64,000 nucleotides of DNA, from positions 1-64,000 of the forward strand of contig NZ_JAANMZ010000012.1 of assembly GCF_011250555.1 (NCBI RefSeq), given 5' to 3'. Of this stretch, positions 1 to 64,000 are shown in pieces; within the stretch, counting starts at the first letter, position 1; every line of letters starts with the position of its first letter. Under the pieces are notes generated by a model. The model was not told the origin of the DNA and did not search any database. It saw only the letters and a list, made by a program, of their open reading frames with translations. Made by a program: the position numbers and the translations under genes. The DNA is from Bacillus sp. MM2020_4. GTDB lineage: Bacteria > Bacillota > Bacilli > Bacillales > Cytobacillaceae.

Positions 1-159
1 ATATAACATGGGATATATTTTTAAGTCAATAAAAAATTGATATATAGTAATCAATAATCGGGAATTATATAGGACCAAAATCTGTATACCACAGACAGGA
101 GACAAGGGGGCAAAAATGTTCAGCAACTTGTCACAAGAACCAGCCAAAAGCAAAAGAAA

Positions 160-189
160 AGAAACTCCGCAGTTATATACGGAGTTTCT
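160..189 (-). terminator. Rho-independent terminator of the nitrite operon
   Basis: Two perfect 10-bp arms (AGAAACTCCG and CGGAGTTTCT) flank a 10-nt loop and, on the minus strand, are followed by a T-rich run. The stem overlaps the last base pairs of the trpD-like gene's stop codon, so it closes the operon that begins at nirB. Confidence 0.85.
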
Positions 190-1219
190 AGGATTGGCTT
201 GCTTTCCATTTTCCTAATTGACGCAACCCTTTTTGTGTTATGAGTTGTTCTTTTGCCCTATCAATTCCTTCCTCAATGCTTGAAGAAATACCAAAGAGAT
301 GATACCGGATTCCGACATTAAAAAGAACTTGATGATAATAATAGCTTAATGCCCCTGATCGCTCGCCGCTCAGCAGCGCTAACGAAATGTCGGACTGCTC
401 TTTCGCCGATAATTGGATGCTGCTGTTCCATTCGTCTACTAGCAATCCATAATCCTCAGGCTTTACCATAAATGATTCCATTCCATCACTTGATAGTTTA
501 AAAATAAAGCTATTCCGGTGAACAGGTAAATCTTCTGAACCTTCCATTCCTTGCACAATGTAAACATTTTTATAAGGGAGTTCTTTAAACAGTGGTGCTA
601 TTTTATTAATAGCCGTGCGATGAAAGGCCCCCATCATTAATGTTTCTGCCTGTGAAATATTTAATAGCTTTTCCACTGTATTTACTAGTGTTCTGATTCC
701 CATTTCCTCACGAATTTTTCGTAGTCTGCCAAGACTGGGGCAGTATGCTTCCGTCGATGCAAAGCCAATTCCTGCTTTGTCCATTGTATTTTCTATCGAC
801 GAAGCGGATTGGGAGACATTGATCCCCATTTCTTCCAAGACTGCTTTCATCGTAATCCCGTATTTGGGAGGAAGTGAATCACTGCTATGTAGAAAAACTG
901 GGAGCCCAGATTCCGCTAGTAATATCGCAGCAGGAATGGTCCCAGTATAAGAATTCCGTCCATTATAGGGACAGGCTAAATCAATGATTTGATGGTTTGC
1001 TAGGTTTAGCTTTTGACAATTCTCTTGAAAAACATGGACAAATGCTAGCAATTCTTCAGTAGATTCTGTCTTTAGCCTTAAACCAGTCAAGTATGCAGCG
1101 ATTTGAGCATCGGTTGCTTCCCCATTCACTATTGCCTGAGCTGCTGCTTTTGTTTGATGATAGTCTAAATCCTTGGAGCCCTTTTTCCCTCTGGCCACCT
1201 CTTTAATCCATTGTTGCAT
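188..1219 (-). CDS. Anthranilate phosphoribosyltransferase-like protein (TrpD2/YbiB-type)
   Basis: The protein has the TrpD fold: an N-terminal helical bundle (about residues 20-75, numbering from the upstream TTG at 1243) followed by the alpha/beta domain. The diagnostic PRPP-binding GTGGD loop of true TrpD is replaced around residues 91-101 by CPYNGRNSYTG, and no trp genes are nearby. It is therefore unlikely to make phosphoribosyl-anthranilate. TrpD2/YbiB-type paralogues are known to have other roles, including nucleic-acid binding in E. coli YbiB. I chose the ATG at 1219, preceded by AGGTGG and GTGAGG; the upstream TTG at 1243 is possible. It is the last gene of the nirBDC-cobA operon, 75 nt after cobA. 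Its role in nitrite assimilation is unknown; the fold is well supported. Confidence 0.75.
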   Translation of the reverse strand: MQQWIKEVARGKKGSKDLDYHQTKAAAQAIVNGEATDAQIAAYLTGLRLKTESTEELLAFVHVFQENCQKLNLANHQIIDLACPYNGRNSYTGTIPAAILLAESGLPVFLHSSDSLPPKYGITMKAVLEEMGINVSQSASSIENTMDKAGIGFASTEAYCPSLGRLRKIREEMGIRTLVNTVEKLLNISQAETLMMGAFHRTAINKIAPLFKELPYKNVYIVQGMEGSEDLPVHRNSFIFKLSSDGMESFMVKPEDYGLLVDEWNSSIQLSAKEQSDISLALLSGERSGALSYYYHQVLFNVGIRYHLFGISSSIEEGIDRAKEQLITQKGLRQLGKWKASQS

Positions 1220-1293
1220 GATCCTCACCGCCACCTTTTTCAACCTGTTTACCTTATACTATTCTTACTAGTATACCACCCCCATTTATTTTT

Positions 1294-2082
1294 CTACCAT
1301 CTTGAACCTCCTTCGTGTAATCGTTCGTAGTTTTCTACGTTTACTTGCTGGAATGGAAGAATTTTCTCTCTAAAGCGGACGACCTCCCCCACAACCACGA
1401 TGGCAGGATTTTTTATCCTTTCTTTCTCTACTATAGTAGCAATGGATCGTAAGGAGCCTGTTACCACCCGTTGGTTCATTGTCGTACCCTGCTCAATGAC
1501 GGCAACAGGGGTGTGTTCATTTTCCCCTTGGCACATCAACTCTTGACAGATGTATCCGAGATTTCTAATACCCATATAGATAGCAATGGTATCAACAGCT
1601 AATGCTAGACTCTTCCAATCCACATCTCTTGGTTCACCGTTTTTCCGATTCCCCGTTACAATGGCAAACGAGCTGCCCATTTCACGATGGGTAATCGGAA
1701 TTCCAGCATTGGCAGGTGCGGCGATCCCAGCGGTGATACCTGGGATCACCTCATAGGATAGTCCATTCTTTGCAAGTGTTTCAACCTCCTCGGCACCCCG
1801 GCCAAACACAAAGGGGTCGCCGCCCTTCAACCTAACAACCGTTTTCCCTTGTTTCGTAAATTTCACTAATAAATGATTAATAGTTTCTTGTTTCATCGTG
1901 TGATGTGCAGGTTGTTTTCCGCAATAAATGATCTGGCACTCTCGTTTGGCTTCCGCCAATAGTTCCCGATTAACGAGGCGGTCATATAGGATCACATCCG
2001 CTTGTTGTATACATTTCAATGCCTTCACGGTTATTAATTCCGGGTCACCAGGTCCAGAACCAACGATATAAGCTTTCCCCAT
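1294..2082 (-). CDS. cobA: Uroporphyrinogen-III C-methyltransferase
   Basis: This SAM-dependent enzyme methylates uroporphyrinogen III at C2 and C7 to give precorrin-2, the first step to siroheme. Visible signatures are the N-terminal VGSGPGDPELIT loop, the LKGGDPFVFGRG SAM-site motif around residue 85 and the PGITAG segment. The length of 262 aa is normal for the stand-alone SUMT class without the CysG dehydrogenase/chelatase part. It follows nirC by 10 nt in the same operon as the siroheme-containing NirB, so it supplies that cofactor (the B. subtilis equivalent is nasF). The remaining siroheme genes are not in the window. Confidence 0.93.
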   Translation of the reverse strand: MGKAYIVGSGPGDPELITVKALKCIQQADVILYDRLVNRELLAEAKRECQIIYCGKQPAHHTMKQETINHLLVKFTKQGKTVVRLKGGDPFVFGRGAEEVETLAKNGLSYEVIPGITAGIAAPANAGIPITHREMGSSFAIVTGNRKNGEPRDVDWKSLALAVDTIAIYMGIRNLGYICQELMCQGENEHTPVAVIEQGTTMNQRVVTGSLRSIATIVEKERIKNPAIVVVGEVVRFREKILPFQQVNVENYERLHEGGSRW

Positions 2083-2092
2083 CTTTCCTCAC

Positions 2093-2950
2093 CTATCCTC
2101 TTTGTGAACTTGGCAGTGCGGTAGTTGATTCTGGCATTTCCATTATCACTTTTGACTTTCCTTTCCAATGGGTTATATACAATGCTAACCCTGTAAAAAT
2201 AAAGCCCCCAACCATATTCCCCACAAGGACAGGAATTTGGTTCCAAACCCACCAATCAGCGATGGTTATGTCTGCACCGAGCATTATACCTGCGGGAATG
2301 ACAAACATATTCACGACTGCGTGTTCAAAACCTTGCGCAAAGAAGATTAAAATGGGCAGCCACATGGCAGCAATTTTACCACTCACAGATTTTGTCGTCA
2401 TCGCCATAACCGCCCCTAATGTAACCATCCAATTACAGAGCATGGCCTTTACAAACACAACGATCAAACCATCCACACCCAGGGCTTTATAGCCCACTGT
2501 CTTTGCTTGTACAAGGATGATAATTTTTGCTGTTACTGGATTGTCTGTCACATGGCCAAGTTGCGTGATCGCAATGATATAAAGCCATGCATAGAGGACT
2601 CCTCCAATGATATGACCAATAATCACTCCAAACCAATTCTTACACATCTGACTGAGAGTGGCTCTTTTTTCCATGACAGCGACAGGAATCAACGCGAAAC
2701 TACCAGTTACCAATTCCAATCCAAGGAGAATGATGATGACGAATGCCGCTGGAAAAAGCAGTGCACCAACAATTCCCAACCCCGTCTGCACTTCAGCGGT
2801 AAAGGCTAAGGTCGTACCAAATCCTAGAAGCGCCCCTGATAGGGCTCCTCGGATGAGTAAATCTTTTATCGGCAATTTTGCTTTTGCTTCCCCCGCCTGA
2901 ACGATACTCTCAACCACTTGTTTTGGACTAACTATAGACATACGTCCCAC
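2093..2950 (-). CDS. nirC: Formate/nitrite transporter family protein (NirC-like)
   Basis: This is a 285-aa polytopic membrane protein of the FocA/NirC family, with about six hydrophobic segments and the family-typical LLGLELVTGSFALIPVA and NWFGVIIGH stretches. The family forms pentameric channels for small monovalent anions. Its place between nirD and cobA points to nitrite uptake or release to balance cytoplasmic NirBD. The start ATG at 2950 follows GGGGTGGGACGT. Specificity for nitrite rather than formate is inferred from context. Confidence 0.88.
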   Translation of the reverse strand: MGRMSIVSPKQVVESIVQAGEAKAKLPIKDLLIRGALSGALLGFGTTLAFTAEVQTGLGIVGALLFPAAFVIIILLGLELVTGSFALIPVAVMEKRATLSQMCKNWFGVIIGHIIGGVLYAWLYIIAITQLGHVTDNPVTAKIIILVQAKTVGYKALGVDGLIVVFVKAMLCNWMVTLGAVMAMTTKSVSGKIAAMWLPILIFFAQGFEHAVVNMFVIPAGIMLGADITIADWWVWNQIPVLVGNMVGGFIFTGLALYITHWKGKSKVIMEMPESTTALPSSQRG

Positions 2951-3039
2951 CCCTTTTATCCAGATATCGAGCTAGCCCTCCTAATGGCAAGTCCATTCAT
3001 CTCTCTATTTTTGATACAAAAGGAATCATTTTTTATCAT

Positions 3040-3366
3040 CTATTCATCTTTCAATATAATAAACAATTGATCTTCTATCACTTCTACAGGGTATGTTTGT
3101 ACACAGCCTTTATCAGGAGCCTGCACATTGCCATCGGACAAACAAATTTTCCAATCGTGCATCGGGCAAAATACATAATCCCCGCTCACGATTCCTTCCG
3201 CGAGAACTCCACCTTTATGTGGGCACCGGTTTTCAATGGCACGAATCTCCCCATTTTCTAAGGTAAAAACAGCTATTTCCTTATTGCCTATGGTGGCTGT
3301 TTTTCCTAATTTTTTTGGCATCTCTGATAGATTTCCGATATAAATGTGACGCAACGTATTTTCCAT
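3040..3366 (-). CDS. nirD: Nitrite reductase (NADH) small subunit
   Basis: A 108-aa Rieske-fold subunit of assimilatory NADH-nitrite reductase. Both Rieske ligand pairs are present: C48-P-H50 and C67-P-M-H70. It may therefore hold a [2Fe-2S] cluster, unlike some NirD proteins that keep only the fold. It lies 23 nt downstream of nirB and is co-transcribed. It corresponds to B. subtilis NasE. Confidence 0.93.
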
Positions 3367-3389
3367 CTACGTTTACTCCTCCCTTCTTA

Positions 3390-5807
3390 TTATTTAATTA
3401 TTGCTGGAACTTTCACTGATTCATACAAGTCTCTTACTAGTGTTTTGTTCTGAATCACTTCTTTCCAAGGGTCTTGAATGATTGACAAGGCTTCATCTAG
3501 CCGTTGATTTAATTCTTTTACTTTTCCTGCCTCCGAAAGGACCTCCCGAATATGATCAATCCCAAGACGATCCACCCATGCAGAGGTTCTTTCTAAATAG
3601 TTGGCTGTCTCACGATAGTACTGTAGGAATGCTCCAATCATCTCAACCAGCTGATCATCTGTCTTAAGTTTGAATAATAAATCAGCTGCACGCAGATGTG
3701 TTCCACCGTTTCCACCAACATACATTTCCCATGCTCCATCCACACCAACCACCCCGACATCCTTCACTCCACCCTCCGCACAATTCCGTGGACATGCGGA
3801 AACTGACATTTTGAATTTGTGAGGTGTATTTATTCCTTCAAACTTCTTTTCGATTCTAATTCCCATACCAATTGAATCTTTTGTTCCAAACCGACAATAC
3901 GTTTCACCCACACATGTTTTTACCGTTCGCAGTCCCTTAGCATAAGCGGATCCAGATGGCATATCAAGTTCCGCCCAAATCTTGGGTAGATCTACCTTTT
4001 TCACACCAAGTAAATCAATTCGCTGACCGCCAGTCACCTTGATCGTGCCCACTTGATATTTATCAGCCACATCAGCAATTTTTCGTAAATCATCTGAAGT
4101 GGTCACACCGCCATACATTCTAGGAACAACAGAAAAGGTTCCATCTTTTTGGATATTGGCATGAAGTCTTTCATTGACATAGCGAGCCTCTTTTTCATCC
4201 TGATACTCAAGAGGATTTACCATACCTAAGTAATAATTTATGGCTGGCTTACATTTTGAACATCCATCTGTTTTCCAGCCGAGGACATTCATTACCTCAG
4301 AAATGTGTGTCAATCCTTTATCACGAATTTCCTGTACGATATCATCTCTCGAGAATGTCGTACAACTGCAGATGGCCTCCTTCTCAGATGCATGATAGTT
4401 GCTGCCAAGCGTGCAGGCTAATAAATCCTCCACCAAGGATTTGCATTTGCCACATGAACGAGAGGCATTTGTACAGCCTTTTACCTGATCAACCGTTGTT
4501 AAACCTTGCGTTTGGATGGCCTCCACAATTCTTCCTTTACTGACACCGTTACATCCGCAGATGATTTCGTCATCTGCCATATCCTCCGTGATATTACTTA
4601 CTGAAGCAGTATTTTGACTCGTCTCAAGGTACTCCTCCATTCTGGCACCATTCTTAATTAATCTGAGTAATCGGGTTCCATCTCTCGTATCACCGAACAG
4701 GACAGCACCTGTAATTTTCTCGTCTTCGATCAGAATTTTTTTATACACTCCGCTCCAATCATCGTATACTTTATATACTTTTGTTCCATGTCTTTCATTG
4801 ATTTCCCCCGTAGAGAACACATCAACGCCAGAAACTTTTAATTGTGTCGAGAGGATTGAACCTTGATATCCGTCGTCCTCTAACCCACAAAGTCGTTTTG
4901 CAAGCACTTGGCCTTGTTGGTAGAGCGGTGCTACCAAACCGTAGGCAATTCCTCGATGTTCTGCACATTCCCCCACAGCATATATATTGGAGACCCCTGT
5001 TTCTAAATAGTCATTGACAATAATTCCGCGATTTACTGGGATGCCAGCATTTTTTGCCATTTCTACATTGGGCTTAATTCCAACCGCCATGACCACCAAA
5101 TCCGCCTTGATTTTACTTCCATCATGAAATCTTAATCCCGTGACATGTTTTTTTCCGATAATTTCGGTTGTGTTTTTTTGTAAAAGAAAATTCATTCCCT
5201 GCTTTTCTAATTCCCTTTGCATTAGTTTCCCTGCGGTGCGATCTAATTGCCGCTCCATTAAGTAGTCATGGATATGGATGACGTCCACTTCCATTCCTAA
5301 ATTTAACAAACCACGCGCTGCTTCAAGTCCTAATAGCCCACCGCCTATGACCGCGGCCTTTTGATAGAATTTTGAATATTCAATTATTTCTTCACAGTCT
5401 TTGATATTTCTAAATGCGGTAACACCGGCTTTATCTGCTCCTGGTAATGGCAGCATAAATGGATTTGACCCCGTCGCTATAATTAGTTTGTCATATGTTT
5501 CTTTATTTCCTTTGTCTGTGGTAACAACTTGCATGGCTGTGTCAATAGAAATGACTGTTTCTCCCGTATATAAGCGGATTTTGTTGTCCGAATACCATTT
5601 CCAGTCATTTAAGGTGATATCATGAACGGAAGCACCTCCTTGTAATACAGTTGATAAACTGATTCGATTATAGTTTGGATGGGGTTCATTTCCAAAAATA
5701 ACGATTTCGAATCGATCTCGGTTCAACTTCAACACTTCTTCAATCACCCTGACCCCGGCCATTCCATTTCCTATTAGGATTAATTTTGATTTGATCAACG
5801 AATCCAA
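3390..5807 (-). CDS. nirB: Nitrite reductase (NADH) large subunit
   Basis: Reduces nitrite to ammonium with NADH in the cytoplasm. Domains in order: an FAD/NAD-binding pyridine nucleotide-disulfide oxidoreductase half (dinucleotide loop VIGGGLLGLEAA at 153-164), two BFD-type [2Fe-2S] domains (Cys417/419/452/455 and Cys480/482/516/519) and a sulfite/nitrite reductase domain. The siroheme-[4Fe-4S] cysteines are C632, C638, C672 and C676. The length of 805 aa is typical. It heads the operon and is preceded by a TnrA-type box and promoter, which points to nitrogen assimilation rather than respiration. The ATG at 5807 is preceded by AAAGGAGG. Confidence 0.96.
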   Translation of the reverse strand: MDSLIKSKLILIGNGMAGVRVIEEVLKLNRDRFEIVIFGNEPHPNYNRISLSTVLQGGASVHDITLNDWKWYSDNKIRLYTGETVISIDTAMQVVTTDKGNKETYDKLIIATGSNPFMLPLPGADKAGVTAFRNIKDCEEIIEYSKFYQKAAVIGGGLLGLEAARGLLNLGMEVDVIHIHDYLMERQLDRTAGKLMQRELEKQGMNFLLQKNTTEIIGKKHVTGLRFHDGSKIKADLVVMAVGIKPNVEMAKNAGIPVNRGIIVNDYLETGVSNIYAVGECAEHRGIAYGLVAPLYQQGQVLAKRLCGLEDDGYQGSILSTQLKVSGVDVFSTGEINERHGTKVYKVYDDWSGVYKKILIEDEKITGAVLFGDTRDGTRLLRLIKNGARMEEYLETSQNTASVSNITEDMADDEIICGCNGVSKGRIVEAIQTQGLTTVDQVKGCTNASRSCGKCKSLVEDLLACTLGSNYHASEKEAICSCTTFSRDDIVQEIRDKGLTHISEVMNVLGWKTDGCSKCKPAINYYLGMVNPLEYQDEKEARYVNERLHANIQKDGTFSVVPRMYGGVTTSDDLRKIADVADKYQVGTIKVTGGQRIDLLGVKKVDLPKIWAELDMPSGSAYAKGLRTVKTCVGETYCRFGTKDSIGMGIRIEKKFEGINTPHKFKMSVSACPRNCAEGGVKDVGVVGVDGAWEMYVGGNGGTHLRAADLLFKLKTDDQLVEMIGAFLQYYRETANYLERTSAWVDRLGIDHIREVLSEAGKVKELNQRLDEALSIIQDPWKEVIQNKTLVRDLYESVKVPAIIK

Positions 5808-5835
5808 CCTCCTTTTGATTCAATGTTCTACATAC

Positions 5836-5887
5836 TTTATATCATGGTGAAAGATTTATTAACATAATCATGTAAAGGAATCTAACA
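5836..5887 (-). promoter_or_regulatory. TnrA/GlnR-type box and promoter of nirB
   Basis: Read on the minus strand, TGTTA-GATTCCT-TTACA (5887 to 5871) is a perfect match to the TnrA/GlnR consensus TGTNA-N7-TNACA. A -10 candidate TATAAA lies at 5841-5836 with a poor -35 (TGTTAA, 17-bp spacer). The box centre is about 50 bp upstream of the implied start, the spacing known for TnrA-activated promoters in B. subtilis. Inference: activation under nitrogen limitation. Confidence 0.75.
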
Positions 5888-5911
5888 TTCTTTTTTATTG
5901 CAACGAAAAAA

Positions 5912-5962
5912 GGGGTCAGACCCCCAGTGTGCTAAAGCATTAGCACACTGGGGGTCTGGCCC
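5912..5962. repeat. Palindromic repeat, GGGGTCAGACCCC family, copy 1
   Basis: A near-perfect inverted repeat with arms of about 23 bp (GGGTCAGACCCCCAGTGTGC and its complement) around a short AGCAT loop. Related copies occur at 12482-12527, 14825-14875 and 32348-32397. It lies between the nirB promoter and the DUF4190 gene. No protein is encoded. Confidence 0.85.
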
Positions 5963-6006
5963 TAGTGGTTCCCTACCTAATAAACGATTGATACCAAGTC
6001 CAACCT

Positions 6007-6279
6007 TTAGTTGGATATATAACTGGTTACTGAGAAAAAGGCAACATAGCCCAACACCATTAAAAGTTGAATAATAATTCCAACGATACTACAAATTAAA
6101 CCGGCGGTTGCTAATCCTCTGCCATTTTCATTTGTTATATTCATTTGTTTTACAGCTATTCTTGAAAAGACTATTCCAATAATGCCTAAGATTAATCCCA
6201 AAAACGGAATAAATAATGATAAAATACCCACTGTTAAAGCAACAACTGAACTATTGTTTGTTTGACTATTATCGGACAT
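6007..6279 (-). CDS. DUF4190-type small membrane protein
   Basis: A 90-aa protein with a polar N-terminus (MSDNSQTNNSS) and two hydrophobic segments, the first rich in Gly/Leu/Ile around FIPFLGLILGIIGIVFS and the second near the C-terminus. This is the layout of DUF4190 proteins. The ATG at 6279 was chosen because a strong GGGGGTGG ribosome site lies just upstream; an in-frame ATG at 6312 has none. Function unknown. It is monocistronic and lies between the nir promoter and the ABC exporter genes. Confidence 0.7.
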   Translation of the reverse strand: MSDNSQTNNSSVVALTVGILSLFIPFLGLILGIIGIVFSRIAVKQMNITNENGRGLATAGLICSIVGIIIQLLMVLGYVAFFSVTSYISN

Positions 6280-6401
6280 TCTTAATCCACCCCCATTTGA
6301 TAATTTTACCATTTCTGATTTATTAGAGATATAAATTATCCTCCTTTTTTAAACCTTTTTCTCTAAGACTAAACGCTGTGATAAATTTCTACAAAACAAA
6401 A

Positions 6402-6434
6402 AAGGAATGGCATAGAATTAAACCGCCACTCCTT
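6402..6434 (-). terminator. Terminator downstream of the DrrAB-type exporter genes
   Basis: Arms AAGGAGTGGC and GCCATTCCTT (one wobble pair) enclose a 13-nt loop and are followed on the minus strand by TTTTTTG. It lies 50 nt past the permease stop codon. Confidence 0.85.
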
Positions 6435-6483
6435 ATCAATTTGTACAGTTGATAATTTCTTTTCCTTTTACTATGGTTACTCA

Positions 6484-7299
6484 CTATGCACGGCGCATGT
6501 AGGCACGAACTGTAATGGGTGCAAAAATCGCTACAATAATGGCTGCCCCAATGAGTGAAATTACTAGATCCCAGCCAATTGTTCCGGAATTCGCCAAATC
6601 TCTAACAGCCGTTACGAGATGTGAGATGGGATTGATTTTCACGAACCATTGTAACCAGTTCGGCATGGTATCAGCCGGAACAAATGCATTCGAAAGAAAG
6701 GTCAATGGAAAGAGGATAATCATCGAAATCCCTTGTACACTTGAAGCCGTACGAGCAATAACTCCAAAAAAGGCAAATATCCAGCTGATTGCCCATGAAC
6801 AAGCAATGACAAGTAGTCCAGCAATAACCACAGCGCCTAATCCTCCTTCAGGACGATAGCCTAATACAAATCCCATCGAAAATGTAAGTACCGTTGCGAT
6901 TGTATAACGGATCGTATCAGCAAGCAAAGCCCCTGCTAACGGGGCAATCCGGGCAATTGGTAATGACTTAAACCGGTCAAATACCCCTTTATCCATGTCC
7001 TCCCGTAATTGAGTACCCGTGACAACTGAAGTGGTGATCACCGTCTGAACAAGAATCCCTGGAATAATAATCGGTAAATAATTCTTCACATTACCAGCGA
7101 TAGCCCCTCCAAAAATATAGGTAAACATTAACGTGAAAATAATTGGCTGAAACGTAACGTCAAATAGTTGTTCAGGTGTTCGACGTATTTTCAGTAACCC
7201 ACGATAAGCCATGGTTAATGAATTTTGCACTGTCTGTTTGAAGCTAGTTTTATTTCGCAGCTGAATATCGGAAACTGACATGCTCAATTGTTTCTTCAT
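6484..7299 (-). CDS. ABC-2 type exporter permease (DrrB-like)
   Basis: A 271-aa integral membrane protein with six hydrophobic segments and the ABC-2 permease layout. The central stretch FPLTFLSNAFVPADTMPNWLQ is typical of daunorubicin-resistance DrrB-like permeases. It probably pairs with the ATPase encoded immediately upstream: in the restored frame the ATPase stop TAA overlaps this ATG by one base, which suggests translational coupling. Substrate unknown; drugs, lipids or peptides are all possible for the family. Confidence 0.88.
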   Translation of the reverse strand: MKKQLSMSVSDIQLRNKTSFKQTVQNSLTMAYRGLLKIRRTPEQLFDVTFQPIIFTLMFTYIFGGAIAGNVKNYLPIIIPGILVQTVITTSVVTGTQLREDMDKGVFDRFKSLPIARIAPLAGALLADTIRYTIATVLTFSMGFVLGYRPEGGLGAVVIAGLLVIACSWAISWIFAFFGVIARTASSVQGISMIILFPLTFLSNAFVPADTMPNWLQWFVKINPISHLVTAVRDLANSGTIGWDLVISLIGAAIIVAIFAPITVRAYMRRA

Positions 7300-8317
7300 T
7301 AAATAATCCCCCTCTTTTTATGATTCGAATCTGCTTGGCTTTCCTTTTCGCCTTCAGCTGTAATGGTCAAAAAGACCTCGTCTAAAGATGGTTTTTGTAC
7401 ACTTAGCTCAGCCAATTTGATGTCTGCTTCACGAAGGGCGACTAGCAGATCCGTAACAATATCCGCCGTTTCCATTGGTGCAGTAAAGTAATCATACCGC
7501 CTTCTGGTGACACAGCTGATGGTACTTTTAAGACTCGTTCAATAATCATTCGAGCATTGGGGATATCCTGAGTGTGTTGAATACTTAAATGCAATGATGA
7601 AGTACCAATCGATTCTTTAAGTTCATTTACAGTACCTTCTGCAACGACACTTCCATGATCAATGACAGCAATTCGATCCGCTAGTTCATCTGCTTCTTGG
7701 AGATACTGAGTAGTTAACACAACGGTTGACCCTGATTTTACTAAGCGACGAATGGTATCCCACATTTGATTTCGTGTCCGTGGATCTAATCCAGTAGTCG
7801 GTTCATCCAAGAATAAGAGTGGTGGCTGCGAGATTAAACTAGCAGCTAAATCCAGTCGTCTACGCATACCCCCTGAGAAATTTTTCAATGGACGTTTTGC
7901 AGCCTCCATTAATCCAAATTCCTCGAGTAGCTCATTTGCTTTCCGTTTTGCCTCCAGACGACTAAGCCCCAGTAATCGAGAGAAAATGATTAGGTTCTCT
8001 GTCGCACTTAGTGACTCATCGACTGAAGCATACTGACCCGTAACACCAATTAGTTGACGCACAATTTGTGCATCCTTCACTACATCATATCCAAAAATCT
8101 TTGCTGAACCCGCATCAGCTCGGAGTAATGTTGCCAACATTCTAATCGTTGTCGTCTTCCCTGCGCCATTAGGTCCCAACACTCCATAAATGGAACCAGT
8201 TGGTACCAACATATCCACTCCGTCAACCGCTCGATGATCTCCAAAGGTCTTGATAAGCCCTTTGGCCTCGACTGCAAACTTCACATTTTCTAATTTCGTT
8301 CTATCCTTATTTTTCAT
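7299..8317 (-). pseudogene. ABC exporter ATP-binding protein (DrrA-like), frameshifted near the C-terminus
   Basis: The open part (7442-8317) encodes a full nucleotide-binding domain: Walker A GPNGAGKTTT, signature NFSGGMRRRLDLAA, Walker B LLFLDEPTTGLDP. It stops early after PEGGMI. One base is missing at about 7487/7488. Restoring it yields ITFTAPMETADIV and then the DrrA-typical SVQKPSLDEVFLTITAEG tail, ending at 7299 with a one-base overlap with the permease ATG. Without the base, about 64 residues of the C-terminal domain are replaced by some 15 out-of-frame residues. It could be a real recent mutation or a sequencing error. The NBD itself is intact, so partial function is possible. The start ATG follows AGGAGGAT. 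Confidence 0.85.
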
Positions 8318-8445
8318 ATGATCCTCCTTTTAATAAACCTTCCGATAGCTGATGTTGTATTCACTCATATTTTGATTACAATTGGATTATAGACGCCATT
8401 TATGAACTGAATATGAACAAAAAAATGTTATTTTAAAACTTATGG

Positions 8446-8474
8446 TTGCAATTTAAAAAATTGCCGCATATACT
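8446..8474 (+). promoter_or_regulatory. Sigma-A-type promoter of the SDR-tetR pair
   Basis: TTGCAA (8446-8451) and TATACT (8469-8474) are separated by exactly 17 bp. The predicted transcription start falls just before the palindrome at 8485. Confidence 0.7.
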
Positions 8475-8484
8475 GTTTTAAAAA

Positions 8485-8503
8485 TGAATGAATTGTTCAT
8501 TCA
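8485..8503. promoter_or_regulatory. Perfect palindromic TetR-family operator
   Basis: TGAATGAA-TTG-TTCATTCA is a perfect 8+3+8 inverted repeat lying over the expected +5 to +23 region of the promoter. It resembles TetR-family sites such as the TGAATGA/TCATTCA half-sites of B. subtilis FadR, with one extra spacer base. The tetR gene lies directly downstream of the SDR gene, so autoregulation of the pair is the simplest reading. Confidence 0.75.
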
Positions 8504-8520
8504 AAAAGGCGGTTAAAAAG

Positions 8521-9420
8521 ATGACTGATAAATTAACAAAAAAGGAATGGAACTTGCAAGACAAATATGTTTTGATTACAGGAGCGACAAGTGGGATTGG
8601 ACTTGCGGCAGCAAAGGCCTTTGCCAGACGCGACGCAAATTTAGGGATTATTGCCAGAAATCAGCGAAAGGCGGAGGAAATTTCAACTCTATTACGGATG
8701 CAAACCAAGAAACCCATTAAGATTGATCTATTTATTGCTGATCTTTCCTCCCAAAAATCCATCCGAAAAGTTGCTGCGCAAATTCTAGAAAGCTGTCCAA
8801 GAATCGACGTTTTAGTGAATAATGCAGGCGCCTTATTCGATTCCTTTCAGAAATCCGAGGAAGGAGTGGAAATGACCTGGGCTGTTAACCACCTGGCCCC
8901 ATTTCTTCTCACTTCCCTGCTATTGGATCGTTTAAAAGAAAGTGAATCCGCACGTATTATCAATACGGCTTCACATGGTCATAAAATGATAAAAGGAGGC
9001 TTTGAGTTTGAACATGGGAATGGGGAGCATCTTTATGGGGGAATGAAAAAGGTACTAGGCGGCCCAACTATACGTTATGCACAAACGAAACTGGCCAATA
9101 TCCTCTTTACCGCCGAATTAGCGCGTCGTCTAGAAGGATCAACGATCACTGTTTATTGTTTCGACCCGGGACTGGTAGCTACAAATTTCAATCAAAATAA
9201 TGGAATGATGGCAAAGGCAACCATGGCTGTCATGAATCTTTTTTCCCGGACGCCAGAGAAAGGTGCAGACACATTAGTGTGGCTTGCCGAATTAAAAGAT
9301 ACCTCAAACCAAAGCGGCAAATATTTTGCTGATAGACAACATAAGGCACCCACTGCATTAGCAACTGATAAAGAATTAGCAAGGAAACTTTGGAACATGA
9401 GTGAGGAACAAATTCTGTAA
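8521..9420 (+). CDS. Short-chain dehydrogenase/reductase (retinol dehydrogenase-like)
   Basis: A classical Rossmann SDR with the cofactor loop TGATSGIG, the NNAG motif and the catalytic YxxxK as YAQTK. The C-terminal part resembles WW-domain/retinol-dehydrogenase-like SDRs. I chose the ATG at 8521, preceded by AAAGGCGG. An ATG at 8488 in frame would put the operator palindrome inside the coding region and lacks a ribosome site. It is followed by a TetR gene 48 nt downstream. The substrate is not deducible; regulation by the TetR protein suggests a response to a lipophilic or toxic carbonyl compound. Confidence 0.87.
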   Translation: MTDKLTKKEWNLQDKYVLITGATSGIGLAAAKAFARRDANLGIIARNQRKAEEISTLLRMQTKKPIKIDLFIADLSSQKSIRKVAAQILESCPRIDVLVNNAGALFDSFQKSEEGVEMTWAVNHLAPFLLTSLLLDRLKESESARIINTASHGHKMIKGGFEFEHGNGEHLYGGMKKVLGGPTIRYAQTKLANILFTAELARRLEGSTITVYCFDPGLVATNFNQNNGMMAKATMAVMNLFSRTPEKGADTLVWLAELKDTSNQSGKYFADRQHKAPTALATDKELARKLWNMSEEQIL

Positions 9421-9467
9421 CGTTGATTTGGATGAATATATGAGATAGGAAACAAAAATGAAAGGGC

Positions 9468-10070
9468 GTGAAAAACATATCTCCATTAAATAATCATCAA
9501 CTGGACAAAATCCATGAAAAACGAAGAGAGCAAATAAAGAATGCGGCTTTAAAAATATTTGCACGCCGCGGCCTTATTGGTACAAAAATGAGCATGATTG
9601 CTAAAGAGGCGGACATCAGCCAAGGGCTTTCCTATCGATATTACCAATCAAAGGATGAACTTTTTATTGAACTTGTAAAGGATGCAATGGAAGAAACTGC
9701 TCAGGCATTTGCTTCATTTGAAAATATGGCAGGTTCTCCATCAGAAAAAATGAAAGAATTAACCAAAAAAATGCTCGATACTCGAAATAGACATTCGTTT
9801 ATGCTTATCCAACAAGTACAAATTTCCGATGAAGTCCCTAACAAGGCAAAAGAAATTGTTCAGCAATATCAAATTCCTCCTTTAATGAAGCATTTGATTT
9901 CTACTTTTGAAAATGGACAGAAGTCCGGTGAATTTTGTAAAGGTGACCCTACTAAGCTTTTGATGCTCTACTTCTCGGTCATATCCGGTTTAATGTTACT
10001 CCCTAATGAAGCTGAGGGGGATCAAGACATCGATATAGACATTCTTATGAAACTATTACGGAATGGATGA
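9468..10070 (+). CDS. TetR/AcrR family transcriptional regulator
   Basis: A 200-aa regulator with the N-terminal TetR helix-turn-helix (about residues 20-65: IKNAALKIFARRG, then ISQGLSYRYYQSKDELF) and a divergent ligand-binding C-terminal half. The start is the GTG at 9468; an ATG ten bases earlier opens a frame of only a few codons. It probably binds the palindrome at 8485-8503 and represses the SDR gene and itself. Confidence 0.9.
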   Translation: MKNISPLNNHQLDKIHEKRREQIKNAALKIFARRGLIGTKMSMIAKEADISQGLSYRYYQSKDELFIELVKDAMEETAQAFASFENMAGSPSEKMKELTKKMLDTRNRHSFMLIQQVQISDEVPNKAKEIVQQYQIPPLMKHLISTFENGQKSGEFCKGDPTKLLMLYFSVISGLMLLPNEAEGDQDIDIDILMKLLRNG

Positions 10071-10108
10071 AACTGCTTATTCTGTGCAAATGAATAGTAA
10101 ATGACTCT

Positions 10109-10144
10109 AGCAGAAATGCAATTTATTGTATTTCTGCTTTTTAG
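10109..10144 (+). terminator. Terminator of the SDR-tetR operon
   Basis: Stem AGCAGAAATGCAAT / ATTGTATTTCTGCT (14 bp with one wobble) followed by TTTTT, 38 nt after the tetR stop. Confidence 0.9.
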
Positions 10145-10169
10145 GTATGTTATGAAAAGTATCCTTACT

Positions 10170-10613
10170 TTATTTGATTTGCTCCGCCAACTCTACAATA
10201 ATTCCCTCTGGCCCACGACAGTAACATAACTTATAACTTTCTTCATAGTGTTGGATCTCACCAAAGAATTCTGTCCCTTTCTTTTTTAATTTGGCAACAA
10301 CAGCTTCAATATCTTCAACAGCAAATGCAATATGCCGGATACTCTTGGTATTTACGAGGGGTTGCTGATTTTCTCTATATTCTGACGGCGAATCATACTT
10401 GATTAGCTCGATCCATGCCTGACCGTCTGGCATCCCCAATCCTACGCTTGCTACTTTAACATTATTTTGCCCAATTACCTGATCCATCCACTCTCCTTCC
10501 ATCTGCTTCTCCCATTCCCCTTGCACCTCAAGGCCAAGGTCAAGAAAAAACTCTTTAGCTGCAGAGAGATCATTTACGGTTACACCCACATGATCCATTC
10601 TAAGGATTTTCAT
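10170..10613 (-). CDS. VOC (glyoxalase/bleomycin resistance) superfamily protein
   Basis: A 147-aa protein with two beta-alpha-beta-beta-beta modules. The candidate metal ligands are H8 in MKILRMDHVGVTV, the H of IRHIAFAVEDIE and the E of GIIVELAEQ. The family includes glyoxalase I, methylmalonyl-CoA epimerase, dioxygenases and resistance proteins. There are no metabolic neighbours to narrow the function. Confidence 0.85.
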   Translation of the reverse strand: MKILRMDHVGVTVNDLSAAKEFFLDLGLEVQGEWEKQMEGEWMDQVIGQNNVKVASVGLGMPDGQAWIELIKYDSPSEYRENQQPLVNTKSIRHIAFAVEDIEAVVAKLKKKGTEFFGEIQHYEESYKLCYCRGPEGIIVELAEQIK

Positions 10614-10824
10614 ATCTCATACCTCCAATATTTCTGTTATGATATTTTGGTTTTGCCACTAAACAAATCTATTCTATAACGTAGCAAAAGAAAATGACCA
10701 ATTAACTAAATAATACCTACAAATCTAATAGTAAGTTTTTCCCCTTAGAAAGTAAAAGGTCTCATTAGATCACCAACAGTAGCTTCCATAATGCATTTTT
10801 TTATTCACCAACAAAAGTGTTTGA

Positions 10825-10852
10825 TGAAGCGAAAGAACCGTCCCCTGCTTCA
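10825..10852. repeat. ACCGTCCC-family repeat, copy 1
   Basis: Inverted ends TGAAGC and GCTTCA flank the core AAAGAACCGTCCCCT. The same core appears, degenerate, at 19072-19096 and 29870-29890. The right end supplies the TGA stop of the adjoining minus-strand gene. Confidence 0.7.
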
Positions 10853-11725
10853 CCCAACCATCTTCACATTTCCTCCATGCAACCAATCCCACTCGAAGGT
10901 TACACCATCAATAGTATAGAGGATTGGTTCATCTTCAACGATTCCTTCTTCACATTTTTCTTCTACCCACTCATCGTAATACCGGCAGAATTTTTGTTTT
11001 AGGATTCCATAAAAGTAGGCAATCGGCTTCCGGACAGCCTTTGTAAATTTAAGTTTTCTAATCAGTTGTCTAAAAGATTCAATGGCGATTCCGACAATGA
11101 TTTCTGTTTCTTCGTGCAGTTTATAATCAAAAGCTAGGATATGTACCATATGGCAATAGTCTTCGATTAACTTTGCATCTTCGAAGAAATAGCTAACAAA
11201 TTGAACAAATTCCTGTGGAACTCGGTTGCTCACAAAGGTGTGATGTAATACAGACGGTTCTTCATTACGTTTTTTTATCTCTTGATCTTTTTCAGTTTTT
11301 AAAAGATTACTAGTTTCTATTAGGTGGTTCATTGTTTCCTGTTTGGGTGGTTCACTTACTGGAAAGCGATTAAACACATAGAGGTTACTGGACTGGGATC
11401 CGTTACCCCGCTCTGTTTCATACACAGTGAAAATGCCTACTGTTTTTGCTTTGCCAATCATCCGTTTAAAGGTGGAACGGGAAATCCCATTATCGTGGTA
11501 TTCATCATGAATCGCCTTTAACACGGTACCGATTTTGGCATTGCAAACCCCAGGGATCTTCGCAGCAAATCGAACCAGCCGTTTTAATCCGATCAGCTCA
11601 CCTTTTGAAAAATCAGCCTTGTGCTCGGCTAACCACATTTCGATATGATGATTAAACTCTTTCAAACTTTCAAATTGTGAAAACTGTTCAAATCCCTCGA
11701 TGTTACCTGATTTTACATTCTTCAT
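10850..11725 (-). CDS. Uncharacterised winged-helix-like protein
   Basis: A 291-aa protein of a type I associate with Bacillus chromosomes but cannot name. Residues about 85-140 look like a winged helix: a recognition helix in ISRSTFKRMIGKAK, then a beta wing around IFTVYETERGNGSQSSNLYVF, similar to replication-initiator or regulator folds. The C-terminal half is helical, acidic at its end, and contains an aromatic segment near residue 240 (IAYFYGILKQKFCRYYDEW). The stop codon lies inside a palindromic repeat. The region upstream to 11830 holds GTGCCACC and its inverse GGTGGCAC about 80 bp apart. DNA binding is inferred; no partner is evident. Confidence 0.55.
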   Translation of the reverse strand: MKNVKSGNIEGFEQFSQFESLKEFNHHIEMWLAEHKADFSKGELIGLKRLVRFAAKIPGVCNAKIGTVLKAIHDEYHDNGISRSTFKRMIGKAKTVGIFTVYETERGNGSQSSNLYVFNRFPVSEPPKQETMNHLIETSNLLKTEKDQEIKKRNEEPSVLHHTFVSNRVPQEFVQFVSYFFEDAKLIEDYCHMVHILAFDYKLHEETEIIVGIAIESFRQLIRKLKFTKAVRKPIAYFYGILKQKFCRYYDEWVEEKCEEGIVEDEPILYTIDGVTFEWDWLHGGNVKMVG

Positions 11726-12038
11726 TTTGTGCCACCCTTTCGCCGCTGGTTTCCGTTTCCGGCACCTCTACGATATCGGGTTTTGCTGAAAGAATCGAAT
11801 GGCTAAATTTCTAATTTGGTGGCACTTTTTGAACGAAACCCTTCATTTTTGCGTTCAAATCTGTTATTTGGGGCTGATTTTTGCATTTTCGGACGGATTT
11901 GGTATCCATTTTTTTGAAGTCTTGTTACTAATACCTTACTGTAAAAATATCCGACCGGATGATATGAAATACTTATTGGCATTCGTTTTTATATAAAAAC
12001 GTATTATGAGGAAACTGCATTTAGGAATCAAATTAGTA

Positions 12039-12377
12039 TTATTCAAATTGCTCTATACTTTTTTCCACGATTGCCACCATATCATCTTCAGCGCCAAGAC
12101 TAAAGTTAAAAAAAACACCTTGTCCCCCACCAGCACCAATTGCTGAAATAAAAATAGTACTGTTATCACCTACTACAGTAAGGCTCAAACTGGCTCTGTT
12201 TCCATTTCTCATAAAATATTTATCATAAACTCGAACCGCAATTTTGGTATCTCCCATCGTGTAGTTGCTTTCATCAACTAATTTCATACTTATTCCACTA
12301 TTACCAATATCGTTTTGCAAGTGATTAACCACTCCCTCAAATTGACCAATGATTGTCTTTTCATACTTTGCCATCAT
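12039..12377 (-). CDS. DUF6054-like small protein
   Basis: A 112-aa soluble protein containing a conserved-looking Gly-rich block (SAIGAGGGQGVFFNFSLGAEDD). I associate this pattern with the DUF6054 family. It has no signal peptide or membrane segment. Two adjacent ATGs follow GGGGGAGGATGAGTA; the first gives the better spacing. Function unknown. Confidence 0.65.
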   Translation of the reverse strand: MMAKYEKTIIGQFEGVVNHLQNDIGNSGISMKLVDESNYTMGDTKIAVRVYDKYFMRNGNRASLSLTVVGDNSTIFISAIGAGGGQGVFFNFSLGAEDDMVAIVEKSIEQFE

Positions 12378-12754
12378 TACTCATCCTCCCCCATATTAAT
12401 CATTTAGCTATATTCGTCATTATTATTTTTATTACTCTTTTATATTACCTTCTTTTTATTAAAAAAATGACGAAAAAACGAGCCAGACCCCATCGCGCTA
12501 AATTGGAAGCACATTGGGGTCTGACCCAAAGAACATAATCTTCATATAAGTTAATAAATTACCTTACGTTAGCACAACAAGAATAGGGAGTATCGCCACA
12601 GTTTCCTTTTTAACACTTTGACTCTTGCACCCTCTAGTTGAATAATCAACGTAAATATATAGTTTGAATATTTATGTAAAATTTCCCTCCTTAATATTGG
12701 AACGAGTATTCATACATGTATAATTAGGTTATGCCTATCTAAGGAGGAATTATT
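12378..12754. other. Intergenic region with a palindromic repeat
   Basis: No gene seen. It holds the second GGGGTCAGACCCC-type palindrome at 12482-12527 and a TTAGCAC-AACAAGAATAGG remnant of the dispersed repeat seen elsewhere in 12-30 kb. An AT-rich leader for the DinB gene ends in AAGGAGG at 12741-12747. Confidence 0.5.
12482..12527. repeat. Palindromic repeat, GGGGTCAGACCCC family, copy 2
   Basis: Outer arms GCCAGACCCCA and TGGGGTCTGACC pair well; the inner part (GCGCTAAA...GAAGCACA) is degenerate compared with the copies at 5912 and 14825. Confidence 0.75.
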
Positions 12755-13225
12755 TTGAACTCAATTGATTTAATTATTTTAAACTTTAATGAAGTTAGAA
12801 GGAGAAGCATAAAGGTTTGGACATCTATTCCTAAAGAAAAACTCCAATGGAAGCCAGATGATGAAGCAATGAATTGCATAGAAATGATTAGACACGTATT
12901 GGAAAGCGAACATTATTACCACCTTGCAATTAAAAATAGAGGGAGTTTATCTGTTTTCGACTCCCCTTTCGAAAATAGAACATACACTTCTGTAAAAGCA
13001 GAATTGGATTTTGCAGAACCATTTCGAAATGAATTCATCGAAACAATCAAGTCCTTTACTGAAGAAGACTTGGTAAATATAAAGATTGACCGCTCCGATT
13101 CAGGGTACATAAGAGATTTAGGTGATATGCTATTACGTGTTGCCTATCATGAATCAGTTCATACTGGGCAGTTATTGGATTATTTAAGAACAGCAGATGT
13201 TCCAAGAATTCGTATCTGGGATTAG
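12755..13225 (+). CDS. DinB family protein
   Basis: A 156-aa four-helix protein of the DinB/YfiT-like superfamily. Histidines in MIRHVLESEHYYH and YHESVHTGQLLDY are in the positions used for the metal site. The family includes thiol-dependent transferases and many uncharacterised stress proteins. The TTG start at 12755 has AAGGAGG eight bases upstream. It stands alone. Confidence 0.82.
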   Translation: MNSIDLIILNFNEVRRRSIKVWTSIPKEKLQWKPDDEAMNCIEMIRHVLESEHYYHLAIKNRGSLSVFDSPFENRTYTSVKAELDFAEPFRNEFIETIKSFTEEDLVNIKIDRSDSGYIRDLGDMLLRVAYHESVHTGQLLDYLRTADVPRIRIWD

Positions 13226-13344
13226 CCTTTACATTGGTGCAATCACAATCATGATGCAACTTTTTTATTAGATAGTTTTTTAGGATATGAATGTTAGACA
13301 ATATCCAAGTTCTGTTCTAGTAGATAAATATAGGTTTTAACGTA

Positions 13345-13465
13345 AACAACGATAGGACTTTACTTGGAGAGGTGTGTATGATAGGCTCGTTTGCCTGATA
13401 AAACAACTGCTTCAGCATTTCTAGATAAATCGTACACACAGAGGCTCCAAGTCAAGTCCTTAAAC
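13345..13465. repeat. Long inverted-repeat element (MITE-like), complete copy
   Basis: Arms at 13354-13382 (AGGACTTTACTTGGAG, then GTGTGTATGAT) and 13429-13460 (ATCGTACACAC, then CTCCAAGTCAAGTCCT) pair with few mismatches around a loop of about 45 nt. The left half recurs at 25925-25995 and the right half at 29800-29850. No reading frame is present. It could be a non-autonomous mobile element or a structured RNA. Confidence 0.7.
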
Positions 13466-13604
13466 GCTTATCTATGAATACATATACATAAAGATAAAGG
13501 GTGCATCACATCAACGTTTTTTTGCTGATCTGTTTATATAGGGCTGGTTAGTTTAATAAGAAAGGCCGCCCAGAATGGCAGCTGAGCTATAAAGTTAGTA
13601 TCCG

Positions 13605-13760
13605 TTAATTAAATAAATTTAAAATGAACACTAATAGAATGGATAATGAAATAAAACCAATTATAAAGTATCCGAAGTATTTTAATGGTTTTGGCAAGTT
13701 ATTTATCTTAGTATTAGCAGGATTTCCGGCATTTCCTTCAATCTCGTTAAAATGGTCTAT
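13605..13760 (-). pseudogene. Decayed duplicate of the small membrane protein gene at 24749-24937
   Basis: Minus-strand translation gives DHFNEIEGNAGNP, then LPKPLKYFGYF and a hydrophobic tail ending in NLFN-stop. This matches the gene at 24749-24937 over most of its length. The first 11 codons are missing and an in-frame TAG lies just upstream of the homologous part. Confidence 0.75.
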
Positions 13761-13792
13761 TACCTACAAGGTAATCAGCATGAAGCAGAAAG

Positions 13793-13836
13793 TAATCCAC
13801 CCCGGGCTGCTAAACTCAAGGGTGGATTATTTTTTA
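13793..13836. terminator. Hairpin terminator next to the epimerase gene
   Basis: Perfect 10-bp arms TAATCCACCC and GGGTGGATTA. The T-run (TTTTTT) is on the plus strand. On the minus strand the hairpin lies 4 nt past the epimerase stop, so it may work for both directions. Confidence 0.7.
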
Positions 13837-13839
13837 TGG

Positions 13840-14742
13840 TTAAATGTGTTTGTCTTTATGATTAGGGACATTGCTGGCAATGGATTCGATTAATAGTTGT
13901 AACCAATCATCCAGATTGGTAAATTGAAATCCACTTTTTACGGCTTTTTCATTCGACATATACCAAGACGTATGAATGCCATACGGTGAAGCAATCTCAT
14001 CATTCCCGACTAACGAGATTCTTGCTGATTTTCCAGTGGCTGCTTCGATTAATTTGATTAAATCTGCTAAACTAATTCTCCCATTTGCTGTTGCATTATA
14101 GGGGCCTTCCACCACTGCTGTTCCAGCCCATTTTAAAAATAGTGCTGCCTCCGTTGCCTGAATAAACGACATTTCCGCCTTCATATTGGCAAAGCCAATT
14201 GGCTCCCCGTTGGCAATGCGTTCTACATGGAAATGGAGGCGGCGGGTATAATCGTCCACGCCCATTACGATAGGAAAACGAACGGCGACGATGGGGAAGG
14301 TTGCTTGTTGAAGGAAAACGGCTTCAGCTTGTCGTTTTCCTTCTGCATACGTAAAGTCTGTACTGTCTCCCATCCGAATTTCATAGGTATACGGATCAAA
14401 GTCACTCTCATCTTTTTCGTTTCCATCTGCTGGATAGACTGAAAGCGATGAGGTAAACACAAGCTTTCCAATTTTTCCGTTGAAGATTTCGCAAAATGCC
14501 TTGGCTTCATTTGATGCATAGCAAATATTATCGTAAACAATATCAAACGTTCTGCCCTCCACACTTTTTGCCAGCTCTTCTTTGTTTAAACGGTCAAGGA
14601 CCAGATGCTCGACTTGATCACCAAATGGATTCCCTGATTGGCCGCGGGTTATGATTGCCACATGGTGCCCATCTTCAAGTAGTAATTCTACTAATTTCCG
14701 GCCAAAAAACCGCGTTCCGCCTAGAACTAACACATTTTTCAT
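13840..14742 (-). CDS. NAD-dependent epimerase/dehydratase family protein
   Basis: A 300-aa extended-SDR-type protein with the N-terminal Rossmann motif VLGGTRFFGRKLVE (GGTxFxG) and a nucleotide-sugar-epimerase-like core including FTSSLSVY and a YAEGK (YxxxK) catalytic segment. Proteins of this subgroup are often called isoflavone reductase- or mRNA-binding-like epimerases. Substrate unknown and no sugar genes nearby. The ATG is at 14742. Confidence 0.85.
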   Translation of the reverse strand: MKNVLVLGGTRFFGRKLVELLLEDGHHVAIITRGQSGNPFGDQVEHLVLDRLNKEELAKSVEGRTFDIVYDNICYASNEAKAFCEIFNGKIGKLVFTSSLSVYPADGNEKDESDFDPYTYEIRMGDSTDFTYAEGKRQAEAVFLQQATFPIVAVRFPIVMGVDDYTRRLHFHVERIANGEPIGFANMKAEMSFIQATEAALFLKWAGTAVVEGPYNATANGRISLADLIKLIEAATGKSARISLVGNDEIASPYGIHTSWYMSNEKAVKSGFQFTNLDDWLQLLIESIASNVPNHKDKHI

Positions 14743-14824
14743 TTTTTTGGGCTCCTCACTCTATCCTTATTATGGACTTTCCTATTTACATTCTATAAAA
14801 ATAATAGAAATCCTTCCTAAAAAT

Positions 14825-14875
14825 GGGGTCAGACCCCCGGTGCGTTAAAGCGTTAGCACGGTGGGGGTCTGACCC
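14825..14875. repeat. Palindromic repeat, GGGGTCAGACCCC family, copy 3
   Basis: GGGGTCAGACCCCCGGTGCG and its near-complement GGTGGGGGTCTGACCC surround a GTTAAAGCGTTAG centre. It lies between thiF and the epimerase gene, directly before an 8-bp tandem repeat. Confidence 0.85.
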
Positions 14876-14907
14876 TGGTTTTATGGTTTTATGGTTTTAT
14901 GGTTTTA
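14876..14907. repeat. Four tandem copies of TGGTTTTA
   Basis: Four perfect 8-bp units run from the end of the palindrome into the thiF stop codon (TTA at 14905-14907 on the plus strand). Slippage here would alter only the extreme end of ThiF or its 3' flank. Confidence 0.85.
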
Positions 14908-15924
14908 ACCCAAGTATCTATGGTATAGTGACTTTGCTTCTGCAATATCCTTCGTTCCATGTATGAGCACTCTTCCGTCATTAAATATCACTAATCGGTA
15001 AGGATTCACCGTATAGGATAAAAGGTATGGATTCCGCTGAATCGTCCCCCCTTGTTTTTCCAATACGATTTCTAGTGCAGCCAAATCGCGTAGAGTTGGA
15101 CTGGGTGGACGGATCTGAACCGTATCCCTTCCACAAAGTACCGCTGTTTTCATTTGATTCTCAAAAGATACATAAGGATACGATCGGTTTATCCCGCAAG
15201 AAGGACAATTTTCACTTTTCAATTTATCGACTTGAATCGCACTAAACTGATTTTTCCATACATCAAAGGAAACAAGTTTGTTTCGTAAGGAATCGAAATC
15301 ACCGACTAGAATTTTCAACGCTTCACTTACTTGATAAGCAACCACCATTTGAACAGCTGGGCTTATTATACCCGCGGTATCACAGGTTAACCCGCCAATG
15401 GGAACTGTTTTAAGTAAACATGACAGGCAAGGTGTTTTTTCAGGAATGATCGTGTAAGAAATGCCGTAGCTTCCGACACATGCACCGTAAATCCATGGGA
15501 CACCCACTTGTTGAGATACATCATTTATCATCATTCTTGTTTCAAAATTATCCGTTGCATCAATGATAAGATCTACCTGTTTAGCCCATTCTCCAAGCTC
15601 TGAGGCCATAGCATCTGCAACAATTGCTTCCATTTCCACAGATGAATTAACTGCTGATAAGCGCTGTTTGGCAGCTATGACTTTTGGGGTTCGGTTTTTG
15701 GCATCTTCTTCTGTATATAATTGTTGCCGCTGCAAATTGCTCCATTCCACATAATCACGATCAACGATGGAAAGTTTGCCAATTCCAGCGCGGACCAATG
15801 CTTCGGCACTGCCTGTTCCGAGTGCTCCCACTCCGATGATGAGTACATGTTTGGTTGAAATCTTTTGCTGCCCAGCTTTTCCAATGGGTGAAAATAGTTC
15901 TTGCCGTGAGTACCGTTGATTCAT
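14905..15924 (-). CDS. thiF: Sulfur carrier adenylyltransferase ThiF
   Basis: Adenylates the C-terminal glycine of ThiS so that it can be thiolated for thiazole synthesis. The E1/MoeB fold is clear: an ATP loop [17 protein letters not shown] at residues 32-48, DATDNFETR, and zinc-ligand pairs CLSC and CPSC. The 339-aa length fits MoeB/ThiF proteins with a C-terminal extension. It is the last gene of the thi operon and overlaps thiG by 4 nt. MoeB-type activity toward MoaD is an alternative, but context favours ThiF. Confidence 0.92.
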
Positions 15925-16688
15925 CCAATACTCATTCCTTCTTTGGGACTGCTTGCGGTTGCATATTTCTTTTTCTCGATTCTTCCAGCTTCAAAGCCTA
16001 ATCGTCCAGCTTCAATTGCAAGCTTCATGGCTTTTGCCATTTTTACCGAATCCTTTGCTGCTGACACTGCGGTATTTACTAACACACCATCTGCCCCTAA
16101 TTCCATCGCCAAGGCAGCATCGGCTGGCGAGCCAATACCAGCATCAACAATCACAGGAACGACGGCCTGTTCGATGATAAACCTAAGGTTTATTGGATTG
16201 ATAATCCCCTGACCGGATCCAATTGGCGATGCACCTGGCATAACCGCATGACAGCCAACTTCTTGCAGCTTCCTAGCTAACACTACATCATCAGAAGTAT
16301 AGGGGAGAACAATAAATCCTTCCTTCACCAATTCTTCCGTTGCCTTTAGCGTTTCTACGGGATCAGGAAGTAATGTTTGATCACAGCCAATTACCTCCAC
16401 TTTAATCATATCGCATAGCCCTGAAGCTTTCGCTAATTTTGCGATTCGCACCGCCTCAGCTGCCGTTTTGGCACCAGCTGTATTAGGCAAAAGCGTATAT
16501 TTATAGGTATCCAACTGCTCCAAAAAATTGGGCTGGCTTGGTTCAAAAATATTCATTCTTCTCACTGCAAACGTAAGGATTTCAGCATCAGATACTTCCA
16601 CAGCATCCTTTTGGATTTCAAAGCTTGGATACTTTCCAGTTCCTAGTAATAAACGAGATTGAAAGGATAATGGACCTATATTTAACAT
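15921..16688 (-). CDS. thiG: Thiazole synthase
   Basis: Condenses deoxyxylulose 5-phosphate, dehydroglycine and ThiS-thiocarboxylate into the thiazole phosphate. It is a 255-aa TIM barrel with family signatures [14 protein letters not shown] near the start, [14 protein letters not shown], and the phosphate-binding [20 protein letters not shown]. Its start is one base downstream of the thiS stop. Confidence 0.96.
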
Positions 16689-16689
16689 A

Positions 16690-16893
16690 TCAACCGCCTC
16701 CTACAAAATGGACTATTTCAATTCGATCTTTATCTGATATTTTCGTACTCTGGTGTTCATGTTTCACTACTATTTCCCCGTTTACTTCCACGACAATGAT
16801 TTTATCCTGAATGTCATAATGCTTGAGAACATCTGCAATACAAACGACATGATTTGGTAGTTGGATTAACTCCCCATTTACGACGACTTCCAT
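16690..16893 (-). CDS. thiS: Sulfur carrier protein ThiS
   Basis: A 67-aa ubiquitin-like sulfur carrier ending in HFVGGG, with the C-terminal Gly-Gly activated by ThiF. It lies between thiO and thiG in the canonical order. Confidence 0.95.
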
Positions 16894-16903
16894 ACCTTCC
16901 CTC

Positions 16904-18043
16904 CTACAGAACTGTTTCTTTATGCCTTTCCAAATGAAAAGCAGAAAGTAGTGTTTGATCCAGTAATTTCCCTGTTAAGAGTTCCGCCACTAGTTTTCCT
17001 GTGATTGGAGCTAATAAAATCCCATTTCGAAAATGCCCTGCGGCAACATACAATCCCTTCCAACTTGGATGTTCACCAATGTATGGCATCCCATCCCCTG
17101 TCTGCGGGCGGATTCCAGACCATACTCGCTCCCATGAGGCTTCATTCAGCCCAGGTACAAGTTGTGTGGCTCTTTCTATTAAGCTTGCAATCCCTACAGG
17201 TGTAACCGTTTGATCAAATGTATGCTCAATCATGGTGGCACCGATATAGATTTCTCCATTTCGTTTTGGTACCAGATAACACCGCTTGTCGGAAAAAATA
17301 GTTGTGTTGATCAACGGCTTTTCCGGTTTGACAGAAAAGCACTCTCCTTTAACTGGATACATATTTATTTCGAGCCCGGATTCACGCATTAATTTCGCTG
17401 TCCATGCTCCGGTGGCAACGACCACCTTTTCTCCGTGTATAACACCATGGGAAGTGTTAACTCCTTTAACCTGACCGTTTTCATAATTAATGGAAACGAC
17501 TTCAGTATACTCACGAATCTCGGTTCCAAAATAGGCTGCTGCTTGAGCGTATGCTTTTGATAAATTTGCTGGTTGGACATGGCCATCGTTAGGAAGAAAC
17601 ATGGCTCCAGAAACGCTTGGAGATATGGATGGTTCCATTTCAAGCAATTCCTTTTTATCAAGCCATGTTATGGCAGGATCCCACTTCTTTTGGTAGGTGA
17701 CCTGTTGCTGAACTATGGATGCTATTTCTTCGGTTTCCGCAATTTTTAGCATTCCTTTATGGACAAACTCGATATCAATTCCAGTATATTCAACTAATTC
17801 GCTCGAGAGAGTTGGAAACATGGCTTGACTTTTCAGGGCCATTTGGAATAGCGGACCATCCTGTTCCATCTCCGCTTGTACAGCCAGCATTCCGGCGGCA
17901 GCATTTGTTGCTTGGCAAGCCAATCGATCCTTCTCAAGTATGACCACTTTTCTTCCCATTTTTGATAGCTGATAGGCAATGGAGGATCCGATTATTCCAC
18001 CGCCGATAATAATGACATCAAATGAATTTTTCACTTTTTCCAT
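16904..18043 (-). CDS. thiO: Glycine oxidase ThiO
   Basis: A 379-aa FAD enzyme of the DAO family that oxidises glycine to the imine used for the thiazole ring. The N-terminal GxGxxG loop reads IIIGGGIIGSSIAYQLSKMG; the C-terminal part carries RPQTGDGMPYIG and GHFRNGILLAP, both typical. It overlaps the tenI 3' end by 26 nt, which suggests translational coupling. Confidence 0.95.
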   Translation of the reverse strand: MEKVKNSFDVIIIGGGIIGSSIAYQLSKMGRKVVILEKDRLACQATNAAAGMLAVQAEMEQDGPLFQMALKSQAMFPTLSSELVEYTGIDIEFVHKGMLKIAETEEIASIVQQQVTYQKKWDPAITWLDKKELLEMEPSISPSVSGAMFLPNDGHVQPANLSKAYAQAAAYFGTEIREYTEVVSINYENGQVKGVNTSHGVIHGEKVVVATGAWTAKLMRESGLEINMYPVKGECFSVKPEKPLINTTIFSDKRCYLVPKRNGEIYIGATMIEHTFDQTVTPVGIASLIERATQLVPGLNEASWERVWSGIRPQTGDGMPYIGEHPSWKGLYVAAGHFRNGILLAPITGKLVAELLTGKLLDQTLLSAFHLERHKETVL

Positions 18044-18656
18044 CTCCCATTTTTAATACTTTTGTGTAAGTCTTAACTGCTGCTAGTGGATCGCGTGCAT
18101 CTAAAATTCCAGACATAACGGCGATCCCATTTGCCCCTGCCTGAAGAACCTGTGCTGTATTCTCTGGTGTGATGCCTCCAATCGCAATAGTCGGAATGCC
18201 AAGTTGTGTCAACATTGACAATTCCCTCACTCCTTTTGGGGCCACATCTGGTTTAGATTGAGAAGGGAAAATGTGACCGTAAATGACGTAGTCTGCCCCA
18301 TTCGCTTTTGCAGCCACTCCTTCCTCATAAGAATGAATCGAGCTCCCGATCCGAAACTGAGGGAAATTTCCCTTCACAATAGCTGGTTCTAAACTGTGAA
18401 AGGCTAATTGAACCCCACCAACCCTTGTAACGAAGGCAACATCCAGGCGATCATTCAGGATAACCTTTGAAAGCGGGATATTGGCAGAATGTAAAAGTTG
18501 AACCGTTCGAAATAGTTCTCGAGCCGTTTTTTGTTTTTCCCGTAAATGGATGGCCGTTACATAGGGGTGAATATCAATGATAATTTCCCGGAACTGCTCA
18601 ATCGGCATCTTACCATTGGAAATGATATGAAACTCTTTCTCTTTGAAAATACACAT
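18018..18656 (-). CDS. tenI: Thiazole tautomerase TenI
   Basis: A TIM-barrel protein of the thiamine phosphate synthase superfamily. Features such as VIYGHIF, APKGVRELS and IAIGGITPEN match TenI, which aromatises the thiazole product, better than ThiE. It is the first gene after the TPP riboswitch. The likely start is the ATG at 18656, with AAAGGGG just upstream; a GTG lies one codon earlier. The tenA gene that precedes tenI in B. subtilis is absent here. Confidence 0.88.
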   Translation of the reverse strand: MCIFKEKEFHIISNGKMPIEQFREIIIDIHPYVTAIHLREKQKTARELFRTVQLLHSANIPLSKVILNDRLDVAFVTRVGGVQLAFHSLEPAIVKGNFPQFRIGSSIHSYEEGVAAKANGADYVIYGHIFPSQSKPDVAPKGVRELSMLTQLGIPTIAIGGITPENTAQVLQAGANGIAVMSGILDARDPLAAVKTYTKVLKMGDGKSEKFI

Positions 18657-18695
18657 CACCCCTTTCAGAAGATTCCGCTAAAAGTAAAAACAAAA

Positions 18696-18724
18696 AACCA
18701 CTTCCTATGATTAAGAAAGTGGTT
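18696..18724 (-). terminator. Riboswitch-associated terminator ahead of tenI
   Basis: AACCACTT / AAGTGGTT hairpin followed on the minus strand by TTTTTTG, located between the TPP aptamer and the tenI start. This is the expected expression platform for transcription attenuation. Confidence 0.85.
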
Positions 18725-18765
18725 GAAATTTGAAATAGAAAAATGCATTCTTCAAATATCCAGTT

Positions 18766-18856
18766 TCCACTTCCCTACGCTGGTATGATCCAGATCAGGT
18801 TCATAGAGTCCTGAAGTAGCACTTCAATCTCAGCCCTTTAAAAAGGCACCTCTAGC
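18766..18856 (-). ncRNA. TPP riboswitch (THI element)
   Basis: Minus-strand sequence contains the conserved aptamer blocks: GGGCTGAGA, then after an extended P3 arm ACCTGATCTGGATCATACC and AGCGTAGGGAAG. It lies about 110 nt upstream of tenI and controls the thi operon by thiamine pyrophosphate. Confidence 0.95.
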
Positions 18857-18939
18857 GGATAAACTTTATTTATTATTTTTATTGATGACCTTACATGGAT
18901 AATGTTAGCATTCTTGTTAAAAATGTCAAATACTTTTTC

Positions 18940-19050
18940 GTTCTACTAAATCTGCAAAAAGGTCACGCTGCATTTTTTATGCTACCTACTATTTTTTATA
19001 AATCGATTTTCAACTCTCTACGTAACTTGAATTCTTCCAACGCTTCTTTT
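18940..19050 (-). pseudogene. 3' remnant of a small-protein gene like the one at 21807-21995
   Basis: About 85 bp match the 3' end and downstream flank of the gene at 21807-21995. The minus-strand reading VGRIQVT-stop parallels VGRIRIT-stop, and the CACGCTGCATTTTTTA flank is shared. No 5' part survives. Confidence 0.6.
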
Positions 19051-19071
19051 TAAATAAGTTTTATGGAGACC

Positions 19072-19096
19072 ACAAGAACCGTCCCATTGTTTCTCA
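19072..19096. repeat. ACCGTCCC-family repeat, copy 2
   Basis: CAAGAACCGTCCCATTGTTTCTC lies directly before the truncated 5' end of the M14 carboxypeptidase pseudogene, about where its signal peptide should be encoded. Confidence 0.55.
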
Positions 19097-19103
19097 AAAA
19101 ATA

Positions 19104-21130
19104 GTGAAGGCTTCCACTACTGTAAAACTAAATGTCTATGACGAATTCCTATTTTATCATCAACTAAAGACAGAAATTGACCAAATTTTTGCCCAAGCAA
19201 ACCAACTTCCTAATCGTTACCTCAAATACCAAAGTCTTGGAAAGTCCGTACAAGGAAGAGATCTTCACTTTGTTATTTTAGCAAAAGATAAAAATGCTGT
19301 TGATAACTATCTTAACAAAACACTGCCAACAGCGTTAGAAAATCCTGAGAGTTTAGTAGAGAAATTGGAGAACGGCACAATGGGTCATTACCAGGTTCCC
19401 ATTTGGTTTAACAATATCCATCCATCCTGATGAAGTGGAAGGTGCCGATGCTCAGGTTGAATTATTGAAAAAATTTGCACTTAGGGATGAAGTACCCTTT
19501 CATACGGTTAAAGATGGTCAAAAAAGAACCGTAACGCTGAATGTGGATGAGGTTCTTGAAAATGTTATTTTTCTTTTCATGTTTACAAATAATCCTGATG
19601 GAAGAGTGGCAAATACTAGAAGAAATACGAATGGCTTTGATTTAAACCGTGACAATAACTTTCAAACACAAGTTGAAACACAACTATGGACGCAAGAAAT
19701 TGCAAAATGGACACCCCTCACCTTCCTAGATATGCATGGGTATATTGGCGGGTTTTTAATCGAGCCCACCACTCCTCCTCACAATCCTAACTATGAATAT
19801 GATTTACTGTACAACCATATGATCGAACAAGCCCATTCAATGGGACAGGCAGGAGTTGGTAACTCTTCCTTCCATTCCTATTTAATTCCTGCACTAGATT
19901 ACAAGGCTGGCTGGGATGATATGTCTGTTGCCTACACACCCATGTATGCCATGCTGCATGGGTCGTTAGGTCACACAATAGAAATTCCAGCCTTAAGCCA
20001 AAAAGGTTTTCGGGCAATGGTGGGCACTGGGTTGGGTGCTGTCCATTTTGTAACCAAAAATAAAGATGCATTATATAAGAATCAACTTGAAATCTTTAAG
20101 CGCGGTGTGAATGGCGAAGATAACAGAGCAGTAGACAAGTACTTTGTAAATGCTTCTGGTGAACAAATTGGACGAATTAGAGGAAAAAGTAATCATTTCT
20201 TTCCCGACTACTATTTGATCCCCATTTATAAATCTCAACAAAAAAATATTCTGGAAGCACATAAATTGGTCCAATATTTACTTCGAAATGGTGTGAAGGT
20301 CAAACAAACAATGAAATATATGAAAATAAACGGAAGAATGTATCCTAAGGGATCGTTTGTTATTCCTATGAATCAGGCAAAACGCGGTGTTGCTAATGCC
20401 ATGCTCTATAAGGGGGACAATGTTTCTGACTGGGGTGCGATGTACGATACCTTTTTAGTCAATTTCCCTGATCTGAGAGGATTTACAAGGATTTGAACAT
20501 ACCTATTTTTTCGAAGCTACACCTTTAGATCCTTCTATTCTGGTAAAAACCCAGTTAGTAAAGCTGCCAAAGGTTGCTGTCCATGGGTCATCTTCCTTGA
20601 AATTCACCGTAAAAGAGCTTGGCTTTACCATGGTCGATCAAGCGAATGCCGATGTGATTGTTAGCGATAGCAGCAGCTTGAGCGCAAGGACTTTGTCTGG
20701 AAAATCATATGTAGGAATCGGATTATCCGCCTTAACGGCTGTAAAAAATAGTGGATTGCTCCTAGGCTATCATTTTGTTTCCACAAGAAACGGGCATGAG
20801 GGCTTAGTGAAAGCAGAAATCACCGACCATGTGCTGACTTCAGGTTATAAGGCTGATGAGCTTTTATATTTAACTTCAGGTGCATGGATTACTTCTGTAC
20901 CTGCAGGAACTGAGGTGTTAGCTTCCATCCGTAATCACGATGACTTCTTTGTAGCTGGGTGGTGGCCTGGACATGAAAAAGCGAAGGGACAAATTCTTGC
21001 CTTTACCCATACCACTAATCAAACTACATTTACTCTTTTTGCCAATGAGCTAGCCTTTAGAGCACACACACACTATAGCAATCGCTTCATTGCAAATAGC
21101 ATCTTTGATTCGGTACAAACGAGGAACTAA
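19104..21130 (+). pseudogene. M14-family zinc carboxypeptidase, broken by two frameshifts and 5' truncation
   Basis: Three consecutive open segments (19104-19430, 19435-20496, 20597-21130) read as one M14 peptidase when joined. An ATCC-ATCC duplication at about 19418-19428 shifts the frame inside the zinc motif; without it the text reads NNIHPDEVEGAD, with the HxxE ligands. A one-base shift near 20490 breaks the link FTR-FEHTYFFEAT. Other catalytic features survive: DLNRDNN, the third ligand in LDMHGY, and the IEIPAL glutamate. The secretion signal expected for this family is missing; a palindromic repeat lies at the junction. A terminator follows at 21253. The product is surely inactive. Confidence 0.88.
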
Positions 21131-21252
21131 AATCTTTAAGCATCAGTGCAAAACTGATGCTGATAATAAAGGGTTCCGTTTTGAGGTGATTTTCTTAAAA
21201 TACGTGCTAAAATGGCAGTAGTATTGGCATCATTAGTGGTATATAAAAAGTT

Positions 21253-21284
21253 AAACTCGCCATAGCTATTGGCGAGTTTCTTTA
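21253..21284 (+). terminator. Terminator after the M14 pseudogene
   Basis: Perfect arms AAACTCGCCA and TGGCGAGTTT followed by CTTTATT. Confidence 0.85.
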
Positions 21285-21326
21285 TTAGGATGTCTTGTCC
21301 TTAATCGAGTATCCAGCAAAAGTAAA

Positions 21327-21513
21327 ATAAGCGAAGATTTTCCGGTTAGATGCAGAATAGAGCTCGTTTTGGGGGGATATAAGTGGAGAATTTCCGCTTA
21401 TGCAAAGCAAAATCTCCAATTTTTGAATTTTTCAAGTCAATAGGCGGAATCTCTCCGTCTATTTATGCCTTTTCTAATTATATTTTCTAATTAAGCGGGA
21501 TTTTTCCGTCTAT
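21327..21513. repeat. Array of four imperfect 23-nt palindromes
   Basis: Units at 21327, 21379, 21440 and 21491 follow the consensus ATAAGCGGA-N5-TCCGYCTAT, with unit starts spaced 52, 61 and 51 bp apart. Each is an inverted repeat in itself. The units differ too much for CRISPR repeats and no cas gene is near. Confidence 0.65.
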
Positions 21514-21707
21514 TTATCAGCTCTATGCTTAACCTGAACCCCCAACCAATAAATGCGGACCTTCTTGATCCTAGATGCGGGAATCAGCAGCTTTTTATCG
21601 ACCATCATATAAAATGACCAATAAAATTAGCACTTAAAACGGCAATGCAAATGACAGAAGCTTTGACCCTCTTTCTTAATGTACAATACTTATTGTCCAT
21701 AGGCCAT

Positions 21708-21720
21708 GGTGCCTGGCACC
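21708..21720. repeat. GTGCCTGGCACC-family palindrome, copy 1
   Basis: GGTGCCTGGCACC, a 13-bp palindromic core that recurs twice at 38326-38366. Confidence 0.7.
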
Positions 21721-21806
21721 AACCAAATTAAAAATGCATCATGATTTTGATCACGCTGCATTTTTTACTCGCCTTGCTATTTTTTTAAAAATTGATGTTC
21801 CACTCT

Positions 21807-21995
21807 CTACGTAATTCGAATTCTACCAACTCTTCTATTTCGATTACGATCATTACTATCTAGTGCTCTTTGGGATTTTTGAAAACCTGTAAATGATATG
21901 AGGCCAGCTTTAAACAGGGTATACCCGATAAATGTAGCAAAGATCGAACTTCCAATCAGAAACCAGATGAATCTGCCGCCAACTTTCCGTAACAT
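21807..21995 (-). CDS. Small single-pass membrane protein, unknown function
   Basis: A 62-aa protein with a basic start (MLRKVGGR), one hydrophobic helix (about residues 10-32) and a strongly basic C-terminal tail (DSNDRNRNRRVGRIRIT). The ATG is preceded by AAGAGGTG. A remnant of a paralogue's 3' end lies at 18940-19050. Such Bacillus small proteins can be coat- or membrane-associated; nothing more can be said. Confidence 0.55.
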   Translation of the reverse strand: MLRKVGGRFIWFLIGSSIFATFIGYTLFKAGLISFTGFQKSQRALDSNDRNRNRRVGRIRIT

Positions 21996-22157
21996 ATTTT
22001 CACCTCTTACCCTCTCATTGATGATAAATATGATGAAATGATCATTTTTATGTCGTCTTATTCAACTGTCGAAAATGGGGGCATAACCATTCCATTTAAA
22101 CGTTAAACTTACCTTTTGGAGTACCCACAGGTATAAAAGCACATATAAAAGCAGCTA

Positions 22158-22198
22158 AAATAGCAGAGTAATTCACATAATAATTCACACTGCTATTT
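22158..22198 (-). terminator. Terminator after the HAD hydrolase gene
   Basis: Arms AAATAGCAG and CTGCTATTT, extended by partial pairing of GTAATT with AATTCAC, end on the minus strand in TATTTTAG. Confidence 0.7.
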
Positions 22199-22227
22199 GG
22201 TTGACTGCCCTTATCATTCGTAGCTAT

Positions 22228-22905
22228 TTACTTGTTAGTTAAATACATATTTTCCAATTTTGGCAATATTGCCTTTAATTCAATTAGGTCATCTATTACA
22301 ATTTCATCCTGAGAAAGTTCATCTTCTTGTGCAAAATCGAAATTACATCCAATTGAAATTAAACCATTATCTTTAGCCGCATTAATATCAGATAAACGGT
22401 CTCCAACTACTGCCGCGTTAGTAATATCATATTTTTTTAGAATACTCCTAACTAAGTCTGATTTACTTAACGATTCGATTTGTTGAATACTAAATGTTTC
22501 AGTAACCCATTTATCCAAATTATAATAACTCACAATTGCTTTTAGATATGCAGATAAACCATTACTTGCTATATAAATTGAACAATTATGTTCTTTTAAA
22601 AAAGTGAAAACTTCCTTTACATTTGGATATAAAGCACCTTTCCCACTTCTTATATTTCTAACTAATCTCTCTAAAAAATATGCATCAGTTTGTTCTCTTT
22701 CTTCATTGTTATGATTAGGTAGCAAGGTTTCCCATACCTTTGGTAAAGGTACACCCATAATTTGACGGTATTTATCAATAGGTGTTACTGTATCCCATTT
22801 ATTTAGTGACCGCAAATTGTTAAAAGTGTCTTCAAGTGATATTTCTAAAATTTTATCTGTTTGAAATAGTGTTCCATCCATATCAAAGATTAATGATTGT
22901 GTCAT
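22228..22905 (-). CDS. HAD superfamily hydrolase
   Basis: A 225-aa haloacid-dehalogenase-type phosphatase. Motif I is FDMDGTLFQTD at residues 7-17, motif II IASNG, motif III lysine in SLSKSDLV and motif IV VVGDRLSDINAAKDNG. A helical cap lies between motifs I and II (subfamily IA, phosphoglycolate-phosphatase-like). Substrate unknown. It stands alone. Confidence 0.87.
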   Translation of the reverse strand: MTQSLIFDMDGTLFQTDKILEISLEDTFNNLRSLNKWDTVTPIDKYRQIMGVPLPKVWETLLPNHNNEEREQTDAYFLERLVRNIRSGKGALYPNVKEVFTFLKEHNCSIYIASNGLSAYLKAIVSYYNLDKWVTETFSIQQIESLSKSDLVRSILKKYDITNAAVVGDRLSDINAAKDNGLISIGCNFDFAQEDELSQDEIVIDDLIELKAILPKLENMYLTNK

Positions 22906-22990
22906 TGTTTTCTCTCCCTAATTAATATTGGCTCTATTTTCTTCCAATGAAGGAAGGCTTTTTTCATACAATAATTTGGGAGGTGATGAT

Positions 22991-23299
22991 ATGCCAAGAG
23001 TAAGGGCTAGAAGTCATGATGTAATATTTCAAGTACAAGGTGGAAATTTTTCTTTTGAAGTAGTGCAAAAAGGGAATGTATTTTATCAAAGATTAAGAGC
23101 CTCTGAAAGAAGATTAGCACAACAAAATATTAATTCTTGGAGAGATCATCCTGCAAAATATGCACTTTGGTACTTTAATCCAACAGCACCATCGTGTCCT
23201 CCTACATGGTACGGTCAACCTCATACTGGTCAATTTAAAGAACACTGTTTTTATGAACCAAAACCTGGACCATGTGATAGTGTGTCATTGCCTATATAA
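22991..23299 (+). CDS. CwlJ-like cell wall hydrolase with internal deletion
   Basis: The 103-aa product matches the spore cortex-lytic hydrolase CwlJ at both ends but lacks the middle. Residues 1-11 (MPRVRARSHDV) resemble the CwlJ start; from about residue 13 (FQVQGGNFSFE, KGNVFYQR, RASERRLAQQNINS, PAKYALWYFNP, CPPTWYG, HCFYEP) it follows the C-terminal half. Some 50 residues are missing, including the segment with the RAEAEGE acid thought to be catalytic in SleB/CwlJ proteins. The frame is open and the ribosome site GGAGGTGAT is good, so it may be expressed, but probably without lytic activity. Confidence 0.75.
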   Translation: MPRVRARSHDVIFQVQGGNFSFEVVQKGNVFYQRLRASERRLAQQNINSWRDHPAKYALWYFNPTAPSCPPTWYGQPHTGQFKEHCFYEPKPGPCDSVSLPI

Positions 23300-23507
23300 T
23301 AAGAATTCTTAGTTTTTATAGCATACAGTTTATAAGTAAAATGATGACTATTGCATTACTTTTATACCTTCATACAACTATCTTCTTCAATGATTGAATA
23401 ACTAAAAGAACTTTTTTACCCTAATTAATAAAAAAATTGGTTATACTTACATTGGAGGTAAAGAAGTCTGAAGAAAATATCCCTCATGAACAAAGGAGAA
23501 CTAAAAA

Positions 23508-24083
23508 ATGAGAAGACTCGTTCTATTTCTGCACGCATCGCTTGACGGTTTTGTAGAAGGTCCGAACGGTGAAATGGACATCGGCTGGGTTTCCTACGAT
23601 GCTGACTTGGAGAAACACGCGAAAGAAATTCTGAGTACTGCCGACACTGTCATATGGGGACGTGGGACTTATCAGATGATGCACAGTTACTGGACATCTG
23701 TGCCTTCGAACCCCTCAGCTTCGCAGCATGAACGGAATCATGCCGAGTGGATCGGAAAGACTGCCAAAATCGTTTTTTCAACCACTCTGGAGAAAGTCGA
23801 ATGGAACAATTCCAGACTGGTGAAAGAAAATGTCGAGGAAGAGATCAAGAACCTCAAACAGCAGCCAGGCAAGGATATGGTCATCCTAGGCAGTCCAAGG
23901 TTAGCACACTACCTTATGCAGCTTGATTTAATAGATGAGTATAAAATTACGGTTTCTCCCGTCCTGGTCGGCAGCGGGTTGCCGTTATTCCAAGGTCACA
24001 AGGAGAAGATCAATCTTAAACTTATCGAAAACAAGACATTTGATTCTGGAGCCATAGCCCTCGTTTACCAGACGGTGAGATGA
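23508..24083 (+). CDS. Dihydrofolate reductase family protein (RibD C-terminal domain)
   Basis: A 191-aa protein of the RibD-C/DHFR superfamily. It starts with LFLHASLDGFVEGPNGEMDIGW and has the NADPH-site features TVIWGRGTYQMM and MVILGSPRLAHYLMQ. These stand-alone paralogues, such as the YyaP/YwjB types, lack known substrates. It has higher GC than its neighbours, compatible with later acquisition. The ATG follows AAAGGAG. Confidence 0.87.
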   Translation: MRRLVLFLHASLDGFVEGPNGEMDIGWVSYDADLEKHAKEILSTADTVIWGRGTYQMMHSYWTSVPSNPSASQHERNHAEWIGKTAKIVFSTTLEKVEWNNSRLVKENVEEEIKNLKQQPGKDMVILGSPRLAHYLMQLDLIDEYKITVSPVLVGSGLPLFQGHKEKINLKLIENKTFDSGAIALVYQTVR

Positions 24084-24419
24084 CCTTGTCTCCTAAAGCA
24101 AATTACGTCAGATACGATAGCATTCCATAGATGGTTAAATATACCAATTTTAATATCAGTGACCATGATTTTGCTGTAAATATGGATGCTATTCTGTTGT
24201 TTAAGGCGGATTTTGAAAACGTTTAGCTAGTCATTAATGAGTAATATAAGTATAAGCATATTCAAACTATTTGAGGGGATGATTCCATAATGAATTCATT
24301 CTCCTTTTTCATGTGATGGGAGTCTTTTGGTTTAGAGGAAAAGACATTTAAGAAACTTATTTTCATGGTAGTTGAATAAGAAAGAGACGCTTATTAAACA
24401 ATATCACCCGTTAACGGAA
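24084..24419. other. Intergenic region, dispersed repeat fragments
   Basis: No supported gene. A block at 24350-24380 (AAGAAACTTATTTTCATGGT, then GTTGAATAAG) is repeated at 25256-25290, and a TAACGG-type repeat end lies at 24410. Confidence 0.4.
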
Positions 24420-24602
24420 CTAAAACGGCAGGCTTTGAAAAAGCGAAATAGTTATAACTAATGCCGATAAAGTTCCTGCGAACAGTAAGGTTATCATTTT
24501 TCGCCAATTTATCTCTTTTGAAGGTTTTACAGCCTCTTTGGAAACCGTAATCCATATCACAGCGGAGACTAAGGCAACTATGGCAATAACACCATTAGAC
24601 AT
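24420..24602 (-). CDS. Small membrane protein, unknown function
   Basis: A 60-aa protein with two hydrophobic helices (NGVIAIVALVSAVIWITV and MITLLFAGTLSALVITISL) separated by a basic loop. The ATG at 24602 is favoured: GAGGGTG lies just upstream, and the GTG at 24611 is part of that site. Unknown function; no close neighbour. Confidence 0.5.
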   Translation of the reverse strand: MSNGVIAIVALVSAVIWITVSKEAVKPSKEINWRKMITLLFAGTLSALVITISLFQSLPF

Positions 24603-24748
24603 ATTTAACACCCTCTTGATTATTATTTTGTCTAAACTTTACATTTTTTTCTTTTAAATGCCCCGTTTGTTAAACACACTTTAAACTACACTGTTATACT
24701 AACCTGACCCGTTAGCACCACAAGAAAATGCCACCAGTCAGCTATTAG

Positions 24749-24937
24749 TTAATTTAATAAATTAACTATAATCATTAACAGAATGGATAATGAAATGAAA
24801 CCAACCATAAAGTATCCAAAGTATTTTAATGGTTTTGGTAACCTGTTTATCTTAGCATTTGAAGGGTTACCAGCATTTCCTTCAATCTCGTTAAAATGGT
24901 CTATTGCATCATTAAATGGTTTATTCTCATCCTTCAT
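24749..24937 (-). CDS. Small single-pass membrane protein
   Basis: A 62-aa protein with an acidic, Asn-rich N-terminal half (MKDENKPFNDAIDHFNEIEG), a conserved-looking LPKPLKYFGYF linker and a C-terminal hydrophobic helix. The ribosome site AAAGGGGTGG precedes the ATG. A decayed second copy lies at 13605-13760. Function unknown. Confidence 0.6.
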   Translation of the reverse strand: MKDENKPFNDAIDHFNEIEGNAGNPSNAKINRLPKPLKYFGYFMVGFISLSILLMIIVNLLN

Positions 24938-25302
24938 ACAACCACCCCTTTACTAAATAATAACATTATTCAGTCCTCTGTATTGGGACTTTTTGTATGT
25001 CTTCCTGAAATAACCTGCATAGTTAGTGGAACAAGAAAAAGACCGCCGCAGCGATCCTTAACTTTAACTATTGCTACCCGTTACCCATCCATGCAGCAGA
25101 GCTGCACCACAGAGAATGAAAATGGTTAGGTGGTGTCAATACTGATATAGACCTTAATCCAGTCAACCCCAATCCATAGATTTATTAATTACCGCTCTCC
25201 TCTTTTTTTAACGATTGAGCAGGGTCTTCCTAAGTATTGTCATTTTCAATTCGTGAAGAAACTTATTTTCATGGTGGTTCAACAAGGAGTTCCATTTTGC
25301 AC
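24938..25302. other. Intergenic region, repeat fragments
   Basis: No gene seen. It contains remnants of dispersed repeats (TAGTGGAACAAG, GCCGCAGCGATC, and the AAGAAACTTATTTTCATGGT block at 25257). Confidence 0.4.
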
Positions 25303-25755
25303 CTACAAATTTTGAGATAATCGAACCATATCTCGGCATTGTATCCCGTTTTCGAAAATCTCTTCGGGATAGTGCCTAATGAAAAAGTTTATATCAACAC
25401 CAGTAATTCTAAAACCACATTTTTGATAAAGGGCTAATTGTCCAATGCTTGAATTTCCGGTTCCGACTTCTATGGTTCTATATCCTTTTGACTTAGCCAC
25501 TTGAATTGCATTTATTACAAGTTGTTTCCCCAAGCCTTTACCTTGCTGGGTTTCTATTACAGCAATATTCACTAGCTCTACGGTTTCAGGTCTTGTCGGC
25601 AGTAGGACATAAACCCCAATTATTTGAGCATCAGTTTCGGCTACAAAGCATTCCCCTCTTTGCATATATTCTTTAATGATTATTTTAGAAGGGTCAGCTA
25701 ATAACAACAAATCCATTGGAGGTTCTTCATTTATGTTTAGTTTACGAATAACCAT
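25303..25755 (-). CDS. GNAT family N-acetyltransferase
   Basis: A 150-aa GNAT protein. The acetyl-CoA pyrophosphate loop reads QGKGLGKQLV (Q/RxxGxG/A), preceded by the beta strand VNIAVIE and followed by YQKCGFRITGVD near the C-terminus. The substrate cannot be assigned. GGGGAGGG precedes the ATG. Confidence 0.88.
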   Translation of the reverse strand: MVIRKLNINEEPPMDLLLLADPSKIIIKEYMQRGECFVAETDAQIIGVYVLLPTRPETVELVNIAVIETQQGKGLGKQLVINAIQVAKSKGYRTIEVGTGNSSIGQLALYQKCGFRITGVDINFFIRHYPEEIFENGIQCRDMVRLSQNL

Positions 25756-26150
25756 ATTACCCTCCCCTGCATTACAGTATTTTCTTTCATTTTACCATTT
25801 CCTTATTGAACTACCTTGCCAATTTATACAGTATGATTTTTGACCGTATTCAACGTAAATATCAAAAGTAGAACAGCCTCATTTCTAACTTTGTTTATTT
25901 ATTATCTTCAGAAAATAATTATAGTTTTTAACGTAAACAGCGATAGGACTTACTTGGAGAGATGGGTATGATAAGCTCGTTTGCCTGATGAAACCTTAGC
26001 TGTATGTGTGTTACTATTTATACATTTATCTCAACCTTTACTTATTGTGCTAACGGGGCAGGTTAGTTGAACAAGGATATTCCTAAAGGTACCATTAATT
26101 GTTAATATAAATACAGAAAAAGTAATTTGAATTTTTTGGAGGTAATAGTT
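25756..26150. other. Intergenic region with half an inverted-repeat element
   Basis: No gene. 25925-25995 is the left half of the element at 13345-13465 (over 85 percent identical by eye), followed by a GCTAACGGGGCAGGTTAGTT repeat at 26048-26070 and then the csaA leader. Confidence 0.5.
25925..25995. repeat. Left-half copy of the inverted-repeat element
   Basis: ACGTAAACAGCGATAGGACT, then TTGGAGAGATGGGTATGAT and CTCGTTTGCCTGATGAAAC, match the left arm and loop of the copy at 13345. Confidence 0.7.
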
Positions 26151-26489
26151 TTGTCCATAGCAACGATTGAGGATTTTCAAAAACTAGATATTCGTATTGG
26201 TACTGTAATAAGTGCTGAACCCTTTCCAGAAGCTCGTAAGCCAGCAATTAAACTAGGTATTGACTTCGGTGAAGAATTTGGTATCAAGCAATCTAGTGCA
26301 CAAATAGTAAAAAGGTATACTCCAGAGATGTTAATAGGTCGTCAAGTGGTCGCAGTTGTAAATTTCCCACCTCGACGAATAGCTGGATTCAAATCTGAGG
26401 TATTAGTTATTGGAGGTGTTCCAGAAGAGGGTGATGTAGTTCTCTTAAAGCCAGATGAGCCTGTTAAAAATGGCACACCGATTGCCTAG
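26151..26489 (+). CDS. csaA: CsaA-type chaperone / tRNA-binding domain protein
   Basis: A 112-aa tRNA-binding (OB-fold) protein nearly collinear with B. subtilis Csa[44 protein letters not shown]. CsaA is a dimeric export-related chaperone with peptide-binding activity. The start is the TTG at 26151, eight bases after TGGAGG; an upstream ATG at 26127 would place that site inside the gene. Confidence 0.93.
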
Positions 26490-26789
26490 GTATGGATCGT
26501 CACAATGACGGTCTTTTTTATTTCAACGGTTTTTAATAACGAGGAGTCACTCTTTCTTTATTCAACTAAAGTGTCAGGTTATTTGAAGAAGGAATTCAAC
26601 AAAATTAGGAAGAAATATATGGTATTCCACATATAAATAAGAACGATATTCATAAAGGAAGTCTTATAATTAAAATACTCTAAAAACAGATATCTGTTAT
26701 AACTTCATCAAACCCTTTAATAATGAGCAATGAAAAGGCAGGAACAGAATGAAATTTTGTCAATACTCAAATTTGAAGGAGAATCCATT
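26490..26789. other. Intergenic region
   Basis: Holds the csaA terminator and an AT-rich leader for the oxidoreductase gene. No gene or known RNA is recognisable. Confidence 0.4.
26495..26518 (+). terminator. csaA terminator
   Basis: GATCGTCA-CAA-TGACGGTC followed by TTTTTT, beginning 6 nt after the csaA stop. Confidence 0.9.
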
Positions 26790-27770
26790 ATGAAAGCGAT
26801 GGTTTACAATAAATACGGAACGACAAACGTTCTTAATCTAAAAGAAATAGAAATACCTACTCTAAAACAAAATGAAGTATTGGTAAAGATTCATGCTGTT
26901 TCTGTGAATTCTTGGGACTGGGACCTTCTTAGAGGCAAACCATTCCTGTCTCGTCTTGGGGGCCTGCTAAAACCAAAATACAAAATCCTCGGTGCTGATA
27001 TAGCAGGAAGGGTTGAAGCAATTGGTAGAGAAGTAAATCATATCTCTATAGGGGATGAAGTATTCGGAGACATATCCTGGTGTGGTTGGGGTGGGTTTGC
27101 GGAATATGTAAGTATTAATGCAGAGGCATTGACGTTAAAGCCAGCCAGTATGACATTTGAGGAGGCAGCTGCGATACCGCAAGCGGGAGTTCTAGCTCTC
27201 CAGGGGCTTCGTGATAAAGGACAGATTCATGAAGCTAAAAAGGTCTTAATTAATGGTGCTGGTGGAGGTGTTGGGACCTTTGCATTGCAAATCGCCAAAT
27301 TATATGGGGCTGAAGTAACTTGCGTGGACAGTGGGAAAAAATTAGATACACTAATCGACATTGGTGCAGACCATGTTATTGATTACACTGAAGAAGATTT
27401 CACACAAAGAGGAAAGTTTTATGATTTGATTCTCGATGTTGTAGGAACTCGGTCTATCTTCGACTACAAGCGTGTACTAAATCCCAAAGGAACATATGTT
27501 ATGATCGGAGGCTCCATGTCTCTAATCTTGCAACTTTTGTTGCTGGGACCCATGATTTATAAAACTGAAAGCAAGAAGATGGCTATCCTTGTTCATAAAC
27601 CAAATAAAAATGACCAAAATTTTTTAAAAGAACTTTTCGTTGCTGGTAAGCTTGTACCTGTTATAGATAGACGATACTCGTTAAGTCAGGTTGAAGAGGC
27701 TATTCATTATCTTGGGGAAGGACATGCCAAGGGAAAGGTGGTCGTCTGCTTGGAAAATAATCAGACTTAA
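26790..27770 (+). CDS. Zinc-type alcohol dehydrogenase-like / quinone oxidoreductase (MDR family)
   Basis: A 326-aa medium-chain reductase. The N-terminal GroES-like fold includes GADIAGRVEAIGREV; the NAD(P) loop is INGAGGGVGTFALQIAKLYGAEV. The zinc-ligand cysteines of true alcohol dehydrogenases are absent, so it belongs with the quinone oxidoreductase-like NAD(P)H-dependent reductases. The start is the ATG at 26790 (GAAGGAGAA upstream) rather than the ATG at 26730. Confidence 0.88.
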   Translation: MKAMVYNKYGTTNVLNLKEIEIPTLKQNEVLVKIHAVSVNSWDWDLLRGKPFLSRLGGLLKPKYKILGADIAGRVEAIGREVNHISIGDEVFGDISWCGWGGFAEYVSINAEALTLKPASMTFEEAAAIPQAGVLALQGLRDKGQIHEAKKVLINGAGGGVGTFALQIAKLYGAEVTCVDSGKKLDTLIDIGADHVIDYTEEDFTQRGKFYDLILDVVGTRSIFDYKRVLNPKGTYVMIGGSMSLILQLLLLGPMIYKTESKKMAILVHKPNKNDQNFLKELFVAGKLVPVIDRRYSLSQVEEAIHYLGEGHAKGKVVVCLENNQT

Positions 27771-27998
27771 ACAAACAGGTGGGTAGTAAAAAAGTGACGA
27801 TAGCTGCGGCGATCATTTTTCTAGTTGAGCTAACGGGCAAGTTAGTTTCCTACGATTACAATAATTCACCTTAAACTAATAGGTACAAGAAATAAGTCTG
27901 ATTCTACTTTAGTGGCTACTTTTAAATATCATAAATATTAATAATCTTGCAAAAAAGTGAATAAGGTAAAACAGTATCTTCCTAAAGGGGGCTTCTAA

Positions 27999-28934
27999 TT
28001 GAAACACTTTACAAAATGGATAAATCGGACGTTCAATCATGATTCCAGAAAAAAATTGACTCTCGTTATGGGTGCTCAATATGAACCGCAAACATTTGGA
28101 CAACCAGTTGAACGAAACCAAACCTCGTTAATAAGTAACAGAGATGCCGAAAAATATTTTCGTCCTTCCAGCCTCCCTATTAAAAATACCCATATAAAGA
28201 ACTTCCAATTTTTTGATCCTTATTATGATAAAAACTACAAAGAAATTAAACTCCCTGCATCATTATCTCGGACTCCTGATGAAACTGTTTTAAACTACTT
28301 TAGTATTTTAAGAGAGGCAGAAAACCTCACTCAAAACCAGTTGGGTGGGTGCGGAACTGTGGGGATGGCAAGGTTGCCCTATCCAATTGCATATAACTTT
28401 TTTACGAAAGACTATCAGAAAAGGTTCTCCTATAATAAATATCTTCAATCGTTTGCAGGAATTGGACATTTAAATTTAGTTAAGATGAACAGACTTTCTG
28501 ATGAAAATGGCATTGTTCCATATTTCGTTGAGCTAGAATGCATCGAAGGCTCATCAAAAGGCGTCACCTATTTTGCTTATTATTACGGCTATGTCCAATT
28601 AAAAAAAGTTCAAAACATGTATAAAATTGACCAGATGAAATTGTACGGAGAGGACTTCCTATGTGCAGCCTATCATCTCTGGCAGCATGATGCGGAAGAA
28701 GTCGTTGGTATTATGTTTGGAGAATGGTGCAAGTTAATAAAAAAACAGCTGCCTTCTAAACAAGATGGTTACGTCAAAACCATTGATTATATTGGTACGG
28801 ATAGAGCCGATTATCGATTTATTTTTTATCATTTAACAAATGATACAGATGTATTAATTTCTCAATATAAAAAGGATTCTGAAGGAAACTGGGAATCCAT
28901 CAGAATTGATCCTTACAAATGTGTAAAAAACTAG
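27999..28934 (+). CDS. Hypothetical protein (no family recognised)
   Basis: A 311-aa soluble protein with no signal peptide or membrane helix. It is rich in aromatic residues (FFDPYYDKNY, YFAYYYGYVQL). A motif NQLGGCGTVGMARLPYPIAYNFF at about 115-137 and a helical segment YHLWQHDAEEVVGIMFGEW at about 225-243 might form an active or binding site. The TTG start at 27999 follows AAAGGGGG. No operon partner; base composition matches its neighbours. Function unknown. Confidence 0.6.
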   Translation: MKHFTKWINRTFNHDSRKKLTLVMGAQYEPQTFGQPVERNQTSLISNRDAEKYFRPSSLPIKNTHIKNFQFFDPYYDKNYKEIKLPASLSRTPDETVLNYFSILREAENLTQNQLGGCGTVGMARLPYPIAYNFFTKDYQKRFSYNKYLQSFAGIGHLNLVKMNRLSDENGIVPYFVELECIEGSSKGVTYFAYYYGYVQLKKVQNMYKIDQMKLYGEDFLCAAYHLWQHDAEEVVGIMFGEWCKLIKKQLPSKQDGYVKTIDYIGTDRADYRFIFYHLTNDTDVLISQYKKDSEGNWESIRIDPYKCVKN

Positions 28935-29116
28935 GCGTGATATTAATTTGAACCTTTACTCTAAGGCACAAAAAGTGGCTTTCATTAAAAAAGTTCTTTT
29001 TTCTTTGTGATATATTGTACTTAAACTAATTGGGCGCTTGAGCGAAAAAAGGTTTGGTTGCTACGGCATCCTTTTTCTTATTAGCTCTAACGATTCAGTT
29101 TAATAAGAATCATAAA

Positions 29117-29140
29117 ATAAACCTTATTTCTGAGGTTTAT
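29117..29140 (-). terminator. Terminator overlapping the end of the 29137-29553 gene
   Basis: Arms ATAAACCT and AGGTTTAT with an 8-nt loop, followed on the minus strand by TTTATG. Confidence 0.65.
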
Positions 29141-29553
29141 GGCTTAAAATTCAATAATCCCAAGAATTTGCTTGTTTTGCCTTGAAATTTAAAGAAATGT
29201 GGTTGGTTCTCATTGTTGAAAATTAATAAATATGGCCTTTCTTGAACAGGAAAAATAATCATTACTTCATCTACAAGGTCATTGAACCATTGATTTTTAA
29301 TCGTAACATTAGGTTCTAAAGGGATTTTTATCACAAACCCATTATTAGGATATGGGTTCATTTTCACGTAAACCCCTGTTATTCCTTCAAGAAATTTCTT
29401 TACTTCTTGTTGTAAATCAGGGCTTTTTTGAACATTTTTTATAACTTTACCTTTTTTTATATCGATAATTTGTATTTGATGATTAGTTTGAGCCATAGCA
29501 TTGGTTGTATATAGTATAAAAATACAAAAGCTTATTAAAACCTTTTTAATCAC
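29137..29553 (-). CDS. Secreted hypothetical protein
   Basis: A 138-aa protein with a clear Sec signal peptide (MIKKVLISFCIFILYTTN, cleavage likely after AMA at about residue 21). The mature part has IIDIKKGKVIKNV, VYVKMNPYPNNGFVIKIPLEP and IIFPVQERPYLLIFNNE, suggesting a small beta-rich fold. No family recognised. The GTG start follows GAGGTGA. Exported location is well supported; function unknown. Confidence 0.6.
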   Translation of the reverse strand: MIKKVLISFCIFILYTTNAMAQTNHQIQIIDIKKGKVIKNVQKSPDLQQEVKKFLEGITGVYVKMNPYPNNGFVIKIPLEPNVTIKNQWFNDLVDEVMIIFPVQERPYLLIFNNENQPHFFKFQGKTSKFLGLLNFKP

Positions 29554-29799
29554 TCAAATCACCTCAAAAGTATTTTCCCCAATAATTAAGGTGGTATTAA
29601 AATGTCGATTAGGTAGCAGAAATTTTGAGTTTGTGAATAATTGTTCTTAAACAAACGGGTGCTTTACCACAATTACGAGTAAAATTAAAAAGCCTAAATT
29701 ATGCACGTTTTTATACAATCCCTGCACATAATAGGCTTTGTTACATTCATAGAACATACTGGCGTAAACAGTATTTTTTATTTTTTATTGCCAAATACA

Positions 29800-29850
29800 A
29801 ATCGTAACCCACAGAAGCTCTAAATCAAGTCCTTAAACACTTATTCTATG
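29800..29850. repeat. Right-half copy of the inverted-repeat element
   Basis: ATCGTAACCCACAGAAGCTC, then AATCAAGTCCTTAAACACTTAT, match the right arm of the copy at 13345 with scattered changes. Confidence 0.6.
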
Positions 29851-29869
29851 TATACAAATAACCAATGAT

Positions 29870-29890
29870 AGAGGACCGTCCCATAGCAAT
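29870..29890. repeat. ACCGTCCC-family repeat, copy 3 (degenerate)
   Basis: GAGGACCGTCCCATAGCAATG retains only the core of the family. Confidence 0.45.
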
Positions 29891-29963
29891 GTTTTGCCGG
29901 TAACACTGTATATAATTGCCATTTTGTTCAAGAAGAAAAGTAAATTGAAAGTAATTTAATGAA

Positions 29964-30539
29964 TTAATTTCTCCTGATTGTTTCATTTTTTATATTTATG
30001 AGTCTTTCAACAACCCATTTTATAAATCCAGCTTTTATAATATAAATAGGTAAAGAATATACGTATTTCCAATGTTCTAACTTGTAAATATTTAACCAGA
30101 CTGTAATTGGTTCAAATATAAAAGTAAAAATTGTTGCCATTACTAAATTGGCAATTAAAAAAGACTTCCATTTTTCAAAAAACTGAAAAACAAACATATG
30201 AGCAACGATGATCATTCCATTGTCAATCGGTGTTAATCTTGGTATTAGCTGAAATAATTGATATGGATAGGACCACAAATGCAGATTTACACCAATATCG
30301 TCTAAAAGTTCAACTAAGAGCATTAATAGACTGCCAAAAAGAACAATTTCCGTTATTCTTTTTCTATCTACATATCTCAACCAAAAAATCCACGGAAAAA
30401 TTAAAACGAACAAAAGCACCCACCATTGAAAAGAGAACAAATCATGATGAATCCAATATTCATGCTTCATTTGCCCTAGTTTATATTCTATGTTTTGTAT
30501 TTCATCATAACTTGGATGGGTCGTTTTCAAAGATTTCAC
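29964..30539 (-). CDS. CBO0543-family membrane protein
   Basis: A 191-aa polytopic protein with about five hydrophobic helices. Segments IFPWIFWLRYVDRKR, LLDDIGVNLHLWSYPYQL and QLIPRLTPIDNGMI are the pattern I associate with CBO0543-family proteins, which occur in many copies in bacilli and clostridia and have no known function. The start is a GTG at 30539. Confidence 0.75.
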   Translation of the reverse strand: MKSLKTTHPSYDEIQNIEYKLGQMKHEYWIHHDLFSFQWWVLLFVLIFPWIFWLRYVDRKRITEIVLFGSLLMLLVELLDDIGVNLHLWSYPYQLFQLIPRLTPIDNGMIIVAHMFVFQFFEKWKSFLIANLVMATIFTFIFEPITVWLNIYKLEHWKYVYSLPIYIIKAGFIKWVVERLINIKNETIRRN

Positions 30540-30566
30540 TCTCTCTTATTTAATCACGTTGTAAAA

Positions 30567-30998
30567 TTAATGAAGTAAATTCCTTAGCATTTCCGCTTGC
30601 ATACGGCTTGTGTCTATTACCTCTTCTACTATTTTTCTACTTTCCGGATCAAGATCTCCCCTTACGAGTTCTTCTGAATATTCAACACCGTATTGGTCCA
30701 CTCCTTTTAAGGCGTCTTTCATAATGTCTCTTGTATCATTCGTAAGCATTACCTTATGCATCAAACTGTGCATCTTGCCTGATACCCCTTCGCTATCTGC
30801 AGGAACACCATTTAAATTTTGGATCCGTTCGGCAAGTTTTTGAGCATTCTGTTTGGCCTGTTGCTGCATAGATTGGAACTTCTGCTTTACTTGTTCATCC
30901 TCCAGTCTTTGAATATGATGTTCAAAAGCATGAATCCCCATATAAGTACCTCTTAATAATGTATTTAATTCCTCAACTACAATCTCTTCGTTTTTCAT
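30567..30998 (-). CDS. DUF2383-type four-helix-bundle protein
   Basis: A 143-aa all-helical protein. The first helix (VVEELNTLLRGTYMGIHAFEHHI) and later EYSEELVRGDLDPESRKIVEEVI carry Glu/His residues placed as in ferritin/rubrerythrin-like bundles, consistent with DUF2383. Iron binding is possible but not shown. It is monocistronic. Confidence 0.7.
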   Translation of the reverse strand: MKNEEIVVEELNTLLRGTYMGIHAFEHHIQRLEDEQVKQKFQSMQQQAKQNAQKLAERIQNLNGVPADSEGVSGKMHSLMHKVMLTNDTRDIMKDALKGVDQYGVEYSEELVRGDLDPESRKIVEEVIDTSRMQAEMLRNLLH

Positions 30999-31198
30999 TT
31001 GCTCACACCCGTTTTTCTTTTATTATGAGAATTTTAGGATTTTTTATCCTTTATGTTTTTTATAATCTGGTGGTCGTGAAACGTCTCCTATCGTTTTTAC
31101 AAAGGTAGAAACATAAACATATCGGTTTATCTTTGTTTAGTGGAAATGTAGAATAAAGGAAGAACGGTAAATGCAATAAATGGAAGGAAGTGCTCGCC

Positions 31199-32323
31199 TT
31201 GGATCAAAAGTACGCAGGACATACATTGTTTCAAACTGCACCATTTGGAAATGAAATGTTAGCAAGCCGGTTAGTGATGGCCCCCATGACAAGAATCTTT
31301 TCGCCCGGGGGAATCCCAGGGGAAAATGTTGCCAACTATTACCGCAAACGTGCAGAAAATGAAATTGGGCTCATCATAACGGAAGGGACAGCGATCAACC
31401 ATCCGGCCGCTGTCATGCACGCCGATATTCCCCGTTTTTATGGGGAAGATGCCTTACATGGCTGGGCAAATGTAGTGAATGAAGTCCATCAAGTAGGGGG
31501 CAAAATCATTCCGCAATTATGGCATGTAGGTGCCGCTCGAAAAGCAGGCAGTGAACCCAATATTGATGCACCCCCTGTGAGTCCTTCTGGATTTTCGTTA
31601 AGAGGCCAGAGAAATGAGAAAATAAAGGCGTTAGCGAGTGAAGAAGTTGCTGAAATGATTGATGCATACGCTGAAGCTGCAGCAAATGCGAAGCGCATCG
31701 GCTTTGACGGAATTGAATTGCATGGCGCGCATGGATACTTAATTGATCAATTCTTTTGGGAAGTAACGAATAAGCGAAATGATGAGTATGGTGGGGATCT
31801 AGGCGAACGAACAAAATTTGCTGCAGATATTGTACGTGCTTGCCGAAAAGAAGTTGGGCCCCATTTTCCTATTGTCTTTCGTTATTCACAATGGAAAGGA
31901 ACCGATTATCAAGCTAAATTAGCGAAGAACTCTAAAGAGCTTGAACAATTGCTCACTCCTTTAGTTGAAGCTGGTGTAGATATTTTCCACTGCTCTACCA
32001 GACGAATTTGGGAACCTGAATTTAAAGATGAAGATCCATCATTAACCTTAGCCGGCTGGACGAAACGAATTACTAAAAAGCCAACGATTGCGGTCGGTTC
32101 TATCGGAATAAACCGTGCCTTTTTGAGCAATCAGGATCATGATCATGTCACAATTGAAGACAATCTCAAAATTGTCGATGAAAAAATCAAAGCAGGCGAA
32201 TTTGACTACGTAGCAGTCGGCCGCGCACTGCTAGCTGATCCTGAATGGGCAGTAAAACTCAAAAATGGGAAACTTGATCAAGTTTTGCATTATACGAAGG
32301 AATCCGAGAAACAGCTACTTTAA
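31199..32323 (+). CDS. NADH:flavin oxidoreductase (Old Yellow Enzyme family)
   Basis: A 374-aa FMN-dependent TIM barrel that reduces activated alkenes or nitro compounds. Features: RLVMAPMTRIFSPGG near the N-terminus, IIPQLWHVGAA, the active-site region GFDGIELHGAHGYLIDQFFWEVTNKRNDEYGG, and VAVGRALLADPEWAVK at the FMN phosphate site. The TTG at 31199 is best spaced from GAAGGAAG; a GTG at 31190 overlaps it. Single-gene unit. Confidence 0.9.
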   Translation: MDQKYAGHTLFQTAPFGNEMLASRLVMAPMTRIFSPGGIPGENVANYYRKRAENEIGLIITEGTAINHPAAVMHADIPRFYGEDALHGWANVVNEVHQVGGKIIPQLWHVGAARKAGSEPNIDAPPVSPSGFSLRGQRNEKIKALASEEVAEMIDAYAEAAANAKRIGFDGIELHGAHGYLIDQFFWEVTNKRNDEYGGDLGERTKFAADIVRACRKEVGPHFPIVFRYSQWKGTDYQAKLAKNSKELEQLLTPLVEAGVDIFHCSTRRIWEPEFKDEDPSLTLAGWTKRITKKPTIAVGSIGINRAFLSNQDHDHVTIEDNLKIVDEKIKAGEFDYVAVGRALLADPEWAVKLKNGKLDQVLHYTKESEKQLL

Positions 32324-32347
32324 TTACATTCAAGAACTGTGAAAAAT

Positions 32348-32397
32348 GGGGTCAGTCCCCCAGTGCGTTAAAGCCTTACCACACTAGGGGATTAACC
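32348..32397. repeat. Palindromic repeat, GGGGTCAGACCCC family, copy 4 (degenerate)
   Basis: GGGGTCAGTCCCCCAGTGCG with a decayed right arm (ACACTAGGGGATTAACC). It marks one flank of the protease-helicase pair. Confidence 0.7.
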
Positions 32398-32410
32398 TCG
32401 AAGTTCATTT

Positions 32411-33307
32411 TTAAACAAAATGGATTTGTGAAAGAATGGAATCAGTTGATGCGAACTTTACCTTGTTATCTTTAAGAAAATCTCTAATTGAACCTGGCAT
32501 TGGCCCAAAATTTAAATGGGCGAATTGTTTCTGACTATTTAACACGTCTGCATTGTAGCCGAGGTCAAAGGAACGGACAGCCGTATTTATGGACCACACA
32601 TTGCCTTTAGGATCAAAAATCGGTCCTCCACTTTGTCCTCTTACGGAACCACTTGTGCTAAGAATAACCTTCGTATTGCTACCTTCCTTCTCGATCTCTC
32701 CCGTGTAGATCCCCTGTGTAAGATGAAGGGGTATAGGCAAAGCGCCTTCCGAGAAATGAAAGGTCCTTTTTTTAGAGTCAAAATATGCATCCATTTTTGT
32801 GTGAAAGGGCGTTCCCGGAAAACCAGCCGTACATAATGATGTTCCATACTGTAGTTTTTGATCTGAAATAAAGGTGGGAAAATATTTAACATTGATCGTA
32901 AAGGGTTCTAACCTTCCAATAGCAATATCAAGATCCCAATCTACACTTATGTCAACGAGTTTTGACTCACTATTTCCCCACCATTCTGAATAATAAACCA
33001 AAAGGCCCTTATTTACGTGATCCTTTTCCAGTTCTAACTCCAATTCTTCTTTTTCTAAGGGATGATTTACGACAAGGGGTTCAATCTTGTTTTTGTAAAC
33101 TTCTATCTCTTCTGCCTTTGTGCCCTTTTCAAAGGAAAAACGATCTTTTAGTAAATGCGCAGCCGTAATAATCCACCCCATAGGATTTAAAACCGTGAAC
33201 GTTCCATTACTATATACAATCGAATTGAACGAATGGTTCGCATATCTTTTTTTGATTACCACAGGATATGTGTAGCTTCGTACTCTCTTAATAGACTTTG
33301 AAAACAT
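32411..33307 (-). CDS. Trypsin-like serine protease
   Basis: A 298-aa chymotrypsin-fold (S1/trypsin-like_2) protease with a complete triad: H51 in GWIITAAHLL, D127 in DLDIAIGRL and S226 in GQSGGP. No signal peptide, lipobox or membrane helix is seen, so it should be cytoplasmic, unlike housekeeping HtrA proteases, and it has no PDZ domain. It lies 112 nt downstream of the giant helicase-nuclease gene on the same strand; the pair is enclosed by palindromic repeats. AGGGAGGG precedes the ATG. A regulatory or effector role with the helicase is inferred from the pairing only. Confidence 0.82.
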   Translation of the reverse strand: MFSKSIKRVRSYTYPVVIKKRYANHSFNSIVYSNGTFTVLNPMGWIITAAHLLKDRFSFEKGTKAEEIEVYKNKIEPLVVNHPLEKEELELELEKDHVNKGLLVYYSEWWGNSESKLVDISVDWDLDIAIGRLEPFTINVKYFPTFISDQKLQYGTSLCTAGFPGTPFHTKMDAYFDSKKRTFHFSEGALPIPLHLTQGIYTGEIEKEGSNTKVILSTSGSVRGQSGGPIFDPKGNVWSINTAVRSFDLGYNADVLNSQKQFAHLNFGPMPGSIRDFLKDNKVKFASTDSILSQIHFV

Positions 33308-33419
33308 TTTTACCCTCCCTCTATCCCAATCGAAGATAATATCTATTCCTCATGGAAGACAGCATCATCACCTATTTGCCCAATCTCCGGCAAAATGCCC
33401 CCACCATAACCAGATATTG

Positions 33420-36400
33420 CTATATCTTCTCACTGATTAATGGCATTGACCCTTCCTTACCCTTTTGCTCTTGTTTAGAATTCTGTAAACTCTCATCAAA
33501 TTTATGATAGATTTTCAATGAGATGCTGGAGTCATCAATTTTCGTGTATTTGCGGTAGTTTGGATTTACGTACGTGCGTAATCCCAGGAAGAATCTCAAG
33601 TTTTCAATATTTTTATCCTCTAGTAATGAGGCGTATGTCGGGGTAAACAATTTCTGCGGAATGAAATTGATTACCTTTTTCTTCGCTCTCGTTAGTGAAA
33701 CGTTTAACCTGTTTAATGAGTAAATGAAATCAAGCTCTTTATGCGCCAGTTCGTAATCGGAGATGCCGTAGCTGATCAGGACGATTTCTGCTTCTTTTCC
33801 TTGGGCTTTTTCGGCTGTGTCAATTAAGGGGTGGGGAATATTCTTCTCATCTAGTTTTTCCTTAATCAAACGAATTTGTGCCTTGTGCGGGCAAACGATA
33901 AAGAGACGAGGTTCATCCCTTTCTTTGTCCCACCATAGATCTTCTTTATATTTCCGGGTTGTTTTGCAGTAGCCATCATAATAGTTTGCTAGCTGGAGCA
34001 CGAGTTGCATAATTAAATTGGCTTCTTCTTCGTTCTCCCTCCCGGTTTGTATGCCTTCTAGCATGCACAGTGTAAACGGGGCCTCCGGTGTCAGCATATC
34101 CTGCAGGTAATCAATATTGACGCTTATGGGGTCCAGTACCTGATGGGCAATATTCACATCAAATGCTTTATACGAGTCACCGTATTGGTTGTAAAGTTTT
34201 TCGGCTGAAAATCCGCTAATCACGTTGTTCATACGGAAATTGTCGATTAATTGGCTTGGCTTCATCTTTTTGGCCTCAATTAGATAGCTAAACAATGAAT
34301 GCGTGACAAACTTCTCCTCTTCTTCAAAATCGACAGTAAAGACCGGAGGAAGCTGATAATGGTCACCCACTAGCAATAGATGTCCATCTTGTTTCACTGC
34401 TCCCACGGCAATGAGCGATTCCGGAATCTTGACCTGTGAAGCTTCATCCATAATGACCATATCGTATTCTAACCAGTTTATTCGTTTTTTCAAATTAAAC
34501 ACTTGGATCAAAGTCCCCCCTGTAATCGTGACAGGATACTGATCAAGGAATTCTTCATATCTGGCAAATTGCCCAAAATAGTTTCGATCTAGCTGTTTAT
34601 CATAGAAAATATCTGAAAAAAAGGCATGCTTGGTAAAAGATTCTTTGTCGTTTGACCTCAGTCCACCAAATTTACAAAGACCGACTTGGGCATGCAGGCT
34701 GAGGTGCTTAAAACCAGATTTAGTTGACATGAATTTAATCATCTTTTCTAACCCATTCTCGATGGCTGAATGGGTCTGTGCCGTTAGTAAAATTCTAAAT
34801 GGACGAACTGTTTTGTTCTTTTGTTCCGCTTTCTCCAGAAGCTTTTTGCTGTAATAGAGGACAGAGTTGGCTATAAAAGTCGTTTTACCTGTCCCCGGAG
34901 GGCCGAAAAGCAATGTCAGCTTATTGCTGATGAGGTGCTCATACGCCTGGAGTTGTTTTTCTGTAAATCGGGTCGTACTGACAAGCACTTTCTTTTCTAG
35001 ATCAGAAAGGGTTTCCGCGTAGGGTTGATTATAGGTTAGAGGGTCTTTGATTAGTTGATAGGATACAGCAGGATTCGCATCACATTGATGAATATATTCA
35101 ACAATCTTCGCAGAAACACTATCGTAAAATACAGGAGATATATAATACGTACCTTTTTTCAAAAATGGAGCTTCTATGTCAGCTGAGTTGAAATACACCA
35201 AGTAGTGGTCATGGTCGATTTCTTTCGGCTTTGGCTTCTTTAGGTTGGCATCCACCATTTGGTTTAACTCTTCCAACGAATTAGGAGAACCATCGGAAAA
35301 TTTATAAACAAAGAAAGGCTCCATTTTATACATATATTCCTTGTTCATTACCCGATAAACAGCCGTTACCCCATCATCCTGTATGAATTCCACCTGCAGA
35401 GAATATCCACGTTCTGCCTGTTCGATCAATGGCTGCTGACGGGAAAGCTTTAGTTCATGAAATTGAGAAAATGCTTCAAATTTCGTAATGAATGCTAGCT
35501 TTGTACTTAATTCATCATCATACTTTTGAATGGGCGAAAATTCGATGCTTTGTGGGCTCCGTTTCAATTTTAGATTTTTTTCTCTTTCCACCATATAAAC
35601 AACAAACTGGCACCCTCTTAACCGGTCTTCTAGGATGGTCATCATTTGTTGCAAGGCTTTCTCTTTCTGATGACTGTCTGTGGCTTCCCAATATTCGTAG
35701 ACAGTGTCGGGCTTCATCGTATCTGTCATCTCGGTGAATAGACATTGCTCATTCCTATAAACTTTATAAACAGGAGGAAATGGCGACGAATGGAATCGAC
35801 CGAAGAATTCGGTTACGTTTTCAAGACTGTATTTGATTGGAATGGGCAAGGCAAAATTTCGCCTGACAAAGTCACCCACGATGGTGAATGGGAATGGGAC
35901 AATTTTTTCAAGCGTCTGTGTAGCTGTCAGGCCGCCAAGTGCCAGGAATTTCGATGAATAGAATAAAAACAGAATTTGCTGGGCCTTTTCCTTAATCAAC
36001 TCATCTTTCGTTCCTTTGACAACTTCACAAATGAGATGAATAAAATGGATCTGCTCGGATTTTTCATAAAAGTAGAAGTGAGTACTTTCTTTGTTTTTTT
36101 CTAAATAATCGTGAAGCTGTATAATGAAATTTTCGTAATATGGCAACGGATTTTGATAATGTTCTGGAATGATAAAGGATAATTGTTCGCCTGAAAAGGT
36201 TCGATTTGTGATGAAAAGGGCCCCATAAAATGTTCCATTAATCGATTCCCTTTGGATGGAAACAAACAGGTGATTTTCTACCTCCTTGGGTAAATCGAAA
36301 ATCTCTTTCTTTAATAAAAATCCCCTGTTTTCTCGTAAAGCCTTTATTTCGGTTTTTAAATTGTTTGCACGGTGCTTAAATGATTCACTTTTTTCAAGCA

Positions 36401-38123
36401 GCGATGGGTTCGTTACAAGTATGTGTTCTAGTGCCTGAATGGAAGGATAGTGATTGGATTCAACCGCGAATTCCTGCTTTTCCTGCCATTCTCTTAACAG
36501 ATCAGAAGCAAATGGACTAAATCCTTGTATCTTCGACAAGTGGTCCTTCTCCAAGACTTCCCCTTTACAATGGGCGAAAAATTTACATCCTTCACACACA
36601 CTTCCAAGATGAAAGTGTAGGGAAAGATAATCGTCCACTTCCAAAATCGAGGTCATCTCCTTTTGGAAAAAGGATAGAATAACGTCCCGAACAGGGGCAA
36701 GGTCAAAGGGTTGATAGGTAGTAAGGTCCTTCTTTGTCCAGACACCGCCGACTCCGTTTTCCGACATATCGATATAGAAGTGTTCATTTAGCTCCCTGTC
36801 ATGAAGAAGGAGTTCTTGTAAAATCATGCTGTAAAGGGTAACTTGGATTTTATGCGTTGGCTTGACTTCTTCATTTGATTTCATATCGATCACGGTTAGC
36901 TTATATTTCTCCGCATTCTCGTCTTTAGTAATTTCCACTAAATCTATTTCTATTGGCTTAATCCTTGGAATCTCCTGTTCTGTTTTATAGGTTTTGTAAA
37001 ATCTCTTCGGAACTTCCGAGGTGGACGAGTAAATATAGAACGGAAGAATTTCCTTTCCCCCACTGACTATTTTGTGGCGAATGGAGAGAAATTTTTTTAG
37101 CTGCTGGGTTACGTCGCTTACCGGATCCAATTTACTATTGGCATAAAACAATTCTTTTCTCGTTATTTCACTTAATACCGTTGCCTCCCACGTGAATCCT
37201 TCCTTGGTCTTTTTCGAGTGAAGATAGTGCGGGTCGATGCCGAAGTTCTTCTTTAAGTTCACGTCTGAGAAGCTATTTAAAAAGAGCTGTCGGTCACATG
37301 CAGTAAGAAAGTAAGTAGAAATAGCCGATACGGAAAGCTTTTGTTGAACCTGGGGAGAAGCAAGAGCCGGTATATCAAATTCCTCCAAATGGAATTTTCC
37401 TTTTCCACAATACTTCCAGCCTAATTGTTTGAAGCTTTCCCACAGATCATACGCATCGACAATCCTAGGACAATCATTTAATCGGCATTTGAAATTAATC
37501 GCGTAAACATCCTCGTCAAAGGTAAGCGCCAGCCTCGTATGTTCAGGAAATAGTTCATGAGTGATCTTTTGATAATCTTCTTCTTTTAAAAAGGCTATCA
37601 ATCGAGCGAACTGATTGATATGATTTAAGAATTGGTATCGTTTAGCCGCGGCCGAAAACTCAAAAGTAGCCACAAACCGCGCTTGATCTTCTTCATCGAA
37701 AACAAGAATTTTGATATCATGATTCGGTTTTAAATCCTTCAAGTGGTAGTGGGTGTTTCGGTTTTTGATCTCTACTTTTGTTTTGACACCGAGAAGGAGC
37801 AGAATCTCTTTTATTTCATGGACGCGCATATCTCCTAACCAGATTTCCGTATCTGCCTCATCTCTTAAAACCACGCAATAATCCCAGTATTCCATTTTTT
37901 TTAAATATACATTTTCTTCTACTTCATGAATAATCTTTTGTTTATTTCTGACAAATTGGATTACTGTCCCTGCATCAGGATTGATATTCTTAATTTTCAT
38001 AAAAGGACTTTCTCTGTGTGGGTAAATCTCGCATTCCACTACATTCGTAAAATAGTGTAGCACCCCTTTTACAAATTCCACCCCATCACCTGAAACCTTC
38101 GGCAAAAAATCAAAAACCTTCAT
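33420..38123 (-). CDS. Giant PD-(D/E)XK nuclease / RNase-H-like / SF1 (DNA2-NAM7) helicase fusion
   Basis: 1567 aa. (1) About 1-260: no recognised domain. (2) 261-530: Cas4/RecB-like nuclease with iron-sulfur cysteines C276, C510, C513 and C519 and catalytic candidates D394, D413-M-K415 and Q427xxxY431. (3) About 600-720: region like the RNase-H-type domain of TM0106-family proteins (YFYEKSEQIHFIHLI), acidic residues apparently lost. (4) 1050-1500: SF1 helicase with Q1057, Walker A GPPGTGKT 1074-1081, DEAS 1226-1229, GDHYQLPP 1253-1260, NFRMN 1295-1299, AQGKEAEIVLIS near 1440 and NVSLTRAKKK 1474-1483. It resembles DNA2-like and Nhi-type nuclease-helicases, but with an unusually long N-terminus. 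The adjacent downstream gene is a trypsin-like protease. Confidence 0.85.
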   Translation of the reverse strand: MKVFDFLPKVSGDGVEFVKGVLHYFTNVVECEIYPHRESPFMKIKNINPDAGTVIQFVRNKQKIIHEVEENVYLKKMEYWDYCVVLRDEADTEIWLGDMRVHEIKEILLLLGVKTKVEIKNRNTHYHLKDLKPNHDIKILVFDEEDQARFVATFEFSAAAKRYQFLNHINQFARLIAFLKEEDYQKITHELFPEHTRLALTFDEDVYAINFKCRLNDCPRIVDAYDLWESFKQLGWKYCGKGKFHLEEFDIPALASPQVQQKLSVSAISTYFLTACDRQLFLNSFSDVNLKKNFGIDPHYLHSKKTKEGFTWEATVLSEITRKELFYANSKLDPVSDVTQQLKKFLSIRHKIVSGGKEILPFYIYSSTSEVPKRFYKTYKTEQEIPRIKPIEIDLVEITKDENAEKYKLTVIDMKSNEEVKPTHKIQVTLYSMILQELLLHDRELNEHFYIDMSENGVGGVWTKKDLTTYQPFDLAPVRDVILSFFQKEMTSILEVDDYLSLHFHLGSVCEGCKFFAHCKGEVLEKDHLSKIQGFSPFASDLLREWQEKQEFAVESNHYPSIQALEHILVTNPSLLEKSESFKHRANNLKTEIKALRENRGFLLKKEIFDLPKEVENHLFVSIQRESINGTFYGALFITNRTFSGEQLSFIIPEHYQNPLPYYENFIIQLHDYLEKNKESTHFYFYEKSEQIHFIHLICEVVKGTKDELIKEKAQQILFLFYSSKFLALGGLTATQTLEKIVPFPFTIVGDFVRRNFALPIPIKYSLENVTEFFGRFHSSPFPPVYKVYRNEQCLFTEMTDTMKPDTVYEYWEATDSHQKEKALQQMMTILEDRLRGCQFVVYMVEREKNLKLKRSPQSIEFSPIQKYDDELSTKLAFITKFEAFSQFHELKLSRQQPLIEQAERGYSLQVEFIQDDGVTAVYRVMNKEYMYKMEPFFVYKFSDGSPNSLEELNQMVDANLKKPKPKEIDHDHYLVYFNSADIEAPFLKKGTYYISPVFYDSVSAKIVEYIHQCDANPAVSYQLIKDPLTYNQPYAETLSDLEKKVLVSTTRFTEKQLQAYEHLISNKLTLLFGPPGTGKTTFIANSVLYYSKKLLEKAEQKNKTVRPFRILLTAQTHSAIENGLEKMIKFMSTKSGFKHLSLHAQVGLCKFGGLRSNDKESFTKHAFFSDIFYDKQLDRNYFGQFARYEEFLDQYPVTITGGTLIQVFNLKKRINWLEYDMVIMDEASQVKIPESLIAVGAVKQDGHLLLVGDHYQLPPVFTVDFEEEEKFVTHSLFSYLIEAKKMKPSQLIDNFRMNNVISGFSAEKLYNQYGDSYKAFDVNIAHQVLDPISVNIDYLQDMLTPEAPFTLCMLEGIQTGRENEEEANLIMQLVLQLANYYDGYCKTTRKYKEDLWWDKERDEPRLFIVCPHKAQIRLIKEKLDEKNIPHPLIDTAEKAQGKEAEIVLISYGISDYELAHKELDFIYSLNRLNVSLTRAKKKVINFIPQKLFTPTYASLLEDKNIENLRFFLGLRTYVNPNYRKYTKIDDSSISLKIYHKFDESLQNSKQEQKGKEGSMPLISEKI

Positions 38124-38325
38124 TCTTCTCCCACCCCTTTTGCGGCAAACTCCTAACTAGCACGTTAGTATAAATAGTGAATATCCCCAATTTTGTTGAC
38201 ATTAAATCTCTCAAATTGTAGGAAACACTTCTACTATTATGCAGCTATATATGAAAATATTCCTACTTAGTATGAATGCCAAAAGAAGGAAACGAACACT
38301 GACCTACTAGAAATGGAATAAAACA

Positions 38326-38366
38326 GTGCCAGGCACCATCCAAATTTCTGGACCGTGCCTGGCACC
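38326..38366. repeat. GTGCCTGGCACC-family palindromes, paired copies
   Basis: GTGCCAGGCACC at 38326-38337 and GTGCCTGGCACC at 38355-38366 are each palindromic and also pair with one another. They lie between the M20 gene's 3' side and the helicase promoter region. Confidence 0.8.
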
Positions 38367-38405
38367 TCAAACCGTTATTCATGGGTTCCCTCGAAAATCA
38401 AATTT

Positions 38406-39608
38406 TTACTCATTTAAAAATAGCATCGCAGTCTGCGCATAAATCCTTGATGCCTCGACTAATTCTGCTAGATCAATATATTCATTGATTTGATGTGGAA
38501 TATGACGGTCACCGGCTCCTGTTGTGACAATCGGAATCCCGGCAAGGTGAAGGAATGTGCCGTCAGTTGCACCAGGTACGCCGTTATAGATGGGTTCCTT
38601 TCCGGCAACTGAACGGAAGGATTCCACACTAGCTCTGACAATCGCATCGTCCAAACTCGTTTCTGTCCATGGCCGGCTTTCAATCACTTCTAGGGAAGCC
38701 TTAAAATCTGGATCCTTGGAACGCAATCGCTCTAAAATATCCTCCATATCAACCCGTAACTGGCCGTGGTTCTGCCCGGGAACGGTACGAATATCAAGGG
38801 TACTATAACATTGGTCCGGAATGACATTGATCTGTGGCTCCCCTCTCTCAGGTCCTAAAATGATCGTTGGCGTAATGCTTGGTAACCCTAAATATGGGTG
38901 TTGTCCGACTCGCTGTTTTTCTTTCTCCTCAAGTGCCATTAGTTCACAAATAATCTGCGCCATTCTCGTATTTGGATTGATTCCAGAAAGCGGCATGGCT
39001 CCATGAGCCATTTTCCCGTAAGTGCGGATGATGGTTCTCATCGCCCCTTTTTGCGTGATACAAATCTGATTTTCCTCCGGTTCGCAGATGATGGCACCGT
39101 CTACACCTTGTGCCCAGCCACGCTTAATGAAATGTTTTATGCCGATCATCATGCCTTCCTCATCGCAGGGAACACACAAAATAATTCTTCCATTCCATTT
39201 CACGTTACTTCGTTTAATCGCATGTACCGCTGCAATCGCAGCAGATAGATTTCCTTTTGTATCGTTTGTACCTCTGCCAAACATTCTGCCGCCCTCAATG
39301 GCAGCTCCGAATGGATCATAGCTCCAGGCATCCCAGTCACCCTCTGTCACAACATCGGTATGGCCCTCAAAGAGAATCGTTTTTCCGGGTCTGCCTGAAT
39401 CAAGAATACCAATGACATTCGGCCGCCCCTTGACGACCTCTTCGATATATACCTCAAGTCCTAAGTCCTTTAGATACTCATATACATACTGCGCCGCTCT
39501 GCTTTCATTTGCCAAAGGGTCGTGCGGGCGGTAGACACTTGGAATCCGAACAAGAGCTTGCGTCAAATTTACAACTTCCTGATCATCCACATCATTAAAT
39601 ACAGCCAA
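38406..39608 (-). CDS. M20-family amidohydrolase (ArgE/DapE/N-acyl-amino-acid hydrolase type)
   Basis: A 400-aa zinc-dependent amidohydrolase. Metal ligands are visible as H in LFEGHTDVV, D in GRGTNDTKGN, the Glu pair in VPCDEEG and H near the C-terminus in DRHIPHQINEY. M20 enzymes cleave N-acyl amino acids, and N-carbamoyl-beta-alanine hydrolases are members. It is the last gene of the sigma-54-controlled ECF operon. In the proposed pathway it is the best candidate to split pantothenate (N-pantoyl-beta-alanine). TTG start at 39608 with CGGAGGG upstream. The exact substrate is inference. Confidence 0.87.
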   Translation of the reverse strand: MAVFNDVDDQEVVNLTQALVRIPSVYRPHDPLANESRAAQYVYEYLKDLGLEVYIEEVVKGRPNVIGILDSGRPGKTILFEGHTDVVTEGDWDAWSYDPFGAAIEGGRMFGRGTNDTKGNLSAAIAAVHAIKRSNVKWNGRIILCVPCDEEGMMIGIKHFIKRGWAQGVDGAIICEPEENQICITQKGAMRTIIRTYGKMAHGAMPLSGINPNTRMAQIICELMALEEKEKQRVGQHPYLGLPSITPTIILGPERGEPQINVIPDQCYSTLDIRTVPGQNHGQLRVDMEDILERLRSKDPDFKASLEVIESRPWTETSLDDAIVRASVESFRSVAGKEPIYNGVPGATDGTFLHLAGIPIVTTGAGDRHIPHQINEYIDLAELVEASRIYAQTAMLFLNE

Positions 39609-39623
39609 CTAGAACCCTCCGTT

Positions 39624-40586
39624 TTATTGATTTTTTGGTAAATCTTTATAAGCGGTAATTCCCCCGATACTATCAGCGGATTTTATCGCATTAAGAATTG
39701 CCCTTTCCATGACCATCGCTGCCAACCCGCCAATAACATCTACAGGGATTCTTTCCCCTCCAGTGGCAACAGCGAAAATTGTATCACCATCAAACATGGT
39801 GTGCGCTGGAAAAATCGTTCTCGCATATCCGTCTTGGGCCATTTGCGCCACCTTCGTTGCCTCCGCCTTCGTTAACTCGGCATTCACCGCTACTACTCCA
39901 ATGGTGGTATTTGAACCGGCAGGAATGGTGGATTGATAGTTTTGTTCGAGAAGTTTGATACTATCAAGAATCATTCCATTCTTATACGGCCCAGCTAAAA
40001 TGTCACCCGTGGATGGTTCGCGGACATCCCCAGCTGGATTAACGGCAACAATGGCACCAATCACAACACCATTTTCTAAACGGAGTGATGCACTTCCGAG
40101 TCCGCCCTTCATACAAAAGCCGAGACCGGCTAATTTACCAGCAGTTGCTCCACAACCGGCCCCATAATTGCCAGTAATAAATTTCTCTGCCGTCGCCGCT
40201 TTTGCGGCATCATATCCCATCTGTTTGTCAGGCCGCATCTTTGGGTCACCAAAAGGGAGGTCGAATAGAACAGCTGCCGGGACAATGGGTACCTTGGCCA
40301 CACCCACATCCAGGCCAATATCTTCTTCCTCTAAAAATTGCATCACACCGGAGGCGGCATCCAACCCAAACGCACTGCCGCCACTTAAACAAATACCATG
40401 GACTTTTTCAACGAGATTTATAGGATTCAATAGATCGGTTTCCCGGGTTCCGGGCGCAGAACCTCTGACGTCCACCCCCGCAACTGCACCACTTTCAAAA
40501 AGGATGGCTGTACACCCAGTAAGGGCCTGGTGATCTTCTTTATTTCCAACTTTTACACCTGGAACATCCGTGATTTGATCATTCAT
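39624..40586 (-). CDS. P1-family peptidase/amidase (DmpA-like)
   Basis: A 320-aa member of the DmpA/P1 family of self-processing hydrolases related to L-aminopeptidase/D-Ala-esterase and beta-aminopeptidases. Family marks are the start (ITDVPGVKVGN), AGVDVRGSAPGTRETDLL, GICLSGGSAFGLDAASGVM and the segment GSNTTIGVVAVNAELTK, where the nucleophile at the processing site is expected. It lies 3 nt from the ECF S-component gene and 15 nt before the M20 gene, so it probably acts on the imported compound or a derivative. It is an alternative candidate for the amide-cleaving step. Confidence 0.87.
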   Translation of the reverse strand: MNDQITDVPGVKVGNKEDHQALTGCTAILFESGAVAGVDVRGSAPGTRETDLLNPINLVEKVHGICLSGGSAFGLDAASGVMQFLEEEDIGLDVGVAKVPIVPAAVLFDLPFGDPKMRPDKQMGYDAAKAATAEKFITGNYGAGCGATAGKLAGLGFCMKGGLGSASLRLENGVVIGAIVAVNPAGDVREPSTGDILAGPYKNGMILDSIKLLEQNYQSTIPAGSNTTIGVVAVNAELTKAEATKVAQMAQDGYARTIFPAHTMFDGDTIFAVATGGERIPVDVIGGLAAMVMERAILNAIKSADSIGGITAYKDLPKNQ

Positions 40587-40589
40587 TTT

Positions 40590-41141
40590 TTAAAGATCCC
40601 TGGAAATCTTTGATTTTTGACCTTTGCCAATCTGTTTCCACGCTAATACAACTGCTAACGTAACAATGGTACCAACAATGGCTTCAGGGATTCCGTTTGT
40701 TATGCCAACTGTCCAAGCAACTCCTGGGGTTAAATAATGACGGATGACAGCCATTGTTAACACAAGGACCGTGTTTGCCAATGTCCCGATAAAGGCGGCG
40801 GCTCCCACTGCAAGGTATTCACTCTTGCGACGGATTCCAACATAGATCAGCCATGCCACTACGCCAATGAAAAGCCGGGGTAAAATCGCAACCAATGGAT
40901 CCTTAAAGAGTGGAACGGTTGCATTTAGGAAGGAAGAAATTCCAAAAATAGCTCCAACTATTAAGCCGACGACCGGTCCCTGCATTATGCCACCAATAAT
41001 CGCAGGAATGTGCATGATCGTGGCATTCCCTGCTGCCGTTGGAACAGGAATATACCCCAACCTGGTTACCCCTAGTAGAATGGCTACCGCACCCAGCACA
41101 CCTGCAATGACAATATCGCGAACTGTTAATCCCTTTTTCAT
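40590..41141 (-). CDS. ECF transporter S component (PanT-like)
   Basis: A 183-aa membrane protein with six hydrophobic segments and a short positively charged tail. The segment ATIMHIPAIIGGIMQGPVVGLIVG, followed by FGISSFLNAT, closely parallels the pattern of PanT/CbrT-type substrate-binding components. It is encoded directly after EcfT, so this is a dedicated (group I) module rather than a stray S component. Pantothenate as substrate is inferred from this similarity plus the neighbouring enzymes. Start ATG at 41141. Confidence 0.85.
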   Translation of the reverse strand: MKKGLTVRDIVIAGVLGAVAILLGVTRLGYIPVPTAAGNATIMHIPAIIGGIMQGPVVGLIVGAIFGISSFLNATVPLFKDPLVAILPRLFIGVVAWLIYVGIRRKSEYLAVGAAAFIGTLANTVLVLTMAVIRHYLTPGVAWTVGITNGIPEAIVGTIVTLAVVLAWKQIGKGQKSKISRDL

Positions 41142-41177
41142 AGTATTTCTCCCCTTTTGTTTTTGGTATTTTTCACA

Positions 41178-42020
41178 TTAAAAAGGAAACGGATAAAAAA
41201 GCAGTAGGAAAGCGAATAAAAGTCCAACCAATAAAACAAGATAATCCTTTGCTAATGCTTGATACACGGAGTAGGAGCTCCTGTCGCCACCAGGTGTATA
41301 GCAGCGGGATTCCATGGCGAGAATTAAATCCTCGGCCCTAGACAAGGCGATATTAAATAACGGAATAATGATGGGAAACATTTCTTTTGTCCTTTGAATG
41401 ATTCTCCACCAGCCGCCGGTACCAAAGTCGGCCCCCCTTGACGCTTGTGCCTTCATCATTTTTTCCATCTCGATGGCGAAGGTTGGGACGAATCGAATGG
41501 CAATCGTTGTAATCAGCGAGATTTCGTGGACTGGAAAATGAATCTTCTTTAACGGACTGAGTAAGCTTTGAATGGAATGTGTTAATTCTGTGGTGGAAGT
41601 CGATAAGGTGAGAACACTGCTTAAGAAGATAATTTCAATAAACCGAACGGCTGAAACAATCACCAATCGAATACTTTCACTCGTGATGAGGATAAACCCA
41701 TAATCAACAAATACTTTGCCATCGGAAAAGAGCTGTCCTTGAAAAAGCAGCTGTAAAATGGCTAAGATAACAATAAACGGGATGGCTGGTTTCACACCTG
41801 ATAACCCATAGCTAATGGGAATTTTGGATCCCCAGAATAAATAGAGGGATAAGACTAAACCGATGGCATTCCCGATATAACTCGTATTCAGCGCAATCGC
41901 CATCACGAGAATGACAAAAGCAAGCAGCTTTATTCTCGGGTCTAACCGATGAATAAAGGAGCCGGTTGGTACGTACTGTCCAATGGTAATATTACGGGAT
42001 ATATCAAATTCGCTTGACAT
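41178..42020 (-). CDS. ecfT: Energy-coupling factor transporter transmembrane protein EcfT
   Basis: A CbiQ/EcfT-family protein of 280 aa with several transmembrane helices and the coupling-helix motifs ending in Ala-Arg-Gly (KAQASRGAD, and AMESRCYTPGG near the C-terminus). The start at 42020 (GGGAGGGG six bases upstream) is preferred to an ATG at 42053. It overlaps ecfA2 by 17 nt. It couples the S component to the two ATPases. A genome normally has another copy near rplQ/truA; this one is operon-specific. Confidence 0.92.
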   Translation of the reverse strand: MSSEFDISRNITIGQYVPTGSFIHRLDPRIKLLAFVILVMAIALNTSYIGNAIGLVLSLYLFWGSKIPISYGLSGVKPAIPFIVILAILQLLFQGQLFSDGKVFVDYGFILITSESIRLVIVSAVRFIEIIFLSSVLTLSTSTTELTHSIQSLLSPLKKIHFPVHEISLITTIAIRFVPTFAIEMEKMMKAQASRGADFGTGGWWRIIQRTKEMFPIIIPLFNIALSRAEDLILAMESRCYTPGGDRSSYSVYQALAKDYLVLLVGLLFAFLLLFYPFPF

Positions 42021-42900
42021 ATTTCGCCCCTCCCTTCCTGCCTGTAAGAACATTCAACACTTCATCAGCTGCTTCAGAGATGGAAAAGGCGTCCGTTTTT
42101 ACTTTGTATCCAAGGTCGCTTAATCGGTACAGAACTTTAACCGTTTCAGGGGTGCCAATTTGATAACGCTGCAGTTTATCTTTATCCGTAAAAATTTCTT
42201 TCGGGGTTCCTGTTAATACGTCGGTCCCATCTGCCATTACATATACCCGATCAGCTAGCATGGCCACCTCCTCCATATTGTGTGACACAAAAACGACAGT
42301 TAACTTTTCTTCCTTGTTTAACCGTTTCATTTTATCTAGTAATTCCTTCCTTGACCTTGGATCCAAACCCGCTGTCGGTTCATCAAGTACCAAAATCTTG
42401 GGTTTTAATGCAAGGATCCCCGCTAAGGCTACTTTTCGTTTCTGGCCGCCGCTTAAGGCAAAGGTCTGTCTGTCCTTCATTTCCTCAAAATCTAACCCTA
42501 CAACCGACATCGCCCATTTAACGCGCTCCCTCACCTCCTTTAATGGAAGGCCTAATTTGAAAGGCCCGTAGGCAATATCATCGCCAATAATTTTTTCGAA
42601 AATTTGGTCCTCCGGGTTTTGAAAGACAAGGCCCACCTTCTGTCTCAGCGTTTTTAAATCTACCTTTTTCTTTGACAGGTCTTCTCCATCTATGACTACC
42701 TTTCCGGATTCTGGACGCATTAGCCCATTGAAGTGCTGGATTAATGTAGACTTTCCTGACCCCGTATGGCCAATAATGGCAATGCATTCCCCTTCTTCTA
42801 CAAATAGGTTGGTTTCGTGTAAGGCGACATGCTCCATCGGGGTTCCTTTCATATACGTATGTGATAGGTTTTCAATTTCGATAATGGATCGCTTCGACAT
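42004..42900 (-). CDS. ecfA2: Energy-coupling factor ATPase (EcfA2-type)
   Basis: A 298-aa ABC ATPase with Walker A GHTGSGKST, Q-loop VFQNPEDQIFEKI, signature ALSGGQKRKVALAG and Walker B ILVLDEPTAGLDP. The FALSGGQ and GLDPR features and the C-terminal region fit the EcfA2 type. Its ATG overlaps the ecfA1 stop. Confidence 0.93.
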   Translation of the reverse strand: MSKRSIIEIENLSHTYMKGTPMEHVALHETNLFVEEGECIAIIGHTGSGKSTLIQHFNGLMRPESGKVVIDGEDLSKKKVDLKTLRQKVGLVFQNPEDQIFEKIIGDDIAYGPFKLGLPLKEVRERVKWAMSVVGLDFEEMKDRQTFALSGGQKRKVALAGILALKPKILVLDEPTAGLDPRSRKELLDKMKRLNKEEKLTVVFVSHNMEEVAMLADRVYVMADGTDVLTGTPKEIFTDKDKLQRYQIGTPETVKVLYRLSDLGYKVKTDAFSISEAADEVLNVLTGRKGGAKYVKRI

Positions 42901-43769
42901 TATCCCACCTCCTCTTTGGAGAGGTTATCCTCCTTGGAGAATTTCTCCACTTCTTCTATAAACTCCTGTTCTCGAATTAAGTCTTTTGAAAAATCAGATA
43001 ATTGACCGTGAATGACTTCGGCCATTTGGCTGACAGAGGGAACTTCTAATTGAAGTTTTTCTAATTCCTCCTTATGTTTAAAAGTTTCACGTGGCGTGTC
43101 ATCCATCACAATTTGTCCGCCCTCAATGACGATAATCCGGTCAGCTTCCGCTGCTTCTGACATATGGTGGGTAACGGTAATAATCGTCATTCCACTATTG
43201 TTCATTTTTCTCATCACCTGAAGAACTTCTTTTCGACCAAAACTGTCTAACATATTTGTTGCCTCATCAAAAACAATGCAATCCGGCTGCATGGCTAATA
43301 CTCCAGCAATCGCAACTCTCTGCTTTTGCCCCCCAGATAAATGATGGGGGGGTCGATGACGAAACGGAGACATTTTAACAACGTTTAGCGCGTCATCGAC
43401 TCTTTTTTTCATTTCTTCTCTTGGGACGCCAATATTCTCCAGTCCAAATGCAACATCTTCCTCTACGATCGTCGCAACAATTTGATTATCAGGATGTTGA
43501 AAGACGGTGCCAACAGAGCGACGAATATCCCGTTTCTTTTTTATATCCTTCGTGTTGTGGCCATGAACCCAGACGTCTCCGTCGTCAGGGGTTAAAATCC
43601 CATTAAGGTGTTTAGATAAAGTAGATTTACCTGAGCCATTGTGACCAATGATGGCCACATATTCTCCGGGAAAGATGGATAAAGAGATATTCTTCAGCAC
43701 GGATACTTTCGTTTTTTCGTTAATTTTGTAGGAAAACGATATATTTTCTAAGCGAATAATGGGTTCCAT
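42900..43769 (-). CDS. ecfA1: Energy-coupling factor ATPase (EcfA1-type)
   Basis: A 289-aa ABC ATPase with Walker A GHNGSGKST, Q-loop VFQHPDNQIVATIVEEDVAFG, signature LSGGQKQRVAIAG and Walker B CIVFDEATNMLD. A Glu-to-Asn-type change after DEAT is usual in EcfA1 proteins. It starts 26 nt after the SDR gene's stop, with no terminator between, so the ECF genes are probably transcribed with the upstream dehydrogenases. Confidence 0.93.
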   Translation of the reverse strand: MEPIIRLENISFSYKINEKTKVSVLKNISLSIFPGEYVAIIGHNGSGKSTLSKHLNGILTPDDGDVWVHGHNTKDIKKKRDIRRSVGTVFQHPDNQIVATIVEEDVAFGLENIGVPREEMKKRVDDALNVVKMSPFRHRPPHHLSGGQKQRVAIAGVLAMQPDCIVFDEATNMLDSFGRKEVLQVMRKMNNSGMTIITVTHHMSEAAEADRIIVIEGGQIVMDDTPRETFKHKEELEKLQLEVPSVSQMAEVIHGQLSDFSKDLIREQEFIEEVEKFSKEDNLSKEEVG

Positions 43770-43795
43770 TTTAAACTCCTTTCTATCGTTTTAGT

Positions 43796-44560
43796 TTAGA
43801 TTCCACGTCCTCCGTCAATATTTAGGACCTCACCGGTCACCATCTTAGCCAGATCAGAAGCTAAATAAAGTGCCCCTTTTGCAATATCCTCTGGTTGAAT
43901 TAATTTTCCCAGTGGGACACTATCTTGAAAGATCTTTTTCATTCCCTCTTCCTTTTGATCCTCATTTCCAACGAGGAACTTCCCAATCATAGGTGTATCG
44001 GCTGGGCCGGGATTAATGGCATTTACTCTAATTTGATAGGGTGCTAACTCGAGGGCTAATGCTTTGGTCAGCATAATCGCTGCCCCTTTTGATGCACAAT
44101 ACGCATTTAACCCGGGTCTCGCTCTGATACCAGCAATGGAAGCAATAGTAACAATACTTCCACTCTTTTGTTGTTTCATGATCGGAACCGCATACTTAGA
44201 GGTTAAAAAGATGGATTTGGTATTCACATTCATGATTACATCCCATTGTTCCACGGTTAATTCCTCTATCGATGTGAAGGATTGTGGAACACCGGCACAA
44301 TTAATGACAATATCCAATCCGTTATATACTTCCACTGTTTGATTCACAAGGTTTGCCACATCCGAATCATTCGTTACATCGGCTTGAATGGCCTGCACAT
44401 GGTTTACACCGGTGTCACTTGCCGCTGTTATGGCTGACTGAACATGTAAATCAGCAAACGTTACATTAGCCCCTTCATGAGCGAAAGTCTGCGCAATCGC
44501 TTTCCCCATTCCCGATCCTGCTCCAGTTACAATTGCCGTTTTTCCATTTAATATAGTCAT
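43796..44560 (-). CDS. SDR-family dehydrogenase (candidate pantoate 4-dehydrogenase)
   Basis: A 254-aa classical SDR: cofactor loop TGAGSGMGKA, ADV/NCAG, catalytic Ser in IASIAGI and Tyr-Lys in YCASKGAA, and a C-terminal NIDGGRGI. It clusters with glucose-1-dehydrogenase/FabG-like SDRs, so substrate cannot be read from sequence. Position between the decarboxylating dehydrogenase and the ECF genes fits the NAD-dependent oxidation of pantoate at C4 in the proposed pathway. Start ATG at 44560. Confidence 0.88.
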   Translation of the reverse strand: MTILNGKTAIVTGAGSGMGKAIAQTFAHEGANVTFADLHVQSAITAASDTGVNHVQAIQADVTNDSDVANLVNQTVEVYNGLDIVINCAGVPQSFTSIEELTVEQWDVIMNVNTKSIFLTSKYAVPIMKQQKSGSIVTIASIAGIRARPGLNAYCASKGAAIMLTKALALELAPYQIRVNAINPGPADTPMIGKFLVGNEDQKEEGMKKIFQDSVPLGKLIQPEDIAKGALYLASDLAKMVTGEVLNIDGGRGI

Positions 44561-44622
44561 AGGATAGACACCTCCGGTAATTTATACTTGAAATCCATTT
44601 TTTTCTCAAAAAGAAGCAGCAT

Positions 44623-45711
44623 TTAGATTTTAGGACTAAGGCTTAATTGAACCATTTTCGCGATAATTGCGTCCCCCATTTCAGTGGTTGTCGCCGTCCC
44701 CCTTAGGTCAGGTGTTCTTATCTTCCCTTCTACCAATACCCCTTCAATGGCATCTAGGATTAATTTCGCAACATCAGGGAGTTTAAGATGGTCCATCATG
44801 AGACTAAGGCTCCAAATAGAAGCGATGGGATTGGCGATTCCTTTTCCCGCAATGTCAGGAGCAGAACCATGGATCGGTTCAAACATGGAGGGATAGATCC
44901 GCTCGGGATTGATGTTCCCAGATGGAGCCAACCCTAATCCCCCTACTATCGCTGCCCCTAAATCTGTTAGAATATCACCAAATAAATTACTGCCCACAAT
45001 GACATCGAGTGTCTCCGGTTTAGAAATAAAATAGGTAGCAAGGGCATCAATATGGTAGAGCTGTGTTTTTACATCTGGATAACTATTCCCTATTTCATTC
45101 ACCATTTCATCCCAAAAAGGCATGGTAAAGTTAATTGCATTCGATTTTGTTGCCACCGTAAGATTTTTCTTTGCCCTTTTTTCAGCCATGGAAAAAGCAT
45201 AGTTTAATATTCTTTCAGAACCGAACCTAGTAAAAATGTTATTTTGCACAGCTAATTCATAGGGCGTTCCTTCATGAACCCGTCCGCCCATATTGGTATA
45301 CTCCCCTTCGGTATTCTCCCTAATGACAACAAAATCAAGGTCTTTATGGTCTTTATACCTTAATGGGCTTTCAATACCTTGAAGCAGTTTAATGGGCCGC
45401 AAATTCACATACTGTTGAAATTTCCGGCGAATAGGCAAAATGAGCTCCCACACTGAAATGTGATCTGGTACAGATTTGGCACCAACAGCTCCAAATAGAA
45501 TAACGTCGAAATCTTTTAATAGATCTAATCCATTTTCAGGCATCATTCTTCCATTTTGAAGATAATAATCACAGCCCCAATCAAAAGATTCAAAAGAAAA
45601 AGTCAAACCGCCGTGTATCTCTTCTACTATTTTTACTACCTTTATAGCCTCATTCATCACTTCCGGGCCAATTCCATCTCCCGGAATTAACGCAATTGAA
45701 AAGTGTTGCAA
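44623..45711 (-). CDS. Isocitrate/isopropylmalate/tartrate dehydrogenase family (candidate dimethylmalate dehydrogenase)
   Basis: A beta-decarboxylating NAD-dependent dehydrogenase of 362 aa, close to tartrate/D-malate dehydrogenases (TtuC/DmlA, B. subtilis YcsA). Features: ALIPGDGIGPEV at the start, the substrate region LRPIKLLQGIESPLR, VVIRENTEGEYTNMGG, and GLAPSGNINPE with EPIHGSAPDIAGKGIANP for NAD and metal. The start is the TTG at 45711 because AAAGGAG lies eight bases upstream; ATGs at 45732/45729 overlap that site. Dimethylmalate (2-hydroxy-3,3-dimethylsuccinate) is chemically a D-malate analogue, which suits the pathway proposal. Confidence 0.9.
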   Translation of the reverse strand: MQHFSIALIPGDGIGPEVMNEAIKVVKIVEEIHGGLTFSFESFDWGCDYYLQNGRMMPENGLDLLKDFDVILFGAVGAKSVPDHISVWELILPIRRKFQQYVNLRPIKLLQGIESPLRYKDHKDLDFVVIRENTEGEYTNMGGRVHEGTPYELAVQNNIFTRFGSERILNYAFSMAEKRAKKNLTVATKSNAINFTMPFWDEMVNEIGNSYPDVKTQLYHIDALATYFISKPETLDVIVGSNLFGDILTDLGAAIVGGLGLAPSGNINPERIYPSMFEPIHGSAPDIAGKGIANPIASIWSLSLMMDHLKLPDVAKLILDAIEGVLVEGKIRTPDLRGTATTTEMGDAIIAKMVQLSLSPKI

Positions 45712-45777
45712 CTCTATCACTCCTTTCATCAATCATTTCTATTCCCTGCATAAGATTTCCTTACCGTTGACACACGT

Positions 45778-47229
45778 TTATTCCGCGCTTTTTATTTTTA
45801 TCGCGATGTTTTTTAATTGCGTATAATTCCTTAGTGCTTCCACACCTTTTTCACGGCCAATTCCACTTTTTTTATAACCGCCAAATGGAAGTTCGACCCC
45901 ACCGGCTGCACCAAAGTCATTGATAAAGACCTGCCCGCTTTTCACTTTACTTGCAATTCTGTGTGCCCGTGATAGATCATTTGTCCAAATCCCTGTTACG
46001 AGACCATATGAAGTTCCATTTGCTAATGTAATAGCTTCCATTTCTGTTTCAAATTCAAATACAGTCAAAACGGGGCCAAAGACTTCCTCCTGAGCTATTT
46101 CACTCATTGGGGAAGCGTTTTCAATTATGGTCGGTTCAAAATAATATCCATCTTCCAACCCTTCCAGCTTTGCCCGCCTTCCACCCATGATGACACGTGC
46201 ACCTTGCTCTTTTGCTCTTTCAACCATTGCAAGTATTCGATCAAACTGCCTTTTTGAAATAATGGGGCCTAGCTCGCTGTCATGAACCCCAGGGCCTAGT
46301 TTAATTCTTTTCATTCTCTCGATTAATTTCTCCATCCATTCATCTTTAATTTTAGAATGAATGAGCAACCTTGAACCGGCAGAACATGTTTGACCCGCAT
46401 TCTGAATAATTGATCGTGTAACCCATGTAACCGCTTCTTCCATATCACAATCTGGAAAAACAATATGGGGTGATTTCCCTCCCAGTTCGAGTGTGACAGG
46501 AACAATATTTTTCGCCGCAGAGATCATTACACTTGTGCCGGTATTAACTGAACCAGTAAATGTGATGTGATTGACATCAGGGTGATTGACCAATGCTGCT
46601 CCTGCTTCTGTACCATAGCCTGTTACAACTTGTAGAGCACCTTTCAGGACTTCAATCTCGGAAAATATTTCTGCTAACGTTAAGGCCGATAGAGGAGTAT
46701 CTTCAGCAGGTTTCACCACCACTGTATTTCCAACCCCTATGGCGGCTGCCACTCCCCTTGAAGTGATCTGAAGTGGATAATTCCAAGGAATCACTTGCGC
46801 ACAAACACCCATTGGTTCACGAACCGTGTAGTCAATCACATTTGGCGCTACCGGGATGGTTTCTCCAAACATCTTATCCGCAACACCTGCATAGTACTCA
46901 AAATAGCGCGCACTACTTTCAACATCGCTTCTAGCCTGCGATAGCGGCTTGCCGGTGTCCAAGGTCTCAATTAAGGCAAGCTCATCAGATCTTTCACGTA
47001 CTTTTCGGGCAACCTCATAAAGTGCATTTCCCCTTATACCAGGTTTTACTGATTGCCATTCATTGGATTCAAAAGCATTTTTCGCCGCGGTTACTGCTTG
47101 ATGTACATCTTCCTTATTTCCCCTGGGAACTCTGGCAATTACCTCATGATTGGCAGGATTGTATGTTGGAAAAAACTCTCCAGAAACGGACTTTACCCAT
47201 TCACTATTGATATACATTTTTTGCTCCAT
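45778..47229 (-). CDS. NAD-dependent aldehyde dehydrogenase (candidate aldopantoate dehydrogenase)
   Basis: A 483-aa ALDH superfamily enzyme with the catalytic Glu in TLELGGKSP, catalytic Cys in NAGQTCSAGSRL and the IPWNYPLQ and GFGAAGG-like cofactor-site features. It is closest in style to betaine-aldehyde dehydrogenases. It is the first gene behind the sigma-54 promoter at 47325-47340. In the proposed pathway it oxidises 4-dehydropantoate to dimethylmalate. The aldehyde itself is not deducible from sequence. Confidence 0.92.
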   Translation of the reverse strand: MEQKMYINSEWVKSVSGEFFPTYNPANHEVIARVPRGNKEDVHQAVTAAKNAFESNEWQSVKPGIRGNALYEVARKVRERSDELALIETLDTGKPLSQARSDVESSARYFEYYAGVADKMFGETIPVAPNVIDYTVREPMGVCAQVIPWNYPLQITSRGVAAAIGVGNTVVVKPAEDTPLSALTLAEIFSEIEVLKGALQVVTGYGTEAGAALVNHPDVNHITFTGSVNTGTSVMISAAKNIVPVTLELGGKSPHIVFPDCDMEEAVTWVTRSIIQNAGQTCSAGSRLLIHSKIKDEWMEKLIERMKRIKLGPGVHDSELGPIISKRQFDRILAMVERAKEQGARVIMGGRRAKLEGLEDGYYFEPTIIENASPMSEIAQEEVFGPVLTVFEFETEMEAITLANGTSYGLVTGIWTNDLSRAHRIASKVKSGQVFINDFGAAGGVELPFGGYKKSGIGREKGVEALRNYTQLKNIAIKIKSAE

Positions 47230-47324
47230 TGTTAACCTCCATTTTGCCGGGCTATGAATCTTTTACGTTACGAAGCGGTCTTACCCCTTCTATCTCCATT
47301 TTAAAATCAATCTCCCTCTATATT

Positions 47325-47340
47325 TGCAATTCTTGTGCCA
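47325..47340 (-). promoter_or_regulatory. Sigma-54 (-24/-12) promoter of the ALDH-ECF operon
   Basis: Minus-strand TGGCAC-AAGAA-TTGCA is an exact match to the sigma-54 consensus TGGCAC-N5-TTGCW. It lies about 95 bp upstream of the aldehyde dehydrogenase start and downstream of an enhancer-binding protein gene. Confidence 0.9.
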
Positions 47341-47381
47341 TGATTATTAAATTCTAAAAAGTCTGAAATATAAAGAAAAAA

Positions 47382-47399
47382 CAGGGATAAAAAACCCTG
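47382..47399 (-). terminator. Terminator of the enhancer-binding regulator gene
   Basis: CAGGG / CCCTG with an 8-nt A/T loop, followed on the minus strand by TTTTTTCTTT. It isolates the regulator transcript from the sigma-54 promoter. Confidence 0.75.
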
Positions 47400-47420
47400 C
47401 TAGTAAAAACGATGTTTTGA

Positions 47421-47441
47421 TTTGCACCATTAGATTGCAAT
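47421..47441. promoter_or_regulatory. Candidate enhancer (UAS) for the sigma-54 activator
   Basis: TTTGCA-CCATTAGA-TTGCAA contains inverted TTGCA/TGCAA half-sites. It lies about 90-110 bp upstream of the -12 element, a usual distance for enhancer-binding protein sites, right at the end of the regulator gene. Confidence 0.45.
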
Positions 47442-49292
47442 TTAAAACGTTAAATTATATTCCTTTATTTTTCTCCAAAGGGTGGATCGGTCTATTCCCA
47501 GTGATTGGGCCGCTAACTTTTTATTATGATCAAATTTTTCAAGCGTTGTGAGAATGAGTTCTTTTTCCTTATTTTTTATACTATGTTTATTGGTTGTTCC
47601 TTCGGAAAACTGCCGTTTCCTTATTTTTTCAGAAAGAAATTTTGCCCCCTGAAGTCTTAAACTATCACTCTCTTCCAGAACCACCATCCGTTCAATCGTA
47701 TTCCTTAATTCACGAATATTCCCTGGCCAGTCATACTTCTGAAATAAACAAATCAATTCTTTTTCAACGGTTATAATTTTATTTTTTCTTTTGTCATTAA
47801 ACTCATCTAGGAAAGATTCCACCAGTTTAGGAATATCGGCTAAGCGTCCACGTAGAGGCGGCAATTCCAAAGCAAGCACATTTAGCCGGTAATAAAGGTC
47901 AGAACGGAATTGTTTCTCTTCAACCTCCTCCTCTAAATTTCGATTTGTTGCTGTAATAATTCGAACATCCACTGGTATGATCCGTTCTCCACCCACACGT
48001 CGAATAGTCCTTTCCTGAAGCACCCTTAATAAGAGAGCCTGAATTCTTAACGGTATCTCACCAATCTCATCTAAAAATAGGGTACCTCCGTGTGCAAGTT
48101 CAAATAAGCCGGGCTTGCCATCTTTTAGCGCACCTGTAAATGTGCCTTTCTCATATCCAAACATTTCACTTTCAAGAAGATTTTCTGGTAAAACCGCGCA
48201 GTTTACGGCTACAAAGGGGCCAAGTGATCGATGACTTGCTGAATGAATCCCTTGAGCAAATAATTCTTTACCCGTTCCAGACTCACCGGTTATTAGTACA
48301 GTTGATTCCGTTTCAGCAAATTTCCTTGCAAGTTCTTTTGCCTCCATTATTTCATGCGTTTCCCCAATAATGTCACTTAATCGATACTTTGCTTCCAAGC
48401 CATTTTGATGAAGTTTTTTACGAAGTTGTAATTCTACTTTTTGAATATCTGTAATTTCTTTAAAATTTGATACTGCCCCGACAATTTTTCCTTTGACGAT
48501 GACAGGAGACCTATTGATAACAATTTGACGCCCTCCTACAGTAGCAATATCGCCCCTTTCAATCTTCCCGGCTTCTAATACACGTAACATATCCGATTGT
48601 GGGATGAAATCCGTAATGTTTCTTCCCTTCATATCCTCTTCAACTCCCAAAATTGTTTTGGCATGTTCATTCACCAATCTAATATTCCCTGTTCTGTCAA
48701 TCGCAACAACACCATCATGTGTGGAATTGACGATCGCATCTACTTGATACCGTTCATTTAAAATTTCCTCATTTAACTTCACTAATGAGCCTGCTATTTG
48801 TAAAAAAGGAATCACAGAAGTGAAAGCAGGCTTAATAAAATGTACATTTTTAATCCTAGGGTTAGTAATGAAGCCTTTCATCCATATTGGGGCCAGGTAT
48901 ACATGATTCGGCTTCGGTCCAGTAGATTGTTTTTCTGTTACAATGGTGAGTTGAATTTCATCCTTCACCACCTGTTCTCCATTTTCTTTTCTTAACCACT
49001 CGATTTCTTCACTTGTTGTTAGAAACGAATACTCGCTTTGCTCGGGATGATCAAACAATCGCTTTATATTCTTTTTTATATCCTCTATGGTGATGGGGAT
49101 AGGGATAATAGGAAAGGTAAGACCCTCCAATTCTTTCTGAAAAATAGCAGGTGTAATAATAACCATTGGGTTCATGATCTGATCTAATATTGAATTAATC
49201 GAATAAAAACTAGCCGTTGGGTATCCCATATCCTTTAATACCTTTATCATTTGGTCTTCATATAAATCATTCATTTTATAAAGGGCTATCAA
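47442..49292 (-). CDS. Sigma-54-dependent enhancer-binding regulator (PAS-AAA-Fis)
   Basis: 616 aa. Residues 1-170 form a sensory region of PrpR-N/unknown type, 180-290 a PAS domain ([18 protein letters not shown]), and 305-545 the AAA+ domain with Walker A GESGTGKE (336-343), L1 loop GTFTGA (383-388, variant of GAFTGA) and Walker [10 protein letters not shown] Fis-type HTH ends the protein ([22 protein letters not shown]). It has no receiver domain, so it is ligand-sensing rather than two-component. It lies directly upstream of the sigma-54 promoter of the ALDH-ECF operon and is its likely activator. TTG start at 49292 behind GAGGTGATAGA. Confidence 0.92.
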
Positions 49293-49479
49293 TCTATCAC
49301 CTCAGAACAAAGAATTGTAACGAAGAAAGACATATGTATGTTTTACCTACTCTATCTTTAGACCGCAAGATTAGCAGCACTAGAAGCAGCAAGAAAATCC
49401 TTTCTCCTTACCTGCAGGTACCTTCTATACGACCCAAGATTCAAAAAACAAATTGGCTGCCATCCTGGTAGCCATAGCT

Positions 49480-50133
49480 TTATTTTCTAGTTTGAAGATT
49501 ATAGTATGAATTTTTGGCACGGGCATCTTTTAAGGTTACCCCCTTTAATACCGAAGCCCGAATATTTTCCTCGGCAGTATCAATCATCCACGCGGCCTCT
49601 ACTACTTGCTTTATTTTGGATGCTGGAATGGCCACCACTCCATCACCATCTCCACGTAAATAATCACCAGGACTAACCAAGACACCTCCAATCGAGACTG
49701 GTACATTTTCCTCCACAACCATTACTCGATCTTTGCCCGTTCTCATCCAATTCCCTTTACTATAAATCGGATAATTCAGCTCCAAAATGCGGTCCACATC
49801 CCGGCAAACCCCATCGATTATCGTTCCAGCAAGGTTACGTTGATGTGCTGTTAAAGTTAACAGATCACCCCAAACAGTTACATCCTTCCGCCCGCCATTA
49901 TCAATGACAACAACCGTATCCGCTTCTAGACTATCTATATAATCACCGACAGTTCCTCCTTCTACGCCTATGGGTCCATAACGGACAGTAAAAGCCCTGC
50001 CTGTCAATTGAAACGATCGCTCCAAAGGCATAATCCCCAAGCATTGGCCATTAATCCCGAGCCGATCCAATGCATCACTTATCGTCGAAGTACCAAATTT
50101 CCGTAAATGACTTAAAACCTCTGCATTTTCCAC
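49480..50133 (-). CDS. RraA-family aldolase/decarboxylase, paralogue 1
   Basis: A 217-aa protein of the RraA/4-hydroxy-4-methyl-2-oxoglutarate aldolase fold. The core GTVGDYIDSLEADTVVVIDNGG and GTIIDGVCRDVDRIL, with an Arg-Asp pair, mark the active site of HMG/CHA-type aldolases. The likely start is the GTG at 50133 (AAAGGAG upstream; a TTG at 50154 overlaps that site). It sits next to a second RraA paralogue in an acyl-CoA catabolic cluster, so retro-aldol cleavage to pyruvate or oxaloacetate decarboxylation is a fair guess. Confidence 0.8.
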   Translation of the reverse strand: MENAEVLSHLRKFGTSTISDALDRLGINGQCLGIMPLERSFQLTGRAFTVRYGPIGVEGGTVGDYIDSLEADTVVVIDNGGRKDVTVWGDLLTLTAHQRNLAGTIIDGVCRDVDRILELNYPIYSKGNWMRTGKDRVMVVEENVPVSIGGVLVSPGDYLRGDGDGVVAIPASKIKQVVEAAWMIDTAEENIRASVLKGVTLKDARAKNSYYNLQTRK

Positions 50134-50231
50134 GCCATTTCTCCTTTTGTTCAAATTTCACTTTTAAGTAGAAGCACTCCCAGAAGAGAGTGTCCCTCCA
50201 GATTTATTCTCTCTATGCGCCGTTCAGAAGC

Positions 50232-50951
50232 CTAAAGACCAATCTTTTTCATTTCTATTTCGGCCTCGGCTTGGTTGTCGAAATATCCTACATTTTCTTT
50301 TATCAGCTCTGACCTCAAATGAAAGATATCTACCGTCAATTCACCATTGGCTATTCTATTTCTTGAAATTTCTTCGTCCAAAACTCTCTTTTCCGATAGG
50401 TGAGAAACGGTGGTCAAATCAGCCCTTTTCACAACAACTACTCCATCATCATCAGCCATTATCAAGTCCCCTGGCAGGACCACTATGCCCCTGCATACGG
50501 CCGGGGAATTGACCCAGCCGCCTTTTATTTTAGTTGTTCCTTCTGAGTAGATAACCTTGCTCCAAATGGGGAACCCCAGTCCTCTGATTTGTTCTGCATC
50601 ACGGATGCCAGCATTAATAATTACTCCTTGGATCCCCTGCTCTATCATGGCTCTAACCATGAGCTCTCCAATCATGCCTGAAACACTCTCACCAATTGTT
50701 GTGATCACCAGGACATCACCAGGCTGACAAACCTCAAGGGCAGCATGAATCATTAAGTTATCGCCTGCATGACAGACCACAGTAACTGCAGGACCGCATA
50801 TCATCTTCCCGTTCAATAACGGCATTAATCCGTACTCCATCAGGCCTTTTTTTCCTTGTGCCTCATATACCGTAGAGACATCGAACTCTTTAAACTTATG
50901 AATGATTTGTGAACTTGGCCGTTCGAAATTCTTAACAATATAAGGATTCAT
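50232..50951 (-). CDS. RraA-family aldolase/decarboxylase, paralogue 2
   Basis: A 239-aa RraA-fold protein with GDVLVITTIGESVSGMIGE, the Arg-Asp segment VIINAGIRDAEQIRGLGFPIW and VVLPGDLIMADDDGVVVV. It resembles 4-carboxy-4-hydroxy-2-oxoadipate aldolases. It differs clearly from its neighbour, so the two may form a heteromer or act on different stereoisomers. GAGGTGAGATCA precedes the ATG. Confidence 0.8.
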   Translation of the reverse strand: MNPYIVKNFERPSSQIIHKFKEFDVSTVYEAQGKKGLMEYGLMPLLNGKMICGPAVTVVCHAGDNLMIHAALEVCQPGDVLVITTIGESVSGMIGELMVRAMIEQGIQGVIINAGIRDAEQIRGLGFPIWSKVIYSEGTTKIKGGWVNSPAVCRGIVVLPGDLIMADDDGVVVVKRADLTTVSHLSEKRVLDEEISRNRIANGELTVDIFHLRSELIKENVGYFDNQAEAEIEMKKIGL

Positions 50952-51202
50952 TAAAGTGATCTCACCTCAGAACCAGTTGGTTTAATTTATTTTATACATA
51001 CGATTATTATATTTTCTTAATCCAGGACAAGGTCTATCTCTTCTAAACCGATTGTTTTCAATACTTTAGTAAAAAAATCAATCTTCTATACACTTTTATA
51101 ACGAATTTATATTTGTTACAAACGGCCATAAACTTTCAGATTCATGAGTTAGGATCTATTCCCCTAAAACAAATTCAAAACCTCCCAATCTATGGTTTTT
51201 CT
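50952..51202. other. Intergenic region in the catabolic cluster
   Basis: About 250 bp, AT-rich, without a gene or clear sigma-54 element. It probably holds the promoter of the two RraA genes. Confidence 0.35.
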
Positions 51203-52369
51203 TTAGTAGGATTTAGGCAATCCAAGTACATGTTCACTGATATAATTGAGCACCATCTGCTGAGAGATTGGGGCAATTTTTAATAGCCTTGCTTCACGCC
51301 AATATCTTTCTACATGATATTCTTTGGCATAACCGAATCCTCCGAAGGTTTGCAAGGCTCTATCACAAGCTTCAAATACCACTTCACCTGCCATGTATTT
51401 GGCCGTATTAGCTTCAGCGCCGCTAGGAAGCCCCTTATCATAATTGACAGCGGCACGCTGCCACAATAGTTCTGCAGCTTCTAACTTTGCATAACTATCA
51501 GCAAGAGGATGCTGAATCGATTGATTCTTCCCGATCGGACGGTTGAACACGACTCTCTCATTTGCATACTTTATGGCCTTTTTCAATGCTACCCTCCCTA
51601 ATCCGCAGAATTCTGCAGCTAGCAATATCCTTTCCGGATTTAAGCCATCAAGCAAATGATAAAACCCCCTGCCAACCTCACCAACGACATCACTAGCGTC
51701 AACCGGAAGGTCCTCAATGAATAATTCATTCGAGTCAACGGCATGCCTTCCAAGCTTCTCAATCTCCCGGATCGTCGTATATCTTTCATCCAAATCCGCC
51801 AAAAATAATGTCATGCCCTCGGTTCTCTTTTTACACTCTTTTAATGGTGTGGTTCTTGCAAGCAATAACACTTTACTAGATTCTTTCGCTTTTGTATTCC
51901 AAACCTTTTGGCCGTTGATGATATAACGGTCCCCGTCCTTGCGTGCAAAAGTAGAAATGCTTGGAGTATCAGAGCCTGCATCCGGTTCGGTTACGCCAAA
52001 GGAAACATGGAGATTTCCTTTGGCTGCTTCTGGGAGGTACTTTTGTTTCATTTCCTCCGAACCATGTTTGACAACAGGGTTTAATCCGAACATGGAAAGG
52101 TGCAAAGTGGTTCCGCCGTTCATTCCCGCACCCGATTCAGCAACTGCGTGTAAGACTATCGCGGCCTCCATTATTCCCAATCCAGCGCCTCCATATTTCT
52201 CGGGGATGGCTATCCCTAACCAGCCGCCCTCCGCAAAGGCGTTATAGAATTCCCAAGGAAATCGATGGTCATGATCACAATTCATCCAATAATGATCATC
52301 AAACTGTGAGCAAAGTCTACTAACCTCTTTTTTTAACGTTATCCGCTCAGGTGTCCATCCAAAATCCAT
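51203..52369 (-). CDS. Acyl-CoA dehydrogenase
   Basis: A 388-aa FAD-dependent ACAD. N-terminal domain with FGVTEPDAGSDTPSI and KVWNTKAKESS, middle beta domain, C-terminal helical domain with ERILLAAEFCGLGRVALKKAIKYA and the end-segment YAKEYHVERYWREARLLKIAPISQQM. It introduces a double bond into an acyl-CoA, presumably the thioester made by the CoA-transferase encoded at 55656. Acyl specificity not readable. Confidence 0.92.
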   Translation of the reverse strand: MDFGWTPERITLKKEVSRLCSQFDDHYWMNCDHDHRFPWEFYNAFAEGGWLGIAIPEKYGGAGLGIMEAAIVLHAVAESGAGMNGGTTLHLSMFGLNPVVKHGSEEMKQKYLPEAAKGNLHVSFGVTEPDAGSDTPSISTFARKDGDRYIINGQKVWNTKAKESSKVLLLARTTPLKECKKRTEGMTLFLADLDERYTTIREIEKLGRHAVDSNELFIEDLPVDASDVVGEVGRGFYHLLDGLNPERILLAAEFCGLGRVALKKAIKYANERVVFNRPIGKNQSIQHPLADSYAKLEAAELLWQRAAVNYDKGLPSGAEANTAKYMAGEVVFEACDRALQTFGGFGYAKEYHVERYWREARLLKIAPISQQMVLNYISEHVLGLPKSY

Positions 52370-52448
52370 TTGATCCCATCCTTTTAATAAGAATTAACAA
52401 TTTATTTATAAACTCCATTGGCAAATAATAATAGATTGTTTTTGATAG

Positions 52449-52901
52449 TTATCGGTGCTTTTTCCGCATTAAAGCAACACGGTGACATCGCATCACCATT
52501 TCATCATGTTGATTTCTGGCACGATGTTCAAAAAATACGAGACCTTCTTTAGGTCTTGACTTTGATTCACGTTTGTTCAATACTTCTGTATCAACATAGA
52601 TCGTATCTCCCGCAAATACTGGTTTCGGAAACTCAACTTTGTCAAAGCCAAGGTTGCCGACAGTTGTGCCAAGTGTAGTATCGTTTACAGTAAGGCCAAT
52701 AGCTAACCCTAAGGTAAACAGACTATTCATTAAGGGTTTTCCGAATTCCGCTTTTGATGAGTATTCTTCATCAAGATGCAACGGCTGCGGATTCATTGTA
52801 AGAGTAGAGAATAATACATTGTCATAATCATAGACAGTTCGGCCAGTCTTATGGGAAAAGATATGTCCAATCTCAAAATCCTCATAGTATAATCCCGCCA
52901 A
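52449..52901 (-). CDS. MaoC-family (R)-hydratase
   Basis: A 150-aa hot-dog-fold protein of the MaoC/mesaconyl-CoA-hydratase-like type: YYEDFEIGHIFSHKTGRTVYDYD at the start, FSTLTMNPQPLHLDEEYS with Asn/His as the hydratase catalytic pair (usually Asp/His; here N-P-Q-P-L-H), and ETEV-like VDTEVLNKRES. It probably hydrates an unsaturated acyl-CoA. TTG start at 52901, with GAGGAGG upstream. Confidence 0.87.
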   Translation of the reverse strand: MAGLYYEDFEIGHIFSHKTGRTVYDYDNVLFSTLTMNPQPLHLDEEYSSKAEFGKPLMNSLFTLGLAIGLTVNDTTLGTTVGNLGFDKVEFPKPVFAGDTIYVDTEVLNKRESKSRPKEGLVFFEHRARNQHDEMVMRCHRVALMRKKHR

Positions 52902-52991
52902 TTACATACCTCCTCTACGTATCATTACACTACCTATTTCTAGGGATTTGTATTTGCGCAACCAAAAATCAACCATCAGCCTCCTATCAAA

Positions 52992-53370
52992 CTATCTCCC
53001 CAGAAAATGAGGGTCTCTTTTTTCAAAAAACGCATTTACGCCTTCTTTGAAATCTTCTGTTTGACTGCATAAATCCTGTCCTTGGGCTTCCAACTCCAAT
53101 AGAATTTTTAATTCGCGGTTTACATGCTGATTCATAATTTTTTTGGTCATTCCGACTGGAATAGATGGTTTTTTTGCCAACTTCTCTGCAAATTCGATTG
53201 CTTCTGCTAATAGTGTTTCAGGCGGCAATACCCGATTAACGATTCCAATTCGGTGCGCTTCTTCTGATGATATCCTCTCCCCCATAAATTGGTATACATA
53301 TCAAACATTCATAATACGATTGGCTGGTCGGATATTTGCAAATGCCCCAACCACCTGAGGCCTCAAGTGT
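52992..53370 (-). pseudogene. Enoyl-CoA hydratase/isomerase, 5'-truncated remnant
   Basis: An open frame of 97 codons (52992-53285) encodes only the C-terminal third of an enoyl-CoA hydratase (GERISSEEAHRIGIVNRVLPPE through ending DPHFLGR). In-frame text continues upstream as VGAFANIRPANRIMNV but is interrupted by a TGA near 53301 and runs into the next gene's 3' end. The N-terminal two thirds, including the oxyanion-hole segments, are absent. Non-functional remnant; its hydratase step may be covered by the MaoC protein. Confidence 0.75.
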
Positions 53371-54771
53371 TTAAGGAAATAAATACTGTAGGACCAAGAC
53401 CCAAATGTTAACCATGCATAACATCATAATGGAAAAACCATAGTTCATTTTAGAGATATCTGTTTGAATCCTTTGTAAAACTGGTGAGACGGTATTGACA
53501 GTTACTGAAAAGGGACTAGCTGCCGATAAAGACAATGCCCCCGCTGCCACAGCAAAGGCAAACCATTCCGGACGAATGTGCAATACATGAAATGGAATCG
53601 TTTCAACCATCAGCACCGCAATTAAGGCTGGCGACAAGCCCAATTGAATGCCTGAGGCAGCAATCAGAACGATAATAATGATAATAAAAGGGCCCAGGGT
53701 ATGCTGCAATTTTTCGATCATTATGGCCAGTTGATTTAGGTGCCCAACATTGATGAATACTTGTGTAAAAAAGCCGACAGAAATAAACAGTAATAATTGT
53801 GAAGATAGGACAGAAATCCCTTGAGTCATTTTCAATTTAAGCTGAGAAACGAACTTCCTTGTTTTTTTCAAGAATAAGGACCAGAATACCGAAAAAAGGA
53901 TAATTAATACTATAACGATATCAATAATGGTCAGTTCCCAAAAGTGATGTAAGACCAGGGTTGCAGTGACAAAAAGGATGATGACCAATCCGACCGTCAT
54001 AATTGATATCCAATGTTTTGCTGAAATAGGTTCAGGATGAACACTCGGACCGGAGACGACTGCAAATTGCTCTTTACTCTTCTTCATTAATACAGAAACC
54101 ATCAGATAATCGATCAAAATGATGAAAAGGGCAAAGGAAAGACTTACCCCAATAACCAAAGTCGCATTAGAATGGGTTCCTGAAATGGCCGCACCAACGG
54201 TCACGCCAACCGGGCTCCAAACGAGGGCAAGAGCATTTCCTCTCGCATAGGAGGAAAATTCTATCTTTTCTGAGATGGTTTTCGGGAATTTCCTTGTCAT
54301 GTTGTGGAAAATAGAATGGGAAACGGCTATCGCAGCCATACTCATCAGCGAACTAAGCGCAAAAGTAAAAAATGATAATAGGCCATGGACATGATTTGGC
54401 TGGTAAACCCGATTTCGAAAGATGACTTCAACTGTTCGATGGTAGGCACCCAACTTAATGGGGATTGAAAATAAGGGAGCAACAATCAGCAATGTTAATA
54501 TATTGGTTGAAGAACCAAAATAACGCCAATATTCAGAGACTGAAATATGATTTGAGATTAATATCCAGAAACCTAAGCCTAAAAAAATTCCGGCTATGAT
54601 GGAAAAGGTTTTGCCTGATTTATAAAACGTGATGAGAAGAAGCAAGATTGAAATCGCCGCAAACAGCAGGTCGACTTGGTGCTGAAGATTGAAAATTAGT
54701 TTCACTATATATCCAATAGCTAAGAGGTTCCCAAGTATAACTAACAATAAATCAGTTGTTTTTCTCATCAT
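53371..54771 (-). CDS. Membrane transporter of unassigned family (ion-transporter-like)
   Basis: A 466-aa protein with 11-12 hydrophobic helices. Two segments look like inverted-repeat signature loops: SSYARGNALALVWSPVGVTVGAAISG near residue 180 and ASGIQLGLSPALIAVLMVETIP with SAASPFSVTVN near residue 420. This resembles the short G/S/P-rich loops of ion-transporter-superfamily carriers (GntP/CitM/TRAP-like). Probably the uptake of an organic acid used by the adjacent enzymes. Substrate unknown. Confidence 0.7.
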   Translation of the reverse strand: MMRKTTDLLLVILGNLLAIGYIVKLIFNLQHQVDLLFAAISILLLLITFYKSGKTFSIIAGIFLGLGFWILISNHISVSEYWRYFGSSTNILTLLIVAPLFSIPIKLGAYHRTVEVIFRNRVYQPNHVHGLLSFFTFALSSLMSMAAIAVSHSIFHNMTRKFPKTISEKIEFSSYARGNALALVWSPVGVTVGAAISGTHSNATLVIGVSLSFALFIILIDYLMVSVLMKKSKEQFAVVSGPSVHPEPISAKHWISIMTVGLVIILFVTATLVLHHFWELTIIDIVIVLIILFSVFWSLFLKKTRKFVSQLKLKMTQGISVLSSQLLLFISVGFFTQVFINVGHLNQLAIMIEKLQHTLGPFIIIIIVLIAASGIQLGLSPALIAVLMVETIPFHVLHIRPEWFAFAVAAGALSLSAASPFSVTVNTVSPVLQRIQTDISKMNYGFSIMMLCMVNIWVLVLQYLFP

Positions 54772-54788
54772 ACTTCCATACCTATTTT

Positions 54789-55616
54789 CTACCGCTCCCC
54801 CAACTGATATTTCCCTTTATTCAACCATCCTGCTCCATCAACGACATAACACGCACCAGATACATAGCTTGCATAATCGCTGACAAGATAGGCGGCAAGA
54901 TTCGCAATTTCCTGTAGGTGCCCAAATCGTTGGGCCGGAATCGTATTCAAAATCAACGCTGCGTCTTCAGGAGTGGGCCATAGCTGGTTTACTGCACCTG
55001 TATCCGCAATCGGCCCCGGGGCAATCATGTTGGTGCGAATATGGTAGGGGGCCCATTCCACTGCCAGGGTTTTGGTTAAAGCCAATACACCTGCTTTTGC
55101 TGCAGCCGAATGTGCAGTTAATGGACTCCCCGTCCAGGCATGGGGTGAACCAATATTTACTACCGCCCCGCCGGTTCCTTGCTTTGCCATTTGCCTGCCT
55201 ACTGCCTGGCTGCAATAAAAGGTGCCATTTAATACGATATTAATGACGGCATTCCAGGCATTGACAGACATATCCATTGTTTTCACCCGGTAGTTGCCGG
55301 CTGCATTATTAACTAGAATATGAATTTCACCAAACTGTTCAACCGTGCTTTGAACCATGTTATTAACTTGTTCAGGCACACGTACGTCAGTTTGAATGGA
55401 TAAAACCTTTGTTCCAAGCTTTGAAATTTCTTCTTCGGCCTTTGTTAAGTTTTCTTTGTTCCTGCTTGCAATCACGATATTTGCACCCAGTCTCGCAAAT
55501 TCCAGTGCCATTGCTTTACCTAGCCCTGTTGCCCCCCCGGTAATAATGGCGACCTTCCCCTCTAATGAACCTTCCTTAAGCATGGAGTGCTTATATAACG
55601 AACTACCTTCCTGCAT
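54789..55616 (-). CDS. SDR-family dehydrogenase (2,4-dienoyl-CoA/enoyl-CoA reductase-like)
   Basis: A 275-aa SDR with the cofactor loop TGGATGLGKAMA, NNAAGN motif and NIGSPHAWTG before the HSAAAKAGVLALTKTLAVEW helix. The usual catalytic Tyr is replaced by His/Ser-Ala in the YxxxK position (HSAAAK), as in 2,4-dienoyl-CoA reductases of the DECR/PECR type, which use other residues. It fits an acyl-CoA-level redox step. AAGGAG precedes the ATG. Confidence 0.87.
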   Translation of the reverse strand: MQEGSSLYKHSMLKEGSLEGKVAIITGGATGLGKAMALEFARLGANIVIASRNKENLTKAEEEISKLGTKVLSIQTDVRVPEQVNNMVQSTVEQFGEIHILVNNAAGNYRVKTMDMSVNAWNAVINIVLNGTFYCSQAVGRQMAKQGTGGAVVNIGSPHAWTGSPLTAHSAAAKAGVLALTKTLAVEWAPYHIRTNMIAPGPIADTGAVNQLWPTPEDAALILNTIPAQRFGHLQEIANLAAYLVSDYASYVSGACYVVDGAGWLNKGKYQLGER

Positions 55617-55655
55617 GTTAATCTCCTTTATAACGTTTTATTGGGATGATGTGCT

Positions 55656-56882
55656 TTATTTATTATTTTTGACTTTTTGTTCTTCAGGTAATGGTTTGAT
55701 AATTACGCCAGCTTCTAACAAATGTTGTATCTCTTGTTGGGAATAGCCGACTTCTTCTAATACTTCTGCACTGTGCTCGCCTAATCGGGGAGCAAATCGA
55801 GTCAGCTCGATGGGAGTTTTTGAAAAACCAATCGGATTCTTAATATTCCAGTAGGAGCCTTCAGAAGGATGGCTGACTTTTTCAAAGAAATGAACCGCTT
55901 TCAGATGTGGATCATTAAACATATCCTCAGGCCTGTAGACAGGCATGACGGGAATATCTGCATTTTCCAATATTTCAAGCCACTCATCCGTCTTTCGCGT
56001 CATGATAATCTCTTCTACCATTTGGTATAGCTGGTCAATATGCTTTGTTCTTTCGCCAATATCCCGAAAGCGGGGATCGTCTTTCAGCTCTGGATGACCA
56101 GAAATCTCGAAAAATTTAAACCATTGCTTATCATTATAGACAATAACACTGATGTAACCGTCCTTAGTTTTGTATGGTTTACGATATTTCGACGTCACAC
56201 GTGGATAAAATGATGAATCCATAGGTGGATCAAAAGTTAATCCATACATATGCTCAACCAAGGAATAGGAAATCATCGTTTCAAACATTGGCACCTCAAT
56301 TTCCTGCCCCTCTCCGGTCCTTTCACGGGAATATAGAGCGGCCAAAATGGCGTTCATCATCATTAATCCCGTTGTCTTATCAGCTAGTACCGTTGCCATA
56401 TATTGTGGTGTCCCGGCAACTTCTCCCTGTAGCGCCGCCAGCCCTGATGCCCCCTGAATCATGTCATCATAGGCTGGTTTTTCACGGTAAGGGCCTTTCT
56501 TACTAAATCCATAGGCACCGCAGTAAATAATTGAAGGATTTACCCTTTTTACTTCCTCATAGGTTAATCCCAATCTTTCAATCGCTTGTGGACGGGATGA
56601 ATGAACAAAAACATCAGCATCCTCCACTAATCTAAAAAATGCCCGCTTCCCTTCTTCTTTTTTTAAATCTAGTACGATACTTCTTTTATTACGTCCTGCA
56701 TATAAAAAGGCGCTGGCCATCCCTTTGTTTCTTGAGGGACCGATGTACCGCGTGCTGTCCCCTTTTTCTGTTTCTATTTTTATAATATCTGCTCCCATAT
56801 CACCTAATAATTGCGTGCAATATGGTCCCATGAGCACCGACGTTAAGTCAATCACTCGTATTCCTGTTAACGGACCCTTCAT
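55656..56882 (-). CDS. CaiB/BaiF family III CoA-transferase
   Basis: A 408-aa class III CoA-transferase. It starts GPLTGIRVIDLTSVLMGPYCTQLLGDMGADIIKIE and has RNKRSIVLDLK and the catalytic Asp in AYDDMIQGASGLAAL. It activates a carboxylic acid by transfer of CoA, the entry step for the acyl-CoA dehydrogenase and hydratase of the cluster. GGAGGAATAAC precedes the ATG. Confidence 0.93.
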   Translation of the reverse strand: MKGPLTGIRVIDLTSVLMGPYCTQLLGDMGADIIKIETEKGDSTRYIGPSRNKGMASAFLYAGRNKRSIVLDLKKEEGKRAFFRLVEDADVFVHSSRPQAIERLGLTYEEVKRVNPSIIYCGAYGFSKKGPYREKPAYDDMIQGASGLAALQGEVAGTPQYMATVLADKTTGLMMMNAILAALYSRERTGEGQEIEVPMFETMISYSLVEHMYGLTFDPPMDSSFYPRVTSKYRKPYKTKDGYISVIVYNDKQWFKFFEISGHPELKDDPRFRDIGERTKHIDQLYQMVEEIIMTRKTDEWLEILENADIPVMPVYRPEDMFNDPHLKAVHFFEKVSHPSEGSYWNIKNPIGFSKTPIELTRFAPRLGEHSAEVLEEVGYSQQEIQHLLEAGVIIKPLPEEQKVKNNK

Positions 56883-56930
56883 GTTATTCCTCCAATTTCC
56901 TAGTTGATTACACGTTCCTTTTCTTCCATA

Positions 56931-57269
56931 TTACTGGCTCGGTAACAAATCATCGGGTACATCCACCTTCATTCTCAGTAAATTTCCCCCAAAGCATTTC
57001 CCTAAATTATCCAATCTTAACGTTGATGCCGCATTTCCTCCAAGAGCTTGCTTACACAGAAATTTTAGAGCCCATACATTGGGAACTTCATAGCGGAAAA
57101 CTTCACCTTCAACGATCCCGGTAAAATGTTCCTTTACTTTCTCAGCGGTAACCTGTTTCTTGAATACTTCATACAACTCTGCATTTGGAGCGAATAATGT
57201 AATATCAGAGGAACTCCCCTTATCTCCAGACCTTGCCTGAGCCACTTCTCGTAATTGAATTGATGCCAT
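56931..57269 (-). CDS. AtuA-like C-terminal-domain protein
   Basis: A 112-aa protein matching the small AtuA_C-type partner that often follows AtuA/DUF1446 proteins: LREVAQARSGDKGSSSDITLFAP at the start and NVWALKFLCKQALGGNAASTLRLDNLGK in the second half. In some organisms it is fused to AtuA. Here the genes abut (stop and start touch), so the two products probably form a complex. Confidence 0.82.
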   Translation of the reverse strand: MASIQLREVAQARSGDKGSSSDITLFAPNAELYEVFKKQVTAEKVKEHFTGIVEGEVFRYEVPNVWALKFLCKQALGGNAASTLRLDNLGKCFGGNLLRMKVDVPDDLLPSQ

Positions 57270-58646
57270 TTATTCAACCTCCATTACGTTAATTTTTACA
57301 TTAGATTCAATCTCTGTTCGTGGAATGTAGGAAGACCATAATCCTAGTAGCTGCTTTGTTGCCGATAAGCCGCTAATCATACTGACAAATGGTGGACCAT
57401 TGACAGTTAGCGGAGGAAATAATGGAGCTAATTTGGCGGCTTCGCTTTTACTCTCCGTTTTAATGGTCATTCTTAAAAACACTTCATTAATCAAATCCTC
57501 ATTCGGTGGTTCTACCGCTAATGTTCGATGCAGGGCATTGTACCCCAAGTACTCGGTATTTATTTCGGATGCTTTCATTCCCAATTCTTCTATTTGTGCG
57601 CGAATAATCTCATTCGCTGCCCTTGCTTTCGTTAACGCCTGCGGCCATGAATAGCCAATCATTCCCTGTCCCATGTAACCATCTTCATAGCCCATGAGCG
57701 CTTTTAAGGTTTCTGGTGCCGGACGCCCTTTAGCGCCTTGAACTTTAACCCGATTTTCCCCAACCTGCTCAAGTGTAACGGTTGTAAAATCAGCCACAAC
57801 ATCAGGTGTTATGTAGTTTGAGGGATCATGAATTTCATAAAGGAATTGCTCTTTCACAGTATCAACACTTACTCTCCCGCCAGCATTCTCAGCTTTAGTC
57901 AGGATAAAGGAACCATCCTCTGAGACTTCTGCAATGGGATACCCAATTTTATACAGGTCTTTTACATTCCACCAGTCCCCGCTAAAATTTCCGCCCGTAA
58001 CTTGTCCGGAACATTCCATTAAATGCCCTAACACAATCCCAGACGCCAATTTGTCCCATTCTTCTTTTTCCCAGCCAAATTCATATATGACCGGTGCTAA
58101 AAATTGTGCGGTATCAGTTGTTCTGCCTGTTATTACAATATCTGCTCCTTCCTGTAGGGCACGGACAATGCCTTGTGCCCCTAGGTATACATTGGCAAAT
58201 AGGAGTTTCTCTCTTATTTTTTCTATAGAACCGCCAGTTTCGCTATTCGTAAGATCAAATCCCTTATTACTTAATTCATCAAGACGTGGATAGATATCAT
58301 CGCCTGTTACAACCCCTACCTTTATACCCGAAATTCCTAGTTCACGTGCAACACGCAGAACTTCATCCCGCGCCCCTTCCGGGTTAATCCCACCAGTATT
58401 GGTGATTAATTTAATACCCTTTTCCTTAACGTAAGGCAAAAGCTGTTTCATGGTTTTAGTTACATCTTTTGTATACCCTTTACTTGGATCCTTTTGCATA
58501 TCTTTTTGCAAGATCGCCAGCGTTAATTCTGCTAGAGTATCAAAACAGATGTACTGTACATCCGTATCCTTTGCTAATTTCAACATTGGTTGTAATGAAT
58601 CACCATAGAAACCCTGACCAGCCCCAATTTTTACAACTTTACTCAA
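57270..58646 (-). CDS. Acyclic terpene utilisation AtuA-family protein (DUF1446)
   Basis: A 458-aa DUF1446 protein: KVVKIGAGQGFYGDSLQPM, VQYICFDTLAELTLAILQ, VVTGDDIYPRLDEL, DIVITGRTTDTAQFLAPVIYEFGW and LMECSGQVTGGNFSGDWW. AtuA is required for citronellol/geraniol breakdown in Pseudomonas, but its chemistry is unsettled. Homologues occur in many clusters with CoA-transferases and TRAP carriers that have no link to terpenes. The likely start is the TTG at 58646 after GGAGAGGG; an ATG at 58664 is possible. Confidence 0.85.
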   Translation of the reverse strand: MSKVVKIGAGQGFYGDSLQPMLKLAKDTDVQYICFDTLAELTLAILQKDMQKDPSKGYTKDVTKTMKQLLPYVKEKGIKLITNTGGINPEGARDEVLRVARELGISGIKVGVVTGDDIYPRLDELSNKGFDLTNSETGGSIEKIREKLLFANVYLGAQGIVRALQEGADIVITGRTTDTAQFLAPVIYEFGWEKEEWDKLASGIVLGHLMECSGQVTGGNFSGDWWNVKDLYKIGYPIAEVSEDGSFILTKAENAGGRVSVDTVKEQFLYEIHDPSNYITPDVVADFTTVTLEQVGENRVKVQGAKGRPAPETLKALMGYEDGYMGQGMIGYSWPQALTKARAANEIIRAQIEELGMKASEINTEYLGYNALHRTLAVEPPNEDLINEVFLRMTIKTESKSEAAKLAPLFPPLTVNGPPFVSMISGLSATKQLLGLWSSYIPRTEIESNVKINVMEVE

Positions 58647-58756
58647 AGTACCCTCTCCAATCATTTTCTAGTATGAATAGTCCATGGTATTAAAAATCCC
58701 CATACAGATGAATCTATGAAAATCTCAAATGCTGTCTTGCAATATTCCAAAGACCA

Positions 58757-60004
58757 TTAAGCACTGGTAGTCCCCTTCTCTTTGTGGCCCTTTGGTATGC
58801 TTATGCTAGTTTCCTTTGTAAGAGTGAGCAACATCGTGGCCACAATGGAAAGTCCAGAAAGACCAAACCAAACATATCGGTAACTTCCCGCTACGTCGGC
58901 CGCCCACCCAGCCAATGGAGGACAGATTAGAATGCCAATATACATAAACATATTGCCAATCCCCAGTGCTTTACCAATTAGGGAACTATCAATGGATTCG
59001 GCAAGAAAAGTCATATAAATACCCGCATACCCTAATCCGGTAAAGCCGAAAATGATTACCAATAAAATGAGAAAAATAATAGATATATCCGGAGTTATTA
59101 ATCCAAAACCTGCAATGGCCAGCGTCGATAGGCCACAAATGCTTAAAAAGACTCCTTTTCTTTTCCCGATAAAAACGAAATCACTCATTAATCCCCAACA
59201 TATCTTTCCAACTGATCCTGATATTTGTGCGATAAAGACAGCCATCGCTGTTACAGCAAATGACAGCTTATTTTCATTTGTAAGATATAAAACAAAATGA
59301 GCAGCAAATGTATACTGTATCCCTGCAAGTATCATAGAGGCCAAACTGCCAAATAGAACATTGCGATTTTTTACTAATGTTAGCCAATTCTCCTGTTTTC
59401 CACTGTTCCCTTTTTTCTGCTCTTTGGTGGGGACATCTTGATAAAATAGAAAAAAACAACTAACACTTAACAACAAGAGCAAGGCGTTCCATAAATAACC
59501 ATATTGCCATTTGCCTGTTGAGGAGATAATAAACGAAATAAAGATTGCTGATAATCCTGCACCTAAGGTTACTCCAGTTTGTTTAATTGCGATGGCTGTA
59601 CCACGCTTTGTTGATTCAAACCATTGAACTAATGCTAGTGTACTAGTAGGATTATAGATTCCATAACTGATCCCAGCTACAACCATTACAAGAAAGGAAA
59701 GCATGAATATACCCGTATAGGGGAAAAGCAACATCGTAAACCCCAATAGTGTGGCGGAAAGAATGGTAATCATTTTAGGTTTGAATTTTTCTGTCATCCA
59801 TCCTACCAGAAGGGTACTCATTAATGCTCCCAGAAATATGGCTGAAGTTAGCGCACCAATCTGGGACCTGGTAAAATGCCAATCATCCTTTAAAAACGGT
59901 GTAACGACAGAAATAGTGTACGTCGCCATGGACAAGATAGTCTGTACAAAGAAGTAAAGGGATAAGGCCATCCATTGAGATGACCCGATTAACCGGCGTT
60001 CCAA
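58757..60004 (-). CDS. Major facilitator superfamily transporter
   Basis: A 415-aa MFS protein with 12 hydrophobic helices. The cytoplasmic loop after helix 2 reads GWMTEKFKPKM (the G-x-x-x-D/E-R-x-G-R/K motif in altered form), and a matching loop MSDFVFIGKRKG follows helix 8. The segment QWFESTKRGTAIAIKQTGVTLG is typical of oxalate:formate-antiporter/monocarboxylate-type MFS. TTG start at 60004. It is likely to carry a substrate or product of the neighbouring pathway. Confidence 0.87.
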   Translation of the reverse strand: MERRLIGSSQWMALSLYFFVQTILSMATYTISVVTPFLKDDWHFTRSQIGALTSAIFLGALMSTLLVGWMTEKFKPKMITILSATLLGFTMLLFPYTGIFMLSFLVMVVAGISYGIYNPTSTLALVQWFESTKRGTAIAIKQTGVTLGAGLSAIFISFIISSTGKWQYGYLWNALLLLLSVSCFFLFYQDVPTKEQKKGNSGKQENWLTLVKNRNVLFGSLASMILAGIQYTFAAHFVLYLTNENKLSFAVTAMAVFIAQISGSVGKICWGLMSDFVFIGKRKGVFLSICGLSTLAIAGFGLITPDISIIFLILLVIIFGFTGLGYAGIYMTFLAESIDSSLIGKALGIGNMFMYIGILICPPLAGWAADVAGSYRYVWFGLSGLSIVATMLLTLTKETSISIPKGHKEKGTTSA

Positions 60005-60060
60005 ACAACCACCTTCATTATTGACGAATTTTGTAAGCAGGCTTCATTAAGCGAAACTCA

Positions 60061-60741
60061 TTAATAATAGTCCTTTGTGTATTCAATTACCGGCAGCATC
60101 GGCAATTCTTCGCATTTGTAGGAAAGTAAGGCTGTTAATGATTGAATGGTTGGCATGACCATATTCATCTTGCCTTTTTCATGAAGGGCTATGGCCTCTT
60201 CCGGCTTAATCCATAATCCTGTTTCTATCTCTGATGTTGTCGGTTGGGGTTCTTGATGTTGGGGTAGATTCGCTAGGAAAAATCTCGTGTTAAACCTGTA
60301 TGGTTTTGGGGGAGACGTGATACGGTGACCAAAATAATGGAAACCGCCAATATCAAGTAAGTATCCCTTTTGCATGATATATTCATTAAATGATATGTCC
60401 CCCTCCAAGATAGCTGTAAGAGCATCTTCCCAAGTAGAATCGGGCTGCAACGGCCGCCCACTATGATCCCTGCATAATAAAATCCCAGTTTCTTCATATA
60501 ATTCTCGTGCTGCTGCAACATAATAGGCAATGTCCACTATAGGTTCCGATGGGCCTAAAAGAATGTTCTCCATCTCTAAAGAAAAGTCATTATTTATTAA
60601 TTTTCCCCCAGGAAAAACAAAATGACCTGGGTAAGACTTCATCGACTCCGGTCTTTTTGTCATATAGACATTTATTTCATCTTGAGTGCGGGTAACCAAG
60701 ATAACTGTGGCTGAAAGCTTTGGTTTTACTGGTATTGTCAT
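60061..60741 (-). CDS. Nudix hydrolase (NUDT19/CoA-diphosphatase-like)
   Basis: A 226-aa Nudix protein. The box is split by a long insertion: FPGGKLIN is followed about 35 residues later by AARELYEETGILL. This layout is characteristic of NUDT19/RP2-type CoA and acyl-CoA diphosphatases. Its place in an acyl-CoA catabolic cluster agrees with a role in CoA-ester turnover. GGAGGT lies 12 bases from the ATG. Confidence 0.82.
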   Translation of the reverse strand: MTIPVKPKLSATVILVTRTQDEINVYMTKRPESMKSYPGHFVFPGGKLINNDFSLEMENILLGPSEPIVDIAYYVAAARELYEETGILLCRDHSGRPLQPDSTWEDALTAILEGDISFNEYIMQKGYLLDIGGFHYFGHRITSPPKPYRFNTRFFLANLPQHQEPQPTTSEIETGLWIKPEEAIALHEKGKMNMVMPTIQSLTALLSYKCEELPMLPVIEYTKDYY

Positions 60742-60785
60742 CGAACAAAATTACCTCCAGTGGATTATTTGGAGTTCTTTTCAAG

Positions 60786-60816
60786 ACACTCGGAAAATGA
60801 CCCATTTTCCGAGTGT
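60786..60816. terminator. Strong hairpin after the TRAP genes
   Basis: A perfect 14-bp stem (ACACTCGGAAAATG and its complement) with a 3-nt loop, 24 nt past the TRAP large-permease stop. T-runs are weak on both sides, so it may also act as a 3'-end stabiliser. Confidence 0.75.
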
Positions 60817-60839
60817 TTAGTTTAAAGTATGGTTCATTT

Positions 60840-62132
60840 TTATTTCATCATTAAATCCGGAAGCCATGTTGAAAGGAACGGTAATAAGATCAAAATCAGA
60901 AGTAAAATAAGGTCAGCTATGACAAACCAAGTTACCCCTTTAAAGGCTTCGGCTGTTTTGACCCCTGCCGAACCAGCAGCAACAAACACATTCATTCCTA
61001 CTGGAGGTGTGACTAGTCCAATTTCCGCTGTTTTCGTTACAATGATACCGAACCAGATGGGATTAAACCCTAATGACATGACCAATGGGAATGTCAGCGG
61101 CAATGTCAAAATCAAAATGGCCATTTGGTCCATAAAGACACCTAGAATCAGATAAAGAATGACAACAAGGGTTAGTATTAACCATCTAGAATATCCTGCA
61201 TCTTGAACAAAAGTAACCAAATTTTGTGTCACTTGAGTGGCAGTTAGAAAATAACCTAGAATCATGGCCCCAATAACAATCGTCATAATCATAGCACTTG
61301 ATTTTAACGTTCTATTTAACGCTTCATTAAGCTTTTTAAACGTTAATCTTTTCATGGCCAAAGCAACTATAAAGGTGGCAAAGGCCCCCAATGCACCAGC
61401 TTCAGTAGCAGTAACAACACCTGCATATATCCCCCCAATGACAATGAAAATAATGACAAGCATCGGCCAAATACCGGAGAGGGATGTGAATTTTTCTTTC
61501 CATGTTGGTTTATCGGTTACTCTGGGCGCAACCTTTGGGTCAATTTTTGCCCAGATCCAAATAGTGAAAACATAGCCTAATGCCGTGATAATGCCAGGAA
61601 TAATTCCCGCAATTAGCAGGGAGCCAATTCCAGTCTCAGTCATGATGCCATAGATGATTAATACAAGGCTTGGTGGAATCATGATAGCAAGTGTTCCGGA
61701 GATACTGGCTACCCCCATTGAAAAGGGTGTTGAATATCCGTATTTTTTCATTTCCGGGTAAGCAGAAGCCGAAAGTGTCGCGGCTGCGGCTGTACTTGAA
61801 CCACTCACTGCCCCCAATCCGGCGCCAGCAAATACTGTTGCAATCCCAAGTCCGCCTGGAAGATTGCCAAGCCATTTATGCGCTGCCGTAAAAATATCTT
61901 TCGTAATTCCGCTGGCAGTCATTAATTCTGCCATTAAGATAAACATTGGAATGGTTGTAAATAAAAAATTTGCTGTACTGTCATATGGTGTTGTTTGGAT
62001 AATACCTACAAATAAGTCCCAGCCGCCTAAAATGAATAATCCAATCGATCCAGATACTCCAAGCGCAAAGGCAATTGGCATTCCAAGCCCCAATAATAAT
62101 AGTAATAGTATTAATGGAAATGCAACTGTCAT
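60840..62132 (-). CDS. dctM: TRAP transporter large permease (DctM)
   Basis: A 430-aa membrane protein with about 12 helices and DctM hallmarks: LLGLGMPIAFALGVSG at the start, GAGLGAVSGSSTAAAATLSA, and TPPVGMNVFVAAGSAGV near the end. With DctQ and DctP it forms a sodium-driven, high-affinity carboxylate importer. The gene starts 44 nt after dctQ. Confidence 0.94.
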   Translation of the reverse strand: MTVAFPLILLLLLLGLGMPIAFALGVSGSIGLFILGGWDLFVGIIQTTPYDSTANFLFTTIPMFILMAELMTASGITKDIFTAAHKWLGNLPGGLGIATVFAGAGLGAVSGSSTAAAATLSASAYPEMKKYGYSTPFSMGVASISGTLAIMIPPSLVLIIYGIMTETGIGSLLIAGIIPGIITALGYVFTIWIWAKIDPKVAPRVTDKPTWKEKFTSLSGIWPMLVIIFIVIGGIYAGVVTATEAGALGAFATFIVALAMKRLTFKKLNEALNRTLKSSAMIMTIVIGAMILGYFLTATQVTQNLVTFVQDAGYSRWLILTLVVILYLILGVFMDQMAILILTLPLTFPLVMSLGFNPIWFGIIVTKTAEIGLVTPPVGMNVFVAAGSAGVKTAEAFKGVTWFVIADLILLLILILLPFLSTWLPDLMMK

Positions 62133-62176
62133 ACTATGAATCCCCTTCCCTGTAATCTATTAACTTTTAAGATCTT

Positions 62177-62701
62177 TTAAGAAATGTTTCTGTCTCTCTG
62201 TTCATACTCTGATTCTTTACTTGGCATTAATGACTGAACAAAATTCACTAATAATCGGAGTGTAAATAAAAATGCCCCAATCGGAACCCAGATCACAGAA
62301 GCCCATGTCGGCCATTTAATAAGACCGGCTGAAACATAATTATTGATCAACGCCTCTTCCGTCATGACCAATCCTTGATAGCCAATGGCAAACATGAGAG
62401 CTGCGGCCAGTAATAGGTAAATTTTATCCAAGAATTCAACGAATTTCTTTGGCATTTTATCTGTAAATATATCAATCCTTATATGCCCCTTTTCTTTCAT
62501 TACATAGCTCATGCTTAAGAATATGAGGATAACCATTAAATAGCTCTCAGAAAATTCGTACGCACCGATTATTGGTTTATGTACTACATAACGCATGGCT
62601 GCGTCCGCAGAAGTTAGGAGCATCATGATAAATGCTGCAATTTTGGCGAGAACATACGCTCCCGACTCCATTTTCTCAAACACAAATACTAGCTTCTTCA
62701 T
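62177..62701 (-). CDS. dctQ: TRAP transporter small permease (DctQ)
   Basis: A 174-aa four-helix membrane protein. The conserved DctQ region is DAAMRYVVHKPIIGAYEFSE, with HIRIDIFTDKMPKK after the second helix. It lies between dctP and dctM. Confidence 0.92.
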   Translation of the reverse strand: MKKLVFVFEKMESGAYVLAKIAAFIMMLLTSADAAMRYVVHKPIIGAYEFSESYLMVILIFLSMSYVMKEKGHIRIDIFTDKMPKKFVEFLDKIYLLLAAALMFAIGYQGLVMTEEALINNYVSAGLIKWPTWASVIWVPIGAFLFTLRLLVNFVQSLMPSKESEYEQRDRNIS

Positions 62702-62883
62702 TTTCCCAACTCCTTCTCTTATCTTCGTTTGTTGTTCATTGAAAAATATGCATGTGGCACGCTTAAGCAGGGGAAATCATTATACTTAATTTTGGGGTTC
62801 CAATTTGGTGTAATAAGATAGATTGGGGTAAACCAGAAAGGGAATAGTACCTTGAAGGATTCCCTTTCCAGTTCATAGCAATC

Positions 62884-63975
62884 TTATTTTTGCTGAAATT
62901 CTTCGTTATATTGCCTGAATTTTTCCAAAATTTCAGTTCCCTTAAGGCCTTTTGCATCAAGATCCTTTGCCCACTTTTTGTTAAATGGCTCCAATTCATT
63001 ATTAAGCTTTTTCAAATCAGCTTCAGGAATATCATAAATGTCAATTCCTGCTTTTCTATATTGTTCTTCTAATAAAGCGTCTTCTTCAATGATGGAATTG
63101 GCCATTTTTTCAACAATCTCGTCACTCGCTTTCGTGATAATATCCTGTACATCTTTTGGCCAGCTATTCCAGGATTTTTCACTTACCACATAGGTGATAC
63201 CGAATGCAGATAATTGAGCATTCCTAGAAGTGTATTTTGCGACTTTATCCGTTTGATAGCCAGGCCAGCTAAAGAATGATAGAAGCGATCCATCAATGGT
63301 TCCTCTATCCCAAGCAGAAAAGATTTCAGGCCCCGAAATAGATACAGGCGTTGCACCAAGTTTTTGCATCATTTCCTCTTGAAGTCCGCCTGACGTACGG
63401 ATTTTCAAGCCTTTAAAATCCTGCGCCTTTGTCACTTTACGCACTGAATTGACAATCTGGTAAGGGTTTGTAGTGGCACCCCATAATGGTTTGACCCCGT
63501 TTGGTTTAAACTCCAATTCATATAAATCTTCTTTAATTAATTTGTTAAATGCTTTTGATCCGCTGACCGCGTCTTTCACAAGCCCTGGATTCCCAGACAC
63601 ACCGCTTAATGGCATCTTATCACTAACATAAAGGGGGCCAACGTAGGCAATATCCGCTACTCTGTTCTTTGCAGCATCCAAAAGGCTGGCAGCTTTCCCT
63701 AATTGCTCTGCCGGGTAGTATTCGATCTTGATTTTCCCTTTACCCAGCTCTTCAATTCGATCTATCCAAGGGAGTGTTCCTGTTTTAGGAATTAAGTGAG
63801 AAGCAGGGAAAGAGTCAGCAATTTTGATGACAATCTGTTCTCCTTCTTTTCCACCACTTTTTCCACTAGAGCTTCTCTCCCCTTGTGTCTTTTCAGAATT
63901 CCCGCAAGCAGCCATTGCCACTGCCAAAATGGCAGTCATAAAAACGATAAGTACCTTACCAAAAATACCCCTCAT
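62884..63975 (-). CDS. dctP: TRAP transporter substrate-binding protein (DctP), lipoprotein
   Basis: A 363-aa extracytoplasmic binding protein. It has a lipoprotein signal peptide with lipobox AMAAC (Cys24), then a Ser/Gly/Lys-rich linker and the DctP fold: FKGLKIRTSGGLQEEMMQKLGATPVSI contains the carboxylate-binding Arg, and EIFSAWDRGTIDGSLLSFFSWP follows. It captures an organic acid outside the membrane. First gene of the TRAP operon; its promoter lies beyond the window edge. Confidence 0.93.
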   Translation of the reverse strand: MRGIFGKVLIVFMTAILAVAMAACGNSEKTQGERSSSGKSGGKEGEQIVIKIADSFPASHLIPKTGTLPWIDRIEELGKGKIKIEYYPAEQLGKAASLLDAAKNRVADIAYVGPLYVSDKMPLSGVSGNPGLVKDAVSGSKAFNKLIKEDLYELEFKPNGVKPLWGATTNPYQIVNSVRKVTKAQDFKGLKIRTSGGLQEEMMQKLGATPVSISGPEIFSAWDRGTIDGSLLSFFSWPGYQTDKVAKYTSRNAQLSAFGITYVVSEKSWNSWPKDVQDIITKASDEIVEKMANSIIEEDALLEEQYRKAGIDIYDIPEADLKKLNNELEPFNKKWAKDLDAKGLKGTEILEKFRQYNEEFQQK

Positions 63976-64000
63976 GCTCCTATTCCCCCTCTTTTGGTAT

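Follow-up and report, generated by a model that had tools for sequence, protein, structure and literature searches.

Nine genes of Bacillus sp. MM2020_4 are predicted to form a sigma-54-controlled operon for the import and catabolism of vitamin B5 (pantothenate). The probability of this reading is put at about 0.84, and it is based on sequence comparison, without activity, binding or growth data. What the analysis demonstrated is the gene content, the family membership, intact catalytic residues, a conserved promoter and patterns of linkage. That pantothenate is the substrate of the pathway, as the first-pass annotation had proposed, is considered highly probable, and the proposal gained support, though of a genomic kind only, from operons in which PanF stands in for the ECF importer and from the beta-alanine, PanB/PanE and CoaX genes that adjoin homologous clusters.

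The operon and its probable regulation

Within the window (the whole 64,000-nucleotide stretch of DNA that was analysed), ORF and family checks placed nine closely packed genes on the minus strand at 38406-47229, transcribed in the order ALDH, TtuC-like, SDR, EcfA1, EcfA2, EcfT, S component, P1/S58 and M20 (Table 1). Neighbouring genes overlap by up to 50 nt or are separated by up to 62 nt, in agreement with the earlier description of nine consecutive minus-strand genes of these families with gaps or overlaps of no more than about 65 nt. A check of co-occurrence, which had also been suggested, found the six-gene block A1-A2-T-S-P1-M20 again in distant genomes and in dozens of 80 named loci (L numbers below), and because of this recurrence the nine-gene arrangement is not regarded as the product of chance. 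Neobacillus niacini and Brevibacillus are among the relatives that have the operon. One caveat of the locus counts is that they lack phylogenetic independence and that the thresholds were the analyst's own choice. The final neighbourhood tables of homologous loci are those of the tblastn annotation. Two RraA-like genes and an acyl-CoA dehydrogenase gene upstream of the activator were excluded as parts of the system because homologues were not found beside other clusters.

Table 1. Coordinates of the predicted features in the window.
Feature	Position	Strand	Basis
M20 metallo-amidohydrolase, predicted pantothenase (EC 3.5.1.22)	38406..39608	-	PF01546/PF07687
P1/S58 Ntn hydrolase, predicted pantetheine/pantothenamide-type amidase	39624..40586	-	PF03576; matches ThnT, nylon hydrolases
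PanT-like substrate-binding S component	40590..41141	-	PF12822; nearest PDB 4rfs_S, 6zg3_C
EcfT transmembrane coupling protein	41178..42053	-	PF02361
EcfA2 ATPase	42004..42900	-	TIGR04521, 367 bits, cut-off 330
EcfA1 ATPase	42900..43769	-	TIGR04520, 365 bits, cut-off 315
Short-chain dehydrogenase (SDR), predicted pantoate 4-dehydrogenase (EC 1.1.1.106)	43796..44560	-	PF13561
TtuC/DmlA-type NAD-dependent decarboxylating dehydrogenase, predicted (R)-3,3-dimethylmalate dehydrogenase (EC 1.1.1.84)	44623..45732	-	PF00180
Aldehyde dehydrogenase (ALDH), predicted (R)-4-dehydropantoate dehydrogenase (EC 1.2.1.33)	45778..47229	-	PF00171
Sigma-54 -24/-12 promoter TGGCACAAGAATTGCA	47325..47340	-	exact consensus TGGCAC-N5-TTGCA
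Terminator-like hairpin + T-run, between activator gene and operon	47380..47401	-	pattern scan, consensus match only
Sigma-54 (enhancer-binding) activator, probable operon regulator	47442..49292	-	PF00158, PF00989, PF02954

The activator consists of an unassigned N-terminal domain, a PAS domain, an AAA+ domain with a GTFTGA loop and a Fis-type HTH, and 22 other loci have an orthologue immediately before the operon. A pattern scan returned TGGCAC-N5-TTGCA at 47340..47325 as the sole exact match within the window, and of the 22 homologous loci with the activator directly upstream, 21 have an equivalent -24/-12 site ahead of the first gene of the operon. Both marks of a sigma-54-dependent operon, an activator gene and a -24/-12 site, are present. 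Such an activator is a usual sign of a catabolic operon, and this counts against viewing these genes mainly as a salvage system, an alternative taken up below. The activator and promoter, which adjoin the operon upstream, were absent from the list in the first-pass annotation. Terminator-like hairpins were no more numerous in the region than in shuffles, and a structure model of the activator made without an alignment was uninformative (pLDDT 36).

Predicted pantothenate import

The EcfA1, EcfA2, EcfT and S genes are contiguous, as in the group I ECF layout, and this is conserved in homologous loci. When a profile of close homologues of the S component was compared with the PDB, the only sequence matches were PanT chains (4rfs_S, E 4e-13; 6zg3_C, E 2e-5), and the same two PanT chains ranked first and second in a fold search, with about 32% identity over the fold alignment and a TM of about 0.65. 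The structure model used is only moderately confident (pLDDT 74). Mutation of R95 and N131 in L. brevis PanT has shown a role of these residues in pantothenate binding (PMC7755397). The corresponding R89 and N123 of the S component are invariant in 81/81 homologues, and the position of PanT Trp64 is Phe in all 81, so two of the three mutation-tested residues of the pantothenate site are kept. The claim of a PanT-type importer was therefore borne out by the sequence and fold match and by the conserved binding residues. The assignment as PanT-like is strongly supported by sequence and model, with pantothenate binding itself inferred in the absence of binding data.

The nearest known system in both sequence and fold is ECF-PanT of lactobacilli (4RFS, 6ZG3), whose site Arg and Asn are retained. 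However, lactobacillus PanT has Trp64 where the window's S component has Phe, and it shares its module with others (group II), whereas the operon described here encodes its own A1-A2-T module (group I) and ties it to degradation genes. Several S-component homologues sit alone as plain importer operons, and loci L040-L050 are plain ECF-S loci without hydrolases.

Relatives in the same bacterial order carry DUF997-PanF-M20-TtuC-SDR-ALDH operons in which PanF replaces the ECF importer, and the PanF proteins match the TIGR02119 panF equivalog in 16 of 16 cases. This sodium/pantothenate symporter, found with DUF997, fills the importer slot of homologous operons even though it belongs to a transporter family unrelated to ECF and is missing from the window's operon. 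PanF and M20 were present at 13 of 20 loci with the three dehydrogenases (ALDH, TtuC and SDR, the trio) compared to 0 of 15 solo TtuC loci (Fisher p 6e-5), and the M20 proteins of ECF-type and PanF-type operons interleave within one clade. One locus (L171) unites PucR, beta-alanine aminotransferase, MMSDH, DUF997, PanF, amidase, TtuC, SDR and ALDH. The expectation that a pantothenate importer be linked to the pathway genes is met by the PanT-like ECF system here and by PanF at homologous operons.

The two hydrolases

The first-pass annotation had offered either M20 or P1 as the pantothenase, and the comparison of loci favours the first of the two. The metal ligands of M20 are intact, and its residues H83, D116, E150, E151, E176 and H372 are invariant in 41/41 homologues. 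M20 accompanies PanF and the trio in 13 loci, and M20 or an amidase replacing it was found at each of the 26 S-component loci where two or all three of the dehydrogenases occur (p 5e-7). P1 was missing from three of those 26. Since M20 or the amidase is present throughout and P1 is a dispensable accessory, M20 is the candidate pantothenase, a prediction held to be very likely correct with its activity inferred. Because the amidase that substitutes for M20 in some loci, such as L036 and L171, is of the serine type, pantothenase chemistry does not appear bound to one fold.

P1 carries an autoproteolysis site at N226-T227 with Thr227 as the nucleophile (Thr in 51/51 and Asn in 49/51 homologues), and it has this Asn-Thr site, the fold and the family (S58/P1) in common with ThnT and nylon hydrolases. 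ThnT is the pantetheine hydrolase of thienamycin biosynthesis and its substrate is a pantetheinylated carbapenem (PMC6097109), whereas the window's P1 belongs to a catabolic operon and its substrate is inferred. Hydrolysis of pantetheine-type amides by P1 is somewhat favoured, on indirect grounds: the relationship to ThnT, an OPT gene adjoining P1 in L164 and L166, and CoaX in the P1-bearing loci L101 and L102.

The same pathway could also operate with P1 as the pantothenase, an Ntn hydrolase acting via an acyl-enzyme, and with M20 working on another substrate. P1 adjoins the S component in most loci, its relatives are amide hydrolases acting on omega-amino-acid amides, and no single fold is required given that an amidase can stand in for M20. 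An acyl-enzyme intermediate has reportedly been described for the Pseudomonas pantothenase, which would be more in keeping with an Ntn hydrolase or an enzyme of the amidase-signature type than with a metalloenzyme. However, P1 is absent from 13 of 13 PanF-M20-trio operons and from the ECF operons L075, L083, L087 and L091, while M20 or the amidase is there wherever two or more trio genes surround the S component. Additionally, P1 occurs without M20 beside CoaX (L101, L102), where destruction of pantothenate is implausible. As loci that carry the pathway can lack P1, this arrangement is considered unlikely and M20 is retained as the predicted pantothenase.

The dehydrogenases

An alcohol dehydrogenase, an aldehyde dehydrogenase and a decarboxylating malate-type dehydrogenase occur together as expected of the pathway, and the trio recurs beside ECF and PanF importers. 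The Ser/Tyr/Lys residues and the NAD-type Asp37 of the SDR are invariant in 27 homologues, and the ALDH slot in Fictibacillus and Brevibacillus is occupied by a second ALDH family that is about 32% identical. ALDHx and SDR are present at L035 and L039, with no close TtuC found there.

The TtuC-like protein scores above the cut-off of the tartrate dehydrogenase model TIGR02089 (526.8 bits, cut-off 470.4), and it shares with tartrate/D-malate dehydrogenases (TtuC, DmlA) both the family and the oxidative decarboxylation of an (R)-malate-type acid. It differs from them in that trio-linked copies fall on one side of a branch of the TtuC tree with solo TtuC apart, and in the specificity-loop motif, which is WELI(L/M)PIR in trio-linked and W(G/D)(L/M)L(L/I)(P/K)IR in solo proteins. 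Context and tree argue for a preference for dimethylmalate rather than tartrate or D-malate, as an inference. It should be noted that L233 and L224 are not in the large TtuC tree owing to length and stop filters, and that L224, solo by the criterion used, would break the perfect split. Its TtuC and activator are 81% and 71% identical to those of the window, but the SDR there is a different one, and an M24 and a further M20-like hydrolase are also present. Simple growth on tartrate or D-malate was lowered as a candidate because the 15 solo TtuC loci lack the importer and M20 and because trio-linked TtuC is separate on the tree.

A different N-acyl amino acid might instead be degraded to a malate- or tartrate-like acid, with a divergent PF12822 S component and a TtuC-like enzyme acting on D-malate or tartrate. 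This is judged improbable: NCBIfam does label the TtuC-like protein tartrate dehydrogenase, the S component is about 32% identical to PanT with Trp64 changed to Phe, and some trio loci have TRAP transporters without a pantothenate importer, but the pantothenate symporter PanF replaces the ECF importer in the same gene set, trio-linked TtuC is apart from solo TtuC, and homologous clusters are adjoined by beta-alanine catabolic genes (L017/L018, L055, L060, L077) and by pantothenate/CoA genes (in Chloroflexi loci, CoaX or PanB/PanE beside the S component). Neither PanF, ECF, M20 nor amidase was found at the trio loci L205, L207 and L208 (with TRAP transporters) or at L219, L220 and L226; therefore other hydroxy acids or free pantoate may be further substrates of the trio.

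Proposed pathway and significance

In the preferred reading of pantothenate catabolism, the ECF importer (PanT-like S, EcfT, EcfA1, EcfA2) would take up pantothenate and perhaps pantetheine-like amides, which P1 would probably convert to pantothenate. M20 would split pantothenate into D-pantoate and beta-alanine, the SDR would oxidise the C4 alcohol of pantoate to give 4-dehydropantoate, the ALDH would convert this to (R)-3,3-dimethylmalate, and the TtuC-like enzyme would yield 2-oxoisovalerate by oxidative decarboxylation. Beta-alanine would be removed by an aminotransferase and a malonate-semialdehyde dehydrogenase encoded elsewhere in the genome, which contains a PucR-MMSDH-aminotransferase operon. 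The substrates, the sequence and direction of the reactions and the inducer are all inferred. Pantothenate degradation in Pseudomonas uses EC 3.5.1.22, 1.1.1.106, 1.2.1.33 and 1.1.1.84, activities known since the 1960s. The four-step route named by the first-pass annotation has one fitting gene per step, and the trio and M20 recur beside both importer types, although the support is genomic only. The single operon would likewise lead to beta-alanine and 2-oxoisovalerate, but the Pseudomonas pathway is one of activities whereas the window offers candidate genes, in Bacillota.

The least probable alternative is that the importer and P1/M20 mainly salvage pantothenate or beta-alanine for CoA and that the dehydrogenases serve some other, unconnected pathway that happens to share the operon; bacteria are able to cleave pantothenate and recycle beta-alanine (PMC10393543), and plain ECF-S loci and P1-only loci beside CoaX would fit, but the genome encodes panC and panB, the trio goes together with M20 or the amidase in 26/26 loci and is also linked to PanF-M20 operons, and MMSDH and an aminotransferase adjoin several homologous clusters.

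Pantothenase was without a known protein in 2023 (PMC10393543), and EC 1.1.1.84 and 1.2.1.33 were among the validated orphan activities in 2007 (PMC1940265). No assignment of genes to the four activities was found in the searchable literature, so the candidates given here for pantothenase, pantoate 4-dehydrogenase, dehydropantoate dehydrogenase and dimethylmalate dehydrogenase are apparently the first. The data also suggest that a high-affinity vitamin importer feeds catabolism and that PanF, of a second importer family, can take its place in the operon. If this is true, many Bacillales, Brevibacillus and relatives are able to remove vitamin B5 from the environment, with consequences for how microbial communities exchange vitamins and for the pipeline names 'tartrate dehydrogenase' and 'ArgE/DapE deacylase'.

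A possible anaerobic route

A tentative suggestion, somewhat less likely to be right than wrong, is that in anaerobes the same predicted M20 pantothenase supplies a second route through PanE (pantoate to ketopantoate) and a reverse PanB reaction, giving 2-oxoisovalerate and methylene-tetrahydrofolate, from which FolD and formate-tetrahydrofolate ligase would produce formate and ATP. If true, vitamin B5 would be fermentable via its own biosynthetic enzymes, a route that is unreported. These clusters could still reflect ordinary pantoate biosynthesis, or a PanC that escaped recognition. L166 has the order DUF997-PanF-M20-aminotransferase-PanB-OPT-P1-PanE-AOR; PanC was not found in its genome (99% complete), and the PanB of the cluster is the only PanB. 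In the Chloroflexi loci L080, L093 and L098, where PanC was searched for and not found, PanB-PanE is divergent from ECF-M20-P1-S. GABAT-M20-PanF lies next to AOR-PanE-PanB-FTHFS at L165, and M20-PanF-DUF997 lies next to TRAP-FTHFS-FolD-PanB-PanE at L167.

Operon organization and probable sigma-54 control

The first-pass annotation described nine closely spaced minus-strand genes, and their positions, families and spacing were borne out by ORFs and family matches. Intergenic distances in the operon go up to 62 nt; at the other extreme, EcfT and EcfA2 overlap by 50 nt when the longest-ORF starts are used. The -24/-12 promoter TGGCACAAGAATTGCA is the sole exact match within 64 kb. A sigma-54 site was found in the short intergenic region of 21 of the 22 homologous loci with the activator directly upstream; this count leaves out L082, a locus discounted for its long region, and becomes 22/23 with it. 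The background of 214 sites per 2.9 million strand-bases gives approximately 0.02 expected per region.

Coordinates of the operon and neighboring features
Feature	Position	Strand	Remark
Nine-gene operon	38406-47229	minus	
Sigma-54 activator gene	47442-49292	minus, same as operon	upstream of operon
Sigma-54 -24/-12 promoter TGGCACAAGAATTGCA	47340..47325	minus	exact consensus, between activator gene and operon
1567-aa protein	33420-38123		directly downstream of operon; helicase-type AAA_11/AAA_12 C-terminal part
Two adjacent RraA-like (PF03737) genes	49480-50951	minus	just upstream of activator gene
Acyl-CoA dehydrogenase, MaoC-like, SDR, CoA-transferase III, AtuA-like, MFS, TRAP DctM genes	51203-62132	minus	

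The S component

The S component is a PF12822 member by Pfam match, and the only PDB matches to a profile of five close homologues were chains of PanT, the pantothenate S component of lactobacillus ECF importers (4rfs_S, 4e-13; 6zg3_C, 2e-5). PanT also gave the first two fold matches of its AlphaFold model (pLDDT 74), though TM-scores were just 0.62-0.69 and RibU followed closely. Residues W64, R95 and N131 of L. brevis PanT have been tested by mutation as pantothenate-binding residues (PMC7755397). The equivalents of R95 and N131 are invariant across 81 S-component homologues, whereas the Trp is Phe in 81/81. In Chloroflexi loci, several of which come from metagenome bins, a type III pantothenate kinase gene follows or lies near the S gene, or panB-panE faces it.

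Two importers for the same enzymes

Using the S component as query, 80 named loci were retrieved and their gene content was annotated by tblastn. The full window-like operon type was found in L031, L032 and L038. Elsewhere the place of M20 is taken by an amidase-signature enzyme whose Lys and Ser motifs are intact (L030, L033, L034, L036), P1 is lacking (L075, L083, L087, L091), or, in operons of Fictibacillus, Brevibacillus and others, the ALDH belongs to a different family, at times with an MFS gene. Ten loci have P1 without M20, two of them adjoined by CoaX, and L040-L050 and L052 are plain importer operons. A divergent QueT-like gene lies near nine of the latter (L040, L041, L043-L045, L047, L048, L050, L052), and their genus has both plain and catabolic copies (L035 and L052 are one strain). 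In Brevibacillus loci without local dehydrogenases, a 71-73% identical TtuC is encoded elsewhere in 11/11 genomes. It is adjoined by ALDHx (a second ALDH family in the same slot), an SDR and the same kind of activator in the six genomes whose surroundings were read; TRAP transporter genes come next in L142, the only such locus read gene by gene. Locus counts are not phylogenetically independent, and thresholds were the author's choice.

The L171 TtuC was used as query within the same order of bacteria and the neighborhoods of 35 matches were read. Many genomes carry DUF997-PanF-M20-TtuC-SDR-ALDH operons, in which PanF is a sodium/pantothenate symporter; the NCBIfam panF equivalog was matched by 16/16 PanF proteins. 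PanF and M20 were present in 13/20 loci with the TtuC-SDR-ALDH trio compared to 0/15 loci where TtuC lacks its trio partners (p 6e-5), and P1 was not seen in any of these loci. PanF-linked and ECF-linked M20 proteins interleave in a single clade. No other single argument for pantothenate as the substrate is as strong as this use of two unrelated pantothenate importers with one set of enzymes. At L171 an amidase stands where M20 is expected, and PucR, an aminotransferase and MMSDH are included. In the 100%-complete genome carrying this PanF-amidase-trio operon (G175), PanC is absent and nothing matches PanB above cut-off; a B5-degrading operon thus sits in what looks like a vitamin B5 auxotroph.

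Assignment of the steps

Either M20 or P1 had been put forward as the pantothenase. M20 or the amidase occurs in 26/26 loci that carry two or more of the trio dehydrogenases (Fisher p 5e-7; 65 loci with enough flank), so the M20 half of that proposal is retained; P1, a P1/S58 Ntn hydrolase, is missing from 3/26 and is no longer favored for this step. Across 41 homologues, M20 retains its full set of metal ligands as well as the catalytic Glu. Because these residues are intact and M20 accompanies the dehydrogenases among loci, it was assigned as pantothenase, an activity that is predicted only.

P1 keeps the autoproteolytic Asn-Thr in the homologue alignment and is related by sequence match to ThnT, which frees cysteamine from a pantetheinyl group (PMC6097109). 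An OPT gene adjoins P1 in L164 and L166, and yeast Opt1 imports pantetheine in the form of a disulfide with glutathione (PMC12406275). On these grounds P1 is inferred, with moderate confidence, to hydrolyze pantetheine-like amides to pantothenate, on which M20 would then act. SDR would act on pantoate, ALDH on 4-dehydropantoate and TtuC on (R)-3,3-dimethylmalate, substrates allotted from the known pantothenate degradation route. A D-malate-type enzyme at the TtuC step is in keeping with pantoate having the (R) configuration.

Misfits and possible other substrates

In a tree of 71 TtuC proteins, one branch splits the trio-linked group from the solo group (SH-aLRT 95); L224, which length and stop filters kept out of the tree, would be an exception. 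At this locus (8483-11583) the TtuC (81%) and the activator (71%) resemble those of the window, and alongside them are a different SDR, M24, an M20-like hydrolase of another kind and an SSS transporter that is not PanF. This regulator and step may there serve some other N-acyl substrate. Several observations do not fit the pantothenate reading. The TtuC-like protein exceeds the NCBIfam tartrate-dehydrogenase cut-off, L035 and L039 have no close TtuC, L205, L207 and L208 have the trio and TRAP transporters without M20, and trio loci L219, L220 and L226 have neither. A DctPQM TRAP transporter adjoins the trio in L142, L205, L207, L208, L215 and L216; for the trio loci L142-L147 this result covers L142 alone. 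Free pantoate or some other hydroxy acid may be what this transporter brings in. A GlcD-like FAD oxidase gene accompanies TRAP transporter and trio in L142 and L205.

A second route is possible where M20 is combined with PanB and PanE (L165-L167; Chloroflexi L080, L093, L098), with PanF or ECF as the adjacent importer. L165 and L167 also contain formate-tetrahydrofolate ligase, L167 FolD, and L165 and L166 aldehyde ferredoxin oxidoreductase. No PanC was recognizable in four genomes, G513 and those of the three Chloroflexi loci. These clusters could degrade or ferment pantothenate by reversed biosynthesis; ordinary biosynthesis is not excluded.

Product fate, novelty and neighborhood

MMSDH and a class III aminotransferase adjoin the operon in L017/L018, L055, L060 and L077, consistent with onward metabolism of beta-alanine. 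In the window's own genome PucR-MMSDH-aminotransferase is on a separate contig; at G000:C62 (L151) pyrimidine-degradation-like genes adjoin PucR, MMSDH and the class III aminotransferase. This genome has panB and panC and is therefore also able to make vitamin B5.

The pathway itself is already known; the novelty, as far as the searched literature shows, lies in its genes, their link to an importer and their regulation. The pantothenase protein was given as unknown in 2023 (PMC10393543), and a 2007 paper listed EC 1.1.1.84 and 1.2.1.33 among validated orphan activities (PMC1940265). No gene-level account of the degradation pathway was found by full-text search, which is weak evidence of novelty because most subscription papers lay outside its scope.

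No RraA-like pair was seen beside other clusters of this operon. The minus-strand genes farther upstream, from acyl-CoA dehydrogenase to DctM, suggest another degradation cluster.
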